Shown one piece after another: positions 1-64,000 of a stretch of 64,000 bases of DNA (positions are counted from its first letter, which is position 1; the number at the start of each line of letters is the position of its first letter). A program made the position numbers and the translations under genes. This DNA is from Paraburkholderia sp. Tr-20389 (GTDB lineage: Bacteria > Pseudomonadota > Gammaproteobacteria > Burkholderiales > Burkholderiaceae): positions 124,001 to 188,000 of the forward strand of contig NZ_JAAGPD010000003.1 of assembly GCF_017104565.1 (NCBI RefSeq), read 5' to 3'. The notes beneath the pieces are model-generated. The model was given only the letters and a program-made list of their open reading frames with translations. It searched no databases and was not told the origin of the DNA.

Positions 1-95
1 CTGCTTCGTAAGATTAAGTCAGCGTCCGGTCAGGTACTGACACGGGACAGGAGCGCAAGCGCTCAAGCCCGCTCTGCAAGGGATAGGAGAACAGC

Positions 96-386
96 ATGAA
101 CAAACGTGCGATGGTTTTTGCGGCTTTAGGCGTTGCCGCTGCGTGCATGTCCACAGCGGCGTCGGCGCAGGTCGGCGTCGGTGTGTATCTCGGCGCGCCC
201 GCGCCCGTCTATGCGCCGCCGCCTGTCGTGTATGCACCGCCGCCGCCCGTGGTCTATGCGCCGCCGCCCGTGTATTACAGTGGCTACGGCGGATATGGCG
301 GCTATCGGCGCGGATATTGGGGCCGGCCGCACTGGCACGATCACGGTCGGTATCGCGGGGAAGGCCGCCATCACGGCCGCTGGTAA
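96..386 (+). CDS. Small secreted Pro/Tyr/Gly-rich protein
   Basis: A 96-residue precursor of unknown function. Residues 1-24 are a typical Sec signal peptide (Lys/Arg start, hydrophobic core, ASAQ cleavage site). The mature part has tandem repeats of the type APPPVVYAPPPP (about residues 35-60), then a Tyr/Gly-rich stretch and a His/Arg/Gly-rich tail. This is a low-complexity, probably unstructured envelope protein of a kind common in Burkholderiales. An AGGAG lies 7 bases before the ATG, which supports the start. Overlapping frames on both strands are composition shadows. The gene is surely expressed as a secreted protein; its role is not known. Confidence 0.8.
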   Translation: MNKRAMVFAALGVAAACMSTAASAQVGVGVYLGAPAPVYAPPPVVYAPPPPVVYAPPPVYYSGYGGYGGYRRGYWGRPHWHDHGRYRGEGRHHGRW

Positions 387-559
387 CGCCCGCTCGTAAC
401 ATCATTCGAGCCACACGGCGGAGCGCATCCGGCAGTGCGTTTTCGCCGCTCACGCTACAGTAGCGAACAAGTCGGGCATCACGGCAACGTCATGCCTTCC
501 TGCCGGGCGTGCGTCGGCGTTGCTCCGACACACGCCCGGATCGCCACGACATCCACAGC

Positions 560-1774
560 GTGATCACACTGCCCCTCTCTGCCGCCCGCACCCTGCATCT
601 GGCCGCTCAAGGCCTGCTCACGCCCCCGCGCCGCAAGGCGACCAAGGCCGATGTGCTCGACGCCATCCGGCAGATGGCGCAATTGCAGATCGACACGATT
701 CATGTCGTCGCGCGCAGTCCGTATCTGGTGTTGTTCAGCCGGCTCGGCGCGTATCAGCCGCAATGGCTCGACGAGCATCTCGCGGAAGGCGCGCTCTTCG
801 AATACTGGTCGCATGAAGCGTGTTTTCTGCCCATCGAGGATTACCGCCTGATGCGTCACCGGATGCTCGATCCGAGCGACATGGGCTGGAAATACGCCGC
901 CGACTGGCACACGCAGTACCGTTCGGAGATCGACAAGCTGCTCGCGCAAATCCGCGCGACGGGGCCCGTGCGTTCGGCGGACTTCGCTCGCGAAGCGGGC
1001 AAAGGCAGTGGCTGGTGGGACTGGAAGCCGGAGAAGCGGCATCTCGAAGTGCTGTTCGCGATCGGCGAACTGATGGTCGCGGAGCGGCGCAATTTTCAGC
1101 GCGTGTACGACGTGACCGAACGCGTGCTGCCGCACTGGAACGATGCGCGCGACCTGCAGCCCGCCGATGCCGTCGCGAACGAACTGCTGCGGCGCACCTG
1201 CCGCGCGCTGGGCGTGGTGCGCGCTGACTGGGTCGCGGATTACTACCGGATGCCACGCCGCCCGTACGCCGACGCGCTCCACCAGCTAGCCGACGCGGGC
1301 GAACTGACGCCCGTGAGCGTCGATGGATGGAAGCAGCCGACCTTCGTGCACCGCGACTTCACGTCGATGATCGACGCGGCTTCCAACGGGCAGTTGTCAT
1401 CCACGGTCACGACGCTGTTGTCGCCATTCGATCCCGTCGTCTGGGACCGCAAGCGCGCGGCCGCGCTGTTCGATTTCGATTACGTGATCGAATGCTACGT
1501 ACCCGCTGCGAAGCGCAAATACGGCTACTACGTGCTGCCGATTCTGAATCGAGGCAAGTTGATTGGGCGTGTGGATGCGAAGGCGCATCGTACGAGCGGC
1601 GTGTTCGAATTGAAGGCGCTGCATCTGGAGCCCGGTGTGCGCGTGAGCGGGCGGCTCACAGCAGACTTGCGGCGCGCGCTGCAGCGCTGCGCCGACTGGC
1701 ACGGCACGCCGCAACTGGAGATCACTTCGGCGCCTGACGGACTCGCAGCGGCGCTCGCCGCCGAAGACGACTAA
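560..1774 (+). CDS. Winged-helix DNA glycosylase, AlkX/YcaQ-like (crosslink repair family)
   Basis: A 404-residue member of the HTH_42 winged-helix glycosylase family (YcaQ/AlkX, AlkZ), which removes alkylated bases and unhooks interstrand crosslinks. Visible family signatures are the N-terminal leucine-rich HTH, the QID triad in LQIDTIHVVARSPYLVLFSR (the Q-x-D form seen in AlkX-type proteins), and EYWSHEA followed by LPIEDY. Length agrees with the family (about 400). I chose the GTG at 560 because the frame upstream (509-559) lacks family-like sequence and VITLPLSAARTLHL is a plausible N-terminus. It stands alone, convergent with the lysE-type gene 17 bases downstream. Family membership is confident; exact substrate is inference. 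Confidence 0.85.
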   Translation: MITLPLSAARTLHLAAQGLLTPPRRKATKADVLDAIRQMAQLQIDTIHVVARSPYLVLFSRLGAYQPQWLDEHLAEGALFEYWSHEACFLPIEDYRLMRHRMLDPSDMGWKYAADWHTQYRSEIDKLLAQIRATGPVRSADFAREAGKGSGWWDWKPEKRHLEVLFAIGELMVAERRNFQRVYDVTERVLPHWNDARDLQPADAVANELLRRTCRALGVVRADWVADYYRMPRRPYADALHQLADAGELTPVSVDGWKQPTFVHRDFTSMIDAASNGQLSSTVTTLLSPFDPVVWDRKRAAALFDFDYVIECYVPAAKRKYGYYVLPILNRGKLIGRVDAKAHRTSGVFELKALHLEPGVRVSGRLTADLRRALQRCADWHGTPQLEITSAPDGLAAALAAEDD

Positions 1775-1791
1775 CCGCGCCCGCTACATGA

Positions 1792-2391
1792 TCAGTGCAG
1801 CGCAGTCCACGCGAGCGACAGCGAGAACATCCCCAGCACGATCGACGCCGCGCGCTGGATCTTCACGGGATCGAGCCACCTCAGTTTGCCGCTGCCGAGC
1901 GCGGCACCGAAGCTGATCCACGCAAACGCGATAGGCACGAGCAGGCACGCGAAGAGCGACATCGCGAACGCGTAGCAGCCAGCAGTCTCGAACGCTATCG
2001 ACGGGAAGATCGTGCCCGCGAACAGCAACGCCTTCGGATTGAGCAGCGTCGCGACGAACAGCGCGCGCGGACCGTTCGTGCGCGGCGCCGAGTCGGGCAA
2101 CGCGACGGCGGCGCGCCACATGTCGACGGCGAGATACGCGATGTACAGACCGCTCGCAATGCGCAGCACGGAAGGCAGCCACGGCAGCGTCTGCGCAGCG
2201 TGCACGATGAAGCGGCCCCAGACCGAGATCGACACGAAGTAGCCGGCCAGCTCCGCGCCGATCAGCGGCAGCGAGCGGCGCGCGCCCTGCCGCAAGCCGG
2301 CGGCCGCCAGCAACGTGTTCGTCGGACCGGGCGTCAACAGCACGATCGTGATGCCGAGCGCGAGCAGCGCGGTATCGGAAGTGGAAAGCAT
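1792..2391 (-). CDS. LysE/RhtB family amino-acid exporter
   Basis: A 199-residue inner-membrane exporter of the LysE/RhtB translocator family. The hallmark LTPGPTNTLL lies at about residues 19-28 and is followed by the conserved G-x-R-G-A segment; five to six hydrophobic helices can be traced, and the NPKALLFAG motif near residue 120 is typical. Length fits the family (about 200). The ATG at 2391 is preceded by a T-rich tract (CTTTTTCTTTTG) that belongs to a terminator hairpin, so no Shine-Dalgarno sequence is visible. Exported substrate is unknown (amino acids or homoserine lactone-like compounds in the family). Confidence 0.88.
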   Translation of the reverse strand: MLSTSDTALLALGITIVLLTPGPTNTLLAAAGLRQGARRSLPLIGAELAGYFVSISVWGRFIVHAAQTLPWLPSVLRIASGLYIAYLAVDMWRAAVALPDSAPRTNGPRALFVATLLNPKALLFAGTIFPSIAFETAGCYAFAMSLFACLLVPIAFAWISFGAALGSGKLRWLDPVKIQRAASIVLGMFSLSLAWTALH

Positions 2392-2393
2392 CA

Positions 2394-2427
2394 AAAGAAA
2401 AAGGGCGCGTCGAAACGAGCGCCCTTT
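2394..2427 (-). terminator. Rho-independent terminator directly upstream of the LysE gene
   Basis: On the minus strand, AAAGGGCGC and GCGCCCTTT form a 9-bp stem with a 10-base loop, followed by TTCTTTT. It lies between the end of the 84-residue gene and the LysE start codon, so it should end transcripts of the former. Confidence 0.75.
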
Positions 2428-2493
2428 GTATCACAGTCGCGCGACAGTGCCGAATTCTGTCAAAAGAACGTCTGCGTGCCGCGCGACGCAGGC

Positions 2494-2748
2494 TCAGCGG
2501 TCGAGCTTCACTCGCAACTCGCGCGCCGTTTCGAGCAGACCTTCGTAGCCGGAACGCGCATGCTCCGGCAGGTCCGGGTCGCCGACCAGCGCGCCGAGGG
2601 TTTCGATGAGGCTATACAGAATGCCGCGCGCCGCGCTGACGGCAATGTTGCCCGACGACACCATCTCGTTCACATGCGAGACGGCTGCGTCGAGGTGTTC
2701 GAGGTCCGGCTGTGCGCCAGTGTCCTGCTTGTCCGGATCGGGCGTCAT
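2494..2748 (-). CDS. Small conserved hypothetical protein (84 aa)
   Basis: An acidic, cytoplasmic-looking 84-residue protein without signal peptide or membrane segment. After a flexible charged start it looks all-helical (EHLDAAVSHVNEMVSSGNI, then two further amphipathic helices ending LETARELRVKLDR). I do not recognise a named family. ATG start at 2748 with AGGAG 12 bases upstream; a TATATATAT tract about 45 bases upstream of the start could be its -10 region. It is followed by a good terminator, so it is probably monocistronic. Confidence 0.7.
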   Translation of the reverse strand: MTPDPDKQDTGAQPDLEHLDAAVSHVNEMVSSGNIAVSAARGILYSLIETLGALVGDPDLPEHARSGYEGLLETARELRVKLDR

Positions 2749-2817
2749 GATGAATCGTCGCTCCTGTTCTGGCCTGTCGGCAAAGGGTTCTGCCGTTATA
2801 TATATACCGATCGCGTG

Positions 2818-2843
2818 ATGCCGTCCATTCGCACAGACGGCAT
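2818..2843. terminator. Hairpin between the beta-propeller gene and the 84-aa gene
   Basis: ATGCCGTC and GACGGCAT form a perfect 8-bp stem with a 10-base loop. There is no T-tract, so a terminator role for the propeller gene (ending at 2899) is only possible. Confidence 0.35.
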
Positions 2844-2898
2844 TGCACGTGGTGTTTCAGGTTCGACTGACGACGATCAGAATGAGTTCACGCTACGC

Positions 2899-5082
2899 TC
2901 AGGGCGTCCAGCGATACATCAGGATTTTCGCGCGCGCATCGTCTTCGAGCAGCACCACATACTCGCCGTTGTCGCGCCGCACCGCGCTGATGCCGAGATA
3001 CACATCGACCCAACCCGTCGTGTTGCCGACCGCGGCACCCGGCGTCATATAGCCGACCATCTGCCCCGAACGCGCGTCGTACACATCGACCTTCGGCGTA
3101 TACAACTCGGCGACGAACACATAGTCGCCCGCCACGGCCACACCAACGGGCGTCACCTGCGGATTGCTGCTCGCATTCCACGGCAGATCGATCGTGTAGG
3201 CAGGTGTGGGCATGCCCGAACTCCAGTTGTCGTAGCGCACGAGAAGGCGGCCCGCCTCTTTCCAGTGCGTCGCGTCCCACGGCAGGCTGCTCGTGTAGCC
3301 GGACACATACATCGTGTCCGTCTCGGCGATATAGACGATACGCGCGATGCGATTGAACGGCGCGGGCATCGGAAACATCTTCGAGCTTGCATACGTGTAG
3401 ACGGGATTGCCGACGCTGTCGAAGCCCTGCAACGGCATTTCGCGGATGCCGCTCGCGGGCGTCGCGAGCCACACGTTGCCCGGCGTATCGACCCACCAGA
3501 AGCCGTTGCCGACGGTGCTGCCCGTCGACGGATTACCCGTGATCTCGCTGGCGTCGACGTGGCCGTCGCCGTTCGTATCGCGCCACATCCATTCGCCGTA
3601 GGTCGGCTGGCCGGCGGGCCAGGTGCCCGGTAGCGGATTCTGCGCGAAGAGCCCGGATGGAATCGCGACTTCGTCGTGCGCGGCATCGAAACGATAGACG
3701 TTCAGGTAGTGCGCGCCAGGATCGAGCGTGAAGAGATACGGCTGGCCGTTGATCCGCCGCACCATCGGCTCGCCGCGCACGCCGCGCGGCTGGTGGAACG
3801 CGGGATCGTCGGGGAAATCGAAACGGTCCAGCGTGAAGCCTGCGTATTTCCATTCGTGCCCCGGCGGCTGCGCATAGTCCATCGTGAAGCGCTTCGAGCC
3901 GGTGTAGACGCTGTTCGGCGACGCGGGATCGAACGACGCGCCGTCGACGAACGTGAGCCCTTGCAACTGCCAGTTCAGGTTGCGCGTCGGGTACTTGTAG
4001 CTCTCCAGCACGGCGCCCTGCCCGACCGTCGCGGAAGCGAGCGGGCGCGGCCCTTCACCGTTCTGCGCAACGTAGAAGTTGCCCGCCTGATCGAAGCCGA
4101 TACCGGTGACGCCGTTGAAGCGCCACGCGCCAGGCGTGCCCTTCGGCTCGTGGAAGATGCCGTACAACGTGCCGAGCGAGCCCGTCTGCTGGGTCGCGCC
4201 CGTGGCCGTCTTGCCGTAGACGAGCACTTGCTGCCTGGCGCCGTTGTCGGCGACGAGAATCTGTCCTGAAGGGGAAATGGCGATGTCCGTCGGCACGGTG
4301 CCGGCCGGCAACGCGAGCGTGCCCGGTAGCGGCGCCCCCGTCGACGAATAGTGCAGCACGCTGATGCTCGCCGTACCGAAACCGCTCATGACCCAGACGG
4401 ACGAGTCGGCATCGATCGCGATGCGTCCCGGCGCTGCTACGCTCCACGAACGCAAACGGCGCATCGTGTTCGCATCGAACACGACGATCTGGTTGCCATA
4501 GGTGTCCGACGCATACAGTTCGGTGTCCGTGGCGGCGAGCCCGCGAAGGCCCGCATCCGTGCCCGTCGCGATCGCGCTCACGCGCAGGAAGCTGTTCTTT
4601 GTGGTGTTCGCGCTGTTGCCGATGCCGCTGTCGAACGGCGCGCCCACGGCGATATTCGAGAGCAGGCGGCGCGTGATGCCGAACCACGTCAGCCCGGCCG
4701 GTGGATAATCCGCGCCGACCAGCCCGTTGTTCTGATTGCCGATCGACATCGCCGCGTAGACGTAAGTGTGATTCGAAGTAATCGCGTCGCCGCCTGCTGC
4801 GCCCCAACCATGCGTCGCGCCCGCTACGGCAATTTTGTCGCCATTTTTATATGCGGCGATTTCGCTTCCGCTTTCATCCCACGGCGAATTGGTGAATACC
4901 GTTCCATCGGGTGAGACGTTAATCGCCTGAATGTCCTGCTGCATCCATTTGCCGTCGCCGAATCCGAAATTATTGCCTATCCACGAAGTGGTGTAGGTCA
5001 ATTGCGATTGCGCAGCTGCGCCAATGGGAATCAGACTGCCGAGCGCAATCAGCGCAACAGCGATGCGGGTCGAGACTTTCAC
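2899..5082 (-). CDS. Secreted beta-propeller (NHL/SMP-30-like) protein with EF-hand-like loop
   Basis: A 727-residue exported protein with a signal peptide (residues 1-24, IGAAAQS cleavage region). The mature protein is made of repeated strands with motifs such as GLRGLAATDTELYASDTYGN, ISPSGQILVADNGARQQV and VTGIGFDQAGNFYVAQN, the pattern of NHL/YncE-type beta-propellers. Around residues 501-512 there is DTNGDGHVDASE, a canonical EF-hand calcium-loop pattern. A catalytic function is not evident; it may bind a ligand or polysaccharide in the periplasm or outside. GTG start at 5082 with AAGGA 8 bases upstream. It stands alone with an AT-rich upstream region. Confidence 0.75.
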   Translation of the reverse strand: MKVSTRIAVALIALGSLIPIGAAAQSQLTYTTSWIGNNFGFGDGKWMQQDIQAINVSPDGTVFTNSPWDESGSEIAAYKNGDKIAVAGATHGWGAAGGDAITSNHTYVYAAMSIGNQNNGLVGADYPPAGLTWFGITRRLLSNIAVGAPFDSGIGNSANTTKNSFLRVSAIATGTDAGLRGLAATDTELYASDTYGNQIVVFDANTMRRLRSWSVAAPGRIAIDADSSVWVMSGFGTASISVLHYSSTGAPLPGTLALPAGTVPTDIAISPSGQILVADNGARQQVLVYGKTATGATQQTGSLGTLYGIFHEPKGTPGAWRFNGVTGIGFDQAGNFYVAQNGEGPRPLASATVGQGAVLESYKYPTRNLNWQLQGLTFVDGASFDPASPNSVYTGSKRFTMDYAQPPGHEWKYAGFTLDRFDFPDDPAFHQPRGVRGEPMVRRINGQPYLFTLDPGAHYLNVYRFDAAHDEVAIPSGLFAQNPLPGTWPAGQPTYGEWMWRDTNGDGHVDASEITGNPSTGSTVGNGFWWVDTPGNVWLATPASGIREMPLQGFDSVGNPVYTYASSKMFPMPAPFNRIARIVYIAETDTMYVSGYTSSLPWDATHWKEAGRLLVRYDNWSSGMPTPAYTIDLPWNASSNPQVTPVGVAVAGDYVFVAELYTPKVDVYDARSGQMVGYMTPGAAVGNTTGWVDVYLGISAVRRDNGEYVVLLEDDARAKILMYRWTP

Positions 5083-5319
5083 GGTCGTGTCCTTGCGAGA
5101 AGCAAAACGTTAGCAAGCGCAGACAGCACATGCGAAATTCACGCAATGCGCTTATCGATCAGCATTTGCCATTCCATACGAATAAAATTCAATTCGCATG
5201 AAATAAGGTTATTGTCGTTATTATCTTCTCAAACCGTGACACAACCGCCTTCTTTAAATAATTCGATTGGCTATTTTTTATGCTTTTATTTGAATTGAAT
5301 TCGCATTAGCTTAGACACG
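5083..5319. other. AT-rich intergenic region upstream of the propeller gene
   Basis: About 240 bases, clearly more AT-rich than the genes around it (notably 5160-5310, with several T/A runs). It holds the promoter of the propeller gene and the 3' end of the DMT transporter transcript. No open frame or clear hairpin is seen. Confidence 0.5.
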
Positions 5320-6219
5320 TCAAGCCGCGCGTGCGCGCCGCACCAGGAACCGCTTCGTCACGCCGAACGCGACGAGGTTGCCCGCGACCACCAGCACGAG
5401 TCCGAAGACGGCGAGCACCGACCATCGGTAGCCTTCGAACACCGTCGATACAGCCAGCGCGACAAACGGGAACAGCACTGTGCAATACGCGGCACGCTCG
5501 GGTCCGATGCGGCCCACCAGCATCAGATACGCGGTGAAGCCGATCACCGAGCCGGGCACGGCAAGGTAGACGAGCGCGCCCAGATAGCGCGCGTCCATGT
5601 CCAGCGCGAACGGCAGACCCGCGGCCAGGCTGCCGAGCGTCAGCACGCTCGCGCCGATCAACATCGCCCAGCCGTTGGTGACGATGGGATGCAGACCCAT
5701 CGACTGCATGCGGCTGGACAGCAGATTGCCCGCCGAAAAGCACATCGTGCCCGCGAATGCGACGGCAAGACCGAGCCACGCGGCGTGATCGCCGAGGTGG
5801 CCGGCCATCTGCTGCAGCGACAGGCACACGATGCCTGCAAGACCGAGCACCGCGCCGACGATGGCCGTCGGCTGCAACGGACGGCCCATGAAAAGGCGGC
5901 CGTTGAGCGAGTTCAGAAGCGGCGCGGTCGAGAACACGACGGCCACGAGGCCGCTCGGCACGACGCTTTCCGCGTAGTAGAAGCACAGGAAGTTCACGCA
6001 AAACAGCGCGAGCCCTTGCGCGGCGAGGAAGCGCCACGCGGCGCGCGGCGGCCACACCGGGCGCCGCATGATCTTCAGCAAAGCGAACAACACGATTGCC
6101 GCAAGCCAGAAACGGCACGCAATCGAAACCGGCGCCGGCACGACGCCGAGCTGCCACTTGATCGCGATCCAGGTCGTACCCCAGATCAGCACGGTCACAA
6201 CATAAAGAAACAGATTCAT
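5320..6219 (-). CDS. DMT-superfamily (EamA) transporter
   Basis: A 299-residue inner-membrane protein with ten hydrophobic helices in two homologous halves, the EamA/RhaT arrangement of the drug/metabolite transporter superfamily. The start VTVLIWGTTWIAIKWQLG is the typical first helix, and the second repeat begins near GLAVAFAGTMCFSAGNLLSSR. Length fits (about 300). I use the ATG at 6219 rather than the alternative start 18 bases upstream because MNLFLYVVTV is the usual N-terminus. It is divergent from an AraC-type regulator, which may control it. Substrate unknown. Confidence 0.88.
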   Translation of the reverse strand: MNLFLYVVTVLIWGTTWIAIKWQLGVVPAPVSIACRFWLAAIVLFALLKIMRRPVWPPRAAWRFLAAQGLALFCVNFLCFYYAESVVPSGLVAVVFSTAPLLNSLNGRLFMGRPLQPTAIVGAVLGLAGIVCLSLQQMAGHLGDHAAWLGLAVAFAGTMCFSAGNLLSSRMQSMGLHPIVTNGWAMLIGASVLTLGSLAAGLPFALDMDARYLGALVYLAVPGSVIGFTAYLMLVGRIGPERAAYCTVLFPFVALAVSTVFEGYRWSVLAVFGLVLVVAGNLVAFGVTKRFLVRRARAA

Positions 6220-6391
6220 CGTCAGAGCACCACACAATACGGGTCGATCCGACTATGCGCCTGCGCACGTCCGTTCGATTGTCCAGAATTGCGCACTTCT
6301 GGCAGGGCACGGGAAGCGCCGGCCATGCTGCACGTATACTCGGTGTCATCGCATCGCCTGCCGAGCCACTTGTCCGTTTCGCCGCATTCAC

Positions 6392-7309
6392 GTGAACACA
6401 CCGCCCATCGCCACGACCGACCCAGCCGATCCGCCGTTCGGCCTGCATTCGGTTTGCCAGACGCTGAGCGAGTGCAATGCGTCGCTCGATCGTTTTGCGT
6501 GGCTGGGCGATCAGCTCGCCGTCGCGATCTGGACGCGCGAAACCAAAGAGGCCGAAACGGTCTACGAGCAGCCCGGCCATCACACGCTGTCGTGCTATCT
6601 GGACGGTGGCTATCGCACCGAGCGCCAGAAGTTGCCGGGCCGCTATGGCGCGCCAAGCCGCCTGTGTGCGCTGCCAGGAGACCACGAATCGCGCTGGTGG
6701 GTGCGCGGCCACATGCACTTCATGCATCTGTATTTCTTGCCCGAGCACTTCACGCAGCGCGCAGTGCGCGAACTCGACCGCGAGCCGCGCGAGATGACGC
6801 TCGCCGATCGCACGTATTTCGAGGATGAGCGCATCGCGGCGCTTTGCCAGTCGCTCGCGAATCATGCATGGGACGACGCCGATGGTCGACTGCGGGCAAA
6901 CGAAACGTCGCATGAAATCCTGAGCCTGCTGTTGCGCTCGCAAGGCGTGAACCGCACGGATGCCGTGCTCAAAGGCGGCCTTGCTGTGGCGACGCGCCGC
7001 CGTCTGCGTGACTACATCGACCAGAATCTCACGCAGCCGTTGACGCTCGGCGAGCTTGCCGCCGTCGCGAACCTGTCGGAATTCCATCTGGCGCGGATGT
7101 TCCGCACGTCATTCGGTCTGCCGCCGCATGCGTGGATCGCGCAGCAACGGCTGGAACGCGCACGCACGCTGCTGCGCACGACGGCATTGCCGCTCGTCGA
7201 TATCGCGACGCAATGCGGCTACGCAAACGCGAGCCACTTCAGCCATCGCTTCCGCCAGGGCGTCGGCGTCACGCCTGCCGTCTATCGCCAGGCGCTGCGC
7301 GCCGGCTGA
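6392..7309 (+). CDS. AraC-family transcriptional regulator
   Basis: A 305-residue regulator. The N-terminal two thirds is a cupin-like sensor region; residues about 205-300 carry two HTH motifs of the AraC/XylS family (LTLGELAAVANLSEFHLARM and LPLVDIATQCGYANASHFSH) ending in the usual GVTPAVYRQ. GTG start at 6392. It is divergent from the DMT exporter across about 170 bases, so the exporter is a likely target; a local activator role is inference from this arrangement. Confidence 0.88.
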   Translation: MNTPPIATTDPADPPFGLHSVCQTLSECNASLDRFAWLGDQLAVAIWTRETKEAETVYEQPGHHTLSCYLDGGYRTERQKLPGRYGAPSRLCALPGDHESRWWVRGHMHFMHLYFLPEHFTQRAVRELDREPREMTLADRTYFEDERIAALCQSLANHAWDDADGRLRANETSHEILSLLLRSQGVNRTDAVLKGGLAVATRRRLRDYIDQNLTQPLTLGELAAVANLSEFHLARMFRTSFGLPPHAWIAQQRLERARTLLRTTALPLVDIATQCGYANASHFSHRFRQGVGVTPAVYRQALRAG

Positions 7310-7419
7310 TTCTTCCCGCCTCACGCCGCGTTCCGTTCGGGGCGTACCCTGTCCTACAGTTTCGACGATTCGCGCGACGCGTCGACGCTTTGCGCGCGTT
7401 CGCCCGCTTTTTGTCGATC

Positions 7420-7455
7420 GTCTAATTTGTCTATTTGAGACTATTCGTCTACACT
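7420..7455 (+). promoter_or_regulatory. 9-bp spaced GTCTA repeats upstream of aminotransferase
   Basis: GTCTA occurs at 7420, 7429 and 7447 (9 and 18 bases apart) with AGACTA at 7438; GTCTATTTGAGAC (7429-7441) is an inverted repeat. The group lies about 75-110 bases before the aminotransferase start and may be a regulator site. No regulator is known for it. Confidence 0.35.
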
Positions 7456-7528
7456 CGACAGCAATCAACCTGCGCCGCGAATGTCTGATCAGCCGCGCTC
7501 ACGCCACTGCTTTCACTTGAGGACAGAA

Positions 7529-8653
7529 ATGCAAATCAGGGAATTCGGAGTCGAACGCTGGATGGATCAGTACGAGAACCATTGTCAGCTGAATCTTGCG
7601 GAAACGTGTGTGGAATCGCTGACGTTGGGCCAACTGCTGAAGATCGCGGGCAAGGAAGAGGCGCTGCTCGGCGAGATTTTGCCGATGAAGCTGACGTATG
7701 GCGCGATTGACGGCACTGAGCGGCTGCGCAGCAATGTCGCGTCGCTGTATGAGAAGCAGGCGGTGCCGAACGTGCTGATTACGCACGGTGCGATCAGCGC
7801 GAACGCGCTGGTCTACGAAACGCTCGTCGAGCCGGGCGATCATGTGATTTCGGTGCTGCCTACTTATCAGCAGCATTATTCGATTCCGGAGAGCTATGGC
7901 GCGAACGTCGAGATTTTGCGTCTGCGCGAGGAGAACGCGTTTCTGCCTGATCTCGACGAACTGAAGCGCATGGTGAAGCCGACTACGCGCGTCATCGCGA
8001 TCAACAACCCGAACAATCCGACGGGCTCATTGATGGACCGTGCGTTTCTCGAACAGATTGCGGGGATCGCGCGTTCGTGCGGCGCTTACGTGTTGAGCGA
8101 CGAGGTGTATCGCGGCACGGATCAGGAGGGTGATGGCTTTACGGCATCGATTGCGGATGTGTACGAGAAGGGCATCAGCACGGGCAGCATGTCGAAGACG
8201 TGGTCGCTGGCGGGTTTGCGGTTGGGGTGGATCGTCGCGCCTGTGGAGCTGATTCATCGTGTGCAGATTCATCGCGATTACAACACGATTAGTGTTGGGA
8301 TGTTGAATGATCTGCTGGCGTCGATTGCGCTGGAAAATCGCGCTGCGATTCTTGAGCGGAATCATGAGATTTTGCGGACCAACCTTGCGGTGGTGGATGC
8401 CTGGGTCGCTCGCGAGCCTTTGCTTTCTTATGTGAAGCCGAAGTCTGGGACTACCGCTCTTGTGCGTATTGATGTCGATATCTCGTCGCGGGAGTTTTGT
8501 GTTTCTCTACTCGAGAAGACCGGGGTTATGTTTACGCCTGGCAGCGCGCTCGATGTCGAAGGTTATGTTCGCGTGGGGTACGCGAATGCTCGCGATGTTT
8601 TGGTTCAAGGACTCGAGAGAGTTTCTGGATATCTGCGCGATATCGGGCGCTGA
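7529..8653 (+). CDS. PLP-dependent class I/II aminotransferase
   Basis: A 374-residue fold-type I aminotransferase. Visible family features are the substrate/PLP region NNPNNPTG (near residue 170), the aspartate that holds the PLP ring in VLSDEVYRG, the Schiff-base lysine in STGSMSKTWSLAGLRLGW, and the C-terminal arginine in GYVRVGYAN. The sequence resembles aminotransferases annotated as capreomycidine-synthase-like, but the substrate cannot be assigned. ATG at 7529 follows TTGAGGACAGAA, a good ribosome site, and is preferred to an in-frame start 48 bases upstream. It stands alone, with an inverted intergenic repeat downstream. Confidence 0.85.
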   Translation: MQIREFGVERWMDQYENHCQLNLAETCVESLTLGQLLKIAGKEEALLGEILPMKLTYGAIDGTERLRSNVASLYEKQAVPNVLITHGAISANALVYETLVEPGDHVISVLPTYQQHYSIPESYGANVEILRLREENAFLPDLDELKRMVKPTTRVIAINNPNNPTGSLMDRAFLEQIAGIARSCGAYVLSDEVYRGTDQEGDGFTASIADVYEKGISTGSMSKTWSLAGLRLGWIVAPVELIHRVQIHRDYNTISVGMLNDLLASIALENRAAILERNHEILRTNLAVVDAWVAREPLLSYVKPKSGTTALVRIDVDISSREFCVSLLEKTGVMFTPGSALDVEGYVRVGYANARDVLVQGLERVSGYLRDIGR

Positions 8654-8686
8654 CGCTTGGCGTTTTTCGTTTGCTTTTGCCTTTTC

Positions 8687-9331
8687 TGGCATCCGCGATT
8701 TCATGTCGGTGTTCAGGCGTTGCCCCTGTGCGGGGCGGCACCTACTTTTCTTTGCCGCGGCAAAGAAAAGTAGGCAAAAGAAAGCCGCTAACACCGCTAG
8801 CTCTTATGCTTGCCTGCGGGCCCCCAACGGGTCCCGCACTCCACACGGCAACACTTTGCTTTGTGCCCGTTGCCAGCGCCTTGAGCAGGCTCATCACCCA
8901 CTCCAATCACCCGCAGGCAGCCAGCGGCAGCGACTCGTCTGCGCCGCCCAGGTGGCAAACTGTGTGTAGCTTGTCGCGCCACATTCGTTCGCGCTCTTAC
9001 GACACCGATCCCGTTTTTCAGTCCGGAGTGGTGCATATCCAGCGCGACGGCCTACACACAGTTTGCCACCTGGGCGGCAGTCGACTGCCTGGTAAGGCAG
9101 TTAGTGACGCGGGAGTTTGAAGTGGGGGATGCGCATCCAGGAGCGCTGGCAACGCGCGGAAAATAGCATGTTGTCGCGCGAAGGACGGGGACGTTGGGGC
9201 TCCTGGGCGAACACACGGGCTGGCGGTGTTAGCCCGCTTTCTTTGCTTACTTTCTTTGCGGCGGCAAAGAAAGTAAGTGCCGCCCCGCACAGGGGCAACG
9301 CATGAAGCAAGACAACATAACGCGGATGCCA
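8687..9331. repeat. Large imperfect inverted repeat (about 290-bp arms), Burkholderiales intergenic repeat type
   Basis: Left arm about 8687-8979 and right arm about 9042-9331 are inverted imperfect copies around a 60-base centre. Matching blocks include GCGTTGCCCCTGTGCGGGGC (8717 on; reverse at the right end to 9301), AAGAAAG..GCTAACACCGC, and the inner block 8943-8969 / 9052-9078 (CAGGTGGCAAACTGTGTGTAG). Each arm contains a 32-base palindrome: 8742-8773 (perfect) and 9246-9277 (14-bp arms). Overlapping frames here are repeat-derived and not genes. The same kind of element is widespread between genes in this group of bacteria (from memory, not searched). The region 8654-9425 holds nothing else. 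Confidence 0.85.
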
Positions 9332-9425
9332 CCGAAAGCAAAACCGCAAAGCGAAACCCAAAAAGGCGTAGCCCGCGCCGAGAAGGCAACCACAACGACT
9401 AGCGTCGCAGACAAAAAACCAACCC

Positions 9426-12400
9426 CTATTTCAAGGCCCTTGCCAACACCCTGGCAACATGCACAGCCTGAACCCCAGCCCCATCATGAATCTGATGCCG
9501 GCAACTCGTGCCATCCGCCACCACGACGGTGTTGGCATCGACCCCGCGAACAGCGGGCAACAACGACAACTCGGCCATCGCCATTGAAGCCTCATAGTGC
9601 TCGGCCTCATACCCAAAACTCCCGGCCATCCCGCAACACGACGATTCGACCGTCGACACCTTCAACTCAGGAATCCACTTCAACACAGTCTGCACAGGCG
9701 AAAACGCATCGAATGCCTTCTGATGGCAATGGCCATGCACCAGCGCCTGGTTCGCATCATCGAGCGGCTTCAACTCGAGCCGAAGTCGACCCGCCTTATG
9801 CTCGCGAACCAGAAACTCCTCGAATAACATCGCAAGCTTCGACAAACGCTCTGCCTCTTCACCAAAGCCATACTGCAAAAACTCATCCCGCAACGACAAC
9901 AGACAAGAAGGCTCCAACCCGACAACGGCCACACCGCGCTCGATGAACGGCCTGAACGCATCGAGCATCCTGCGCGCTTCGCGCTTCGCCTCATCGACCA
10001 GGCCAGCAGCAAGAAAGGTTCTGCCACAGCACAGCGGACGCTCGCCCGCTCGCGTGTTGAAGTGCACGGTATAACCCGCCGCTTCGAGTACCTTCTGCGC
10101 GGCCCGCGCGTTCTCCGGTTCAATGCTGTTATTGAACGTATCGACGAAGAGCAACACTTCCTTTTGAGCGCTCTCCGCACCCGGCACAGATGAAGAAGCC
10201 TTCACATGGCCACTGCCGAGAAACGGCTTCACGAAGCGAGGCAACGAGCGCTGCGGCGCAAAACCCATCGCGCGCTTGAACCATGGCAACCCGCCGGCAA
10301 ACGCGAACACCCCCGGCATACTGCCCGCGATCGCCGCATAGCGCGGCATGAACGCAATCATCTTTTCGCGCAAACGCAAACCATGCTTTTGCGCCCATGC
10401 GGCGCGCGCCTCGATCTTGAACTTCGCCATGTCGATGCCCGTCGGGCAATCGCGCTTGCAGCCCTTGCACGAAACGCACAAGTCGAGCGTGTCCTTCACG
10501 TCCTGACTCGCGAGACCTTCATCGCCGAGTTGCCCCGACAACGCCAGCCGCAACGTATTCGCACGCCCACGCGTCACGTGCTGCTCGTCCTTCGTCACGC
10601 GATAACTCGGACACATCGTGCCCGCATCGAACTTGCGGCAGTGGCCATTGTTGTTGCACATCTCGACGGCTTTCGCGAGGCCGCCTGCCAGATCATTGCC
10701 AGTGCCCGGCGCGGTCTCCACACCCGTCATCGGATCGCGTTGGACATTCCACACCGACCAGTCGAGCGCCGGCTTCAAAGCACGTTCCTTGTAACCGGGC
10801 GCGAAGCGGAAATTGCGCGCATCGTCCATCTTCGGCGGACGCACGATCTTGTCCGGATTCATCCGGTTGTCAGGATCGAATAGCGCCTTGATCTCGCTGA
10901 ACGCACGGTTGATGCGCGGACCATACTGCCACGCGACCCATTCGCCACGGCACAAACCGTCGCCATGTTCGCCTGAATACGCGCCCTTGTATTCACGCAC
11001 GAGCACCGCTGCTTCTTCCGCAATCGCACGCATCTTCTGCGCGCCGTCGCGGCGCATGTCGAGAATGGGCCGCACGTGCAGCGTGCCGACGCTCGCATGC
11101 GCGTACCACGTGCCTTCCGTGCCGTTGCGATGAAACACTTCCGTCAGCCGGCTCGTGTATTCCGCCAGATGTTCGAGCGGCACCGCGCAGTCTTCGATGA
11201 ACGACACCGGCTTGCCATCGCCCTTCATGCTCATCATGATGTTCAGACCGGCCTTGCGTACTTCCCACAGCGCCTTCTGCTCACCGGCATCGGACATCTG
11301 CACGACGGAATCCGGCAAGCCGAGATCGGCCATCAACTCTGTGAGTCGCTTCAGCGACGCAAGCTGTTCGTCGCGGTTCTCGCCCGCGAATTCGACGAGC
11401 AGAATCGCTTCGGGCCTGCCGACCAGCGCCTTCTCGATCACCGGCCGGAATGACGGGTTGCTCATCGCGAGATCGATCATCGTACGATCGACCAGTTCGA
11501 CGGCAACGGGCTTGAGCTTGACGATGTGCTGCGTCAGATCCATCGCCTGCCAGAAGGTCGGAAAATTCACGACGCCCAGCATCTTGTGCGCAGGCAGCGG
11601 CACGAGCTTCAGCGTCACTTGCCGACTGAACGCGAGCGTGCCTTCAGAACCGACGAGCAGATGCGCGAGGTTCGCAAAACCATCGTCGGAATAGGCGCGC
11701 GGGTTCTGACAATCGAACAGATCGATGTTGTAGCCCGCCACGCGTCGCAACACTTTCGGTACCTGCGCGACGATCTCGTCACGCTCGCGCAACGCAATCG
11801 CCTTCACGGCTTCGACGATCTGCTGCAAGCGCGTGCCCTGCGGCGCATCGCGCAGCGAAGCGAAATGCGCCTGCGTGCCGTCCGCAAGAATCGCGTCGAT
11901 CGCCTCGACGTTGTGAACCATGTTGCCGTATTCGATCGAACGCGAGCCGCACGAGTTGTTGCCCGCCATCCCGCCGATCGTGCATTGCGCCGCCGTCGAT
12001 ACATCCACGGGAAACCACAGGCCATGCGGTTTGAGCCACGCGTTCAGATGATCGAGCACGATGCCCGGCTCGACCGTCACCGTGCACCTGTCCTTGTCGA
12101 ACGCGACGACCTGATTGAGCCATTTGCTCGTATCGATGACGAGCGCTTCGCCGACTGTCTGCCCGCACTGGCTCGAACCCGCGCCGCGCGCGAGCAACGG
12201 CACGTTCTCGCTGCGCGCGACGTCGAGCGCTACGCGCAAATCATCCTGATCGCGCGGCACGACCACGCCGATCGGCATGATCTGATAGATCGACGCATCC
12301 GTCGAATAGCGCCCGCGGCTTGCCGCGTCGAACAGAACGTCGCCGCGCAATTCCTTGCGCAGCCGGTTCGCAAGCGGCGTGCTCATGCGCGCCGCCGACG

Positions 12401-12443
12401 GCACGAGATGAATCGGTTTGACTAGCAGGGTGGCGTTCGACAT
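9426..12443 (-). CDS. FAD/Fe-S D-2-hydroxyacid dehydrogenase, YdiJ-like
   Basis: A 1005-residue fusion of a VAO-type FAD domain and an Fe-S domain, the layout of E. coli YdiJ (1018 aa), a D-2-hydroxyglutarate dehydrogenase. N-terminal FAD signatures are PLLARGAGSSQCGQTVGEAL and GGMAGNNSCGSRSIEYG (about residues 70-150). The middle has a ferredoxin motif, CVSCKGCKRDCPTGID, and the C-terminal part has two CCG-type clusters (RPLCCGR, and SCCGMAGSFGYE near the end). I place the start at 12443 (MSNATLL) because the longer frame runs into the neighbouring gene. It lies 35 bases after the hydratase-like gene, probably cotranscribed. Electron acceptor and substrate here are inferred from the family. 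Confidence 0.85.
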   Translation of the reverse strand: MSNATLLVKPIHLVPSAARMSTPLANRLRKELRGDVLFDAASRGRYSTDASIYQIMPIGVVVPRDQDDLRVALDVARSENVPLLARGAGSSQCGQTVGEALVIDTSKWLNQVVAFDKDRCTVTVEPGIVLDHLNAWLKPHGLWFPVDVSTAAQCTIGGMAGNNSCGSRSIEYGNMVHNVEAIDAILADGTQAHFASLRDAPQGTRLQQIVEAVKAIALRERDEIVAQVPKVLRRVAGYNIDLFDCQNPRAYSDDGFANLAHLLVGSEGTLAFSRQVTLKLVPLPAHKMLGVVNFPTFWQAMDLTQHIVKLKPVAVELVDRTMIDLAMSNPSFRPVIEKALVGRPEAILLVEFAGENRDEQLASLKRLTELMADLGLPDSVVQMSDAGEQKALWEVRKAGLNIMMSMKGDGKPVSFIEDCAVPLEHLAEYTSRLTEVFHRNGTEGTWYAHASVGTLHVRPILDMRRDGAQKMRAIAEEAAVLVREYKGAYSGEHGDGLCRGEWVAWQYGPRINRAFSEIKALFDPDNRMNPDKIVRPPKMDDARNFRFAPGYKERALKPALDWSVWNVQRDPMTGVETAPGTGNDLAGGLAKAVEMCNNNGHCRKFDAGTMCPSYRVTKDEQHVTRGRANTLRLALSGQLGDEGLASQDVKDTLDLCVSCKGCKRDCPTGIDMAKFKIEARAAWAQKHGLRLREKMIAFMPRYAAIAGSMPGVFAFAGGLPWFKRAMGFAPQRSLPRFVKPFLGSGHVKASSSVPGAESAQKEVLLFVDTFNNSIEPENARAAQKVLEAAGYTVHFNTRAGERPLCCGRTFLAAGLVDEAKREARRMLDAFRPFIERGVAVVGLEPSCLLSLRDEFLQYGFGEEAERLSKLAMLFEEFLVREHKAGRLRLELKPLDDANQALVHGHCHQKAFDAFSPVQTVLKWIPELKVSTVESSCCGMAGSFGYEAEHYEASMAMAELSLLPAVRGVDANTVVVADGTSCRHQIHDGAGVQAVHVARVLARALK

Positions 12444-12478
12444 GTGCTGCGATCCACAAAATGGCTTGAAATGCAGGA

Positions 12479-13222
12479 CTATTCGAGCGTGACGCTGACG
12501 GGCCCAAGCCCTTCGATATGTCCGCGCGCGGTGCCCGCATGTTGCGGGAAGAACATGCCCGTATAGGAACCCGTCGTGACGATCATGTCGGGCGTCACTG
12601 CAATGCGATGATGCTGCGTGCAGTGATTGACGAGCCACGTCAGCAAACGGCGCGGGTCGCCACACGGATTCGACGGCGTTGCCTTTACCACGTCCTGTCC
12701 TTCGAAAGCAAAGCTCAGTGCGGGCGCCACGAATGGAAAATCGCGCCGGTACGTCGTGAACTCGCCGACGATCAACGCGCCGTGATTCTGCAAATCCGCG
12801 AGTTGCGCAAGCTTGTCCACATTCGGCCACTGCGCGTAGCGGCTCGCGACGATTTCGATGGTCGCGGCCATTGAATCGATTGCATCGAGCACTTCTACTT
12901 CATGATAGGCGTTCGCAGCAGGTTCGAAACTCCGCCCGAAACGAAACGCAATTTCCAGTTCGAGGCCGAGCGGCTTGTAGTGCGCACGCGGCAGATGCGC
13001 GCCATCTGCGTGCAGATCGGTCGCGGGCAGCGGCGCGCCCTGAATCGCGCCATCGGCGGATTTGGCGCCGATCTTCCAGCCGCCGATGCGCGCGCCGCGC
13101 GTCGCCAGCAACGCATGCTGAATCGCGTACGCGGCGCTCATGTCGGCCGGAACGAGTTCGGGGGAGAGCGACGCGAGCGTCGTATGACCGGCGCGCGCGT
13201 CGGCAAGTTGTCGGATGAGCAT
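12479..13222 (-). CDS. 2-oxopent-4-enoate hydratase / FAA-hydrolase-superfamily protein
   Basis: A 247-residue protein of the MhpD/HpaH hydratase family, which adds water to 2-hydroxy-2,4-dienoates in meta-cleavage pathways. Signatures are GARIGGWKIGAKS (near residue 45), the metal-binding acidic segment LGLELEIAFRFG, and the C-terminal GSYTGMFFPQHAGTARG. Length is near the family's usual 260. It lies between the MFS gene (22 bases upstream) and the YdiJ-like gene, suggesting one operon for an organic acid. The true substrate is unknown. Confidence 0.8.
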   Translation of the reverse strand: MLIRQLADARAGHTTLASLSPELVPADMSAAYAIQHALLATRGARIGGWKIGAKSADGAIQGAPLPATDLHADGAHLPRAHYKPLGLELEIAFRFGRSFEPAANAYHEVEVLDAIDSMAATIEIVASRYAQWPNVDKLAQLADLQNHGALIVGEFTTYRRDFPFVAPALSFAFEGQDVVKATPSNPCGDPRRLLTWLVNHCTQHHRIAVTPDMIVTTGSYTGMFFPQHAGTARGHIEGLGPVSVTLE

Positions 13223-13244
13223 AGTCGGTCAAACGTTAGCGAGT

Positions 13245-14531
13245 TCACGCATTGAAGCGCGTGGCGGGTTGTGCAGCCGGCTCCGTGCCGACCGCGAAAC
13301 GGCTTTCCGGTTGCATGCGGAACGCGAGCACGACGCCGATCGCCATCAGCAACATGCTGCCCGCGAACGGCAATTCCCAGCTGCCGAACGTATCGATCAG
13401 GTAGCCGGACAATACGGGCGAAATGATCGCTGCGAGCGCCGAACCCGTGTTCATCATGCCGCTCGCGGTGCCCGAGTATTCGGGTGCGATGTCCATCGGG
13501 ATCGCCCACATCGGGCCAATCGTCATCTCGGCAAAGAAGAAGCCCGCCGACAGACACACCATCGATACATACAGGTTGTGCGTAAGTAACAACGGCACCA
13601 GCGACGCCAGCGTGAGCAGCATGCAGATCGACACCATCCAGCTACGAGCGCGCCGGAGATTGCCCGTGCGTTCGAACACCTTGTCGGTGACGATGCCGCC
13701 CAGCGTATCGCCGATCACGCCCGCGAAGAACACAGCCGAAGCGAATACCGCCGACTTCTTTAGATCGAGGTGATAGCTATGCAGAAAGTACTGCGGAATC
13801 CAGCTGAGGAAGAGCCACAACGTCCAGCCATAGCAGAAGTACACGACGGTCACGGGCGCCATGCGCTTGAAGAGCGCTTTCCAAGGCAGGTTCGCAGATT
13901 TGGCTTTCGGCGCGGGCAGCACGTCGAGTTCGGCCTGCGTGATGCGGCGATGCTCTTTCGGATACTCGGTGAAGGTCACCGCCCACACCACGACCCACAG
14001 CAGACTGAAGGCGCCGCAAATATAGAACGATTCGCGCCAGCCCCACGTCGTCATCACGAGTACGATCACGCCAGGCGCGACCGCATTGCCGATGCGCGCC
14101 GCCGCGTGCGTGATGCCCTGCGCGAAGCCGCGCTTCTCTTTCGCGACCCAGCGCGACATCGCGGCCGTCGCGGCAGGGAACGTCGCGCCTTCGCCGAAGC
14201 CGAGCAGCACACGTGCAAGAAGCAGCGAAACCAGGCCGCCTGCAAAGCCCGTCAACAGCGTCGCGATGGCCCAGATCGCGCCGCACGCGATCAGCGTGCG
14301 CTTCGCGCCGAACCGGTCGCTCACCCAGCCGCCAATGATCTGAAACACGAGATACGGATATGCAAAGGCCGAGAACACGAGGCCGATTTCCGTATGCGAA
14401 AGATGAAACTCCTTGCCGAAGCCCGCTGCCGCCGTGCTGACGTTGACGCGGTCAAGGTAGGTGATGAAGTACATGATGCATAGCATCAGTAGAACGATAC
14501 TGGTCGCACTGGTCACACGAAACCGCTTCAT
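13245..14531 (-). CDS. MFS transporter, anion:cation symporter (ACS) type
   Basis: A 428-residue inner-membrane carrier with 12 predicted helices. The N-terminus carries YFITYLDRVNVSTAAAGFG, the D-R-x-N-x-x motif of the ACS family (hexuronate, phthalate, tartrate carriers), and the loop motif GGWVSDRFGAKR follows at about residues 68-79. ATG at 14531 with GGAGACAG just upstream. It heads the likely operon with the hydratase and YdiJ-like genes, so it probably imports the organic acid they use. Confidence 0.88.
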   Translation of the reverse strand: MKRFRVTSATSIVLLMLCIMYFITYLDRVNVSTAAAGFGKEFHLSHTEIGLVFSAFAYPYLVFQIIGGWVSDRFGAKRTLIACGAIWAIATLLTGFAGGLVSLLLARVLLGFGEGATFPAATAAMSRWVAKEKRGFAQGITHAAARIGNAVAPGVIVLVMTTWGWRESFYICGAFSLLWVVVWAVTFTEYPKEHRRITQAELDVLPAPKAKSANLPWKALFKRMAPVTVVYFCYGWTLWLFLSWIPQYFLHSYHLDLKKSAVFASAVFFAGVIGDTLGGIVTDKVFERTGNLRRARSWMVSICMLLTLASLVPLLLTHNLYVSMVCLSAGFFFAEMTIGPMWAIPMDIAPEYSGTASGMMNTGSALAAIISPVLSGYLIDTFGSWELPFAGSMLLMAIGVVLAFRMQPESRFAVGTEPAAQPATRFNA

Positions 14532-14786
14532 CGTCTGTCTCCGTTGCTGGTGGACGGCTTGTTCGCGCGGCGTGTTCGGCCTTCATGCCGCGCGAGCCGC
14601 CGTCTGCAGGGTCTGCCGTTGGCATTGGTCGCGTCTGTGGTTCGCTTGCGTCTTTGTCTTTCTGTTCGTTGCGATGCGTCGCGCTGGCCGGGCGCGTTGA
14701 ACTTCGGGAACTGCGTTTTCGTGATGCTGGGCGAAGGAAGCAACGTGTCGCCGTTTGCGCTTCCTTCGTCGTCGGATAACCGGCGC
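14532..14786. other. Intergenic region between MFS gene and aminotransferase
   Basis: About 255 bases between two minus-strand genes; it must hold the promoter of the MFS-hydratase-dehydrogenase set. No convincing hairpin, repeat or short gene was found. Confidence 0.4.
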
Positions 14787-16007
14787 TCAGGCGGCTGCCT
14801 TGAGTTTCGGCGTATTTGGTTGCGACATCAGAAACGCCATCGCAGCGGGCAAGCCGCTTGCAGCAACGGGAACACCCGCTATTTGCAGGCCCATTTCGAC
14901 GCCCGCCAGCGTTGCCATCAGCGTGAGGTCGTTACAGTCTCCGAGATGCCCGATGCGGAACATGCGCCCTTTCATCTTGCCGAGACCCGTCCCGAGCGAC
15001 ATGTCGAAGCGTTCGTAGATGACCTTGCGGACGGCGTCTGCATCGATGCCATCGGGCATCATGACGCCCGTCAGCACGGGGCTATAAACCGACGGATCGT
15101 CGCATTGAATCTCCAGACCCCACGCCCGCACCGCGCGGCGGCAGGCTTCGGCAAGGCGGTCGTGACGCGCGAACACGTTGTCGAGCCCTTCGCCGAGAAT
15201 CATGTCAAGCGCTTCCGACAGCCCGTACAGCAGGTTCGTGTTCGGCGTGTACGGCCAGTAGCCGCTCTTGTTCATTTCGATGATTTCGGTCCAGTCCCAG
15301 AACGCGCGCGGCAGCTTCGCATGCTTGCCCGCTTCGATCGCCTTCGGCGACACCGCGTTGAAACTGATGCCCGGCGGCAGCATCAAGCCCTTCTGCGAGC
15401 CGGACACCGTGACGTCCACACCCCATTCGTCGTGACGATAGTCGGCGCAAGCGAGGCCCGAAATCGTATCGACGAGCAGCAGCGCCGGATGACCCGCCGC
15501 GTCGATCGCGCGGCGCACCGCGGCGATATCCGACGTGACGCCCGTCGACGTCTCGTTGTGCACCACGCACACGGCCTTGATCGCATGCTGCGTGTCCTCG
15601 CGCAGACGCGCTTCGATCATTTGCGGCTGCACGCCGCGCCGCCAGCCTTCGATACCGGGCAAACCGAGAAACTCCGGCTTCAGGCCGAGGCTCTCGGCCA
15701 TCTTCTTCCACAGCGTCGCGAAGTGGCCCGTCTCGAACATCAACACGTGATCGCCGGGGCTCAGCGTGTTCGACAGCGCGGCTTCCCATGCGCCCGTACC
15801 CGACGCCGGATAGATCACGACCGGCTGTTGCGTCTTGAAGATCTTCTTGATGCCGTCCAGCACTTTCAGGCCCAGCGCGCCGAACTCGGGGCCGCGATGG
15901 TCGATGGTCGGATAGCTCATCGCCCGCAAGATGCGGTCGGGCACCGGGCTCGGACCCGGAATCTGCAAAAAGTGGCGGCCTGCGGGATGAAAGTCGAGTT
16001 TCAGCAT
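14787..16007 (-). CDS. Serine-glyoxylate / alanine-glyoxylate type aminotransferase
   Basis: A 406-residue class V aminotransferase very like serine-glyoxylate aminotransferases of methylotrophs. Visible are FLQIPGPSPVPDRILRAM at the N-terminus, PASGTGAWEAALSNTLSPGD, VVHNETSTGVTSDI, the PLP lysine in VSGSQKGLMLPPG, and FRIGHLGD near the end. It transfers an amino group between serine or alanine and glyoxylate-like acceptors. The start at 16007 has AGGAG 8 bases upstream. It is divergent from a GntR regulator, with a perfect palindrome (16029-16042) in its leader, so control by that regulator is likely. True amino donor is not established. Confidence 0.87.
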   Translation of the reverse strand: MLKLDFHPAGRHFLQIPGPSPVPDRILRAMSYPTIDHRGPEFGALGLKVLDGIKKIFKTQQPVVIYPASGTGAWEAALSNTLSPGDHVLMFETGHFATLWKKMAESLGLKPEFLGLPGIEGWRRGVQPQMIEARLREDTQHAIKAVCVVHNETSTGVTSDIAAVRRAIDAAGHPALLLVDTISGLACADYRHDEWGVDVTVSGSQKGLMLPPGISFNAVSPKAIEAGKHAKLPRAFWDWTEIIEMNKSGYWPYTPNTNLLYGLSEALDMILGEGLDNVFARHDRLAEACRRAVRAWGLEIQCDDPSVYSPVLTGVMMPDGIDADAVRKVIYERFDMSLGTGLGKMKGRMFRIGHLGDCNDLTLMATLAGVEMGLQIAGVPVAASGLPAAMAFLMSQPNTPKLKAAA

Positions 16008-16028
16008 CGGTCGATCTCCTCGATTGAA

Positions 16029-16042
16029 TTTTGCATGCAAAA
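16029..16042. promoter_or_regulatory. Palindromic operator candidate 1 for the adjacent GntR regulator
   Basis: TTTTGCATGCAAAA is a perfect 14-base palindrome, 22 bases upstream of the aminotransferase start codon and in its leader. A second copy differing at one base lies at 16147-16160. Confidence 0.7.
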
Positions 16043-16146
16043 AACTATAACAAGATAATCATGACAATCCCAAGGCGGTGTTTACCCTCGCACTACGCCT
16101 GAAAGACTGGCTTGATTTAAAATCGGTGCAAATCGTGCTTGAGGAT

Positions 16147-16160
16147 TTTTGTATGCAAAA
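16147..16160. promoter_or_regulatory. Operator candidate 2, overlapping the gntR start codon
   Basis: TTTTGTATGCAAAA matches operator candidate 1 at 13 of 14 bases. It contains the ATG of the GntR-family gene (16153), so regulator binding here would block its own transcription or translation start. Confidence 0.65.
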
Positions 16161-16878
16161 TTCGGACATTGATGCAGGCCTGACACCGCCTCCCCTGATG
16201 CCGAAGGTCGAACGCCAGCGTTTGCACGACACGGTGGTCGAACACATCCGGCGCTTTATCGTCGAAGGCGTGCTGGAGCCGGGCAAGAAACTGAACGAAC
16301 GCGAACTGTGCGAAACGCTCGGCATTTCGCGTACGCCGTTGCGCGAGGCGCTGAAGGTGCTCGCCGCGGAAGGATTGATCGAGATCGAGCCGAATCGCGG
16401 CGCGTCGGTGTCGAAGATGTCCGAAGCGGAGATGCGAGAAACATTCGAACTGATGAGCGGGCTCGAAGCGTTCTCGGGCGAACTCGCGGCGGAGCGCATC
16501 ACGGCCGCCGAACTCACCGAGATCAAGGCGCTGCATTACGCAATGCTCGCGTGCCGCACGCAGAACGATCTGGCCGGTTACTACAGCCGCAATCAGGCGA
16601 TTCACGACAAGATCAACGAAGCCGCGCGCAACTCGGCGCTGCGTCAGACGTACATCGCGGTGAACCGCAGATTGCAGGCGCTGCGCTTTCGCTCGAACTT
16701 TCAGATCCCAAAGTGGGACAGCGCGATTCATGACCACGATGAAATGCTCAAGGCGCTGGAAGCGCGCGACGGCAAGCGTTTGAGCACGATCTTGCGTCAG
16801 CATCTGCTCGACAAACGCGATGCGGTGCTGCAGATTCAATCGCGGGAAGATGCGGCGGCTGCGAAGTTGAAGGCCTGA
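16153..16878 (+). CDS. GntR-family (FadR/FCD type) transcriptional regulator
   Basis: A 241-residue repressor-type protein. The N-terminal winged HTH (about residues 20-85) contains PGKKLNERELCETLGISRTP and LREALKVLAAEGLIEIEPNRG; the C-terminal helical FCD domain has the metal/ligand His motif YYSRNQAIHDKINEAA and a second His near SAIHDHDEML. ATG at 16153 with GAGG 8 bases upstream is chosen over an upstream in-frame start because the family begins just before the HTH. It is divergent from the serine-glyoxylate-type aminotransferase, with two near-identical palindromes between and across the starts, pointing to shared autoregulation. Confidence 0.88.
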   Translation: MQNSDIDAGLTPPPLMPKVERQRLHDTVVEHIRRFIVEGVLEPGKKLNERELCETLGISRTPLREALKVLAAEGLIEIEPNRGASVSKMSEAEMRETFELMSGLEAFSGELAAERITAAELTEIKALHYAMLACRTQNDLAGYYSRNQAIHDKINEAARNSALRQTYIAVNRRLQALRFRSNFQIPKWDSAIHDHDEMLKALEARDGKRLSTILRQHLLDKRDAVLQIQSREDAAAAKLKA

Positions 16879-16894
16879 TTCAGGGCTTGAAAAG

Positions 16895-16926
16895 AAAAAC
16901 GCACGGCTCGATGCCGTGCGTTTTTT
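16895..16926 (+). terminator. Strong Rho-independent terminator after gntR
   Basis: ACGCACGGC and GCCGTGCGT form a 9-bp stem with a 5-base loop, flanked by A5 and T6 runs, so it may work in both directions between the convergent gntR and MFS genes. Confidence 0.9.
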
Positions 16927-16944
16927 ATTGAAGCAACCGACACA

Positions 16945-18288
16945 TCACGCGCCAGTGCGCCCCGTATGATCCTTCTGCCGCAACGACTGCGGCAGGCCAT
17001 ACAGAATGATCAACGCGCAGATCAGGCTCAGCCCGCCGATCACATACAATGCCGGCGTCGTGCTGCCCGTCACGTCGCGCACACGGCCCACCATCACCGG
17101 GCTCACGATTCCGCCCAACTGTCCCAGCGTGTTGATCAGCGCGATACCGCCCGCGGCACCCGCGCCCGTCACGAGCTTCGGCGGCAGCGCCCAGAACGCG
17201 GGAATCGACGCGATCACACCTGCGCCCAGTACGGCCAGCGCAACGACGAGCATCACCGTCTGCTTGTCGAAATAACCCGCCGCGAAGAAGCCGATTGCGG
17301 CCATCACGAGCAGCGCGCTCACGAACTTGCGACGCTCGCCCGTCGCGTCCGACAAGCGCCCCACGACGACCATGCAAATCGCGCCGCAAATATACGGCAC
17401 GGCCGTCAGCAGACCGATGATCGTCGGATTTTGCGTGCCTGCGGCGCGGATCAGATGCGGCGCCCAGAAGTTGAGGCCATACGACGCGATCTGAATGAGG
17501 AAGTAGATCAAGCCAAGCGTCAGAAAGCCAGGCGTGCGGATTGCGCCGAGCAGCGAGTGCCCGTGCGTCGTCGGCTGCGCCTGTTGCGCGATCTGGCTCG
17601 ACAGATACGTCTTCTCCGAGGCCGACAGCCAGCCCGCGTCTTCGATGCGGTCCTTCAACACCTTGAGCACAAGAATGCCGAGCACGATACACGGCAGACC
17701 GCCGAGCATGAACAGCCAATGCCAGCCGCGAATGCCGAACACGCCGTCCATCTGACCGAGCACGAGGCCCGAGAGCGGCGCACCGACCAGACCCGAGAAC
17801 GCCGACGCAAGAAACAGCAGCGACGTGATGCGTCCGCGATAGCTCGCCGGAAACCACAGCGTCAGGTAGTAGAGCACGCCAGGCGCAAAACCCGCTTCCA
17901 TCGCACCGATCAGAAAGCGCAGGCCGTAGAACTGCCATTCGTTCTGCACGAACACCATCGCAGCCGTCGCGAGACCCCACGAAATCATGATCCGCGCGAT
18001 CCACTTACGCGCGCCGACCTTGTACAGCAGCATGTTGCTGGGCACTTCGAACAGCACATAGCCGATCACGAAGAGACTCGCGCCGAGACCATATGCCGTA
18101 TCCGAAAAGCCGAGGTCGGTTTGCAACTGGAACTTCGCGAAGCTGATATTGATGCGGTCGAAGAACGCGAACAGATAGCAGATCATGATGAGCGGCATCA
18201 GCCGCCACGTGACCTTTTTGATGATGTCGGCGGTTGCCGATAGCTTGTCGTCACGGCTGCCTGCCGCCACTGCGCCTGGGGTGCTCAT
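16945..18288 (-). CDS. MFS transporter, ACS type
   Basis: A 447-residue 12-helix carrier. The first helix ends in YLFAFFDRINISFAKFQL (ACS family D-R-x-N-x-x-x-A motif), and FEVPSNMLLYKVGARKW is the conserved loop 2-3 segment. Start at 18288 is set by AGGAGACACACA upstream; the much longer open frame overlaps the lyase gene in another frame and is a shadow. It follows the HMG-CoA-lyase-like and CoA-transferase genes (68 bases gap), so it probably imports the dicarboxylate-like acid that they activate and cleave. Confidence 0.88.
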   Translation of the reverse strand: MSTPGAVAAGSRDDKLSATADIIKKVTWRLMPLIMICYLFAFFDRINISFAKFQLQTDLGFSDTAYGLGASLFVIGYVLFEVPSNMLLYKVGARKWIARIMISWGLATAAMVFVQNEWQFYGLRFLIGAMEAGFAPGVLYYLTLWFPASYRGRITSLLFLASAFSGLVGAPLSGLVLGQMDGVFGIRGWHWLFMLGGLPCIVLGILVLKVLKDRIEDAGWLSASEKTYLSSQIAQQAQPTTHGHSLLGAIRTPGFLTLGLIYFLIQIASYGLNFWAPHLIRAAGTQNPTIIGLLTAVPYICGAICMVVVGRLSDATGERRKFVSALLVMAAIGFFAAGYFDKQTVMLVVALAVLGAGVIASIPAFWALPPKLVTGAGAAGGIALINTLGQLGGIVSPVMVGRVRDVTGSTTPALYVIGGLSLICALIILYGLPQSLRQKDHTGRTGA

Positions 18289-18356
18289 TGTGTGTCTCCT
18301 TTGCCAGCGGAATATTGCCGTCTGGTCGTGGTGTTGTTTTACGAACTGGTTGAAGT

Positions 18357-19304
18357 TCAGATGCTGTGTACGTATTCGGGCACCGGGTGCACATCGCAAT
18401 TGCGGCCCGCTTTCATCAGTTGTCCCGGCACGTCGTGACCGAGCAACGCCGGCAATGTGCGCGACAGCGCGATGAGCTTCTGCAGATCGATGCCCGTCGG
18501 AATGCCGATTTCGTCGCACAGGTTGACGAGGTCTTCCGTGCAGATGTTGCCCGACGCGCCCGGCGCGAACGGACAGCCGCCCAGCCCGCCGAGCGCCGCG
18601 TCGAAGCGGCGCGCACCTGCTTCGTACGCGGCGAGCACGTTGGCGAGGCCCAGGCCGCGCGTGTTGTGAAAGTGCAGCGTGAGCGCGTCGGCGGGCACGC
18701 GTTGCAGCACGCGTTTGACGAGCCGCGCGACCTGACGCGGATTCGCCATGCCCGTCGTATCGGCGAGCGTGATGCCGCTGATGCCCATCTCGCGGTACGC
18801 ATCGACGATCGACACGACACGGTCTTCGTCGATCTTGCCTTCGAACGGACAACCGAACGCGGTCGCCACCGTCGCATTCAGCAACACCGGGAAATGCTGT
18901 GCGAGCCGCACGATATCGCCGAATGCATCGAGCGATGCTTCGCAGCTCATGCGCATGTTCGCGCGGTTGTGCGTCTGGCTCGCGGACATCACGAGGTTCA
19001 GTTCGTCGGCGCGTGCGTTCAACGCGCGCTCGGCGCCCTTCACGTTCGGCACCAGCGCGACGAAGATCACGCCTGCGCGGCGCTGTATCTGCGTGAACAC
19101 GGCTTCGCCGTCGCGCAACGCGGGAATCGCTTTCGGCGACACGAACGAACCCGCCTCGATGCGCGTGAAGCCCGCCGTCGACAGTTCATCGATCAACGCG
19201 ATCTTGTCAGCGGTTTCGACCCACGTCGGTTCGATCTGCAAGCCATCGCGCGGCGCGACTTCCTGCACGATCAGCCTGTCGAAATGTTGCTGTTCGAAGT
19301 TCAT
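18357..19304 (-). CDS. Hydroxymethylglutaryl-CoA lyase family protein
   Basis: A 315-residue TIM-barrel lyase. It shows EVAPRDGLQ (metal Asp and catalytic Arg), VMSASQTHNRANM, the metal-binding HFHNTRGLGLAN, and the catalytic-cysteine loop GGLGGCPFAPGASGN, all in the order expected for HMG-CoA lyases (about 300 aa). It cleaves a 3-hydroxy-3-methylacyl-CoA, in the type enzyme into acetyl-CoA and acetoacetate. It overlaps the CoA-transferase gene by ATGA and has AAGGAG upstream. Together with that gene it could degrade a branched dicarboxylate such as itaconate or 3-hydroxy-3-methylglutarate; this is inference. Confidence 0.85.
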   Translation of the reverse strand: MNFEQQHFDRLIVQEVAPRDGLQIEPTWVETADKIALIDELSTAGFTRIEAGSFVSPKAIPALRDGEAVFTQIQRRAGVIFVALVPNVKGAERALNARADELNLVMSASQTHNRANMRMSCEASLDAFGDIVRLAQHFPVLLNATVATAFGCPFEGKIDEDRVVSIVDAYREMGISGITLADTTGMANPRQVARLVKRVLQRVPADALTLHFHNTRGLGLANVLAAYEAGARRFDAALGGLGGCPFAPGASGNICTEDLVNLCDEIGIPTGIDLQKLIALSRTLPALLGHDVPGQLMKAGRNCDVHPVPEYVHSI

Positions 19305-20494
19305 TGCACGGCTCCTTCGCGGCGCAGCCGCTCGATGTCGCCTGGTTCATAGCCGAGATCGGCGAGCACGCTCGACGTATGCTCGCCGAGCGCGGGACCT
19401 TGCCAGCGCACTTCGCCCGGCGTCTCCGAGAGTTTCGGCACGATGCCCGGCATCTTCACCGATGCGCCGCCCGGCAAGTCGGCCTTCAGCAACATCTCGC
19501 GCGCCTGATAGTGCGGATCGGCGACGATGTCCGCGACGGAATAGATGCGGCCCGACGGCACTTCTGCGCTTTCGAGCGCGGCGAGCACATCGTCGATCGA
19601 ATGATGCGAAGTCCATGCGGTGATCGCGGCATCCAGCATCGCGTTCTGCGCGACGCGGCCATCGTTGCGTGCAAGCGCGGGATCGTCGGCGAGATCGGGA
19701 CGGCCGATCACCTGCATCAGTCGCTTGAAGATCGGATCGCTATTGCCCGCGATCACGACGAAACCGCCGTCTTCCGTGCGATACGTGTTCGACGGCGCAA
19801 TGCCCGGCAGCGCGCCGCCGCTGCGCTCGCGCACGTGGCCGAGCAGATCGTATTCGGGCACGAGGCTTTCCATCAGGTTGAACACGCTTTCGACGAGCGA
19901 CACGTCCACCACCTGTCCGTCGCCCTGCCCCGTCTTCACGCGCAGCACCGACATCAATGCGCCGATCACGCCATGCAGCGACGCAAGCGAATCGCCGAGG
20001 CTCACGCCGACGCGCGCAGGCGCGCCTTCCACATCGCCCGTCGTATAGCGGATGCCGCCCATCGCTTCGCCGATCGCGCCGAAACCGGGACGATCGCGAT
20101 ACGGGCCCGTCTGGCCGTAGCCGGAAATGCGGACCATCGTGAGCTTGGAGTTGATCGCGTGCAGCACGTCCCAGCCGAGGCCGAGCTTTTCCAGCGCGCC
20201 AGGGCGCAGGTTTTCGATGACGATGTCGGCATCGGCGGCCAGACGCTTGACGACGTCCGCACCTTCCTGCGACTTGAGATTCACGCAGATCGACTTCTTG
20301 TTGCGGGATTGCAGATACCACCAGAGCGACGTGCCTTCATGCAGCTTGCGCCATTTGCGCAGCGGATCGCCCGTTTCGGGTGCTTCGATCTTGATGACTT
20401 CGGCGCCGAATTCGGCGAGCAGACGCGCGGCGAACGGCGCTGCGATCAGTGTGCCGATTTCGACGACGCGAATACCCTGCAACGGACCACTCAT
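19301..20494 (-). CDS. CaiB/BaiF (class III) CoA-transferase
   Basis: A 397-residue family III CoA-transferase. It shows the N-terminal GIRVVEIGTLIAAPFAARLLAEFGAEVIK, DIVIENLRPGALEKLGLG, GYGQTGPYRDRPGF, and the catalytic Asp in RVGVSLGDSLASLHG. These enzymes move CoA between carboxylic acids via a glutamyl/aspartyl anhydride. GGAGACAGC precedes the ATG at 20494. It is the first structural gene of the set with the HMG-CoA-lyase-like gene, and a LysR regulator lies 110 bases upstream on the same strand. Confidence 0.87.
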   Translation of the reverse strand: MSGPLQGIRVVEIGTLIAAPFAARLLAEFGAEVIKIEAPETGDPLRKWRKLHEGTSLWWYLQSRNKKSICVNLKSQEGADVVKRLAADADIVIENLRPGALEKLGLGWDVLHAINSKLTMVRISGYGQTGPYRDRPGFGAIGEAMGGIRYTTGDVEGAPARVGVSLGDSLASLHGVIGALMSVLRVKTGQGDGQVVDVSLVESVFNLMESLVPEYDLLGHVRERSGGALPGIAPSNTYRTEDGGFVVIAGNSDPIFKRLMQVIGRPDLADDPALARNDGRVAQNAMLDAAITAWTSHHSIDDVLAALESAEVPSGRIYSVADIVADPHYQAREMLLKADLPGGASVKMPGIVPKLSETPGEVRWQGPALGEHTSSVLADLGYEPGDIERLRREGAVQ

Positions 20495-20604
20495 GATGCT
20501 GTCTCCAATCTGAATTCATGTTGGAGACAAGGTTAGAAGCGCGGCCGCCGCAGCGTCCAACCGCATTTCGCCAAGGACCGTTCGCGAAACGCGAACGCTC
20601 GGCG

Positions 20605-21549
20605 CTAGTCCTTGCCGGACAAGGCTTCCACGGTGCGCAGATGATCGAAGAGCAGCCTCGCAACGGGCGAAAGGCGCGCCGAATCGCGCGTCACGATGAT
20701 GAGGTCGCGCTCGGCCCATTCGTCTTCGAGCGCAACGGCGGCGAGGCCCAGTGGCCGCCCCATGATGCGATACACGTTGATGGGCAGCACGCCGACGCCC
20801 ATGCCCGCCTGCACCATCCGGCACACGGCGTCGAAACCCGGCACGTGGATGCGCAGCTTGAGCGCCTTGCCCGCCTGGCGTGCGGCCATGTGCGTGCGCG
20901 CGTTGATCGAACTGGCTGAATGCAGACCGACGTGATCGCTGTCGAGCGTCTCTTCGAACGCGACGCTTTCGCGCCCGGCGAGGGGATGATCGTCGCGCAT
21001 CACGACACACAATGCGTCGTGCCGGTAGTGCGTGACTTCGAGACCGCGTGCGTCCGCTTCGCCCGAACAGATGCCGAGGTCGGCGAGACTGTCGGCCACG
21101 GCTTCGACCACGCCGCCGCTCGGCCGCTCTTCGAGGTCGATCTTCACGCGCTCGTTGACGGCGAGAAACGCACGCAGATCTTCCGGCAGGAATTCGACGA
21201 TCGCGGACAGGTTCGCCATCATCCGCACATAGCCGCGCACGCCGCTCGCGTGGCCCGCGAGTTCGATACCGATGTTCTCGATGCCGCGCATCACGCGGCG
21301 TGCATGGTGCAGCAGCGTTTCGCCCGCCGGCGTGAGCGTCATGCCGCGCGCGTTGCGCTGAAAGAGCGTCGCGCCGACGGCCTGCTCCAGTTCGAGCAGC
21401 CGCTTGCTGGCCGCGGATACCGCGATGGCCTCGCGTTCCGCGGCGCGCGTCAGCGTGCCTTCCTCATAGACGGCGATGAAGAGTTGCAGGGTCGTGAGGT
21501 CGAGGCGGCGGAGCAGGTTCTTCAGGACCATGACGGACAATCGATGCAT
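20605..21549 (-). CDS. LysR-family transcriptional regulator
   Basis: A 314-residue LysR regulator. The winged HTH (residues about 15-75) contains LQLFIAVYEEGTLTRAAERE and SAASKRLLELEQAVGATLF; the rest is the periplasmic-binding-like effector domain. Start could instead be the Met at 21531 (MVLKNLLRRLDL); neither has a clear ribosome site. Unlike most LysR genes it is upstream of and parallel to its presumed targets, the CoA-transferase/lyase/MFS set, so the 110-base gap downstream is a likely target promoter. The effector is unknown. Confidence 0.85.
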   Translation of the reverse strand: MHRLSVMVLKNLLRRLDLTTLQLFIAVYEEGTLTRAAEREAIAVSAASKRLLELEQAVGATLFQRNARGMTLTPAGETLLHHARRVMRGIENIGIELAGHASGVRGYVRMMANLSAIVEFLPEDLRAFLAVNERVKIDLEERPSGGVVEAVADSLADLGICSGEADARGLEVTHYRHDALCVVMRDDHPLAGRESVAFEETLDSDHVGLHSASSINARTHMAARQAGKALKLRIHVPGFDAVCRMVQAGMGVGVLPINVYRIMGRPLGLAAVALEDEWAERDLIIVTRDSARLSPVARLLFDHLRTVEALSGKD

Positions 21550-21595
21550 TGGATTGCGTCATATTGTGCCGCGACCTCGCCGCAAGCGCTCGCGT

Positions 21596-21739
21596 TCAAT
21601 CAAAACACATCTGCGGAATCGGGTCGCTGGCCGGGAAAGTGTCCATCAGCGCCTCGTCCATCAGGTGCTCGCGATGCTCCCAATGTGCGTCGTGTACCTT
21701 GGCATCGGCGTTGTAAGCGGATTTGCTATCCTGTTCCAT
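21596..21739 (-). CDS. Small acidic conserved protein (47 aa) with MDTFPASDP tail
   Basis: A 47-residue protein, rich in Asp/Glu/His, ending DEALMDTFPASDPIPQMCFD. The tail LxDTFPASDPP is a recurrent motif in short proteins of unknown function in Proteobacteria (from memory). The start at 21739 has AGGAGG 9 bases upstream, better than the longer frame to 21847. No signal peptide or membrane segment. Function unknown. Confidence 0.65.
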   Translation of the reverse strand: MEQDSKSAYNADAKVHDAHWEHREHLMDEALMDTFPASDPIPQMCFD

Positions 21740-21899
21740 TCCGGGTTCCTCCTGCGATTCGAGGCTGTCGATACGGGGTGTCGATCGCTTCAGTATTGGT
21801 TGTTCGGCATCTGCCTTCAACCTGCGCACACGGACGAAACCTGCCATCCATACGTCGTCTGCTGCCGTCTCCCTGACGCGTCGTCTGCGAGGTCACTGA

Positions 21900-22859
21900 A
21901 TGCCGAGCGTTGCCATAGCGATCTTTCCGGGCGTCCAGGCGCTGGACGTCGCCGGTCCCTTCGATGTTTTCGCCGAAGCGAACCTGTTCATCGACAGCAA
22001 GGACCGCTATGAAGTGACGCTGCTCGCTGCGGAAAACGCGCCATTGCGCGCATCCAACGGCATCACGTTCGTTCCAGACGAAACCTTCGACGACAGGCGC
22101 AGCACCTTCGATCTCGCGTTGATCGCGGGCGGCCCCGCGTTGCCGGAGGTCGTTCCCGACACGCGCCTCACGGCCTGGCTGGCGAATGTCGCATCGCGAT
22201 GCAAGCGTTACGGCTCGATCTGCACGGGCGCGTTCGCGCTGGGCCACGCGGGCCTGCTCGACGACCGCAATGTCACGACGCATTGGCAGCACGCGCAGCA
22301 ACTCGCGACGCAATTCCCAAAAGCGCGCGTCGATTTCGACCGTATCTATTTGCGCGACGAGGGGCTCGTGACGTCGGCGGGCGTGACGGCCGGCATCGAT
22401 CTCGCACTGGCGCTCGTCACCGAAGACCACGGCCCGCAGACCGCGTTGAAAGTGGCGAAGCGCCTCGTGGTGTTTTCGCAGCGTCAAGGCGGACAATCGC
22501 AATTCAGTCCATACCTGACCGCGCCCGCCGACGACACCTCGCCCGTTGCGAAAGTGCAGACGCACGTAATGGCCAACATCCGGGAGAACTTCTCCGTGAA
22601 GCAACTCGCCGACGTCGCCGGCATGAGCGCGCGCAACTTCGCGCGCATCTTCGTGCAGGAGACGGGCGTGACGCCGCATGAATTCGTCGAACGCGCGCGG
22701 ATGGATGCGGCGCGCAAGCTGCTCGAAAGCAGCGGCGCGGCGCTCAAGGCAATTGCCTACGATTGCGGCTTCGGCACGGCCGACCGTATGCGCATCGTCT
22801 TTACCAAGCGTATCGGCGCGACACCGAACCAGTACCGCGAGCGCTTCCGGCACGCTTGA
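21900..22859 (+). CDS. GlxA-family regulator (DJ-1/PfpI domain plus AraC HTH)
   Basis: A 319-residue fusion. The N-terminal half is a DJ-1/PfpI fold with the nucleophile-elbow cysteine in GSICTGAFALGHAGLLD and the following VTTHW; the C-terminal half has an AraC-type double HTH (FSVKQLADVAGMSARNFARI and ALKAIAYDCGFGTADRMRIV). This is the GlxA/FtrA/ArgR-like group, which often controls amino-acid or quaternary-amine catabolism. The start ATG overlaps a stop just upstream. No clear target operon is adjacent except the SDR gene 72 bases downstream. Confidence 0.87.
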   Translation: MPSVAIAIFPGVQALDVAGPFDVFAEANLFIDSKDRYEVTLLAAENAPLRASNGITFVPDETFDDRRSTFDLALIAGGPALPEVVPDTRLTAWLANVASRCKRYGSICTGAFALGHAGLLDDRNVTTHWQHAQQLATQFPKARVDFDRIYLRDEGLVTSAGVTAGIDLALALVTEDHGPQTALKVAKRLVVFSQRQGGQSQFSPYLTAPADDTSPVAKVQTHVMANIRENFSVKQLADVAGMSARNFARIFVQETGVTPHEFVERARMDAARKLLESSGAALKAIAYDCGFGTADRMRIVFTKRIGATPNQYRERFRHA

Positions 22860-22931
22860 GCGCAGGGGCCTGCACGCGTCGACCGTGCGTGAGAAAATAA
22901 TGGGCTCGTCAACGCCATATTGCACATCGAC

Positions 22932-23681
22932 ATGAACGCTACCACTTCCGTTCGCGCCATCGTCACGGGTCATACGCGCGGGTTGGGCGCGGCGCTCGTA
23001 GAACGGCTGCTCGCGCAAGGCATCGCCGTGCTGGGCATTTCGCGCTCGCGTAATGAAGCACTTTCCAGTCAAGCTAACTTCGACCAGGTCGAAGTCGATC
23101 TGTCCGACGCGGAACGACTCACGCAATTCGTCGCACGCGACACGTTGCGCAACTTCCTCGAGGGCGCGCAAACCGCATTGCTGTTCAACAATGCGGGTAC
23201 GGTGCAGCCGATCGGTCCCGTCGAAGCGCAAGACGTTGCGGCCATCGCGCAAGCAGTGACGCTGAATGTGTCCGCGCCGCTGATGCTGGCGAGCGCGTTC
23301 GCCACGGCAAGCCCGGGTGCGAGCGACCGGCGCATCGTGCATATCTCCAGTGGTGCCGCGCGCCATCCGTATGCGGGCTGGAGCATCTACTGCGCGACGA
23401 AGGCTGCCCTCGATCATCACGCGCGCTCGGTCGCGCTCGATCAGAATCGTGCGCTGCGCATCTGCAGCGTCGCGCCGGGTGTCGTCGATACGAACATGCA
23501 GGCGGAAATTCGCGGCACGGAACTGGAGCGGTTTCCGATGCGCGAGAAGTTCGAAGAGTTGAAGCGGGACGGGAAGCTGTCGACGCCGGAAGAGTCGGCG
23601 GGGAAGCTGGTCGATTACGTGCTGAGCGAGACGTTTGGCGCGGTGGCGACGGCGGATGTGCGGGAGTTGCCGCAGTCATAA
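22932..23681 (+). CDS. SDR-family oxidoreductase
   Basis: A 249-residue short-chain dehydrogenase. It has a cofactor loop TGHTRGLGAALVERLL near the N-terminus, LFNNAGTVQPIG, and the catalytic Ser/Tyr/Lys set in HISSGAARHPYAGW and IYCATKAALDHHA. Basic residues after the first strand suggest NADP preference, as in the benzil-reductase/sepiapterin-reductase-like subgroup. ATG at 22932 preferred over a TTG 12 bases earlier. Substrate unknown. Confidence 0.83.
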   Translation: MNATTSVRAIVTGHTRGLGAALVERLLAQGIAVLGISRSRNEALSSQANFDQVEVDLSDAERLTQFVARDTLRNFLEGAQTALLFNNAGTVQPIGPVEAQDVAAIAQAVTLNVSAPLMLASAFATASPGASDRRIVHISSGAARHPYAGWSIYCATKAALDHHARSVALDQNRALRICSVAPGVVDTNMQAEIRGTELERFPMREKFEELKRDGKLSTPEESAGKLVDYVLSETFGAVATADVRELPQS

Positions 23682-23685
23682 GCAT

Positions 23686-23707
23686 TCTGCCCGCGATTGC
23701 GGGCAGA
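23686..23707. terminator. Hairpin between convergent SDR and antitoxin genes
   Basis: TCTGCCCGC / GCGGGCAGA forms a 9-bp stem with a 4-base loop between converging genes. There is no T-tract, so termination is plausible but not shown. Confidence 0.45.
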
Positions 23708-23736
23708 ACTATTCGCACACGACGGTCAACCTCACC

Positions 23737-24057
23737 TCATCCGAAGATCGCTAAACCATTTTTCTGGATCAGCTGAAGCAGACGTGCGGCAATCCCGCTT
23801 GGCTTCTTGTCGCCCTGCTCCCATTGCCGCACCGTCGACACCGTCGTATTGAGATACAGCGCAAACACATTCTGGCTGACGTTGACGTCTTTACGGATGC
23901 GCGCAATATCCTTTGCATTGAACTCGGGTACCTCTTCGATGCACAGCTCGTCATATTCGCGCATCGTCTTCTTGTCGATGACCTTCGCCCGATGCAAGCC
24001 GGAAGCAGCGCTATGAATAGCTTCCGACGCATCGCTCTTGTAGCGTGTCTTAGCCAT
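23737..24057 (-). CDS. HTH antitoxin / transcriptional regulator of a RelE-type TA pair (NadS/HigA-like)
   Basis: A 106-residue protein whose C-terminal half is a Cro/CI HTH (ARIRKDVNVSQNVFALYLNT followed by VSTVRQWEQGDKKPSGIA), the type found as antitoxin-repressor paired with RelE/HigB-like toxins encoded upstream. Its ATG overlaps the end of the toxin frame by 8 bases (ATGGCTAA), so it was translationally coupled to the toxin. The frame is intact and complete, while the partner toxin gene is broken, so it now probably acts only as a DNA-binding regulator of its own promoter. Confidence 0.85.
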   Translation of the reverse strand: MAKTRYKSDASEAIHSAASGLHRAKVIDKKTMREYDELCIEEVPEFNAKDIARIRKDVNVSQNVFALYLNTTVSTVRQWEQGDKKPSGIAARLLQLIQKNGLAIFG

Positions 24058-24414
24058 TGCAAATCTCCACTAATTCCTTCGCTTCCAACATCCAGTCGAT
24101 ATCAGCAGGTTTCGCCGTACCGTAGTCACGGGCAAGTTTCTTGAAGCCGCGCAGTTCGCGCTCGTCGATGTTCTCCCTGTCGTTTTTGGCAAAAACATAG
24201 ACAAACACCTAGAAGTCGCCGACCTTGTTCACGACAATGCCTCGCTTCGTGTTCTTGTCGAGGCGCTTTTCCACACGTTCCCGCCGAGATCGTCGCCTTG
24301 CCCCTCATTCAACTCTCTCGCCGCCTTGCAAAGTTCGGCGTCCGTGATGCCAGCGGCCTTGGCTTTCCTGGCAAACCAAGCCGTTTTGAACACCCGCAGA
24401 GCCTTGTTCTTCAT
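24050..24414 (-). pseudogene. Broken RelE/HigB-like toxin gene (frameshift plus nonsense)
   Basis: Frame 1 encodes KALRVFKTAWFARKAKAAG, TDAELCKAARELNEG and GDDLGGNVWK, the typical start of the RelE/ParE-type toxin encoded before a NadS-like antitoxin. At the T4 run 24267-24270 one base appears to be missing; the family sequence then continues in another frame as KRLDKNTKRGIVVNK. That frame is cut by a TAG at 24209-24211 where the family has an aromatic residue (DF-stop-VFVYVFAKNDREN), then runs on to EAKELVEICNG and the normal stop overlapping the antitoxin. Total length 365 bases, one short of 122 codons. Two independent lesions make toxin activity very unlikely. Confidence 0.85.
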
Positions 24415-24435
24415 CTGATGTCAAGTTGTGGACAT

Positions 24436-24468
24436 GATTTACTATATCACTTAGTGGTATAGTAAATC
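24436..24468. promoter_or_regulatory. Palindromic TA-operon operator/promoter
   Basis: GATTTACTATA and TATAGTAAATC are perfect 11-base inverted arms around TCACTTAGTGG (itself nearly palindromic). The site is 21 bases upstream of the toxin start and has TATA elements, fitting an autorepressed TA promoter bound by the HTH antitoxin. Confidence 0.7.
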
Positions 24469-24624
24469 AAGCTGGAACGAAGCACCGAACTTGCGGGTTG
24501 CCTGTCGAGCGAACTCCCGGAAACGCTCACCTTTGTGAAGCACCCACGAGCCAGAATTTTTATTCGCGAGTCGGTTAGCGTTCAAGACTTCACATAAATG
24601 CCTTGAAATAGGGGGGGTTTCCTG
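24451..24624 (-). pseudogene. Possible coding remnant (57 codons, no start) upstream of the TA locus
   Basis: An open frame without any methionine reads through SRHLCEVLNANRLANKNSG, SWVLHKGERFREFARQATR and KFGASFQLDLLYH, protein-like in composition, and stops inside the TA operator. A G7 run (24611-24617) near its beginning could be a slippage site. I do not recognise the family. It may be a truncated 3' end left by the event that brought in the TA locus, or chance. The remaining part of the 24469-24772 gap shows nothing further. Confidence 0.3.
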
Positions 24625-24772
24625 TCATCCAACAAACGGAGGTCAGGGATAAGGTGCGTTGAAGCCGACTCCAATCCTCACTCCCGAAAACCCTCACCCA
24701 TAAACAACTTGGGCCACGATGCACCTCAACCGGCACATCGCGGCCCAACCTCAACCTACGCGAAAAGAAGGT

Positions 24773-26176
24773 TTAAGCCTCCAGCTGCTCCAGCACTTTC
24801 CCCTTCGTCTCGATCCCCAGAAACTGCACGACCAGCGCCGCGAGGAACGGCACGACCGCCAGCAGATAGAACGCGACATCGAGATTGCCACCGATCATCG
24901 TCTTCGACACGAGCGTCGGTGCGAAGATCGCCGCAAGCTTCAGCCACGCGCCGCCGACGCCGCAGCCGAACGCGCGGATGCTCGTCGGATACAGCTCCGG
25001 CGTGTACACATACGCCGTGATGAAGCCGCACGCGAGCCAGCCGAGCGCGAATGCGCAGCAAGTCGCGACGACATAGACGGAAGCATCATGGAACACGCCC
25101 GCCAGCGCCAGCGACAACGCGCACAACATGAACGACCAGTTGATGATCGGCTTGCGGCCCACCTTGTCGACGAGCATCGCGCACAGCAGCGAACCGAGCA
25201 CGCCCAGCACGGAAGCAGCGACGGCCAGATTCAGCGCGAGCTGCAACGGCGCGTGATACACCGTGCGGTAGATGGTCGGCAGCCACGTCGACAGACCGTA
25301 CTGGATTACGCCGCACGTCATCCAGAGCATCGCGACAGCCGCCGAGCGCTTCCAGTAAGCCTTGCCGAACAGATCGCTCATCTTGCGCTTCGGGTGACCC
25401 GCAGCCATCGACTCGAAGCTCGCCGGATCGCCCATCGGCGGCAGCGTGCCCTTCGCGGTGCGCTCAAAAGCTTGAACGGCATCGGCAGCTTCGCTCATGC
25501 GGCCTCGCTCGGCGAGCCAACGCGGCGATTCCGGTACGAGCTTGCGCAGCACGAAGAACAGGATCAGCGGCACGCCGCCGATGAAATACATCGCTTCCCA
25601 GCCGAAACGCGGCACGATCCACGCGCCGAGCGCATTCGATGCGAGCAGCCCGACCGGGAACACGATTTCGTACAGCAGCACGAAGCGTCCACGGCCATGC
25701 GCACGGCAGATTTCGTTGATGTATGTCGCGGCCACGGGCAACTCGCCGCCAAGCCCGATACCCTGCACGATACGCAGCACGAAAAACACCGCGAACGTCG
25801 GCGCGAAGCCGCACGCAATACTCGTGACGCCGATCACGCCCGAACTGAGCGCAATCGCTTTCACGCGGCCATGACGCTCCGCGTACCAAGGAAACAGAAA
25901 CGCGCCGATCAACTGGCCGGCCGAACTCGCGCCGATCAGCAACGCGACGTCCCACGGCGTCAGATGCCATTTGCCGATCAGGATCGGCAGCGTCGCGGCG
26001 ATCGCGATGACATCGAAGCCATCGAAGAACGTCGCGAGTCCGATCAGGATCCGCGCGCGCACCAGCATCGCGTTCGCGGGCAATCGTTCGAGCCGCGCAA
26101 TGATCGATCCGCGCGTGGCAGGACCGGAGACACCGGCGCTGCTCTGTGCCTCAAACGTGTTGTCGATAGTACTCAT
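24773..26176 (-). CDS. MFS transporter, aromatic acid:H+ symporter-like
   Basis: A 467-residue 12-helix carrier. The N-terminal GLATFFDGFDVIAIAATLPIL is the DGFD/D-G-x-D motif typical of AAHS and related sugar-porter-like carriers, and WYAERHGRVKAIA is the conserved loop 2-3. LGLGGELPVAATYINE marks helix 5. I use the ATG at 26176 (MSTIDNTFEAQ); the longer frame is antisense-like shadow over the reductase gene. It is the last gene of the 14-gene aromatic operon, 23 bases after the reductase, and probably imports the aromatic substrate. Confidence 0.87.
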   Translation of the reverse strand: MSTIDNTFEAQSSAGVSGPATRGSIIARLERLPANAMLVRARILIGLATFFDGFDVIAIAATLPILIGKWHLTPWDVALLIGASSAGQLIGAFLFPWYAERHGRVKAIALSSGVIGVTSIACGFAPTFAVFFVLRIVQGIGLGGELPVAATYINEICRAHGRGRFVLLYEIVFPVGLLASNALGAWIVPRFGWEAMYFIGGVPLILFFVLRKLVPESPRWLAERGRMSEAADAVQAFERTAKGTLPPMGDPASFESMAAGHPKRKMSDLFGKAYWKRSAAVAMLWMTCGVIQYGLSTWLPTIYRTVYHAPLQLALNLAVAASVLGVLGSLLCAMLVDKVGRKPIINWSFMLCALSLALAGVFHDASVYVVATCCAFALGWLACGFITAYVYTPELYPTSIRAFGCGVGGAWLKLAAIFAPTLVSKTMIGGNLDVAFYLLAVVPFLAALVVQFLGIETKGKVLEQLEA

Positions 26177-26199
26177 CCGCTGTCTCCGCCCCGTATCAG

Positions 26200-27456
26200 T
26201 TATGCAAGCGCCTTGTCGGCATCGGCCAGAGCCGCGACATCGACTGTCCGTCCCTGAGTCATCCATTTGCGCGCGAGCTTCAGGTCGCGCGGCGTGTTGA
26301 TCGCGATCACACCGCGCACGCCGCCCTCCGCGACATGGAAGAGCGTCGCGCGCCGCGCGCTCACGTCGCCGCGCACGACGAGCTGCGCGTCGGCGGGAAT
26401 GTCGCCGAGAATCTGCAGGTTCACGTCGTACTGATCCGACCAGAACCACGGAATCTCCGCATACGGCTCGAACTGGCCGAGCATGGCCTTCGCGACGACG
26501 ATCGCCTGGTTCTGCGCGTTCGCCCACGACTCCAGCCGCACACGGCGTTTCAACCACGCGCTCGGATGATTCGCGACGTCGCCGCACGCGAAGATGCGCG
26601 GGTCGCTCGTCATGCCATGCTCATCGACGACGATGCCGTCGTTCACCGGCAAGCCGGCCGCTTCCGCCAGCGACGTGTGCGGCGTGAGGCCGATGCCCGC
26701 GACGGCGAAATCGGCGTCGATAACCGTGCCGTCCGCGAGCGTCGCGCGTACTTTGGCGGCGTCCGACGGGTTCGTATCGAGCGACGCGAGCGCAGCGTTC
26801 AAACGAACATCCACGCCATTCGAGCGATGCAGGTCGAGCAAAAAGTCCGACACGGCAGGCGGCACCGAACGCGCGCACAAACGCGGCGCGCCTTCCACCA
26901 CCGTCGCCGCGACGCCGAGCTTGCGCGCCGTCGCCGCGACTTCAAGACCGATCCAGCCGCCGCCGATCACGAGCACATGCTGGCTTTTACGCAGACGCTC
27001 GCCGAGTGCCGATGCTTCATCGAGCGTGCGCAGATACGCGATGTGATCCGTCTTCACGATCGACTCAGGCAGCTTGCGCGGCGCGCCGCCCGTTGCGATC
27101 ACGAGCCGGTCGTACTGCACTTCGCGGCCCGACTGCGCGCGCACGATGCGTCGTTCGCGATCGATCTCGACAGCAACGTCCGGCTGCCACGCTTCCACGG
27201 CGAGCGAAGCGAAATCGTCGGCGGCGAACAGGCACACCGTGTCGATGTCGGCATCGCCGGACAACACCGCTTTCGACAGCGGCGGCCGTTCATACGGCAG
27301 ATGGATTTCATCCGCGATCATCACCAGACGGCCTTCGAACCCCGTCTTGCGCAGCGTCTTCACGACCCAGCCCGCAGCCTGGCCGCCGCCGATCACGACG
27401 ATGGTTTGCGGCGCGTCCGTGTGGACCGCGACGTTTGAATTGGCAGCGTCAGTCAT
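26200..27456 (-). CDS. FAD-dependent ferredoxin reductase of the Rieske oxygenase system
   Basis: A 418-residue pyridine-nucleotide-disulfide-type flavoprotein. FAD site VVIGGGQAAGWVVKTLR at about residue 20, HLPYERPPLSKAVL, NAD site LVIGGGWIGLEVAATARKLG near residue 155, and the second FAD motif DPRIFACGDVANHPS near residue 285. This is the BphA4/CamA-type reductase that passes electrons from NADH to a Rieske ferredoxin, here presumably the one encoded at 37.8-38.1 kb in the same operon. The start overlaps the VOC gene's stop by ATGACTGA, and GGAG lies 7 bases upstream. Confidence 0.87.
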   Translation of the reverse strand: MTDAANSNVAVHTDAPQTIVVIGGGQAAGWVVKTLRKTGFEGRLVMIADEIHLPYERPPLSKAVLSGDADIDTVCLFAADDFASLAVEAWQPDVAVEIDRERRIVRAQSGREVQYDRLVIATGGAPRKLPESIVKTDHIAYLRTLDEASALGERLRKSQHVLVIGGGWIGLEVAATARKLGVAATVVEGAPRLCARSVPPAVSDFLLDLHRSNGVDVRLNAALASLDTNPSDAAKVRATLADGTVIDADFAVAGIGLTPHTSLAEAAGLPVNDGIVVDEHGMTSDPRIFACGDVANHPSAWLKRRVRLESWANAQNQAIVVAKAMLGQFEPYAEIPWFWSDQYDVNLQILGDIPADAQLVVRGDVSARRATLFHVAEGGVRGVIAINTPRDLKLARKWMTQGRTVDVAALADADKALA

Positions 27457-28414
27457 GTTTGCGCTCCGTCATGAACTTGCCTTCCGGCGCCTTCGCATTC
27501 TTTTGACGGCGCGTATTGCCGTCGATGCCACCATCGATTGCCCATTCGGCGAACACGGTCGGACCCGGTTCGAATTCGCGCGGCTGCCATTCGGGCGTCA
27601 ACTGGTCTTCGTCCGCGTAGTACTCGATCAATCCGCCCGCCGGATTCTGGAAGTACCAGAAGTACGCCGACGAAACAGGGTGACGTCCCGGCCCGAGCTG
27701 CGTGTCCCAGCCGCGGCGGCTGATGTGCATGCCGCCGCCGAACACTTCGTGGATGTCGCGCACGGTGAACGCGACGTGATTCAAACCGCGCTTGCCCGTC
27801 GGCAGCTGCAACAGGAAAAGGTCGTGATGGCCGCCGTGCGGCGCGCAACGCATGAACGCGCCGCGTGCCGGATAACGGTCCGACGTTTCGAAGCCGAGCC
27901 GATCGTGATAGAACTTTTCCTGCTCCGCGAGACAGTTCGTGAAGAACACGACGTGACCCACTTCTACGGGTTCCGCGCGCTCATAGACAGGACTCGGCGT
28001 ATCGACGCGCAGCGTCTGCCCCCACACGTTCGACGGCGAGCCGTGCACGTCGACGGCACGCTTGCGTGTCACTTCAACGCGGATCGCCATGCCGTTGGGA
28101 TCGATGCAGCCGACGGCATCGTCGTTCGAGTAATAGCCTTGCGCGCCCTTCAGGCTCTCGCGATACGTGTCGAGATCGGCGACCGAGGCGACGCCCCACG
28201 TCACTTCGCGCAGCGTCGGGCCTTCTTCGAATGCGGGCGGCAACGACGCGTCGTTCGCCATCACGGCGAGCACCGTGCAGCCGTTCAGCGTTTCGAAGCG
28301 TGCGCGCGTTTCGTCGTGCGCGGTTTCCTTCATGCCCCAGTCGGCGAAAAAGCGCCGACAGGTCTCAAGATCCGTCACGCCGTAGGTAATCTGTTCAATG
28401 CCGAGAATGCTCAT
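27449..28414 (-). CDS. Two-domain VOC extradiol-type ring-cleavage dioxygenase
   Basis: A 321-residue protein with two vicinal-oxygen-chelate modules (about residues 5-130 and 145-300), the layout of catechol 2,3-dioxygenase / dihydroxybiphenyl dioxygenase. Candidate Fe(II) ligands are present in order: His in EVGHVVFFTN, His in GLNHVAFTVRDI, and Glu in GGLIEYYADEDQ. It should open a catechol-like ring at the meta position, acting on the product of the Rieske oxygenase. Start ATG at 28414; 13 bases separate it from the aldehyde dehydrogenase gene. Exact substrate unknown. Confidence 0.83.
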   Translation of the reverse strand: MSILGIEQITYGVTDLETCRRFFADWGMKETAHDETRARFETLNGCTVLAVMANDASLPPAFEEGPTLREVTWGVASVADLDTYRESLKGAQGYYSNDDAVGCIDPNGMAIRVEVTRKRAVDVHGSPSNVWGQTLRVDTPSPVYERAEPVEVGHVVFFTNCLAEQEKFYHDRLGFETSDRYPARGAFMRCAPHGGHHDLFLLQLPTGKRGLNHVAFTVRDIHEVFGGGMHISRRGWDTQLGPGRHPVSSAYFWYFQNPAGGLIEYYADEDQLTPEWQPREFEPGPTVFAEWAIDGGIDGNTRRQKNAKAPEGKFMTERKHD

Positions 28415-28427
28415 GTTGCGTGCCTTT

Positions 28428-29924
28428 TCAGTTCGCCCACGCGAGCGGGGCGTCGTTCAAGCCCCAGTAGAGGCTCTTTTGCTGCATGTACTCACGAATG
28501 CCGAGGCGGCCTTTCTCGCGGCCCATGCCGCTTTCCTTCCAGCCCGAGAACGGCGTCGAAATCGAGAACAGCTTGTAGGTGTTGATCCAGATCGTGCCCG
28601 CTTCGAGCGCGCGCGCGACGCGCCAGGCGCGCTTGTAGTCGCGCGTCCAGATGCCCGCTGCGAGACCGAAGACGCTGTCATTCGCTTCCGCGATCAGCGA
28701 CGCTTCATCGTCGAAGGGCATCGCGACCAGCACCGGTCCGAAAATTTCTTCCTGACAGATGCGCGCACTGTTCGACAGGCCTTCGAGGATCGTCGGCTGA
28801 TAGAAGAAGCCTTGCTCGCGGTTGTTGCCGACGGGCCGCTCGCCGCCGCACAGCAGCCGTCCGCCCTCTTCGAGGCCGAGCGCCACATAGCGCTCCACCG
28901 ACTCGCGATGCTTCGCGGTAATCAGCGGACCCATCTGCGTTTGTTCGCTTGCGGGATCGCCGACGCGCAACTGGCGCGCCTTCTCCGCGAGCCGCTTCAT
29001 GAACTCGGGATAGATCGACCGCTGCACGAACAGACGCGAACCGGCGATGCACGCCTCGCCCGACGAACTGAAAATGCCGTACAGCACGCCGTTCACGGCA
29101 TGATCGAGATCGGCGTCTTCGAAGACCATCGTCGGCGACTTGCCGCCGAGTTCGAGCGACACGGGCATCAGCTTGTCCGCTGCGATGCGCGCGATGCCGC
29201 GCCCCACGTCCGTGCCGCCCGTGAACGACACTTTCTTCACGAGCGGGTGACGCACCAGCACATCGCCGATCACCGAACCCTTGCCGGGCAGCACGCTCAA
29301 CACGCCCTTCGGCACGCCCGCTTCCTCACAGATACGAGCGAGCGCGAGTGACGCCAGCGGTGTCACTTCGGCGGGCTTCAGCACGACGGCATTGCCGGCG
29401 GCCAATGCAGGCGCAAGCTTTTGCGCATCCGATGCGATCGGCGAATTCCACGGTGTGATCGCCGCGATCACGCCGATCGGCTCATGCACGCTCATCGTCA
29501 GATAGTCGCCGCGCGAAGGCGTGACATCTTCGTCGAGCGTTTCGAGGCAAGCCGCGAAATAGCGGAACGTGTTCGCCGCGCTCGCCACGAGCACGCGCGT
29601 TTCGCCGATCGGCTTGCCGTTGTCGCGGCGTTGCAGTTGCGCGAGCACTTCGTGCTTCGCCATGATCAGATCGGCGATGCGGTACAGGATCAGCGCGCGC
29701 TGATGCGGCTTCAGACCGGACCAGTTCGGTTTGCGCCACGCGGCGTCGGCGGCTTCGACGGCTTCGCGCGCGTCGTCGGCATCGGCCGTCGTGATCTCGG
29801 CGTTCACCGAGCCGTCGGCGGGATAGACGCTCGCGTACAGCGCGCCGCGGCCACGCTTCCATTCGCCGCCGACGAAGATATCGGCAGTAGGCACGAGAGA
29901 CGAAATGATGTCGGTATGAGGCAT
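28428..29924 (-). CDS. Aldehyde dehydrogenase
   Basis: A 498-residue NAD(P)-dependent aldehyde dehydrogenase. It shows AAITPWNSPIASDAQKLAPA, FTGGTDVGRGIA (cofactor), the catalytic Glu in LELGGKSPTMV, and the nucleophile Cys in SSSGEACIAGSR; the C-terminal FSGWKESGMGREKG is typical. ATG at 29924 has AAGGAAG upstream; the longer open frame lies over the AspDH gene and is a shadow. In this operon it may oxidise a semialdehyde from ring cleavage or the aldehyde produced by the ThDP enzyme. Confidence 0.88.
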   Translation of the reverse strand: MPHTDIISSLVPTADIFVGGEWKRGRGALYASVYPADGSVNAEITTADADDAREAVEAADAAWRKPNWSGLKPHQRALILYRIADLIMAKHEVLAQLQRRDNGKPIGETRVLVASAANTFRYFAACLETLDEDVTPSRGDYLTMSVHEPIGVIAAITPWNSPIASDAQKLAPALAAGNAVVLKPAEVTPLASLALARICEEAGVPKGVLSVLPGKGSVIGDVLVRHPLVKKVSFTGGTDVGRGIARIAADKLMPVSLELGGKSPTMVFEDADLDHAVNGVLYGIFSSSGEACIAGSRLFVQRSIYPEFMKRLAEKARQLRVGDPASEQTQMGPLITAKHRESVERYVALGLEEGGRLLCGGERPVGNNREQGFFYQPTILEGLSNSARICQEEIFGPVLVAMPFDDEASLIAEANDSVFGLAAGIWTRDYKRAWRVARALEAGTIWINTYKLFSISTPFSGWKESGMGREKGRLGIREYMQQKSLYWGLNDAPLAWAN

Positions 29925-29935
29925 GTCGTACTTCC

Positions 29936-30781
29936 TTAGATCACGCAGCGGGCCGCGCGATTGCGCAACGCACGGATCGCGCTGAACGCGGTCAATGCAG
30001 AGGTCTTCGGGTTGTCGGGCAGCGGCTTGCCGCTCATTTCGAGCGACATCTCGCCGAATGCGCCGCGCGCGACGATGCGATGCACGTTGCGCGTCACGGC
30101 GGGATCGGCGATCAGGCGCACCGTCGTCTGATCGAGGCCGAGGCCCGCGAGCGCAACCGTCGCCGCAACATTCGCGTTCTTCGGATAGAGATGCGCTGCT
30201 TCGCGCGCGCTGCCTTCGAAGATCACGCGCGCTTCCGTCAGCGTCTGCAGATCGCAGACCTGTTCCGCAGGCGTGCCGAGCCAACCCATAGGCGGCTTGC
30301 GTCCGATGTATTGCACTTCGTCGAGACCGCCGAGCTTCGCGGCAGCGAGCGCATCGATACCGCCGATCGCGCCCGACAGCAGCGTGACGGTTGCGTGACC
30401 TTCATCGGCGGCTGCGTTCAGCGCTTCGAGCAACGAGAGATCCGACAGCGCGCCGATCGACGCCACCGCGCAATCCGTACCCGCCTTCAGCAGCGGCACG
30501 ACGTGACTGACGAGCGCACCATGTCCCGCGCATTCGAGCGCGAACTGCGGACGCGACTTCAGTGCATCGACCGACCACACGACGTCCACATCCGGACCGA
30601 CCTGCTCGCGCACGGCATCGGCCTGATGTTCGGGCACGATCACATGCGACACATGCACTTGCGGGTCGGCGGCGACGGCACGATACACGGTTTGACCGAT
30701 CGCGCCGAAGCCGATCATCGCGATGTCAATGGGCACATGATTCATGGCGGCTCCGTTCGCGGCATACGCTGCGTTAGGCAT
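29936..30781 (-). CDS. L-aspartate dehydrogenase-like NAD(P)-binding protein
   Basis: A 281-residue protein of the NadX/aspartate dehydrogenase family: [17 protein letters not shown] at the N-terminus, [34 protein letters not shown], and the signature [19 protein letters not shown]; a His follows in [15 protein letters not shown]. The type enzyme converts aspartate to oxaloacetate imine; a different imine or keto acid is possible here. The ATG at 30781 overlaps the ThDP-enzyme stop (ATGCCTAA) and has AGGAG 7 bases upstream, but an internal ATG at 30745 with GGAG upstream would give the usual 269-residue length. Its place in an aromatic operon is unusual. Confidence 0.8.
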
Positions 30782-32432
30782 GTTCCGGCTCCTGCTTGCG
30801 CACCGGCGGGCCTGCAAACGCCGTTGCGAACTGACCCACCGACAGCATGTCGACTTCGACCATCACAGGACCCGTCTTCGACATGCCTTCGCGAACGATC
30901 TCATCGGCCTGATCGAGCGACGAGATCCGATAGTGCGTGAGGCCGAAGCTCGCGCAGAACTGCGCGAAGTCCGGTTGATGCAGTTGCACGTAGCAGCGGC
31001 GGCCGCCGTAGTGCGCGTCCTGAATGTTGCGGATCACGCCGTAGCATTGGTCGTTCATCAGCACGATCATCACGTTCGCGTTTTCCTGCACGGCCGTCAC
31101 CAGTTCGCCGACGTTGACCATCAGGCCGCCGTCGCCGACCAGGCAAACCGTCTTCGCCGCCGCATCCGCGAGCGCTGCGCCGATCGCCATCTGGATACCC
31201 TGGCCGATACCGCCGCCGAGCGCATGCACGCCCGCGCGCGGCTGGAAGATCTTCAGCATGCGGTTGCCCCACGTGCTGTTCGAGATCGTCACGTCGCGCA
31301 CCCAGTTGTAGTCGCGGCCCACTGCGTGTTGCAACACGTCGACGAGGCGCTTGTACGGTCCGAGACCCTTGCCCGTTTCCGCGACGGCGACTTCACGCGT
31401 GGCGGCGAGATCGCCTGCGAATGCCGGGTCGACCTTCATGCGGCCTTCGAGCAGCGTCGCGAGCTGATCGAGCACGGCGGCTGCATCGCCATGAACGAAG
31501 AGGTCGTTGCGATAGCCGCGGTTGTCGGCGAGCGCGTCGGCATCGACACGGAACAGCGGCTGCGGCAGCGCGAGCTTGTACTTGAGCGTCTCGTTGCCGC
31601 GCAGACGCGAGCCGACCACGAGCAGCGCATCGCAGGTCTTGTAGAACTTCTCGACGGTCGGCTGCACATTGAATGCGCCGAGCGTCGCGGGATGATCTTC
31701 GGGCAGCACGCCGCGGCCCTGCACGCTCGTCACGACGCCGAAGCCAAGCTTCACCAGACGTTCGACCTGCGCGCGCGCATGACGCGTGCCGCCACCGAGC
31801 CACAGCAACGGACGCTTCGCCTTCGCGAGTTCGCCGGCGAGCTGTTCGACGCGCTTCGTGTCGTGCGTGAGTGTGTTGATATGCGGCGCGCTCATGTCGG
31901 CGGGCCACTCGGTTTCCGCAGCCTGAATGTCGATCGGAATTTCGACGCTGACGGGACCGCTCGGCGCCGTCTGCGCGACGCGCACGGCTTCGCGCACCGT
32001 GGCGAGCGCGGTCTCGACGGAACGCACGCGGTACGCCGCCTTCGAGATCGACGAGAGCATCGTCAATTGATCCGGTGCTTCGTGGATGTACGCGAGGTCC
32101 TGATCCAGATACGTCGTTTCGATCTGGCCGGTGATATGCACGAGTGCCGTGCCTGCCGTCAGCGCTTCGACCATCGCGCCCGCTGCGTTGCCGGCAGCCG
32201 TGCCCGTGCTCGTGAACGCGACGCCGAGGCCGCCCGACACGCGCGCGAGACCATCGGCCATGTTCAGCGCGCCGGCTTCGCCGCGTGCGCCGACATAGCG
32301 AATGTTGCCGCGCGTGTTGATGGCGTCGAGGATCGGCATGTTGTGAATCGAGATCACGCCGAATGCGGTCTTGACGCCGCACTGTTCGAGGAAAGCGGCG
32401 ATCAGTTCGCCGACGGTGGTTTTGTTAGACAT
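30774..32432 (-). CDS. Thiamine-diphosphate-dependent enzyme (acetolactate synthase / benzoylformate decarboxylase superfamily)
   Basis: A 552-residue three-domain ThDP enzyme. The N-terminal PYR domain has the catalytic Glu in [20 protein letters not shown]; the middle domain contains [18 protein letters not shown]; the C-terminal PP domain has the ThDP/Mg motif [20 protein letters not shown] followed by [12 protein letters not shown]. It should decarboxylate or ligate a 2-oxoacid. The start ATG overlaps the SDR stop (ATGTCTAA). In this pathway it could act on an arylglyoxylate or a 2-oxo acid from ring cleavage; the substrate is unknown. Confidence 0.85.
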
Positions 32433-33231
32433 GACGTGCAACGCCTCCGGAAACATCGATATGGCTTCCCGTCGTGTACGACGACAGGGGTGTAGCGAGA
32501 TAAAAGAGCGCTTGCGCGGCTTCTTCAGGACGGCCGAAGCGGCCGAGCGGAATGTTCTTCGTACGCGCGAGTTCGCCGGTCCAGTCTTCCCAGCTTTGAC
32601 CGGGCTGCGCCTGCGTCTGATAACGGCGACGCCATTGACCCGACTCGACGATGCCGATCAGGATCGAGTTCACGCGAATGCGTTGCGGCGCGAGTTCGAC
32701 GGCCAGCGACTTGATCAGGTTCTGCACGCCGGCGCGCGCCGACGAGGTCGCGACCATGTGCGGCTCGGGCTGCAACGCGAGCAGCGAATTCACGCAGACG
32801 ATCGAACCGTTGCCTTGCTGCGCGGCTTGCGTGAGCATCGGCAGAAACGCGCGCGTCGGGCGGATCACGCTGAAGTACTTCAGATCGAGTTCTTCGCGCC
32901 ACGCTTCGTCGGTCGTATCCGCGAAGGTGGACACGCGGCCCTGGCCTGCGTTGTTCACGAGCATGTCGGTGCGGCCGAAACGTTGCTGCACGTCGTTCGC
33001 GAACGCGGCGACGTCGTCCGCGTCGAGCACGTTGCAGCGCGCGGCGAGCAGTTGCGCGTCGGGAAACTGCTTGCGCAACGATGCTTCAGCGCTTGCGAGA
33101 CGATCGGTGTCGCGTCCGCAGATCGCCACCGATGCGCCCGCGCGCAGAAAAAGTTCGGCGGTCGCGAGGCCGATGCCGGACGAACCGCCCGTCACCACTG
33201 CAACCTGTCCTGTCAAATCGATCTGGATCAT
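32425..33231 (-). CDS. SDR-family protein with replaced catalytic Tyr/Lys
   Basis: A 268-residue Rossmann protein with a normal cofactor site (VTGGSSGIGLATAELFL) and NNAGQGRVSTFADT, so it belongs to the classical SDR family. The Ser is present (IVCVNSLLALQPEPH), but where Y-x-x-x-K is expected it reads TSSAR in MVATSSARAGVQNLIKSL, so both Tyr and Lys seem replaced by Thr and Arg. Either the activity is altered or it is a binding/structural homologue. It lies between the IclR gene (1-base overlap) and the ThDP gene (8-base overlap) and is clearly cotranscribed. Confidence 0.8.
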   Translation of the reverse strand: MIQIDLTGQVAVVTGGSSGIGLATAELFLRAGASVAICGRDTDRLASAEASLRKQFPDAQLLAARCNVLDADDVAAFANDVQQRFGRTDMLVNNAGQGRVSTFADTTDEAWREELDLKYFSVIRPTRAFLPMLTQAAQQGNGSIVCVNSLLALQPEPHMVATSSARAGVQNLIKSLAVELAPQRIRVNSILIGIVESGQWRRRYQTQAQPGQSWEDWTGELARTKNIPLGRFGRPEEAAQALFYLATPLSSYTTGSHIDVSGGVARHV

Positions 33232-34091
33232 CAGAGCCCCAATGCCTTCATGTATCTGCTTTCCGCCGACGGCCGGTAATTCAGCCGCAGCGACAGTTGC
33301 TCGGCCGCGTTGCGCACCTTGTCGATCAGGCCGCTGTCGAGCAGCGATGCATCGATGTGTCCACGCGGAATGGTCGTCGTGATGACGGCGGCGATGCGGC
33401 CCGTGTCGTTGCGCACGGGCGCGGAAATCACTGAAATGCCGTTTTCGAAAGACGATTCGCTGATCGCGAAGCCGCGCATTGCATCGTCCTTCACGCGTTC
33501 ATACAGTTCTTCGACGGTTTCGGGCGTGTGCTTCGTGAAGCGTTCCAAGTTCTGCTCCGGATACAGCGCACGCAGTTCGTCCAAAGACAGATCGCCCATC
33601 AGCACATGGCCGTGCGTCGTGGCATGCGCGGGCAGCCGCGTCCCGACATTCACCTTCACCGAACTGAACACGGGCGCATGGCTTTGCGCTTTCGCGACGA
33701 ACACCACGTCCCGTCCGTCGCGGATCACGATATGCGTCGTCAAGCCCGTCGCATCACGCAATGCTTCGATCAGCGGCAGGCCGAGATCGGTGAGTTCGAG
33801 CGAACTCAGATATTCAAAACCAAGGCGCAGCACGGCGACGCCCAGGCGATAGTTGCGGTCGCGATCCGCACGCTCCAGAAAGCCGAGCGATTCGAGCGTC
33901 TGCAAGAGACGAAACACCGTCGTGCGCGGAATGCCGAGACGCTTCGACAGTTCGGGCGCACCGAGCACCGGTTCGCGCGGCGAAAATTCCGTCAGGATGC
34001 GCAGGCCGCGTTCGAGACCAGGCACGCGATAGTTCGCCTCGCTGCGGTCCTCTTCTGCTTCGGGTGCAGTGCCCGTCAATTCGGGGGTCAT
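33231..34091 (-). CDS. IclR-family regulator inside the aromatic operon
   Basis: A 286-residue regulator: HTH from about residue 24 (VPGLERGLRILTEFS, GAPELSKRLGIPRTTVFRLL), then the IclR effector domain (LGLPLIEALRDATGLTTHIV, GTRLPAHATTHGHVLMGDLS, GISVISAPVRNDTGRIA). It overlaps the hydrolase gene by ATGA and the SDR gene by one base, so it is made as part of the operon it probably regulates. A second IclR protein at 39.7-40.7 kb is closely similar over its whole length, including the rare stretch LGFEYLSSLELTD. Confidence 0.87.
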   Translation of the reverse strand: MTPELTGTAPEAEEDRSEANYRVPGLERGLRILTEFSPREPVLGAPELSKRLGIPRTTVFRLLQTLESLGFLERADRDRNYRLGVAVLRLGFEYLSSLELTDLGLPLIEALRDATGLTTHIVIRDGRDVVFVAKAQSHAPVFSSVKVNVGTRLPAHATTHGHVLMGDLSLDELRALYPEQNLERFTKHTPETVEELYERVKDDAMRGFAISESSFENGISVISAPVRNDTGRIAAVITTTIPRGHIDASLLDSGLIDKVRNAAEQLSLRLNYRPSAESRYMKALGL

Positions 34092-34984
34092 GCTTTACTC
34101 CATTGGCCATCGCTCGTGCGGCAGAAGGCGTCGATGAGCGCGGTGCAGGCATCGCCTGCTTCGATATACCCCGCGTGGCCCGCGCGCGGGATGATCTGCA
34201 GGCGCGTGCGCGCAGCTTGCGCGATGCGCTCGCATGAAGCAGGCGGCGTAATCGTGTCCTCTGCGCCGACCGCAACGGCGATGCGGCCGTCGAACTTCGC
34301 GACATCGCTCGCGAGGTCTGCATTGGCGAGCAGATGCGTCGCCTGCGCGTAGCCCTGCGGCACGATGCGCGCCATGTTCCAGCGCACCCAGTCGCGCGAT
34401 GCTTCGTCGGCATGCGGCGACAACATGTTGGCGCTGCGTTGTTGTGCGAGTCCTTGTGGGCCGAGTTCGGCGAGCATCGCGAGGCGGCTGTCGCGTTTCG
34501 ATGCGCGCACGTCCTCCGGCGCTGCGCCGTAGCCCGCTGCAGGCGACAGCAGCAACAGACCGGCAACGCGCTTTCCCTGCAACACCGCGAACGAACCCGC
34601 GATGATCGCGCCCAGCGAATGCCCGACCAGCACGCAGCGTTCGATGCCGAGCGCGTCGAGCCATTCGTTCAGCGCACTTGCGTATTCATCCGCTTGCGGT
34701 GACGGCGATGCGACGCAGGTCGATTCGCCATAGCCCGGCGCGTCCCACGCGAACACGCGGCGCGTCGTGCCGAGCGCTTCGAGTTGTTGCACCCACGAAG
34801 CGGCGCCCGAGCCGATGCCGTGCAGCAGTACCAGCGGCAACGTGCCATCAGCGTTGGCCTGACCTGCTTCGCGATAACCGATCGCGCGTTGCGGCGCCGT
34901 CTCGATCAGCCGTGCCGGGAAGTGCGAGAGGCGCGTCTCCAGCGTGGCGTTTCGATCTTCGGTGACGGACATTGATGCGGACAT
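34088..34984 (-). CDS. Alpha/beta hydrolase, possible meta-cleavage product hydrolase
   Basis: A 298-residue alpha/beta hydrolase. Oxyanion motif LVLLHGIGSGAASWVQQLEA, nucleophile Ser in VLVGHSLGAIIAG, acid Asp in VAVGAEDTITPP and catalytic His in PRAGHAGYIEAG appear in the proper order. Size and motifs resemble the C-C hydrolases that cut meta-cleavage products (BphD/MhpC group) and related esterases. In this operon it would act after the VOC dioxygenase. Start could also be the Met four codons downstream (MSVTED). It is 44 bases after the cupin gene. Confidence 0.82.
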   Translation of the reverse strand: MSASMSVTEDRNATLETRLSHFPARLIETAPQRAIGYREAGQANADGTLPLVLLHGIGSGAASWVQQLEALGTTRRVFAWDAPGYGESTCVASPSPQADEYASALNEWLDALGIERCVLVGHSLGAIIAGSFAVLQGKRVAGLLLLSPAAGYGAAPEDVRASKRDSRLAMLAELGPQGLAQQRSANMLSPHADEASRDWVRWNMARIVPQGYAQATHLLANADLASDVAKFDGRIAVAVGAEDTITPPASCERIAQAARTRLQIIPRAGHAGYIEAGDACTALIDAFCRTSDGQWSKA

Positions 34985-35028
34985 TTGCGTGACTTCGTGA
35001 ATGAGGGCTATCGGCTATTCGAACCGCG

Positions 35029-35568
35029 TTACTTCGCGAGATCGCGCTTGATCTTCGCGAGCGGCGAATCGGGCGGATACGTCGGCGTGATCGGCTTCGG
35101 CGAACCGAGCATCACGCACATCAGCGCGTCTTCTTCACCGACGTTGATTTCCGTGCGATACACGCCAGGCGGCACCGAGATCAGATCGCGTTCGCCGAGC
35201 ACGGCTTCCCACGTTTCGCCGTCACGTTCGCAGATCACTTTCATCTTGCCGCGCAGCACGAAGAAGATTTCTTCGACGTCGGTATGGATGTGGCTCGGGC
35301 CGATGTTGCCGGCGGGAATCACCATCGTCGAGAACGTGAAGCCGCCTGCGGGCACCGTGTTCATGTCCTTCGCGACGCCCGTGCCGCCCGTGCCGACATA
35401 GCGCATCTGCGCGCGGCGATACTTCGGGTCGTAGTCGGCCTGGAACTTCAGTGCGTCCCAGTCATAGCGGCGCGTTTCGAAGCGTGCGACACGCGAGTCC
35501 ATCCATTGATCGAAGCTTGCTTCCGCGGGTTGAGCCCACGATTTGAGTTCGAGATCGGCGTCGGCCAT
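35029..35568 (-). CDS. Cupin-domain protein
   Basis: A 179-residue single-domain cupin. The first cupin motif is GPSHIHTDVEEIFFVLRGKM (His-x-His ... Glu metal set) and the second is around VPPGVYRTEINVGEEDALM, without a clear second metal His. About 60 residues rich in aromatic and charged residues precede the barrel. It could be a small dioxygenase, isomerase or binding protein; the family does not tell. The start at 35568 (MADADLELKS) has GGAGAAAAC upstream. Cotranscribed with the SDR before and hydrolase after it. Confidence 0.8.
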   Translation of the reverse strand: MADADLELKSWAQPAEASFDQWMDSRVARFETRRYDWDALKFQADYDPKYRRAQMRYVGTGGTGVAKDMNTVPAGGFTFSTMVIPAGNIGPSHIHTDVEEIFFVLRGKMKVICERDGETWEAVLGERDLISVPPGVYRTEINVGEEDALMCVMLGSPKPITPTYPPDSPLAKIKRDLAK

Positions 35569-35602
35569 TGTTTTCTCCATGTGGTTTGCTCGATGAGCAA
35601 GG

Positions 35603-36361
35603 TCAATTCATCACGAAGCCGCCGTTCACGGGCAGCAACTGGCCCGTCACGAAACGGGCGGCATCCGTTAGCAGGAACAGCACGGGGCCCGTCACGTCGT
35701 CGGGTACCTGCGCGCGCGTCAATGCGCGGCCTTTCAGGTAGTACTCGTGGCGTTCGGCAGGCACGTAGGCCGTGGCTTCGACTTCCGTGAGTCCCGGCGC
35801 GATGGCGTTCACCGTGATGCCGTGCGCGCCGAATTCGCGCGCCAGCGAGCGCGTCATCGAAATCACCGCGCCCTTGCTCGCCACATACGCGAGCAGCTTC
35901 GGCGCACCCCACATCGCCGTATCGGAGGCGATGTTGACGATCGCGCCGCGCTGCGAGTCGCGCAGATGCGGCAGCGCTGCCGTGCACATCAGCCAGGTGC
36001 CGCGCACGTTGACGTTCATCACGGCATCCCATGTATCGGCGGTCAGCTCTTGCGCGAAGCGTCCGCCCGAATTCGTGATCGCGGCGTTGTTGATCAGCGC
36101 GTCGATGCCGCCCATCGTTTGCGCGGCTTGCGCAACGAACGCAGCGATGCTGTCGGGACTCGCGAGATCGAGCGGAACGAACTGAACGTTCGCGCCGAGC
36201 TTGTCTGCAAGCGCACGGCCTTCGTCTTCGAGCACATCGCCGAATACGACTTGCGCCTGCGCGTTGGCGAGCGCCTCGATGAATGCAGCACCGAGTCCGC
36301 GCGCGCCGCCCGTTACGACGACGCGCCGTCCGCTCAAACCGGAGACCATGACCTCAGGCAT
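35603..36361 (-). CDS. SDR-family dehydrogenase (possible cis-dihydrodiol dehydrogenase)
   Basis: A 252-residue classical SDR with complete catalytic set: VVVTGGARGLGAAFIEAL, Asp at the end of strand 2 (VVFGDVLEDEG, NAD preference), LINNAAITNSGG, Ser in NIASDTAMWG and YVASK in LLAYVASKGAVISMTRSL; it ends VTGQLLPVNGGF. As the gene right after the Rieske oxygenase alpha subunit, it is the best candidate for oxidising the cis-diol product to a catechol. It overlaps the oxygenase stop by ATGCCTGA. Confidence 0.84.
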   Translation of the reverse strand: MPEVMVSGLSGRRVVVTGGARGLGAAFIEALANAQAQVVFGDVLEDEGRALADKLGANVQFVPLDLASPDSIAAFVAQAAQTMGGIDALINNAAITNSGGRFAQELTADTWDAVMNVNVRGTWLMCTAALPHLRDSQRGAIVNIASDTAMWGAPKLLAYVASKGAVISMTRSLAREFGAHGITVNAIAPGLTEVEATAYVPAERHEYYLKGRALTRAQVPDDVTGPVLFLLTDAARFVTGQLLPVNGGFVMN

Positions 36362-37442
36362 GAGCGTGCCCCGTCGATGCTTGCGCGCCTGCTTCCGCCT
36401 GCTTCGCGCTGAACGCTTCGAGATCGGCGAAATGCTGTTGCGCGCGTTGACGCAACATGCGGCGCACGCGCGTCATGCCGACGTCGTGCTGATAAAGGAA
36501 TTCGTGTTCGCGCGCATTCGGCGCAAGGCTTTCGAGCACATAGCGGTCCTGCTCGAGCACTGCCCAGTGCAGGCCTTCCAGACGGTTGCGATACAGGAAG
36601 CGCCATGCGTCGCGCTGCCAGCCGCTGACCTTGCGCGTGCGCCAGAAGTAGACCTGGCAGTTGTCGTTGTCGACGGGCACCGCGAAGCCGATGATGCCGA
36701 AGCTGCCGCCGGGACCGAACTTCTTCTTGTACGGAATGGCGAGACGCATCCACAGGCAACCCGTTTCGCCGAGTTCGACCCAGTCGAAATTGATGTCGCG
36801 CTGACCGATCTTTTCGAACACGAGGCCGGTCTCGGTTTTGCGCACGCGCATGTCAGCCTGCTTGTCGCCTTCGGCCATCGAATGCGACGTCGCGTGCAGA
36901 TACGCGCCGTGCATCGGATCCATCACGTTGTCGATCGCGTACTGATAGTTGCACTTCCAGTTCGACACGCACAGGAACTGCGAGTATTCGGGCCCAACGA
37001 GTTCATCGGGCAACACGAGCGGCGTCGGCTCCTTGTGAGCATCGTCGCCGAACCACAGAAAGATCGCGCCCGCGTGTTCTTCCACGGGATACGACTTCAC
37101 GCACTTCTGGCCTTCGAGCGGACACGCCGATACTGCCGGCACGCTTTGCACGGTGCCCGAGCCGTCGACTTCGATGCCGTGATACCAGCACGCAACGCGA
37201 TTGCCGAGATTCCAGCCGAGCGACAGACGCGCGCCGCGATGCGGGCAGCGATCTTCGAGCGCGTGGACTTTGCCTTCCTGATCGCGCCACAGCACGATCT
37301 GCTCGCTCAGGCGCGTCAGGCCGATGGGCGCATTGCTCACCTGCCAGCTGGGCGCGACGGGATACCAGTAGTTCTTGATGCCGCGTTCGAGATAAGCCTG
37401 AACGGGATCGGCTGCGGGACTCGTTGTATTGAGGGACGTCAT
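36354..37442 (-). CDS. Rieske non-heme iron oxygenase, alpha subunit
   Basis: A 362-residue aromatic-ring oxygenase alpha subunit. The Rieske [2Fe-2S] ligands are C66, H68, C85 and H88 (CPHRG ... CWYHG). The mononuclear iron site is in NVMDPMHGAYLH, with H178 and H183 and an upstream Asp. No beta-subunit gene is present, so it is probably an alpha3 homotrimer, as in the carbazole- or phthalate-type oxygenases. Ferredoxin and reductase genes are in the same operon, giving a three-component system. ATG at 37442 with GGAG upstream (CGGAGTTTCCCC). Substrate cannot be read from the sequence. Confidence 0.9.
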   Translation of the reverse strand: MTSLNTTSPAADPVQAYLERGIKNYWYPVAPSWQVSNAPIGLTRLSEQIVLWRDQEGKVHALEDRCPHRGARLSLGWNLGNRVACWYHGIEVDGSGTVQSVPAVSACPLEGQKCVKSYPVEEHAGAIFLWFGDDAHKEPTPLVLPDELVGPEYSQFLCVSNWKCNYQYAIDNVMDPMHGAYLHATSHSMAEGDKQADMRVRKTETGLVFEKIGQRDINFDWVELGETGCLWMRLAIPYKKKFGPGGSFGIIGFAVPVDNDNCQVYFWRTRKVSGWQRDAWRFLYRNRLEGLHWAVLEQDRYVLESLAPNAREHEFLYQHDVGMTRVRRMLRQRAQQHFADLEAFSAKQAEAGAQASTGHAHA

Positions 37443-37485
37443 GGGGAAACTCCGTGTTCGCTTGGGTCGTGGGTTCGCGGGACGT

Positions 37486-37797
37486 TTATTCCGCGAGCAG
37501 TCGCAGTTCCGCGGCGAGACGCTCTTCGCTCCACTGCGCGCCTTCCGGCGTGCGGAAGCCATTCCGGTTCAGCCCCGCCACCACCTCGTTCAGTTCGATC
37601 GCACCCGCTTCGAACACTTGCTCCAGCGCATCGCCGAAGTCGTTCTCGTACTGCGTCGGCTCAGCCTTGCGGGTCTGCCAGATCATGTTTTCGGTCTGGC
37701 CCGGCTTCTCGATCACGCCCTTGCCCGCGACGTTGTTCGGCTGCGGCGCGAGCCACGGCTTCAGAAAGGGATTGAAGTTCACGACGACTTCTTTCAT
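37486..37797 (-). CDS. Small recombinase-like HTH protein in the oxygenase operon
   Basis: A 103-residue protein between the ferredoxin and oxygenase genes. The C-terminal third (LNEVVAGLNRNGFRTPEGAQ then WSEERLAAELRLLAE) looks like the recombinase-type HTH of serine integrases (LNxxGxxTPxGxxW), whereas the N-terminal 60 residues (NPFLKPWLAPQPNNVAGKG, GQTENMIWQTR) are not known to me outside such operons. It is too small for a recombinase. It may be an assembly factor, small subunit or regulator for the oxygenase. ATG at 37797, one base after the ferredoxin stop. Confidence 0.75.
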   Translation of the reverse strand: MKEVVVNFNPFLKPWLAPQPNNVAGKGVIEKPGQTENMIWQTRKAEPTQYENDFGDALEQVFEAGAIELNEVVAGLNRNGFRTPEGAQWSEERLAAELRLLAE

Positions 37798-37798
37798 G

Positions 37799-38116
37799 TC
37801 ATTCCACCTTGATCTGGATTTCTTCACCCGCGAGGCGCACGGCGTACGTCTTCAGGTCGCGGCCGCCCGGCTCTTTCATACATTTCCCCGTCGGGATATG
37901 GAAAACGGCTTCGTGCAGCGGACATTCGACCGTGTCGCCGTCGATGAAGCCTTGCGTCAGCAACGCATACGCATGCGGGCAGACGTTCTCGAGCGCGTAG
38001 AGCTCATCGCCCACCTTGTAGATGCCGATCTCCTTGCCGTCGCCGAGCTTGAACTCGACGGGCGAGTCTTCCGAAAGCGCACCGGCGTGTCCGGCGCAAA
38101 GCCACTGTTCACTCAT
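37799..38116 (-). CDS. Rieske-type ferredoxin of the ring-hydroxylating oxygenase
   Basis: A 105-residue soluble Rieske ferredoxin with [2Fe-2S] ligands C46, H48, C65 and H68 (CPHAY ... CPLHEAVF). It has no signal peptide. It carries electrons from the flavoprotein reductase to the oxygenase alpha subunit. It is the first gene of the 14-gene minus-strand operon, which runs from here to the MFS gene ending at 24773 with gaps of at most 44 bases and many overlaps. Upstream is the divergent promoter region shared with a porin gene. Confidence 0.9.
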   Translation of the reverse strand: MSEQWLCAGHAGALSEDSPVEFKLGDGKEIGIYKVGDELYALENVCPHAYALLTQGFIDGDTVECPLHEAVFHIPTGKCMKEPGGRDLKTYAVRLAGEEIQIKVE

Positions 38117-38154
38117 ATCTCACCTTCTCCGACCAACTGTCCCGACCGTTTGCC

Positions 38155-38170
38155 GTTCCATATACGGAAC
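38155..38170. promoter_or_regulatory. Inverted-repeat operator candidate upstream of the oxygenase operon
   Basis: GTTCCATATACGGAAC (GTTCC-N6-GGAAC) lies 39 bases upstream of the ferredoxin start. Its left half TTCCATA recurs at 38408-38414 in the porin promoter, paired with TGGAAC at 38436-38441. The spacing and sequence are compatible with an IclR-type site; two IclR regulators are nearby. Confidence 0.55.
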
Positions 38171-38377
38171 GTCAGTTTATGTATGGTCATTATAGGAGCC
38201 TGTTCGGAAGGACAAAATAAAAATTCGGCGCCTCCAGGGAAAACACCGACAGATGCATTTCTGCAACGTAAGAGCCCCGTAAAGCGGGCCAAAACAAGGC
38301 TTGCTGCGCATAAAGTGCGCGCGCGTACGGCACCGAATGTCATCTGATAAATGAGGGTTTTCACCGTCGCAAAAATT

Positions 38378-38441
38378 TTTTTGTTCGCTCAATTGACTCT
38401 CTATACTTTCCATAGGCGATACATATGCCCATAGGTGGAAC
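38378..38441 (+). promoter_or_regulatory. Porin promoter region
   Basis: A strong -10 element TATACT (38402-38407) sits 17-18 bases after a T-rich -35-like TTTTGT/TTTTTG (38378-38384); TTGACT at 38393 is too close to serve it. TTCCATA...TGGAAC just downstream could be a regulator site. The rest of the 38117-38555 gap shows no gene. Confidence 0.5.
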
Positions 38442-38555
38442 AAAGAGCGGATAGCTTCGACAGCAGGCGACTAAAGGCCATCCACAGAAATGACAGGCAA
38501 AGGGAAGAGCAACCGGCGTGTCCGGCAATCGACCACACGATCAGGAGTACCAAGG

Positions 38556-39629
38556 GTGAAACGCATCATCGCTGCCGGCGTGGCAGGACTTGTGGTGACA
38601 TCGACGGCATGGGCGCAAAGCAGCGTCACGCTGTATGGCAGTCTGGATGCAGGCATCGCGTACGTGAGCAACGTCGGCGGCCATTCGAAGTGGATGGAAG
38701 AACAGGGCAACATGCAGCCGGACCGCTGGGGCCTGCGCGGCATTGAAGATCTGGGCGGCGGTCTGCACGCGATCTTCCAACTGGAAAACGGCTTCTATAC
38801 GAACACCGGCAACTTCGCGAAGGCGGGCACGCTGTTCAACCGCCAGGCGTATGTCGGCATCAGTTCCGACCAGTACGGGCAGATCACGCTAGGCCATCAG
38901 ACGCCGTTCAACTTCGACATGCTCGGCCCGCTCAGCACCGCGTATCTCGCGGCGAGCTGGTTTGCGTTCCACCCTGGCAACATCGACGAACTGGCGGACA
39001 CGGGCGTCGTGCCGTTCGACAACTCGGTGAAGTACAAGTCGATCTCATATGCGGGCTTCACGTTCGGCGCGATGATGGGCCTCGGCAACACGACGAACTT
39101 CTCGACGGGCAAGACGCTGAGCTTCGGCGTGAACTACGCGAACGGTCCGTTCAAGGCGGCCGCGGTGTACTCGAACGAGCACAACCGCACGCCGTCGATC
39201 ACGACGACGGGCATCAACACGTTCCAGAACATCCCGGCCTCGACATATTCCGCCGACAAGGTCGAGAACATGGGCGCGGGTCTGTCGTATCAGTTCGGCA
39301 AGCTGCTCGTGCACGGCCTGTACACGCGCGTGAAGCTGGAATCGAACGGCTTCTCGGACACGTATCAGAGCTGGGATGCGGGTGCGAACTACCAGTTCAC
39401 GCCGGCCAACACCCTCGCGGGCGGCGCCGCGACGACGACGCTTGCCGGCCGCCGCTGGACGCAGTTCGAAATCGGCGACATTTACGCATTGTCGAAACGC
39501 ACGCAGGTCTACGTGAACGTGCTCTACGAACACGCGAACGAGGATGCGCATGCCGCGTTCTTCACGGCGGGTGTGTCGAGTGGGCGCAATCAGGCGATCG
39601 TGCTGACGGGCATTCACCACTCGTTCTAA
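38556..39629 (+). CDS. Gram-negative porin (Burkholderia OmpC/PhaE type)
   Basis: A 357-residue outer-membrane porin precursor. GTG start at 38556 with AGGAG 8 bases upstream; signal peptide residues 1-21 (STAWAQ cleavage), then the hallmark SSVTLYGSLDAGIAYVSN, DRWGLRGIEDLGGGLHAIFQ and alternating amphipathic strands ending in a C-terminal Phe (GIHHSF), as needed for BAM insertion. It is the trimeric 16-stranded porin type common in beta-proteobacteria. Its divergence from the oxygenase operon suggests it takes up that operon's substrate or is co-regulated with it. Confidence 0.9.
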   Translation: MKRIIAAGVAGLVVTSTAWAQSSVTLYGSLDAGIAYVSNVGGHSKWMEEQGNMQPDRWGLRGIEDLGGGLHAIFQLENGFYTNTGNFAKAGTLFNRQAYVGISSDQYGQITLGHQTPFNFDMLGPLSTAYLAASWFAFHPGNIDELADTGVVPFDNSVKYKSISYAGFTFGAMMGLGNTTNFSTGKTLSFGVNYANGPFKAAAVYSNEHNRTPSITTTGINTFQNIPASTYSADKVENMGAGLSYQFGKLLVHGLYTRVKLESNGFSDTYQSWDAGANYQFTPANTLAGGAATTTLAGRRWTQFEIGDIYALSKRTQVYVNVLYEHANEDAHAAFFTAGVSSGRNQAIVLTGIHHSF

Positions 39630-39670
39630 GGCTCCGGGCGAACGCTCGAGGCTCACTCAGGCATCAAGCG

Positions 39671-39699
39671 AAACAGGCGGCTCGAAGGCCGCCTGTTTT
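39671..39699 (+). terminator. Rho-independent terminator after the porin gene
   Basis: AAACAGGCGGC / GCCGCCTGTTT forms an 11-bp stem with a 6-base loop and ends in TTTT. It lies between the convergent porin and IclR genes and, given its flanking A-run, may serve both. Confidence 0.88.
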
Positions 39700-39722
39700 C
39701 ATTTTGCGCGCGTGCAGGCTGA

Positions 39723-40679
39723 TTACTGACGCGACTGCACGAACGTCGGATCGTCCGCCGGCGGCCGATAGTTCAGACGCGCCGACAGATCCAGCGCCGC
39801 GCTGCACACCTTGGCGACGAGCGGCCCGCGCTCGTCGTCGCCGATATCGGAACGCGGCACCGTCACGGTCATCGCCGCGACGATCTTTCCCGTCTGGTCC
39901 CGCACCGGCGCACTCACCACCGAAATGCCGCGCTCGAACGATGCCTCGCTGACGGCATAACCTTGCGCGGCCGTTTCGCGAATCCGTTCATAGAGTTCGT
40001 CGACCGTCGCGGGCGTGCGATCGGTGAAGCGTTCGAGTTGCGTCTCGGGATAAAGCTGACGCAGTTGCATCAGCGAGAGATCGCCCATCAGCACCTGGCC
40101 GTGCACGGTCGCGTGTGCGGGCAGCCGCGTGCCGACGTGCACCTTCACCGAACTGAACATCGGATCGTGCGTCTGCGCCTTCGCAACGAACACGACATCG
40201 CGTTCGTCGCGTATCAGCAGATGCGTGCTCAACCCTAACTGGTCTCGCAAGCGTTCGAGGATCGGCGTGCCGAAGTCGGTCAGTTCGAGCGAACTCAGAT
40301 ATTCGAAGCCGAGCCGCAGCACAGCGACGCCGAGCCGAAAATGACGGTCGCCATTCGCGCGTTCGAGAAAGCCGAGTGCTTCGAGTGTTTGCAGCAGACG
40401 GAAGGTCGTCGTGCGCGGAATGCCGATGCGCTTCGACAGTTCGGGCGCACCGAGCACGGATTCACGCGCCGAAAACTCGGAAAGAATGCGCAAGCCGCGT
40501 TCGAGCCCGGGAACGAGATAGGTCGAGCCGCCGCCGGATTCTTCTTCGGCGGAATCGGCGATATCCGTGCTGCGCGCGCTGTCTTCGTCGGCCGATGCGG
40601 GCACTGCCTGCGGCGGGGCGGTCCGGCGCCCCGCTCCTGTCGTGTTGTCTCTTGCCATGTCCGGCTGTGTCGTTTTCAT
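39723..40679 (-). CDS. IclR-family regulator, paralogue of the operon IclR
   Basis: A 318-residue IclR regulator with a 50-residue low-complexity N-terminal extension (Ala/Asp/Ser/Glu rich) before the HTH (VPGLERGLRILSEFS, GAPELSKRIGIPRTTTFRLL). The effector domain has FGTPILERLRDQLGLSTHLL and GTRLPAHATVHGQVLMGDLS. It is nearly colinear with the IclR protein encoded at 33.2-34.1 kb, with most residues shared by eye. Start at 40679 is uncertain (Met at 40658 also possible). It lies beyond the porin gene, so the two paralogues bracket the oxygenase-porin divergent promoter. Confidence 0.85.
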   Translation of the reverse strand: MKTTQPDMARDNTTGAGRRTAPPQAVPASADEDSARSTDIADSAEEESGGGSTYLVPGLERGLRILSEFSARESVLGAPELSKRIGIPRTTTFRLLQTLEALGFLERANGDRHFRLGVAVLRLGFEYLSSLELTDFGTPILERLRDQLGLSTHLLIRDERDVVFVAKAQTHDPMFSSVKVHVGTRLPAHATVHGQVLMGDLSLMQLRQLYPETQLERFTDRTPATVDELYERIRETAAQGYAVSEASFERGISVVSAPVRDQTGKIVAAMTVTVPRSDIGDDERGPLVAKVCSAALDLSARLNYRPPADDPTFVQSRQ

Positions 40680-40884
40680 CGTGAAGATAGAGATGATAGC
40701 GCGAAGGTTCAGCGGTGCTGGAGGTTCGGCAAGCCGCACCGCCGTCGGCTTGCACGCCTTCCTCATTCATCCCTCCTCCTCACCGTACAAACCCTTGTCT
40801 TGGAGAAAAAATATTTTCACAACATAAATTTCATGTAAATTCACTTTCATTCCGGCTCGCCGTCAACAGACCATTCCGACACCG

Positions 40885-41835
40885 ATGTCCCGCAATCGTC
40901 CGCAACCCACCGCCGTCGAACCCGCCATCGCCGCGCGCATCACGGCCGCGATGCCGATCCTCACGCCCGTCCATCGGCGCATGGGCGAGTTCGTGCTGGC
41001 CAACCAGTTCCGCGCCGCGACCATGCGCATCGACGAACTGGCGACGGCCGTCGGCGCATCCATCGCGACGGCGAACCGCTTCGCGCGCGCGCTCGGCTTC
41101 GACGGCTACCCCGCATTTCGCGAGGCGCTTGTGCGCGGCTTCGAAGCGACGCTCGCGCCCGTCGAACGCCTGCGTTCCGCGCAGGAGTCGCAGACGAACG
41201 GCGACGAACTGTTCAGCGCGTCACTCGAACAGGCGGCGACCAATCTCAGCACGACACGCGGCGCCATCGACGGCACCGCGGCCGAAGCCGTCGTCGAAGC
41301 GATCATCGCCGCGCGGCGCGTGTTCATCATCGGTTGCGGCGCGAGTGCGTTTCTTGCGAGCCTGATGGAGCACAACCTGCTGCCGTATCACGACAACGTG
41401 CAGTCGCTCGCGCTGATCGGCGGCCCGACGCACGCGGCGCGCCGCCTCTTCAACGCGGGCAAGGGCGATCTCGTGATCGCCATCGCGTTCCCGCGCTACG
41501 TCGACGACACCATCGAACTCGCGCGCCGCGCCGCCAGCCTCGGCGCGGACGTGCTCGCACTGACGGACGGCCCGACGTCGCCGCTCGCCGCGCTGGCCAC
41601 CCGCTCGCTCTTTATTCGGGCGGAGCGCCGTCTCGCCGCGACATCGGAGGCGACCGTGCTCGCGGTGATCGAAGCGCTGTGCGACGCCGTCGCGTTCCGT
41701 GCGAAGCGCTCCGCCCAGGCCGCTGCCCATATGACCGAATTCGTGTTGCCGTGGCTCACCGACACAGCGTCGCTGCAGACCCAATCGAAGACCGCGACGC
41801 GGCCCACTCCTCATCAAGCGAAGAAGAAGCAATGA
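40885..41835 (+). CDS. RpiR/MurR-family regulator
   Basis: A 316-residue regulator with an N-terminal HTH_6 (about residues 10-85: LTPVHRRMGEFVLANQFRA, MRIDELATAVGASIATANRF) and a C-terminal SIS domain (VVEAIIAARRVFIIGCGASA to the end) that usually binds sugar phosphates. Its stop overlaps the iaaA start by ATGA, so it is the first gene of the peptide-use operon and probably controls it. The effector is unknown; a link of an RpiR regulator to peptide use is not typical of E. coli but occurs in this group of bacteria. Confidence 0.86.
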   Translation: MSRNRPQPTAVEPAIAARITAAMPILTPVHRRMGEFVLANQFRAATMRIDELATAVGASIATANRFARALGFDGYPAFREALVRGFEATLAPVERLRSAQESQTNGDELFSASLEQAATNLSTTRGAIDGTAAEAVVEAIIAARRVFIIGCGASAFLASLMEHNLLPYHDNVQSLALIGGPTHAARRLFNAGKGDLVIAIAFPRYVDDTIELARRAASLGADVLALTDGPTSPLAALATRSLFIRAERRLAATSEATVLAVIEALCDAVAFRAKRSAQAAAHMTEFVLPWLTDTASLQTQSKTATRPTPHQAKKKQ

Positions 41836-42827
41836 CCATCAACGCGGTAATCGCCATTCACGGCGGCGCGGGCACGATCGTGCGCGCGTCGATGGCCCCC
41901 GATGCAGAAGCCCGCTATCACGCCGAATTGCGCGCCGTGCTCGTCGCCGCGCAGCGCGTGCTCGCCGACGGCGGCAGCGCGCTCGATGCCGTCACGCAAG
42001 CGGTGCGGCTGCTCGAAGACTGCCCGCTGTTCAACGCCGGTCATGGTGCCGTGTTCACATCCGCGGGCACGCACGAACTCGATGCGTCGATCATGGACGG
42101 CCGCACACTCGAAGCGGGCGCGGTGTCGTGCGTGAAGCGCGTGCGCAATCCAATCGTCGCGGCACGTCACGTTCTCGAATACAGCGAGCACGTGATGTTC
42201 ACGGCGGAAGGCGCCGAAGCGTTCGCGCAGGAACAGGGCCTCGAATTCGTCGATCCATCGTACTTCCATACGGACGCACGTTATCGCCAGTGGCAGCTTG
42301 CACGGGAACAGCAACGCGCGATGCTCGATCATGACGGCGCGTCGCTCGCGGCTCAGCAAGAAGCGTCCGCGAATGAAGAGGCATTGCCTCACGAGCCTAT
42401 CGATCCGAACAAGAAGTTCGGCACGGTTGGCGCGGTCGCGGTCGATCTTTACGGCCACGTCGCGGCCGCAACGTCGACGGGCGGCATCACGAACAAGCAG
42501 ATCGGGCGCGTCGGCGACGCACCGCTGATCGGCGCAGGCTGCTATGCCGACAACGCCACCTGCGCGGTATCCACCACCGGCTCCGGCGAAATGTTCATGC
42601 GCATGGTCGCCGCCTACGACGTCGCTGCGCAGATGGCCTATCGCGGCGCCTCGCTCGAAGAAGCCGCGAACGATGTCGTGATGAACCGCTTGCCGCGCAT
42701 CGACGGACGCGGCGGCCTGATCGCCGTCGACGCACACGGCAACGTCGTGTTGCCGTTCAACACCGAAGGCATGTACCGCGGCTATGCGCGCGTCGGCGAA
42801 GTCCCCGTCACGGCGATCTATCGCTGA
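41832..42827 (+). CDS. iaaA: Isoaspartyl peptidase / L-asparaginase (Ntn hydrolase)
   Basis: A 331-residue Ntn-hydrolase precursor of the plant-type asparaginase family. N-terminal AIHGGAGTIVRASM; the autocleavage site is before T198 (DPNKKFG|TVGAVAVD); TSTGGITNKQIGRVGDAPLIGAG and STTGSGEMFMR follow in the beta subunit. It hydrolyses beta-aspartyl dipeptides and Asn. The linker before the cleavage site (about residues 150-195) is rather long and charged. It is followed by gsiABCD in the same order as the E. coli iaaA-gsiABCD operon, which supports the gene name. Confidence 0.92.
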   Translation: MTINAVIAIHGGAGTIVRASMAPDAEARYHAELRAVLVAAQRVLADGGSALDAVTQAVRLLEDCPLFNAGHGAVFTSAGTHELDASIMDGRTLEAGAVSCVKRVRNPIVAARHVLEYSEHVMFTAEGAEAFAQEQGLEFVDPSYFHTDARYRQWQLAREQQRAMLDHDGASLAAQQEASANEEALPHEPIDPNKKFGTVGAVAVDLYGHVAAATSTGGITNKQIGRVGDAPLIGAGCYADNATCAVSTTGSGEMFMRMVAAYDVAAQMAYRGASLEEAANDVVMNRLPRIDGRGGLIAVDAHGNVVLPFNTEGMYRGYARVGEVPVTAIYR

Positions 42828-42878
42828 CGCTCGCCACGACCGCGCCATCCACTGCAACCGACGCCGAGAGAAATCACC

Positions 42879-44777
42879 GTGCCGAACACGCCGAACACGC
42901 CGAACACGCCACGCCCGCTCGATAACCTGCCGCCCCAACGTGTCGTCGACATCGATCGCCTGACGGTCGCGTTCCGTCGCGGCGAAACCACGTTCAATGC
43001 GGTGCGCGACCTGTCGCTCACTGTCGATCGCGGCGAAACGCTCGCGATCGTCGGCGAATCAGGGTCGGGCAAGTCGGTCACGTCGCTCGCGTTGATGCGC
43101 CTCGTCGAACATGGCGGCGGACGCATCGCAAACGGCAGCATCGCGTTTCGCCGGCGCAACGGCAGCGTGCTGGATCTCGCGCAGGCATCGCAAGCCACGA
43201 TGCGTTCTATTCGCGGCGCCGACATCGCGATGATCTTTCAGGAGCCGATGACCTCGCTCAATCCCGTGTTCACGGTGGGCGACCAGATCGGCGAAGCGAT
43301 CGCACTGCATCAGAACAAGAGCCGCGGCGAAGCGCATGCGGAAACGCTGCGTTTGCTCGATCTCGTACGCATTCCCGAAGCACGCCGCGTGGCCGCGCGT
43401 TATCCGCATCAGTTGTCGGGCGGCATGCGTCAGCGCGTAATGATCGCGATGGCACTGTCCTGCAAGCCATCGCTGCTGATCGCCGACGAACCGACTACCG
43501 CGCTCGACGTCACGATCCAGGCGCAAATCCTGCAACTGATCCGCAGTTTGCAGGACGAGATGAATATGGGCGTGATCTTCATCACGCACGACATGGGCGT
43601 CGTTGCTGAAGTCGCGGACCGTGTGCTCGTGATGTACCGCGGCGACAAAGTGGAAGAAGGCGAGTCGGCGAAGGTGTTCGCCGCGCCTGAGCATCCTTAT
43701 ACGACAGCGTTGCTCGCCGCCGTGCCGAAGCTCGGTTCGATGCAAGGCACGGATGCACCCGCGAAGTTCTCGTTGCTCGCGCTCGATGGCGAGCAGCAGC
43801 AGCCGTCACATGAGGCACCTGCCACACAAACGCAAGCCGCTGCACAACCCATTCTCCGCGTGCGCGATCTCGTCACGCGCTTCCCCGTGCGCAGCGGCCT
43901 GTTCAGCAAACTCACGGGCCGTGTGCACGCCGTCGAACGCGTCAGTTTCGATCTGCATGCGGGCGAAACGCTCGCGCTCGTCGGTGAATCCGGTTGCGGC
44001 AAATCGACGACGGGGCGCTCGTTGTTGCGTCTCGTCGAAAGCCAGAGCGGCAGCATCGAGTTCGACGGCAAGGACATCAGTTCGCTGAACGGCCCTTCTT
44101 TGCAGGCGTTGCGCCGCGATATCCAGTTCATCTTCCAGGATCCGTTCGCATCGCTCAATCCGCGTCTGACGGTCGGCTTCTCGATCATGGAGCCGCTGCT
44201 CGTGCATGACGTCGCGAGCGGCAAGGAAGCGCAGGAGCGCGTCGCGTGGCTGCTCGACAAGGTCGGTCTGCCCGCCGACGCCGCGCGCCGCTATCCGCAC
44301 GAATTCTCCGGCGGCCAGCGTCAGCGCATCGCGATTGCGCGCGCGCTCGCGCTCAATCCGAAGGTCGTGATCGCAGACGAGTCGGTGTCGGCGCTCGATG
44401 TCTCCGTGCAGGCACAGATCGTCAACCTGATGCTGGATCTGCAACGCGAACTCGGCGTCGCGTATCTGTTCATTTCGCACGACATGGCCGTCGTCGAGCG
44501 CGTCAGCCATCGCGTCGCGGTGATGTATCTCGGCCAGATCGTCGAAATCGGACCACGCCGCGCGGTGTTCGAATCGCCGCAGCATCCGTACACGAAAAAG
44601 CTGATGGGGGCCGTGCCTGTCGCCGATCCCGCGCGCCGTCACGCGAAGCGCGTGCTCGCCGCCGACGAGCTGCCCAGCCCGATTCGCGCGCTGGACGACG
44701 AACCCGTCGTCGCGCCGCTCGTCGCCGTCGGGCCAGATCATTTCGTGGCCGCGCACCGGATCGGCGGCGCTTATTGA
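42879..44777 (+). CDS. gsiA: Glutathione/peptide ABC transporter ATP-binding protein GsiA
   Basis: A 632-residue double-ATPase protein. First NBD: Walker [12 protein letters not shown], signature [12 protein letters not shown], Walker [13 protein letters not shown]. Second [26 protein letters not shown] and [12 protein letters not shown]. Each half ends in an oligopeptide-type extension ([24 protein letters not shown]). It powers the GsiBCD importer. GTG start at 42879; the N-terminus is coded by three perfect copies of the 9-base unit CCGAACACG (42882-42908, Pro-Asn-Thr), a small tandem repeat that may vary in number between strains. Confidence 0.92.
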
Positions 44778-44880
44778 GCGCGGACCATTCAGCGAACAGC
44801 AGTCAGACAACACACCAGAAGCCGCGCAGACCAGCGGCATGACAACAAGCAGTTCTCTTGCTCAGTGGAGTTTTGAAACG

Positions 44881-46443
44881 ATGACTATGCCTCTCTTGTG
44901 TCAACCGTTGCGCCTGCGTTCGCTCGTCACGAGCGGCGCGCTGGTCTTTGCGATGCTCGCGTCGGCGGGTGCCCATGCAGCGCAAACGGCCGTGATGGCC
45001 GTCGACTCGACATTCACGACGCTCGATCCGTACGACGCGAACGACACGCTCTCGCAAGCCGTGTCGAAGTCGTTCTATCAGGGCCTGTTCGGCTTCGATA
45101 AAGACATGAAGCTCGTCAACGTGCTCGCGACGAGCTACGAAGCAAGCCCCGATGCACGCGTCTACACGTTCAAGCTGCGCCAGGGCGTGAAGTTCCAGGA
45201 CGGCACCGACTTCAACGCCGCCGCCGTGAAGGCGACGTTCGACCGCGTGACGGACCCCGCGAACAAGCTGAAGCGCTACAACATGTTCAACCGCATCGAG
45301 AAGACGGAAGTGGTCGATCCGTACACGGTGAAGGTTACGCTGAAGGCGCCCTTCTCGGCGTTCGTCAACGTGCTCGCGCATCCGTCGGCGGTGATGATTT
45401 CGCCCGCCGCAATGAAGAAATACGGCAAGGACCTCGCGTTCCATCCCGTCGGCACCGGTCCGTTCGAACTCGTGAAGTGGGACCCGGCAGGCGATCTGAC
45501 CGTGAAGAAGTTCGATGGCTACTGGAAGAAGGGCTATCCGAAGATCGACGAGATCGACTGGAAGCCGGTCGTCGACAACAACACGCGCGCTGCGCTGATG
45601 CGCACGGGCGAAGCCGACTTCGCGTTCCGCATTCCGTTCGAGCAGGCCGCTGCGCTGCAATCGAGCCCGAAGGTCGACATCGTCGCAACGCCGTCGATCA
45701 TCAACCGCTACGTCAGCCTGAACACGACGAAAAAGCCGTTCGACAATCCGAAGGTGCGCGAAGCGCTGAACTACGCGATCAACAAGGAAGCGCTCGCAAA
45801 GGTCGCGTTCTCGGGTTACGCGGTGCCCGCCGACGGCGTGCTGCCCGAAGGCGTCGATTACGCGACGAAGCTCGGCCCCTGGCCGTACGACCCCGCGAAA
45901 GCGCGTGAACTGCTGAAGGAAGCGGGCTATCCGAACGGCTTCGAGACGACGCTCTGGTCGGCATACAACAACTCGACCGCACAAAAAGCCATCCAGTTCG
46001 TGCAGCAGCAGCTCGCGCAAGTCGGCGTGAAGACGACCGTCGAAGCGCTCGAAGCAGGCCAGCGCGTCGCGAAGGTGGAAAGCGCGCAAGACCCCGCGAC
46101 GGCGCCCGTGCGCATGTACTACATCGGCTGGTCGTCGTCGACGGGCGAAGCGGATTGGGGCATCACGCCGCTGCTCGCGTCCGCGTCGTTCCCGCCGAAG
46201 CTCGTGAACACCGCGTACTACAAGAACGACACCGTCGACAGCGATCTGACGAAGGCGCTCGAAACAACCGACCGCACGCAGAAGGCCGCGCTCTACGGCG
46301 ACGCGCAAAAGCGCATCTGGGCCGACGCGCCGTGGCTCTTCCTCGTCAAGGAGAAGGTCGTGTACGCGCGCAGCAAGCGGCTCTCGGGCGCGTACGTCGC
46401 CCCGGACGGCTCGTTCAACTTCGACGAAATCGCGCTGAAGTAA
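44881..46443 (+). CDS. gsiB: Glutathione/peptide-binding protein GsiB
   Basis: A 520-residue periplasmic SBP_bac_5 binding protein with a signal peptide (about residues 1-35, SAGAHAAQ cleavage). Mature part begins [20 protein letters not shown] and has the usual [20 protein letters not shown] and [20 protein letters not shown]. It captures glutathione or small peptides for GsiCD. ATG at 44881 (MTMPLL) is preferred, as an earlier in-frame Met at 44839 would give an unusually long signal region. Confidence 0.92.
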
Positions 46444-46534
46444 TCGCGCGCTCAACGCTGGTCCCGATGCACATGGATCGGGGCCAGCGTCTTCGCTCCA
46501 TGCCGCACATGCCTTTCGATAGCGGATCGCTCTC

Positions 46535-47455
46535 ATGCTGAATTTTCTCGTCAAACGTCTGCTGGGCCTGCTGCCGACTCTCCTGATCGTCGCCGGCCTC
46601 GTGTTCCTGTTCGTGCACATGCTGCCCGGCGATCCCGCACGCCTTGCCGCCGGCCCCGAAGCCGACGATGCAACCGTCGCGCTGGTGCGCGCCGATCTCG
46701 GGCTCGACAAGCCGATGCCGCAGCAGTTCGTGAACTTCTTCGTGCGCATCGCGCATGGCGACTTCGGCATCTCGACGCGCAGCAAGCGCCCCGTCTCCGC
46801 GGAGATCGGCGAGCGCTTCGTGCCGACGCTGATGCTCACGCTCGTCAGCATGGTGTGGGCCGTGATCTTCGGAATGGCGATCGGCATCGTGTCGGCCGTG
46901 TGGCGCAACAAATGGCCCGACAGGCTCGGCATGACGCTCGCCGTGTCGGGCATATCGTTTCCCGCGTTCGCGTTCGGCATGCTGCTGATGGAGATCTTTT
47001 CCGTGCAGCTCGGCTGGCTGCCCATCGTCGGCGACGGCTCGTGGCGCAGCTATGTGCTGCCGTCCGTCACGCTCGGCGCTGCCGTCGCCGCCGTGATGGC
47101 GCGCTTCACGCGCGCGTCGTTCGTCGAGGTGCTCAACGAAGACTTCGTGCGCACCGCGCGCGCGAAAGGCGTCGCCGAACAATGGGTCGTCATCAAACAC
47201 TGCCTTCGCAACGCGATGATTCCCGTCGTCACGATGATGGGCTTGCAGTTCGGTTTTCTGCTCGGCGGTTCGATCGTCGTCGAAGTGGTGTTCAACTGGC
47301 CGGGCATGGGACGCCTGCTGGTGGATGCCGTCGCGATGCGCGACTACCCGGTTATTCAGGCCGAAGTGCTGCTGTTCTCGCTGGAATTCATCGTCATCAA
47401 TCTGGTCGTCGACGTGCTCTATGCCGTCATCAATCCGACCATCCGTTTCAAGTGA
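46535..47455 (+). CDS. gsiC: Glutathione/peptide ABC permease GsiC
   Basis: A 306-residue inner-membrane permease of the DppB/OppB type with six helices. N-terminal [20 protein letters not shown] and [13 protein letters not shown], and the EAA loop [21 protein letters not shown] near residue 210, are typical. It forms the membrane channel with GsiD. Start ATG at 46535 comes 91 bases after gsiB; a short spacer with no clear terminator separates them. Confidence 0.92.
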
Positions 47456-47462
47456 GGTCCGC

Positions 47463-48368
47463 ATGAGCACGACCGCCGACAACACCCAAGCCGTCTCGCC
47501 CGCTCGCGAGGAACGCGCGATCCGCACGCCGTGGAGCGAGTTCTGGCGCAAATTCCGCAAGCAGCATGTCGCCCTCGCGGCAGGCGTGTTCGTGCTGTTG
47601 CTCGTCGTCGTATCGATTGCGGGTCCGCATATCGTTCCGTTCGACCCGGAAAACTATTTCGACTACGACGCGCTGAACGCAGGGCCGTCCGCCGCGCACT
47701 GGTTCGGGGTCGATTCGCTGGGCCGCGATATCTTCAGCCGCATCGTCGCCGGGACGCGCATTTCGCTGGCTGCGGGCTTTGTGTCCGTGGCGATCGGCGC
47801 GATCGTCGGCACGTTCTTCGGTCTGCTCGCGGGCTACTACGAAGGCTGGTGGGATCGCATCACGATGCGCGTGGCCGACGTGCTGTTCGCGTTCCCCGGC
47901 ATTCTGCTCGCGATCGGCATCGTCGCGATTCTCGGCAATGGCATGATCAACGTGATCGCGGCCGTCGCCGTATTCAGCATTCCCGCGTTCGCGCGGCTCG
48001 TGCGCGGCAATACGCTGATGCTCAAGCAGCTGACGTATATCGAAGCGGCGCGCAGCATCGGCGCGTCGGACTGGACGATCATCATGCGGCACATTCTGCC
48101 GGGCACGATTTCGTCGGTGATCGTGTATCTGACGATGCGCATCGGCACGTCGATCATCACGGCCGCGAGCCTGTCGTTCCTCGGCCTCGGCGCGCAGCCG
48201 CCGACGCCCGAGTGGGGCGCGATGCTCAATGAAGCACGCGCCGACATGGTGACGGCGCCGCATATCGCGCTGTTTCCGAGTCTTGCGATCTTCCTGACGG
48301 TGCTTGCGTTCAACCTGCTCGGCGACGGCCTGCGCGATGCACTCGATCCGAAGCTGGACCGCCCATGA
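47463..48368 (+). CDS. gsiD: Glutathione/peptide ABC permease GsiD
   Basis: A 301-residue permease of the DppC/OppC type. After a cytoplasmic N-terminus come [39 protein letters not shown] (the conserved D-x-x-G-R-D motif) and the EAA loop [20 protein letters not shown]. Start ATG at 47463, seven bases after the gsiC stop, with GAGG upstream; the longer frame overlapping gsiC is a shadow. It ends overlapping the P1 peptidase gene. Confidence 0.92.
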
Positions 48369-49423
48369 GCCTACTTTCGATGCCGCGTATCGGCGTATTG
48401 TCTGCGGGCGCTTCGGGCACGATCGCCGATGTTCCCGGTGTGACCGTCGGGCATAGCACGATCGATAGCGGCGCGGTACAGACGGGCGTCACGGTGATCC
48501 GGCCGCATCGCGACGATCCGTATCGCCGGAAAGTGCCTGCCGCTGCGAGCGTCATCAACGGTTTTGGCAAGAGCATCGGACTCGTGCAGGTGGAAGAACT
48601 CGGCGTGCTCGAAACGCCGATTGCGCTGACCAACACTTTTGGCGTTGCGGCGGTTGCGCAAGCGCAGATTCGTGCCGCGATCGCGAGCAATCCGCAGATC
48701 GGGCGTGAATGGTCGACTGTCAATCCGCTCGTGTTCGAATGCAATGACGGCTATCTGAACGATATTCAGGCGCTGGCGGTGGAAGGCAAACACTATGAAG
48801 CAGCCTTCGATTCAGCAGCTTCTGAATTCGAACGCGGCTCGGTCGGCGCCGGGCGCGGCATGTCGTGCTTCGATCTGAAGGGCGGGATTGGTTCGGCATC
48901 GCGCATCGCGAATGTGGCGAGCAAGGATTTCACGGTCGGCGCGCTCGTGCTCGCGAACTTCGGCCGTCTGCCGATGCTGACCATCGACGGTGCGCACGTC
49001 GGACGCGAACTCGCGCAACGGCGTCGTGCAACGGAGGCGAAGCCCGAACAAGGCTCGATCATCATGATCGTCGCCACCGATGCACCGCTCGACGCGCGCC
49101 AGCTCAAGCGTCTGTCGATGCGCGCGGCCGCCGGTCTCGCCCGCACGGGTTCCGTGTATGGACATGGCAGCGGCGATATCACGCTCGCATTTTCGACGGC
49201 GTGGACCGTGCCGCATGACGACGACTTCATCGCCACGCCGCCGCTGCTCAGCGACGCGCGTCTCGATCCGCTGTTCAGCGCATGCGCGGACAGCGTCGAG
49301 CAGGCGATCTTCGATGCGTTGTGGTCGGCCATCACGGTCACGGGTCGCGATGCACATACACGTCTTTCGCTGCACGAGGCTGTTCCCGATCTCGAACAAT
49401 TGTTGAAACGGCGCACAACATGA
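48365..49423 (+). CDS. P1-family peptidase (DmpA-like L-aminopeptidase/D-Ala-esterase)
   Basis: A 352-residue Ntn-type peptidase of family P1 (S58). [25 protein letters not shown] at the N-terminus, [11 protein letters not shown], and the region [22 protein letters not shown], where the family is self-cleaved between Gly and a Ser/Thr nucleophile to give two chains. These enzymes cut N-terminal amino acids, D-amino-acid amides or beta-peptides. It overlaps gsiD by ATGA and the M55 peptidase gene by ATGA, so its job is probably to process the peptides imported by Gsi. Confidence 0.88.
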
Positions 49424-50244
49424 AGGTACTGATTTCCGTCGACATCGAAGGCATCGCGGGTGTCGTGAATCCCGAGCAGACACGCGCGGGCAATGGCGAA
49501 TACGAACGCGCGCGCCGCTGGATGACGCTCGAAGCCAACGCGGCGATCGAAGGCGCATTCGCGGGCGGCGCCACGGAGGTCTGGGTCAACGACTCACATG
49601 GCGGCTTTCGCAATCTGTTGCCCGACATGCTCGATGCGCGCGCCAACGTGATCCTCGGCAAACCGCGTACGCTCGGCATGATGGCGGGACTCGAATACGG
49701 GCCGCAACTCGTGTTCATGATCGGCTATCACTCGATGGCGCAATCGGAAGGCATCCTCGCGCATACGATCAACAGCTTCGCGTTCACTCGCGTGACGTTG
49801 AACGGGCGTGATGTGGGTGAAGCCGGTTTATATGGTGCGCTGGCACACGAATATGGCGCGCGGGTCGCGCTGCTATCGGGCGATGATGTGTTCGCGGACG
49901 AAACGAAACCGCAGTTTCCCGACGCGACGTTCGTGGTCACGAAGCAGGCGACGGGTTATGGAAGCGGTGTGACGCAAACACCGGAACGTGCCTGCGCTGC
50001 GATCAGAGAGTCGGCGCGCGGTGTTGTTGCGAGGTTCGAGGGACTAGCCGCAGCGCAACGTGTCACGCCCCGCCCCGTCGATATCGAATTGCGCGTACAG
50101 ACCACGGCGCTTGCCGATCTGTTTGCCCAGATGCCGTCTCTGGAACGCGTGGACGGTGTGACGCTGCGATTCTCCACAGCGTCTGTCGAGCATGCCGTGC
50201 GCACGCTGAATTGTCTGTCGGCGATGTCGTTTATGTTGCGCTGA
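49420..50244 (+). CDS. M55-family D-aminopeptidase (DppA-like)
   Basis: A 274-residue zinc peptidase of family M55, like DppA of Bacillus. The zinc ligands are suggested by ISVDIEGIAGVV (Asp-x-Glu) at residues 4-15, WVNDSHGGFRNLL (His) and FMIGYHSMAQS (His). DppA forms a decamer and cuts D-Ala-D-Ala and D-amino-acid dipeptides, for instance cell-wall fragments. It is the last gene of the RpiR-iaaA-gsi operon, coupled to the P1 peptidase gene by ATGA. Together the three hydrolases suggest use of unusual (isoAsp, D-, beta-) peptides. Confidence 0.9.
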   Translation: MKVLISVDIEGIAGVVNPEQTRAGNGEYERARRWMTLEANAAIEGAFAGGATEVWVNDSHGGFRNLLPDMLDARANVILGKPRTLGMMAGLEYGPQLVFMIGYHSMAQSEGILAHTINSFAFTRVTLNGRDVGEAGLYGALAHEYGARVALLSGDDVFADETKPQFPDATFVVTKQATGYGSGVTQTPERACAAIRESARGVVARFEGLAAAQRVTPRPVDIELRVQTTALADLFAQMPSLERVDGVTLRFSTASVEHAVRTLNCLSAMSFMLR

Positions 50245-50408
50245 CTGTCAATTTCAGAAACCTTACTGACCGGAGGAGATGCAGCAGCGTCAAATTCCGT
50301 AAATTTTCAACGACTATGTAGCAACGTCGCGTTGCACGATCCATATTCCGCCCTATGCTGACGTGATCACTTTTAGACGGTGGTCAACGAGTTCATTGGA
50401 GGCGGATC

Positions 50409-50630
50409 ATGGTTCGAACACAGCAGTACGAAATAATTTCCTCAATTCCGCCTTTCTTCGTCGAACCACCAGACGATCGGCAAGTAGCCCTCAGCGGCAA
50501 CAAAGCGACCTGCCGCGTCGGCTTCGGCGGCATCCGGCCGCACATCACGACGGGCAAGAGTCCCGACGGTTACACCCTCTATTGGAGCGAAGCAGCCTTT
50601 CGAAAATCCAAGGGGGCGATCCATGCCTAA
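50409..50630 (+). CDS. Unknown 73-aa protein coupled to the Tae4 effector gene
   Basis: A 73-residue protein without signal peptide or membrane segment, with no family I recognise. It contains ISSIPPFFVEPPDDRQVAL and a Gly/Thr-rich middle with one Cys. GGAGG lies 6 bases before the ATG, a strong ribosome site. Its stop overlaps the effector start by ATGCCTAA, so the two are translationally coupled. By position it could be a loading adaptor or chaperone for the effector; this is only inference. Codon/base composition in this unit is less GC-rich than in the neighbouring operons. Confidence 0.7.
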   Translation: MVRTQQYEIISSIPPFFVEPPDDRQVALSGNKATCRVGFGGIRPHITTGKSPDGYTLYWSEAAFRKSKGAIHA

Positions 50631-51210
50631 TCCACCAAGCGTAGTCCGTACCAACGCGACACCGAATTCGGTTAAGGTCGTGCAGCTAAAGGCGGTAACG
50701 TTTCAGCAACTCTGGGAAAACTACCCTTCCGGCAATCCGTATGGCGATTCCACGTACACGAATCAATGCGCCATTCGCATGAGCGTGACGTTCCATCGTG
50801 TCGGCATCCCCATGAAGTCCTTTTCGTCCAAACTCGTTAAACCGCAGTCGGGTCAGCCTTCAATCGGTCGCATCTTCCTTGATGGCAAGCCCACGGCCAC
50901 ACGTGCGAATGAGCTTGGCGAATGGCTCAAGCAGCAACCATTCGCGGGCATTGGAAAATCGGAAAACATTACGGGCGCGGATTGGCTGTCCAAGGTGAAG
51001 GGACGCACGGGCATCATCATGTTCGACGGCTACTGGACAAGAGACGGCGAATCCGCCACTGATGCAAGCGGCGGTCATATCGATCTGTGGAACGGGGAAA
51101 AGCTGACGGGGCTGGGAACCGGGGTACGTGTAAGCTGGAACATCGTCATCCCGGGAATCTGGTCCGACTTCCGAAACTCGAAGACGATTCTATTTTTCCC
51201 GATCAAATGA
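50623..51210 (+). CDS. Type VI secretion amidase effector, Tae4 family
   Basis: A 195-residue NlpC/P60-like peptidoglycan amidase. The catalytic Cys is C49 in TNQCAIRMSVTFHRVGIPM and the His is H152 in SGGHIDLWNGEKLTG, the C-A-I-R-x-S and G-H-x-D-L-W signatures of Tae4, which cleaves between D-Glu and mDAP in target-cell peptidoglycan. There is no signal peptide, as expected for a T6SS cargo. A purine-rich AAGGGGG precedes the start, which overlaps the 73-aa gene. No T6SS structural gene (hcp, vgrG, tss) is in the window, so it is an orphan effector served by a system elsewhere. Confidence 0.85.
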   Translation: MPNPPSVVRTNATPNSVKVVQLKAVTFQQLWENYPSGNPYGDSTYTNQCAIRMSVTFHRVGIPMKSFSSKLVKPQSGQPSIGRIFLDGKPTATRANELGEWLKQQPFAGIGKSENITGADWLSKVKGRTGIIMFDGYWTRDGESATDASGGHIDLWNGEKLTGLGTGVRVSWNIVIPGIWSDFRNSKTILFFPIK

Positions 51211-51419
51211 AACTGCTACGAATCGGTACAGGTGCTGTACTCGGCGCAATCGCGGCGACGGCAGTTGCATGGGGCGGGCTGTATTTGTTCGGAATGGCGC
51301 GCGGGTCGGGCAGCTTGTTCGACACAAACCCGGACGCTGCAAACCGCTTTTTTGCTTTCTGGCTCGTCTTGGTTCTGCTGGCTTCGATCTTCGGCGGCGC
51401 GAGCGCATCGCGCCGTTAG
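51207..51419 (+). CDS. Small two-helix membrane protein after tae4 (candidate immunity)
   Basis: A 70-residue protein with two hydrophobic segments, about residues 6-30 (IGTGAVLGAIAATAVAWGGL) and 47-66 (FFAFWLVLVLLASIFGGASA), and basic ends (MKLLR, SRR), so both ends are probably cytoplasmic with a 16-residue periplasmic loop. Its ATG overlaps the tae4 stop by ATGA, the usual place of an immunity gene. However, known Tai4 proteins are larger soluble periplasmic proteins, which this is not; it may be a novel immunity type or an unrelated small protein. Confidence 0.7.
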   Translation: MKLLRIGTGAVLGAIAATAVAWGGLYLFGMARGSGSLFDTNPDAANRFFAFWLVLVLLASIFGGASASRR

Positions 51420-51432
51420 CGACGGTTCTAAA

Positions 51433-51458
51433 CGACCCGCGCAAGGCTGCGCGGGTCG
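51433..51458. terminator. GC-rich hairpin between the tae4 unit and the arabinose importer
   Basis: CGACCCGCGC / GCGCGGGTCG is a perfect 10-bp stem with a 6-base loop between converging genes. On the minus strand TTTAG follows, so it may end the arabinose importer transcript; the T-tract is weak. Confidence 0.6.
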
Positions 51459-51489
51459 CGATACAGCGACGACTTAAAAAACGGCAACC

Positions 51490-52506
51490 TCAAACCCGCC
51501 GCTTGCTCCGCCGGAACTGATCGAACAGCACGGCCAGCAGCAAGATACCGCCGCGAATCAGATACTGATAGAACGTCGGCACGTTGAGCAGGCTCATCGC
51601 GTCCTGCACCGAGCCCATGATGAGCACGCCGACCAGCACGCCGGAGATCGTCGCGACGCCGCCCGTCAGCGACACGCCGCCCAGCACGCACGCCGAAATC
51701 ACGCCGAGTTCGAGACCCACCGAAGTCTTCGGGTCGCCGAGGCTCATCCGCGACGCGAGCATCACACCCGCGAAGCCCGTCACGAGACCTTGCAGCACGA
51801 ACACCGTGATCTTGATGCGCGTGACGGGCAGACCGGCCAGCAACGCAGCCTCGCTATTGCCGCCTACCGCCAGCACGTTCTTGCCGAACACTGTCTTGCG
51901 CAGCAGAAAGCCGAACAGCACGAAGCCGACGATGTTGCTCCAGATCGGATACGAAATGCCGAGGAACGAGCCGCCGCCGAGATCGAAGAAGCTCTCTTCG
52001 GAGATCATCACGGCGTCGCCGTTCGACGTGATGAACGCGAGGCCCCGCACCACTTCCATCATCGCGAGCGTGACGATCAGCGAATTGATCTTGTAGCGCG
52101 CGATCAGCACGCCGTTTACGAGGCCGACCGCGCCGCCCGCCAGCACGCCCGCGGCAACGCCGAGCATCACGCTATGCGTGGCCGTAATCAAGGTAGACGC
52201 CACCACGCCCGCGAAAGCGACGATCGACGCCACGGACAGATCCACTTCGCCGAGCGCCAGCACGAACATCATCGTCACGGAGATCGAGCCGATCAGCGTC
52301 ACGGAGAGCAACAGGCCCTGCATGTTGCGGCTCGTCAGAAAGTCGGGCACCGCGAACGACAGCACCGCGAACAGAATGACGAACACCATCACGATGCCCG
52401 ACTTGTTGATCAGGTCCCACGTGCGGGCCGCGCGCGCGGCTGCACCGGGCGATGCGGCATGTTGGACTGCCGGCTCGGTCGCCGGACGTGTGCTCGGTGT
52501 TTGCAT
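51490..52506 (-). CDS. araH: Arabinose-type ABC transporter permease (AraH/RbsC family)
   Basis: A 338-residue inner-membrane permease of the carbohydrate uptake-2 (RbsC/AraH) family, with many hydrophobic helices and the typical VALGEVDLSVASIVAFAGVV and NGVLIARYKINSLIVTLAMM segments, then GVISACVLGGVSLTGGVATI. It works with the ATPase and binding protein encoded just upstream (77-base and 13-base gaps). The name is inferred from its AraG- and AraF-like partners and the arabinose enzymes next to them. Confidence 0.85.
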   Translation of the reverse strand: MQTPSTRPATEPAVQHAASPGAAARAARTWDLINKSGIVMVFVILFAVLSFAVPDFLTSRNMQGLLLSVTLIGSISVTMMFVLALGEVDLSVASIVAFAGVVASTLITATHSVMLGVAAGVLAGGAVGLVNGVLIARYKINSLIVTLAMMEVVRGLAFITSNGDAVMISEESFFDLGGGSFLGISYPIWSNIVGFVLFGFLLRKTVFGKNVLAVGGNSEAALLAGLPVTRIKITVFVLQGLVTGFAGVMLASRMSLGDPKTSVGLELGVISACVLGGVSLTGGVATISGVLVGVLIMGSVQDAMSLLNVPTFYQYLIRGGILLLAVLFDQFRRSKRRV

Positions 52507-52583
52507 GGTCTTCCAGTTCCGTGGTCTACGTGGTGCGTTGTTGCATCCGCTGTTGCTTCATGGCGCCCGCATGGGCGCGCGCG

Positions 52584-54146
52584 TCATTGCGGCAATGCGA
52601 GTTTGATCAGTTGATCGGGCGTGGCCTGCGTCTTCGGCAGATCGCCGACGATGCGTCCTTCCTTCATCACCAGCACGCGGTCCGCGACGCCGATCACTTC
52701 CGCCAGATCACTCGATACGACGATCACCGTGCGCCCTGCTTCCGCGAGGTCGTACAGCAAGTCATAGATTTCCGCGCGTGCGCCGACGTCGATGCCGCGC
52801 GTCGGCTCGTCGAGCAGGAACACGTCGATGCGCTCCGCCAGCCAGCGCGACAGAATCACCTTCTGCTGGTTGCCGCCCGACAACGTGCCGATCACCGTTT
52901 CCGTGTTGCGCGTCTTGATCGACAGCTTGTCGATGTATTCGCGCGTGAGGTCGCGTTCGCGCTTGCCGTTCAGCAGAAAGCTCAACGGACTGAAGTGCCG
53001 GCGCGCGCTGATGTTCAGGTTGTCGGCCACCGACGCAATCGCGACGATACCTTCCTGCTTGCGATCTTCAGGGCACAGCGCAATGCCCGCACGCACCGCG
53101 TCGCGTGGCGTCGAGAATGACACGCGCTTGCCGTTCAGCTCGACATGACCGCCCGTAGGCTGCGTGGCGCCATACAGCAGCTTCATCAGCTCGGAACGCC
53201 CCGCGCCCACGAGCCCGAAGAAGCCGACGATCTCGCCTTTGCGCGCAGTGAAGGAGACCGGAGCGGAGAGCCCCGGCCCCATCAACTGCTTCGCTTCAAG
53301 CTGTACCTCGCCCGCCTGGCGCGGGCGATAACCATATACATCGCGGATCGAGCGGCCGACCATGCAGCTGATCAGCCGGTCGCGATCCAGGTCCGCCACG
53401 GAGTCGAACGTTTCGATCCGGCGGCCGTCGCGAAACACGGTGACGCGGTCGCACAGTTCGTACACCTCGTCCATCCGGTGCGTGACGTAAATCACTGCGT
53501 GCCCCTGGGCGCGCAATGCATTGATGATCTTGAAGAGCCGTTCCGTTTCTCGCGCGGACAACGAACTGGTCGGTTCGTCGAACGCAATCACGCGCGCGTC
53601 GCGCATCAGCGCCTTGCCGATTTCGATCATCTGCCGCTGGCCGATCGACAGGCTCTTCACCTGCGCATTCGGATCGATCGATTCGCCGAGGCGCTCGAGT
53701 TCCGTCATCGCGCGCTTGACGAGCGCCTTCTCGTCGAGCACGCCGAAACGGTTCGGCAACTGCCCGAGCATCAGGTTTTCCGCGACCGTCAGCTCGGGCA
53801 CGAGATGCAGTTCCTGATAGATGATCGCGATGCCCGCCTCGATCGCGGCCTTCGTCGTCGTGAACTTGTGTTCGACGCCGGCGAGGCGCAATGCGCCCGA
53901 CTGCGTCTGGTTCACGCCCGACAGCACCTTCAGCAGCGTCGATTTGCCTGCGCCGTTCTCGCCCATCAGGCCGTGCACTTCACCTCCGCGCACTTCGAAC
54001 GACACGTTGTCGAGCGCCACCACGCCCGGGAACGCGACGGTGATGCCGTCGAGTTCGAGATGCGTGGCGGCCGCCGTCAACGGCTGTTCAAGAGGAGCGA
54101 CAACTTGTGCGCTGGCGGCGTCATTCGCGTTCATCGTGTTTTGCAT
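52584..54146 (-). CDS. araG: Arabinose ABC transporter ATP-binding protein
   Basis: A 520-residue double-ATPase of the sugar uptake-2 family. First NBD: Walker [31 protein letters not shown], Walker [16 protein letters not shown]. Second NBD has the usual degenerate Walker A ([16 protein letters not shown]), [15 protein letters not shown] and [15 protein letters not shown]. The specific [19 protein letters not shown]-type segment resembles E. coli AraG. It lies between the binding protein and permease genes. Confidence 0.87.
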
Positions 54147-54159
54147 CCGTTCTACCGCT

Positions 54160-55164
54160 TCAGATTCCGAGTTCCGTACGCACGTCCTTCCAGTTTTCGC
54201 GCGTCATCAGCTTGCCCGTCGTCTGCGTATCGGCGGGCGGCTGCTTGCCGTTCTTGATCCAGTCGACGAGGTTCTGCGTGCTCTGCTTGCCATGGTTCGT
54301 CGAGCTGACGGCGATGGTGCCGTAGAAGCCCGTCGGTTCCTTCTTCTGGAACTCGGCGAACGCTTCGCCCGCGCCGTTGATGCCGACGCCGATCACGTCC
54401 GCGCCCGGAATATGCAGCTGCTCGGTGGCGCGCACGCCGCCCAGCACGGTCTCTTCGTTCAGCGCGAAGATCACCCACTTCTTGATGTTCGGGTGCTTCG
54501 ACAGCACGGGCGATGCCGCGTTGAAGCCGCCTTCGTCGTCGGTGGTCTTTTGCGGCGCGTCGAAGATGTTGTCCTTCTTGAAGCCGTTCGCGAGCAGCGA
54601 TTCCGTTGCGCCGTCGGTGCGCAGCTTGGCCGTCGGCAGTTCGTAGTCGGTGATGCGGATCGCGCCCACTTCTTCCGGCTTCCAGCCGCGCTTCTTCATT
54701 TCGTCGGTGATCGCCTGGCCGACCTGATTGCCGATCTTGAACGCCGACATGCCGAGGTGCGGCACACCCGCGAGCGGCTTGCCCGTCGAGTCGACGAGCT
54801 GATCGTCGACGGTGACGAACTTCATGTTGTAGCGCTTGGCGCGCGCCTGAATGGCCGGTCCGAGACGCACGTCGGGCGGGCAGATCACGAAGCCCTGCGC
54901 GCCTTGTGCGCCGAGGTTGTCGATCGCGGCCAGCACCTTCTCGCCGTCAGGCGCGCCGATGTTCACCACCGAGAAGCCTTCCTTCTGGCCCAAAGCGGTC
55001 GCCGCCTTCTGCTCGTTGATGAACCATGCCTGTTCGGGCATCTTCACGAGCACGCCGATTTTCAGCGGCGTGTCCGCATGCGCGGTCAACTGCATGGCGA
55101 ACGGCGTAGCCAGCAGTGCTGCGGCCATCGCGGACAAAGTAAGGCGTCGAAGCTTGCGGGTCAT
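54160..55164 (-). CDS. araF: L-arabinose-binding protein
   Basis: A 334-residue periplasmic binding protein with signal peptide (about residues 1-30, LTAHADT). It aligns well with E. coli Ara[83 protein letters not shown] and [12 protein letters not shown]. It delivers L-arabinose (possibly also D-galactose or D-fucose) to AraGH. AAGGAG precedes the start. It follows the L-arabinose 1-dehydrogenase gene by 93 bases. Confidence 0.9.
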
Positions 55165-55257
55165 GCTTAGTCTCCTTGAACAGCGGTTGCTTGTGGTTGT
55201 TCGAATCAGCGCTTAACGGGTCTAAATGGACGACCGGGCCCGCGCTACTCTCAGGCT

Positions 55258-56368
<1,111 letters not shown>

Positions 56369-56626
56369 TATTTGAGACTCCTCAGTTTCACAGCGCAGCC
56401 GATACGTCGATCGACGAATTAGCCAAACTATATGCGTGACGACGATACGTTTTGATTGGTGTTTTCCCCCATGCACAACCCTTAAAAGTCATTCTATTTA
56501 TCCGTTGTAGCACGATGACCGACATGTGGCAGCGCAATACGTACCCGCTATTTAAGACATTTGCCGCCCGGTGGACTTTTCAAAAGTTTGCTTGTAAGCC
56601 CTAATGGACATCGGCGTGTACGACGC

Positions 56627-56643
56627 ATATAGTCTTACTATAT
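56627..56643. promoter_or_regulatory. GntR/FadR-type operator before the arabonate dehydratase gene
   Basis: ATATAGTCTTACTATAT is a perfect 7+7 inverted repeat with 3-base centre. Its core TAGTCTTACTA (56630-56640) fits the FadR-subfamily consensus T-N-G-T-N3-A-C-N-A exactly. It ends 24 bases before the dehydratase start, a repressor-like position, and the FadR-type regulator gene is directly downstream of that gene. Confidence 0.75.
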
Positions 56644-56667
56644 TTGAACAAAACTGAACGAGACACC

Positions 56668-58410
56668 ATGAGCGACCAACCCCGCAAGCTGCGCTCCGCC
56701 GCCTGGTTCGGCACCGCCGACAAGAACGGCTTCATGTACCGCAGCTGGATGAAGAATCAGGGCATCCCCGATCACGAATTCGCCGGCAAGCCGATCATCG
56801 GCATCTGCAACACGTGGTCCGAACTGACGCCGTGCAATGCGCACTTTCGCAAGCTCGCGGAGCACGTGAAGCGCGGCGTGTTCGAAGCGGGTGGCTTCCC
56901 CGTGGAATTCCCCGTGTTCTCAAACGGCGAGTCGAACCTGCGGCCCACGGCGATGTTCACGCGCAACCTCGCGAGCATGGACGTCGAGGAATCGATTCGC
57001 GGCAACCCCATCGACGCCGTCGTGCTGCTCGCCGGTTGCGACAAGACCACGCCAGCGCTGCTGATGGGCGCGGCCAGTTGTGACGTGCCGGCGATCGTCG
57101 TGAGCGGCGGCCCGATGCTGAACGGCAAGCACGAAGGACGCGATATCGGCTCGGGAACGGTCGTGTGGCAACTGAGCGAACAGGTGAAGGCAGGCAAGAT
57201 CTCGATTCACGAGTTCATGTCGGCGGAAGCGGGCATGTCGCGCTCGGCGGGCACCTGCAACACGATGGGCACGGCATCGACGATGGCCTGCATGGCCGAA
57301 GCGCTCGGCGTCACGCTGCCGCACAACGCGGCCATTCCGGCCGTCGATTCGCGCCGCTATGTGCTCGCGCATCTGTCGGGTATGCGCATCGTCGAAATGG
57401 CGCTGCAAGACGTGCGGCTGTCGAAGCTGCTCACGCGCGAAGCGTTCGAGAACGCGATCCGTGCGAATGCGGCGATCGGCGGCTCGACCAATGCGGCGAT
57501 TCACCTGAAGGCGATTGCGGGGCGTATCGGCGTGAACCTCGAACTCGACGACTGGACGCGCATCGGACGCGGCACGCCGACGCTCGTCGATCTGCAGCCT
57601 TCAGGCCGCTTCCTGATGGAAGAGTTCTATTACGCGGGCGGCTTGCCTGCCGTGCTGCGCAGACTCGGCGAAGCTGGCCTGCTGCCGCATCCCGATGCGT
57701 TGACGGCGAACGGCAAGTCGCTGTGGGAGAACTGCATCGACGCGCCGATCTACAACGACGAAGTGATCCGTCCGCTGGAAAAGCCGCTGCGCGAAGACGG
57801 CGGTCTGTGCGTACTGCGCGGCAATCTCGCGCCGAACGGCGCGGTCCTCAAGCCGTCTGCCGCAACGCCTGCGCTGTTGAAGCATCGCGGTCGCGCAGTC
57901 GTGTTCGAAAACTTCGACGACTACAAGAAGCGCATCGCCGATCCCGATCTCGATGTGACGGCGGATTCCGTGCTCGTGATGAAGAACTGCGGACCGAAGG
58001 GCTATCCGGGCATGGCCGAAGTCGGCAACATGGGGTTGCCGCCGAAGCTGCTCGCGCAAGGCGTGACGGACATGGTGCGCGTGTCGGATGCACGCATGAG
58101 CGGCACCGCTTACGGCACGGTGGTGCTGCACGTGGCGCCCGAGGCGCGTGCGGGCGGACCGCTCGCTGTCGTGCGCAACGGCGACTGGATCGATCTGGAT
58201 TGCGACGCGGGCCGTCTGCATGTCGATATCGACGAGAAGGAAATGACCGCGCGTCTCGCCGAATGGAAGGAGAACCAGCAGCGCAATCCCGCCGATGCGA
58301 GCGGCTATCGCAATCTCTACATCGACCACGTGATGCAGGCCGATCAGGGTTGCGACTTCGATTTCCTCGTGGGTTGTCGCGGCGCGGAAGTCCCGCCGCA
58401 TTCGCATTGA
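56668..58410 (+). CDS. L-arabonate dehydratase (IlvD/Edd family)
   Basis: A 580-residue dehydratase of the IlvD/Edd family, pentonate branch. The [2Fe-2S] cysteines are C56 (LTPCNAH), C124 (LLAGCDKTTPALLMG) and C197 (GTCNTMGTASTM), the same positions known for arabinonate dehydratase from Rhizobium. ANAAIGGSTNAAIHLKAIAG, VMKNCGPKGYPGMAEVGN and VSDARMSGTAYG follow. It converts L-arabonate to 2-dehydro-3-deoxy-L-arabonate. Start ATG at 56668 with a weak GAGACA ribosome site. It is divergent from the arabinose dehydrogenase gene. Confidence 0.9.
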   Translation: MSDQPRKLRSAAWFGTADKNGFMYRSWMKNQGIPDHEFAGKPIIGICNTWSELTPCNAHFRKLAEHVKRGVFEAGGFPVEFPVFSNGESNLRPTAMFTRNLASMDVEESIRGNPIDAVVLLAGCDKTTPALLMGAASCDVPAIVVSGGPMLNGKHEGRDIGSGTVVWQLSEQVKAGKISIHEFMSAEAGMSRSAGTCNTMGTASTMACMAEALGVTLPHNAAIPAVDSRRYVLAHLSGMRIVEMALQDVRLSKLLTREAFENAIRANAAIGGSTNAAIHLKAIAGRIGVNLELDDWTRIGRGTPTLVDLQPSGRFLMEEFYYAGGLPAVLRRLGEAGLLPHPDALTANGKSLWENCIDAPIYNDEVIRPLEKPLREDGGLCVLRGNLAPNGAVLKPSAATPALLKHRGRAVVFENFDDYKKRIADPDLDVTADSVLVMKNCGPKGYPGMAEVGNMGLPPKLLAQGVTDMVRVSDARMSGTAYGTVVLHVAPEARAGGPLAVVRNGDWIDLDCDAGRLHVDIDEKEMTARLAEWKENQQRNPADASGYRNLYIDHVMQADQGCDFDFLVGCRGAEVPPHSH

Positions 58411-58439
58411 ACGCGAACGCGCTTACCGCGCGTTAAGCG

Positions 58440-59159
58440 TCACGTCGTGCCGATGCCGAGAATCGTATCGGCGTCGGCACGCGCGTGTTCGAGCTGCACG
58501 AGGCTCGCCTGACGCGCGGCCAGCGCATCGCGATTCAGGATCGCGGTGAGAATCGCTTTATGGCGCGGCAACGACAGCGCATGTGTGTCGGGGTGGCGGC
58601 TCGTCAGCTTGATCGACTCCGACAACGCCAGCGACATCATGTTGCCGATATACGCGAGCATGTCGTTGTGCGTTGCGGCCATGATCGCGCGGTGAAATTC
58701 CAGGTCCGGTTCGAGCAGATCGCCGGCGCTTTGCGCGTGCTCCATGCGGTCGTACGCGGAGCCGATGCGCTCCAGGTCTTCATCCGTCGCGGCCGTTGCG
58801 GCAAGCGCGGCCGCCGCCGGTTCGATGATGCGGCGCACCGTCATCAGCGACAGAAAGAACTCCCCTTCAGGAATGCTGTTCAGTGTCCAGTAGAGCACAT
58901 CGGGATCGAGCATGTGCCACTCTTCGCGCGGCCGCACGACACTGCCCACGCGAGGCTTCGAAACCACCAGACCTTTTGCCACCAGCACACGCGTTGCTTC
59001 GCGCAACACGGGACGGCTCACGCCGTACTTTTCGCACAGCGTCGCTTCGGCGGGCAGACGTTCGCCCGGCACCAGCCTGCCGCTGACGATTTCGATACCG
59101 AGTTCCTGCACGATCCGCGCATGCAGGCTTTTGCGTTTCTGAAGATGCCGGTAGTCCAT
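58440..59159 (-). CDS. GntR-family (FadR type) regulator of the arabinose locus
   Basis: A 239-residue regulator. Winged HTH at about residues 10-75 (VSGRLVPGERLPAEATLCEK, YGVSRPVLREATRVLVAKG), then an FCD domain with EPDLEFHRAIMAATHNDML and the metal/ligand His in SLPRHKAILTAI. It converges with the arabonate dehydratase gene (29 bases between stops). A perfect FadR-type operator before that gene makes it the likely arabinose-pathway repressor, with L-arabonate or a downstream acid as possible effector; this is inference. Confidence 0.87.
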   Translation of the reverse strand: MDYRHLQKRKSLHARIVQELGIEIVSGRLVPGERLPAEATLCEKYGVSRPVLREATRVLVAKGLVVSKPRVGSVVRPREEWHMLDPDVLYWTLNSIPEGEFFLSLMTVRRIIEPAAAALAATAATDEDLERIGSAYDRMEHAQSAGDLLEPDLEFHRAIMAATHNDMLAYIGNMMSLALSESIKLTSRHPDTHALSLPRHKAILTAILNRDALAARQASLVQLEHARADADTILGIGTT

Positions 59160-59417
59160 GATGTATTTGTTGTGGCCGTGCGAATGCGGATAGCTGTACC
59201 GTTCCCTGTGGGCTGTGCAAGCATAGCATGGGGCGCACGCGCCGCCGTGCGCTTTGACGAAGCACCGCACGCCGACATTATCGCGCTTGCTGCATATCGC
59301 AATGCGTGCGCTGAACCGCGTTGGGTTCGCTTTTTGCTTGATCGTGCGCAGGTTGGCTGCTTTACTCGAAATGGACCCGGGACTCCCGCGCATTCCCCTC
59401 GACATGGATCAACGGCA

Positions 59418-59657
59418 ATGAAGCTCAAACCGCTACTTTTGCTGATCGTGTGCGTGGCGGCGGCGAACGTCGGAACGGCCGCCACGCGCGACGAACAGAC
59501 CAAGGCGTGCAAGCACGACGCAATCAAGTTTTGCGCGATCCATATCCCCAACAAGGAAAAGATCGAAGCCTGCATGAAAGAGCACTACGACAAGCTGTCG
59601 CCAAAGTGCCAGGCAATGTTCGATGCTCCCAGCAGCGACAGCCAGTCGTCCAGCTAG
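59418..59657 (+). CDS. Small secreted Cys-rich-repeat protein
   Basis: A 79-residue precursor with signal peptide (residues 1-21, NVGTAATRD). The mature part holds one four-Cys unit, ACKHDAIKFC...EACMKEHYDKLSPKCQAMF, which matches the cysteine-rich repeat of the GLG1 type found in small periplasmic proteobacterial proteins; two disulfides are likely. It ends in a Ser-rich tail. ATG at 59418; the much longer frame upstream is antisense to the GntR gene and not real. Function unknown. Confidence 0.75.
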   Translation: MKLKPLLLLIVCVAAANVGTAATRDEQTKACKHDAIKFCAIHIPNKEKIEACMKEHYDKLSPKCQAMFDAPSSDSQSSS

Positions 59658-59663
59658 GCGTGG

Positions 59664-60713
59664 CTAATTCACCTTGACGAGCGGCACCGACACTTCGACG
59701 CGGCCCGTTTCGAGACCGACCGTATTGCGCATGGTGCGCAGGCGGAAAGCATCGAGCGCGCGATGTTGTGATTCGTCGCCGATGCCGAGCTTCGTCAGCA
59801 GATCCGCAACGATCGCATAGAGAATCGACGAGTTGCCGTCTTCCACTTTCACCGCAATGCCGAGCGCGCCTTTCGCGCCGAGCTTCGCCGTCTGCGCCGA
59901 TGCGCGCACGCCGATCGCGTAGCTTGCGTCCGCGCCGAGCTTGCCCACCAGCGCGCCTTTGAATGCGCTCATCAATACTGTGCAGAACCGTCCTTCGCCC
60001 GCGACCATCTCGGGATGCGCAGTCATCGCACGATAGATGTGCGCGAGCGCCGCGTCGCGCTGCTTATCGGTTGAAGCATGTCCGTCGGCGGCACGCGCAA
60101 GCTTCATGTAAAGACGCGCGAGACGGTCGAGCGGGAATGCGGGCGTCGGCAGATTGCAGCCGTCGACGGCCCACTGCACGCCTTCGTCGGGAAGATCGCA
60201 CGCTTCTGCGACCACGCGCTTCACGCGTTGCTGCAACGGGTGATCCGGCAGATGATAGTCGGCCAGCGCCACGCCGAGCGCCCGCGCACCCGCCAGCATC
60301 CCCGCGTGCTTGCCCGAGCAGTTGCTGCACACGGCGCCCGGCAAGAAATCGCGTTTGATCCACTCGCGGTAGACGGCATCCGAAATGGGCGGATGGCCGC
60401 CGCAACGCAAGTCGGCCTCGGTGGCCTGCGACTTCGCGAGCATGCTGCGCGCGCGTTCGATATGCCGCGCTTCGCTGCTGTGCGAGGCGCACATCAGCGC
60501 GAGGTCCGCGTCGTCGAAACCAAAGCGTTCGAGCGCGCCCGTTTCGACGACGGCGAGCGCCTGCGCCGGCTTGGCCGCCGACCGGACGAGCGTGAAGCGC
60601 GACGGGTCGCCGCTCGCATACAGCAACCCTCCGTCCGTATCGACGACGGCCACGTGCGCGACATGCGTGTTCTCGACGACATCGCCGCGATAAACGGTTG
60701 CAGCAACGGACAT
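59664..60713 (-). CDS. Rhizobium-type (type II-like) L-asparaginase
   Basis: A 349-residue protein of the asparaginase II family (Rhizobium etli AnsA type, PF06089), unrelated in fold to E. coli asparaginases. Signatures: ATVYRGDVVENTHVAHVAVV, LVRSAAKPAQALAVVE (Ser-x-x-Lys), CASHSSEARHIERAR, the Cys motif in CSNCSGKHAGMLAGARALG and VDGCNLPTPAFPLDRLARLY. It hydrolyses asparagine to aspartate and ammonia. ATG at 60713 with AAAGGAGACC upstream. It is convergent with the Cys-rich protein gene, six bases apart. Confidence 0.87.
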   Translation of the reverse strand: MSVAATVYRGDVVENTHVAHVAVVDTDGGLLYASGDPSRFTLVRSAAKPAQALAVVETGALERFGFDDADLALMCASHSSEARHIERARSMLAKSQATEADLRCGGHPPISDAVYREWIKRDFLPGAVCSNCSGKHAGMLAGARALGVALADYHLPDHPLQQRVKRVVAEACDLPDEGVQWAVDGCNLPTPAFPLDRLARLYMKLARAADGHASTDKQRDAALAHIYRAMTAHPEMVAGEGRFCTVLMSAFKGALVGKLGADASYAIGVRASAQTAKLGAKGALGIAVKVEDGNSSILYAIVADLLTKLGIGDESQHRALDAFRLRTMRNTVGLETGRVEVSVPLVKVN

Positions 60714-60920
60714 TCCGGGTCTCCTTTCCAGTCGTGTTCCGATTCTGTATGCAGAAAAAGCCGTACATGTCCGCCGGATTCTACAGCCCTGCCAGGCGCG
60801 ATCCGTGCGTGTCGGGTACATTGGGCTCCCCCGGCACACCTTCACATGAAGCCGGGGACAGTCCGACTCAGGCCGCGCAAGCGGAATCGATCGCAAAGCT
60901 TCTACGACAGGAGAACGGAA

Positions 60921-61232
60921 ATGCGTATCGCCAGGAAACTGATCGTCCTTCTCGCCTCGGCCTCGCTAGGCATCGGCGCCGTCGCGCCGGCCTTCGCGCA
61001 AAACGACGCGTCGGGCGGCACGGACGCGACGGGCGCCGCCGCGTCTGCCGCGAAGCCGACCAAGCAGCAGCGCAAGCAGGCCCACAAGGAAGCGCGCGCG
61101 AAGAAGAACGCCGAGCTGAAGAAGCTCGAAGACGCGGGCTACCAGCCTGCCCGCGCCAACGACCCGAACTACCCGCAGGATTTGCAAGACGCGCAGAAAA
61201 AAGCGGGCATCGGAGCGGGCGCGAGCCAATAG
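60921..61232 (+). CDS. Small secreted DUF4148-like protein
   Basis: A 103-residue precursor. Signal peptide residues 1-26 (APAFAQN), a low-complexity Ala/Gly/Thr stretch, then a Lys/Arg/Gln-rich helix and the segment ELKKLEDAGYQPARANDPNY followed by PQDLQDAQKK, which has the E-L-x-x-L-E-x-A-G-Y-x-P ... Y-P pattern of the DUF4148 family common in Burkholderia. ACAGGAGAAC lies just before the ATG. It is divergent from the asparaginase gene over about 200 bases and is followed by a clear terminator. Confidence 0.8.
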   Translation: MRIARKLIVLLASASLGIGAVAPAFAQNDASGGTDATGAAASAAKPTKQQRKQAHKEARAKKNAELKKLEDAGYQPARANDPNYPQDLQDAQKKAGIGAGASQ

Positions 61233-61251
61233 TCATCATTCGATTTGAACG

Positions 61252-61285
61252 GCCGCACGCAGGCGTTTTCGGCGTGCGGCTTTTT
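61252..61285 (+). terminator. Rho-independent terminator after the DUF4148-like gene
   Basis: GCCGCACGC / GCGTGCGGC forms a 9-bp stem with an 11-base loop, followed by TTTTT. Confidence 0.88.
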
Positions 61286-61527
61286 GTTTGCCGGTCGCTC
61301 CGTCGTCAGTTGCGACTCCTGCTTTTCAAGCACGCTACTTTTCAGATCGGCGCGCAACCCTTCTGCGCATCCCGCCGTTTCAGCGTCCATATACACGAAT
61401 GCCTGACGCTGTGTGATACTTCCAACGCTTGTCCATACAACGAATTGCATCGCTACAAGTCTGGACATGCCGTGCAGTCGCACATTCCGGCTACAACTAA
61501 AGACGCCAACGTTTTTTCAAGTCAAAA

Positions 61528-64000
61528 ATGCCGAATCCATCACACGAGTCACGCGGTCACGCAGAAAAAATGACCGCTGTCGGCGCTGTCGATCAGATCA
61601 GTTTTCGCCGCATCATTCGCCGCAATATCGCGTTGCCGCTCGGGCTCGGCGTCGTCACGATGGCCGTGTTCGTCGCGTTGATTGCCTACCTCGTCAACAC
61701 GATCAGCTGGGTGGAACATTCGGAGCGCGTGATCGGCAACGCGAACGAAATGCTGCGGCTCGCCGTCGATCGCGAGTCCGCGTTGCGCGGCTTTCTGATC
61801 ACGGGCGACGAGGCCTTCCTCGCGCCGTATCAGCTGGGTCAGCCGCGCTTCGAAACGGAGATCGATTCGCTGATCGAGATGGTGTCCGACAACCCGTCGC
61901 AGGTCGATCAACTCAAGCGCATTCGCGGCGTACAACAGCGCTGGGACCAGTTCGCGCAACAGATGATCGATCTGCGCCGGCGCAATCTCGACTACACCGA
62001 CTCGGTGAAGAGCGGACGCGGAAAAATCGAGTTCGACGAAACGCGGCGGCTTTTCGGGCAGTTCCTGACTGTCGAAGAAGCACTGCGCCAGCAGCGCTCC
62101 AGCGACACCCGCAGCGTGACAGCCGTGCTCGTCGGCGTGTTTCTGCTCATCAGCCTGGCGATCAGCGGCGTGATCGCGTGGCGCGGCCGGCGCGATCTGC
62201 TGAACCTGTCCGAAGCGTATGACGCCGTGCTCGGGCGTCAGGCCGAGCACACGGAAGTGCTGCAGCAGCAGGTGTGGCTGCGCTCCGGGCAGCGTCTGCT
62301 TGCAGAGAAGATGGTCGGCCAGTCGAGTCCGCCTCTCGTCGGCCGGGCGATCCTCGACTTTCTCGCCCAATATCTCGACGTCGTGGTCGCGGCCTTGTAC
62401 GTGCGCGATCGTGCAACGAGCAGCCTGAAGCGCATCGCGACCTATGGCTTCAGCGAAGAGAGCGAACAGGCGACGCGCTCGTTTCGCGATGCCGAAAGCC
62501 TGGTCGGTCAGGCGGCCGTATCGCGCCGCACGCTCGTCTTGCACGACGTCCCCGACGATTACGTGAAAGTCGTGTCCGGCACCGGCATGAGCCCGCCGCG
62601 CAACCTGGTCGTACTGCCGATCGAAAACGACGGCATCGTGAACGGCGTCGTCGAAATGGGCTTCATGCGCAATATCGCGCCGCGCGATCACGAGTTCCTG
62701 CAACTGGTCGCCAACAGCATGGGCGACTTCATCGAAGCCGCGCTGTATCGCGAGCGCTTGCAGGACGCGCTCTCCGAAACGCAGCAATTGAATGAAGAGC
62801 TTCAGGTGCAGCAGGAAGAGTTGCGCGTGTCGAACGAAGGTCTCGAAGAACGCGGCCGCGCACTCGTCGAATCGCAAGCGCGGCTCGAAGCGCAACAGGC
62901 GGAACTCGAGCAGACGAACGTGCAGCTCGAAGATTACGCGAGGCGTCTGGAGCGCCAGAAAGCCGATCTGCTCGGCGCGCAAGGCGAGCTTGCGGCGAAT
63001 GCCGCGCGGCTGGAGCAATCGAGCCGCTACAAGTCCGAGTTCCTTGCGAACATGTCGCACGAACTGCGCACGCCGCTGAACAGTTCATTGATCCTCGCGC
63101 GCCTGCTGCAGGAGAACCGCACAGGCAATCTGACCGACGAGCAGGTGCGCTACGCGGAAACGATTCATGCGTCGAACAGCGATCTGCTCGTGCTGATCAA
63201 CGACATTCTCGATCTGTCGAAAGTGGAAGCCGGGCAGATCACGATCGACAGCGAACTCGTGCCCGTCGAATCGATGCTGCAATCGCTGCGCGAAATGTTC
63301 GAGCCGATGGCGGCTGCGAAGCATTTGCAGTTTTCGGTCGAACGCGCGCCTGGCGTGCCCGACACGTTCTTCACCGACAGTCAGCGCGTGCTGCAGATCC
63401 TGCGCAATCTGCTGTCGAACGCATTGAAGTTCACCGAGCACGGCGAAGTCGCGCTGACGGTCGCGGCCAGCGATGCGAACACGCTGCGCTTCGATGTGCG
63501 CGACACGGGCATCGGCATCGCCGCCGACAAGCTCGAACTGATTTTCGAAGCCTTCCAGCAGGCCGACGGCTCGACGAGCCGCCACTATGGCGGCAGCGGC
63601 CTCGGCCTGTCGATCTCGCGCGAGTTCGCGCGCCTGCTCGGCGGACGCGTGAGCGTGGCGAGCGAGCCCGGCAAGGGCAGCGTGTTCACGCTCTGGCTGC
63701 CGCTGCAAGGCGCGGACGAAGCGCACGCGCACACCACACCGGCGGCTCAGACGCCGCACGCCGCCGCGCCGCTGACGGTGCCCGTCAGCGCGCCGTCGCC
63801 CGTTGCTCAAGCCGTGCCCGCGCCCGTACCGACGGCCGGCGCGCACGCTTCGATTGCCGACGACCGCGACACGCGCCGCCATGAAGCGCGCCTGATTCTC
63901 GCGATCGAAGACGACCTCGTGTTCGCCGAAATCCTGCGCGATCTCACGCATGAACTCGACTTCGATTTCGTCCATGCCACCGACGCCACGACCGGCCTGA
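61528..64000 (+). CDS. CHASE3-GAF hybrid sensor histidine kinase (3' end outside window)
   Basis: An open frame running off the window end (824 codons visible). Order: TM helix (ALPLGLGVVTMAVFVALIAY), CHASE3 sensor with the typical RESALRGFLITGDEAFLAPY, second TM (TAVLVGVFLLISLAISGVI), a GAF domain (about residues 250-395), a long Gln/Glu-rich coiled coil (about 400-495), HisKA with phospho-His in NMSHELRTPLNSS, HATPase_c with NLLSNALKFTEHG, DTGIGIAADKL and GSGLGLSISREF, a Pro/Ala linker, and the beginning of a receiver domain (LILAIEDDLVFAEILRDLT). Start could also be the Met at 61570. Signal unknown. Confidence 0.88.
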   Translation, partial: MPNPSHESRGHAEKMTAVGAVDQISFRRIIRRNIALPLGLGVVTMAVFVALIAYLVNTISWVEHSERVIGNANEMLRLAVDRESALRGFLITGDEAFLAPYQLGQPRFETEIDSLIEMVSDNPSQVDQLKRIRGVQQRWDQFAQQMIDLRRRNLDYTDSVKSGRGKIEFDETRRLFGQFLTVEEALRQQRSSDTRSVTAVLVGVFLLISLAISGVIAWRGRRDLLNLSEAYDAVLGRQAEHTEVLQQQVWLRSGQRLLAEKMVGQSSPPLVGRAILDFLAQYLDVVVAALYVRDRATSSLKRIATYGFSEESEQATRSFRDAESLVGQAAVSRRTLVLHDVPDDYVKVVSGTGMSPPRNLVVLPIENDGIVNGVVEMGFMRNIAPRDHEFLQLVANSMGDFIEAALYRERLQDALSETQQLNEELQVQQEELRVSNEGLEERGRALVESQARLEAQQAELEQTNVQLEDYARRLERQKADLLGAQGELAANAARLEQSSRYKSEFLANMSHELRTPLNSSLILARLLQENRTGNLTDEQVRYAETIHASNSDLLVLINDILDLSKVEAGQITIDSELVPVESMLQSLREMFEPMAAAKHLQFSVERAPGVPDTFFTDSQRVLQILRNLLSNALKFTEHGEVALTVAASDANTLRFDVRDTGIGIAADKLELIFEAFQQADGSTSRHYGGSGLGLSISREFARLLGGRVSVASEPGKGSVFTLWLPLQGADEAHAHTTPAAQTPHAAAPLTVPVSAPSPVAQAVPAPVPTAGAHASIADDRDTRRHEARLILAIEDDLVFAEILRDLTHELDFDFVHATDATTGL

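Follow-up and report, generated by a model that had tools for sequence, protein, structure and literature searches.

A compact operon with a recurrent gene order

The window, 64,000 nucleotides of a Paraburkholderia-like genome, holds 14 genes that form one compact unit on the minus strand, from position 38116 to position 24773 (all operon genes below lie on this strand). All 14 genes claimed in the earlier note are found where it placed them; its gaps of at most 44 bases hold if the hydrolase starts at 34984, whereas our start sites give spacings of −8 to +56 bases. The components that it named are likewise present, but its list lacks an IclR-family regulator and a small HTH_62 protein.

The 14-gene order is widespread among many soil bacteria and is no one-off. 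Specifically, the identical order, together with a divergent porin gene (38490..39629, plus strand; PF13609) and a second IclR-family regulator gene (39723..40766, minus strand; profile matches), recurs in 55 of the 80 named related loci, indicating that the block is not a product of chance. A nine-enzyme core, comprising the Rieske oxygenase, SDR1, SDR2, the extradiol enzyme, the ThDP decarboxylase, the aldehyde dehydrogenase, the cupin, the hydrolase and the aspartate dehydrogenase, is found together in 30 of 40 loci examined, from proteobacteria and one Streptomyces; of the remainder, five are fragments, one is truncated where its record stops, one is a partial second copy and three are incomplete clusters. 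Unlike the core, the electron carriers and transporters differ between loci. Core enzymes are also encoded in Klebsiella and Acinetobacter, where the cluster genes are annotated piecemeal, for example as vanillate demethylase, aspartate dehydrogenase and acetolactate synthase. In most alphaproteobacterial clusters (Novosphingobium excepted), identity is just 27–41% for the VOC, cupin and hydrolase matches, and in the Streptomyces cluster it is 32% for the aspartate dehydrogenase match, so paralogues are possible there. A Variovorax match to the ThDP enzyme lies outside any such cluster. According to one report, A. baumannii genes A1S_0954, A1S_0956, A1S_0957 and A1S_0958, which are tied to the cluster of that species by the order of annotations and not by sequence, are 2.2–3.7-fold up on mucin (PMC5757984).

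The first gene is preceded by the palindrome GTTCC-N6-GGAAC (38155..38170), the sole such site in the window, and by a putative −10 box, TATAAT, read from the sequence (38189..38194, minus strand). Of 57 regions lying ahead of the operon, 56 contain the pattern TTCC-N6-GGAA, against a mean of 0.3 and a maximum of 2 in shuffles, and 54 have TATAAT at a distance of 5–40 bases before the palindrome. The palindrome is probably an operator, and an IclR protein probably acts there. The IclR-family regulator encoded within the operon (33231..34091; PF09339 and PF01614) resembles the PcaR/PcaU/PobR group, with scores under cut-off. Genome-wide, the palindrome has ten sites, compared with four for the reversed control; eight of the nine further sites lie in possible coding frames, and we therefore claim no wider regulon. 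The last gene encodes an MFS importer of the aromatic-acid/H+ symporter group (24773..26176; TIGR00895, 201.1 bits, under cut-off).

Encoded enzymes and their active-site residues

The oxygenase was described earlier as lacking a beta subunit, and indeed we find a VanA_C-type alpha and no beta among the 14 genes. The alpha subunit (36354..37442), proposed here as a kynurenate 7,8-dioxygenase, matches PF00355 (80.1 bits) and PF19112 (56.2 bits), both above gathering, and its Rieske CxH...CxxH motif and D-x2-H-x4-H iron-site residues are invariant in 60 of 60 sequences; by these marks, it is a Rieske non-heme iron oxygenase of the VanA_C group. Its closest relative in the PDB is DdmC (88.6 bits, residues 22–186), a demethylase, and for this reason dihydroxylation stays a proposal. 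Electrons would reach it through a 105-residue Rieske [2Fe-2S] ferredoxin (37799..38116; PF00355, 65.4 bits), for which AndAb is the top NCBIfam model (80.7 bits, under the cut-off of 150), and an FAD ferredoxin reductase (26200..27456; PF07992 and PF14759) that is HcaD/AndAa-like, under the model cut-offs.

Between the ferredoxin and alpha genes lies the gene for the HTH_62 protein, a 'recombinase-like HTH' of 103 residues (37486..37797; PF20552, 93.1 bits). It travels with the oxygenase: a Vibrio locus lacks both HTH_62 and alpha. The predicted structure (mean pLDDT 74.6) contains confident helices at residues 49–63, 69–78 and 91–102 and a low-confidence arm at residues 19–41, and comparison with the PDB gave no significant fold match (best E 2.2). 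An HTH_62 match in one further genome, G384, lies in a frame that, read by eye, is serine-recombinase-like and does not belong to this cluster.

The two SDR enzymes differ in their catalytic residues. SDR1 (35603..36361; profile matches), a proposed dihydrodiol dehydrogenase, carries the YxxxK pair of a classical SDR dehydrogenase (Y159 and K163), which is kept in 60 of 64 aligned rows; the remaining four have T and R, like SDR2. SDR2 (32425..33231; NF005468, 478.9 bits, above cut-off) has T162 and R166 in place of this pair in all 63 sequences and thus fails the classical SDR test; we propose that it is an enone C=C reductase. The two-domain VOC enzyme (27449..28414), a candidate 7,8-dihydroxykynurenate 8,8a-dioxygenase, keeps H154, H197, H213, H245, Y254 and E264 in 49 of 49 sequences. 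In alignment with homoprotocatechuate 2,3-dioxygenase, H154, H213 and E264 fall on the 2-His-1-Glu iron site, and H197, H245 and Y254 on the second sphere. Judged by these residues it is a type I extradiol dioxygenase; it scores under the NCBIfam equivalog cut-offs for HpaD (67.9 versus 321.4 bits) and catechol 2,3-dioxygenase (61.1 versus 320.2 bits). The ThDP-dependent enzyme (30774..32432; NF005470, 952.7 bits, above cut-off) is a proposed 2-oxoacid decarboxylase, its third-best model being 5-guanidino-2-oxopentanoate decarboxylase (278.7 bits, under cut-off). The aldehyde dehydrogenase (28428..29924) scores 577.6 bits with PF00171, and its best NCBIfam model is BADH, under cut-off.

The cupin (35029..35568; PF07883), a single-domain protein proposed to act as a pyridine-ring-opening dioxygenase, keeps H93, H95 and E99 in 61 of 61 sequences and is weakly similar to the quercetinase QueD (E 1.3e-4). 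The alpha/beta hydrolase (34088..34972; PF00561/PF12697), a putative amide hydrolase, has S119, D239 and H266 in all 62 sequences and resembles the PcaD, HsaD and BphD models, each under cut-off. The protein called 'AspDH-like' in the earlier note (29936..30745) passes the NCBIfam equivalog cut-off (NF009826, 540.6 versus 479 bits), keeps H222 in 61 of 61 sequences and has a match in 80 of 80 named loci; a RidA imine deaminase is present in nine of these 80 and in four of 24 others. The protein is 46% identical to the aspartate dehydrogenase of the Klebsiella cluster, which equals the assayed KpnAspDH in length (254 residues), both termini and the GxGxxA motif; the Cupriavidus cluster enzymes share termini with ReuAspDH. 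These relatives were assayed in work aimed at amino-acid production, where KpnAspDH was active on oxaloacetate and its activity on pyruvate was 3.9% (PMC5554190). Because the Klebsiella cluster version matches the published enzyme, ours is very probably a true L-aspartate dehydrogenase, and the nitrogen therefore probably exits on a four-carbon dicarboxylate.

These enzymes bear on two alternatives. The substrate might be a simple aromatic acid conjugated to aspartate, which the hydrolase would release for the aspartate dehydrogenase while the Rieske oxygenase, SDR1 and the VOC enzyme degrade the aromatic part. The core hydrolase with its intact triad and the specificity of the dehydrogenase relatives for aspartate/oxaloacetate among the substrates tested suit this idea, to which we give a slim chance, since it leaves the ThDP enzyme, SDR2 and the cupin, all of them core, without a task, and profile searches of the 14 genes detect neither a hydratase nor an aldolase such as a normal meta pathway has. 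That absence also weighs against demethylation or hydroxylation of an ordinary monocyclic aromatic acid followed by meta cleavage, with the aspartate dehydrogenase serving NAD precursors or nitrogen balance. Although the alpha subunit belongs to the VanA_C/DdmC group, which includes demethylases, and the hydrolase models mentioned above would agree with a monocyclic acid, the occurrence of the dehydrogenase in every named locus is hard to square with a side role, and this is the reading that we consider least probable.

A candidate route for kynurenate catabolism

We propose, with a probability of roughly 0.6, that the operon catabolises kynurenate (4-hydroxyquinoline-2-carboxylate) and that relatives resembling xanthurenate and quinaldate would enter from the side. 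The kynurenate quinoline branch of tryptophan breakdown was worked out as biochemistry in Pseudomonas in about 1959–1963, in the order dioxygenation, dihydrodiol dehydrogenation, extradiol cleavage, side-chain reduction, decarboxylation and aldehyde oxidation; to our knowledge, it is known as enzyme activities, without genes. The operon offers one candidate gene for each of these steps. The earlier note could match the set to no named pathway, a statement that gives way to this branch. It was right to describe an operon for aromatic degradation that looks complete. As for its unknown substrate, we found no literature assigning these genes to one; the set nevertheless fits the quinoline branch. 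The reading draws on the gene set, the gene order, the active-site residues and the published aspartate dehydrogenase activity of relatives. The proximity of the ThDP enzyme to the aldehyde dehydrogenase and the likeness of the importer to aromatic-acid symporters (under cut-off) also speak for it, as do the lack of a hydratase or aldolase in the 14-gene set, the RidA genes at some loci and the co-occurrence of the two accessory hydroxylases described below.

In the proposed route, the Rieske oxygenase with its ferredoxin and reductase would dihydroxylate the benzene ring at C7/C8 (step 1), and SDR1 would re-aromatise the product to 7,8-dihydroxykynurenate (step 2). The VOC enzyme would then cut between C8 and C8a, giving a dihydroxypicolinate with a 2-oxobut-3-enoate side chain (step 3), the double bond of which SDR2, having lost the alcohol-dehydrogenase catalytic pair, may reduce (step 4). 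Removal of CO2 by the ThDP enzyme (step 5) and oxidation by the aldehyde dehydrogenase (step 6) would leave a propionate side chain. The cupin would open the 4,6-dihydroxypyridine by cleaving its C4–C5 bond (step 7), the hydrolase would split the resulting amide into 2-oxoglutarate and iminosuccinate/aminofumarate (step 8), and the aspartate dehydrogenase would turn the latter into aspartate (step 9). The ten carbons would thus be accounted for as CO2, C5 (2-oxoglutarate) and C4 (aspartate/oxaloacetate), with one step per enzyme. Both the substrate and the step order are what we infer, above all for steps 4, 7 and 8, and the use of the cupin, hydrolase and aspartate dehydrogenase as ring-opening steps is our own addition to the classical pathway. 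We agree with the earlier suggestion that the ThDP and aspartate dehydrogenase enzymes point to nitrogen and a 2-oxoacid; the amino or 2-oxoacid side chain that it placed on the substrate is unnecessary in this route, because ring cleavage makes the 2-oxoacid and the nitrogen sits in the ring. Glutarate was also considered as the five-carbon product and was dropped, since a CoA-transferase/acyl-CoA dehydrogenase pair beside one locus (L134) matched models that are not specific for glutarate, and the gene set is better explained by 2-oxoglutarate formation through the cupin and hydrolase.

The linkage to tryptophan-to-kynurenine genes that we expected, as a supporting feature and not a required one, is not seen. 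Tryptophan dioxygenase is encoded in ten of 15 cluster genomes. In nine of them it and the cluster are on different contigs; in the tenth (G355), some 11 kb of unrelated genes separate the two. The 130 loci searched gave no match to tryptophan dioxygenase or kynureninase, save in two loci fetched as tryptophan dioxygenase hits. No papers were found for the P. aeruginosa loci PA3502–PA3511, which play no part in the argument. In another report, P. aeruginosa kynU mutants build up kynurenate to 100 µM (PMC4938989); if that strain carries the cluster, the build-up would count against the kynurenate reading.

In other genomes, two accessory enzymes would supply this core: xanthurenate would enter through an FAD phenol hydroxylase and quinaldate through a molybdenum hydroxylase. 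Orthologues of the FAD monooxygenase (at least 60% identity; next best 45%) occur in ten of 398 genomes, each one of the 15 that have the cluster, and orthologues of the Mo hydroxylase (63–64%) in two of 398, both with the cluster; these lines were set after seeing the gaps (60 versus 45% and 63 versus 41%), and at the search's own limit the queries match 47 and five genomes, respectively. Hypergeometric estimates of the co-occurrence take no account of common descent. The Vibrio locus retains the FAD monooxygenase and shows neither alpha nor SDR1 nor HTH_62; a search of its plasmid for alpha at E 1e-40 found no match. The Mo hydroxylase adjoins cluster genes in pNK84, in G026 and in one of the 80 named loci (L122); it is nearer 4-hydroxybenzoyl-CoA reductase than quinoline 2-oxidoreductase, which counts against the proposal.

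The accessory genes also lend something to the idea that the true substrate of the core is not kynurenate but a substituted form of it or some other bicyclic N-heteroaromatic carboxylate. Other 4-oxygenated quinoline-2-carboxylates would be open to the same sequence of dihydroxylation, proximal extradiol cleavage, decarboxylation and aspartate release. The FAD monooxygenase gene of the genome to which the window belongs (contig C24, 69197..70309) has genes for a Rieske protein and a VanB-like reductase next to it, and the corresponding Rieske protein in G020 has the LigXa_C domain of O-demethylases, hinting at methoxylated relatives. In pNK84, a second alpha/ThDP/VOC set stands next to a Mo hydroxylase, so specificities may differ between sets. 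We nonetheless regard this alternative as unlikely: kynurenate and xanthurenate are common tryptophan products, and the presence of the cluster in several classes and in a Streptomyces points to a natural substrate that is common.

Returning to kynurenate, we tentatively suggest, at somewhat less than even odds, that the operon represents the missing kynurenate-pathway gene set and belongs to a modular funnel for tryptophan-derived quinoline carboxylates. The nine-enzyme core would have exchangeable entries: the Rieske oxygenase with HTH_62 for kynurenate, the Mo hydroxylase for quinaldate, and, for both xanthurenate and its methyl ether, the FAD hydroxylase, which in Paraburkholderia stands beside a LigX-type Rieske protein.

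Implications and comparison with known systems

In animals, tryptophan gives rise to kynurenate and xanthurenate as signalling compounds, and bacterial kynurenate degradation has long been known as chemistry. If the kynurenate reading is correct, several enzyme activities known to us without sequences would become testable genes. On the funnel reading, three orphan activities would be assigned genes, and HTH_62 would emerge as a small protein, not recognised before, that is linked to a Rieske oxygenase. Kynurenate breakdown would extend to Klebsiella and Acinetobacter, and genomes and metagenomes, these genera included, could be read for the capacity to destroy kynurenate and xanthurenate. Mesophilic bacterial aspartate dehydrogenases, studied for amino-acid production (PMC5554190), would gain a physiological, catabolic role.

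The operon shares features with several known systems. Naphthalene-type upper pathways combine a Rieske oxygenase, a dehydrogenase and proximal extradiol cleavage beside the fused ring, whereas the operon has an alpha without beta, and a ThDP enzyme and putative reductase where the hydratase-aldolase, absent from the 14 genes, would be. The dicamba O-demethylase DdmABC is an alpha-only oxygenase with separate ferredoxin and reductase; DdmC, the closest solved relative of our alpha, resembles it at 88.6 bits over residues 22–186, and we know of no extradiol/ThDP pathway that it feeds. In arginine catabolism, AruI and KauB likewise pair a ThDP 2-oxoacid decarboxylase with an aldehyde dehydrogenase, acting on an aliphatic guanidino substrate with no ring chemistry; the AruI-type model is the third best for our ThDP enzyme, under cut-off. 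Pyridoxine catabolism has no Rieske or ThDP step, and in it an alpha/beta hydrolase splits an N-acyl enamine after a flavoenzyme has opened the pyridine ring, much as the operon hydrolase is proposed to split an N-acyl enamine after pyridine opening.

Conservation of the gene block

Fourteen genes occupy positions 38116 to 24773 on the minus strand of the window, as the earlier note had described, with intergenic gaps of −8 to +56 bases. HMM scans assign them, from gene 1 to gene 14, to a ferredoxin, an HTH_62 protein, a Rieske oxygenase alpha subunit (VanA_C), an SDR, a cupin, an alpha/beta hydrolase, an IclR protein, a second SDR, a ThDP enzyme, an aspartate dehydrogenase (AspDH), an aldehyde dehydrogenase (ALDH), an extradiol-type VOC enzyme, an FAD ferredoxin reductase and an MFS transporter. 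A porin gene diverges from the operon (from 38490), followed by a second IclR gene (from 39723). The source genome (9.0 Mb, 129 contigs) contains 19 Rieske-domain matches, three of them on the contig of the window. The nearest named relatives of the ThDP protein are from Paraburkholderia (97% in P. piptadeniae).

Matches above the cut-off of the ThDP family model, NF005470, are present in 70 of 150 genomes from this bacterial family, and cluster genes are present in all 20 stretches inspected around NF005470 matches, one of which is cut by a contig end. The search for the same gene order that the earlier note had proposed, performed on 80 named relatives taken from 411 found, recovered the window's exact order of all 14 genes, porin and second IclR gene in 55 of the 80 loci; the remaining 25 are cut or differ. 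Related clusters occur in annotated records of Klebsiella pneumoniae, Acinetobacter baumannii, Novosphingobium, Paracoccus, Pseudosulfitobacter and Nitratireductor, and one occurs in an unannotated Streptomyces record.

All nine core enzymes (alpha, the canonical SDR1, VOC, SDR2, ThDP, ALDH, cupin, hydrolase and AspDH) are matched in 30 of 40 scored loci, a set that includes several near relatives or loci of the same genome. Among the other ten, five are fragments (L179, L180, L185, L186 and L187), L135 is cut by the end of its record, and L132 is a partial second copy in plasmid pNK84; L139 has neither an alpha nor an SDR1 match, L181 has no ALDH match, and L171 (genome G344) has no cupin or hydrolase match in a 20-kb stretch and a displaced AspDH. 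The ferredoxin and FAD reductase are outside the core; VanB-like reductases are found in 15/80 named and 8/24 other loci, and a flavodoxin in 4/24 other loci.

In Klebsiella aerogenes LR134124.1 (L141), the cluster ALDH is annotated as two adjacent genes, perhaps owing to a frameshift or sequencing error. The mobilizable plasmid pNK84 of Caballeronia sp. NK8 (L132/L142) carries the full 14-gene operon, a Mo hydroxylase and a second partial set, comprising a ferredoxin with the same accession and a new alpha, ThDP enzyme and VOC enzyme.

HTH_62 (PF20552) is present in 16 of 398 phylum genomes. These include all 15 genomes that have the ThDP family; the match in the sixteenth sits in a serine-recombinase-like frame. 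The predicted HTH_62 structure comprises three confident helices and a disordered arm, and a search with this fold returned no significant match (best E 2.2), leaving strict company with alpha as the only clue to its role. Clusters with a 50–55% alpha variant encode a protein of ~108 residues without a Pfam match (L108:15058-15384; matches in L110, L112–L115, L119, L125, L126, L128, L038, L046, L047 and L135), and HTH_62 matches in these clusters appear to lack the N-terminal arm.

Active-site residues and a candidate operator

The Rieske and iron-site residues of alpha are kept in 60/60 sequences, the six extradiol residues of the VOC enzyme in 49/49, and the hydrolase triad in 62/62. SDR1 has YxxxK in 60 of 64 rows. 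In SDR2, T162 and R166 replace Y and K in 63/63 sequences, which makes a role as an ordinary alcohol dehydrogenase unlikely; it is a putative C=C reductase. The cupin keeps H93, H95 and E99 (61/61), with no fourth histidine in the usual place in an alignment judged by eye, and AspDH keeps H222 (61/61) in an alignment that includes the solved enzymes of Archaeoglobus and Thermotoga. In most alphaproteobacterial clusters, Novosphingobium excepted, the matches to the VOC enzyme, cupin and hydrolase show 27–41% identity, and in Streptomyces the AspDH shows 32%; orthology is uncertain for some such distant matches.

A palindrome, GTTCC-N6-GGAAC, is kept before the first gene, downstream of TATAAT. 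Its core, TTCC-N6-GGAA, is present in 56 of 57 regions, window counted (shuffle mean, 0.3), and the spacer sequence varies between regions, as expected for an operator. The full palindrome occurs once in the window and ten times in the genome, versus four for the control. Eight of the nine other genomic sites lie inside possible coding frames, and the regulator may therefore be dedicated to this operon. An IclR protein probably binds the palindrome.

Assayed AspDH relatives and putative side entries

PMC5554190 reports assays of AspDHs from several bacteria, including K. pneumoniae, Delftia and Ralstonia eutropha. The K. pneumoniae cluster encodes an AspDH of 254 residues that starts MKKVMLIGY, ends CRELA and contains GxGxxA, in agreement with the primers, length and motif of that paper; the strains are different. 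Most Cupriavidus cluster AspDHs start MLHVSM and end HAVSI, as ReuAspDH does, and the L171 AspDH shares its TAIAI ending with DelAspDH, a weaker match confined to that one end. In the same paper, KpnAspDH turns over oxaloacetate at 69 per second with 3.9% activity on pyruvate, and ReuAspDH had low activity in the authors' own hands.

Two further enzymes may provide side entries. An FAD aromatic monooxygenase, which is related to 3-hydroxybenzoate 6-monooxygenase with a score below cut-off, has orthologues (identity of 60% or more) in 10 of 398 genomes, all ten among the 15 ThDP-family genomes (47/398 at a looser limit). A xanthine-dehydrogenase-type Mo hydroxylase, scoring best as 4-hydroxybenzoyl-CoA reductase below cut-off, adjoins cluster genes in pNK84 and has orthologues (63–64%) in two of 398, both among the 15 (5/398 at a looser limit). 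Both identity lines were set after the gaps were seen, and the hypergeometric co-occurrence values take no account of shared ancestry.

In genome G026, the Mo hydroxylase begins ~3.5 kb past the cluster (cluster end in L037), with three other genes between. Beyond it come genes for a CoxG protein and an IclR protein, and then the FAD monooxygenase. In the source genome, the FAD monooxygenase belongs to a group unlinked to the cluster (contig C24, L212), where its neighbors are an IclR gene and a porin as well as a Rieske protein, a VanB-like reductase and an MFS transporter. The counterpart of this Rieske protein in G020 carries LigXa_C, a domain known from O-demethylases. A Vibrio nigripulchritudo locus has the other core enzymes and an FAD monooxygenase, which in this record is spread over two frames; alpha, SDR1 and HTH_62 were not seen there, and a search of its plasmid at E 1e-40 found no alpha. 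This locus fits entry by hydroxylation of a phenol such as xanthurenate to the same catechol. Xanthurenate, its methyl ether and quinaldate are candidate side-entry substrates.

Kynurenate as the candidate substrate

The earlier note had left the substrate unassigned, and the open-access literature, to which the search was largely confined, yielded none among the papers listed that gives these genes one; an earlier assignment may exist. We infer that it is kynurenate, with a probability of roughly 0.6. Several observations count against this reading. Tryptophan dioxygenase is present in 10 of 15 cluster genomes, on another contig than the cluster in all except G355, and in 9 of 11 genomes of a second, Rhodobacterales-type set, again on other contigs except in G355. 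There, tryptophan dioxygenase and kynureninase-like genes (G355:C1:1244726-1246700, L185) lie ~11 kb upstream of the cluster, separated by mostly unrelated genes. Neither enzyme was matched in 130 loci, save two chosen as tryptophan dioxygenase hits. The nearest solved relative of alpha is a demethylase, which also counts against kynurenate, as does, provided that this strain carries the cluster, the build-up of kynurenate in a P. aeruginosa kynU mutant (PMC4938989).

In favor of kynurenate, its pyridine half holds the aspartate C–N skeleton (COOH, C2–N, C3 and C4), which would account for AspDH in the cluster and for a RidA-type imine deaminase in some clusters (9/80 named and 4/24 other loci). 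Under the kynurenate scheme, a fused-ring catechol would be cut beside the ring junction, yielding a 2-oxobut-3-enoate side chain, which the reductase, 2-oxoacid decarboxylase and aldehyde dehydrogenase would convert to propionate. Opening of the second ring would fall to the remaining enzymes, the cupin and hydrolase, with an oxidative C4–C5 cut and then amide cleavage giving 2-oxoglutarate. All nine enzymes would thereby receive a task, and ten carbons would be accounted for.

Naphthalene degraders remove the 2-oxobut-3-enoate side chain with a hydratase-aldolase, whereas none is encoded among the 14 genes. In the kynurenate pathway, side-chain reduction, 2-oxoacid decarboxylation and aldehyde oxidation lead to propionate, and the conversion proposed here would be alike.
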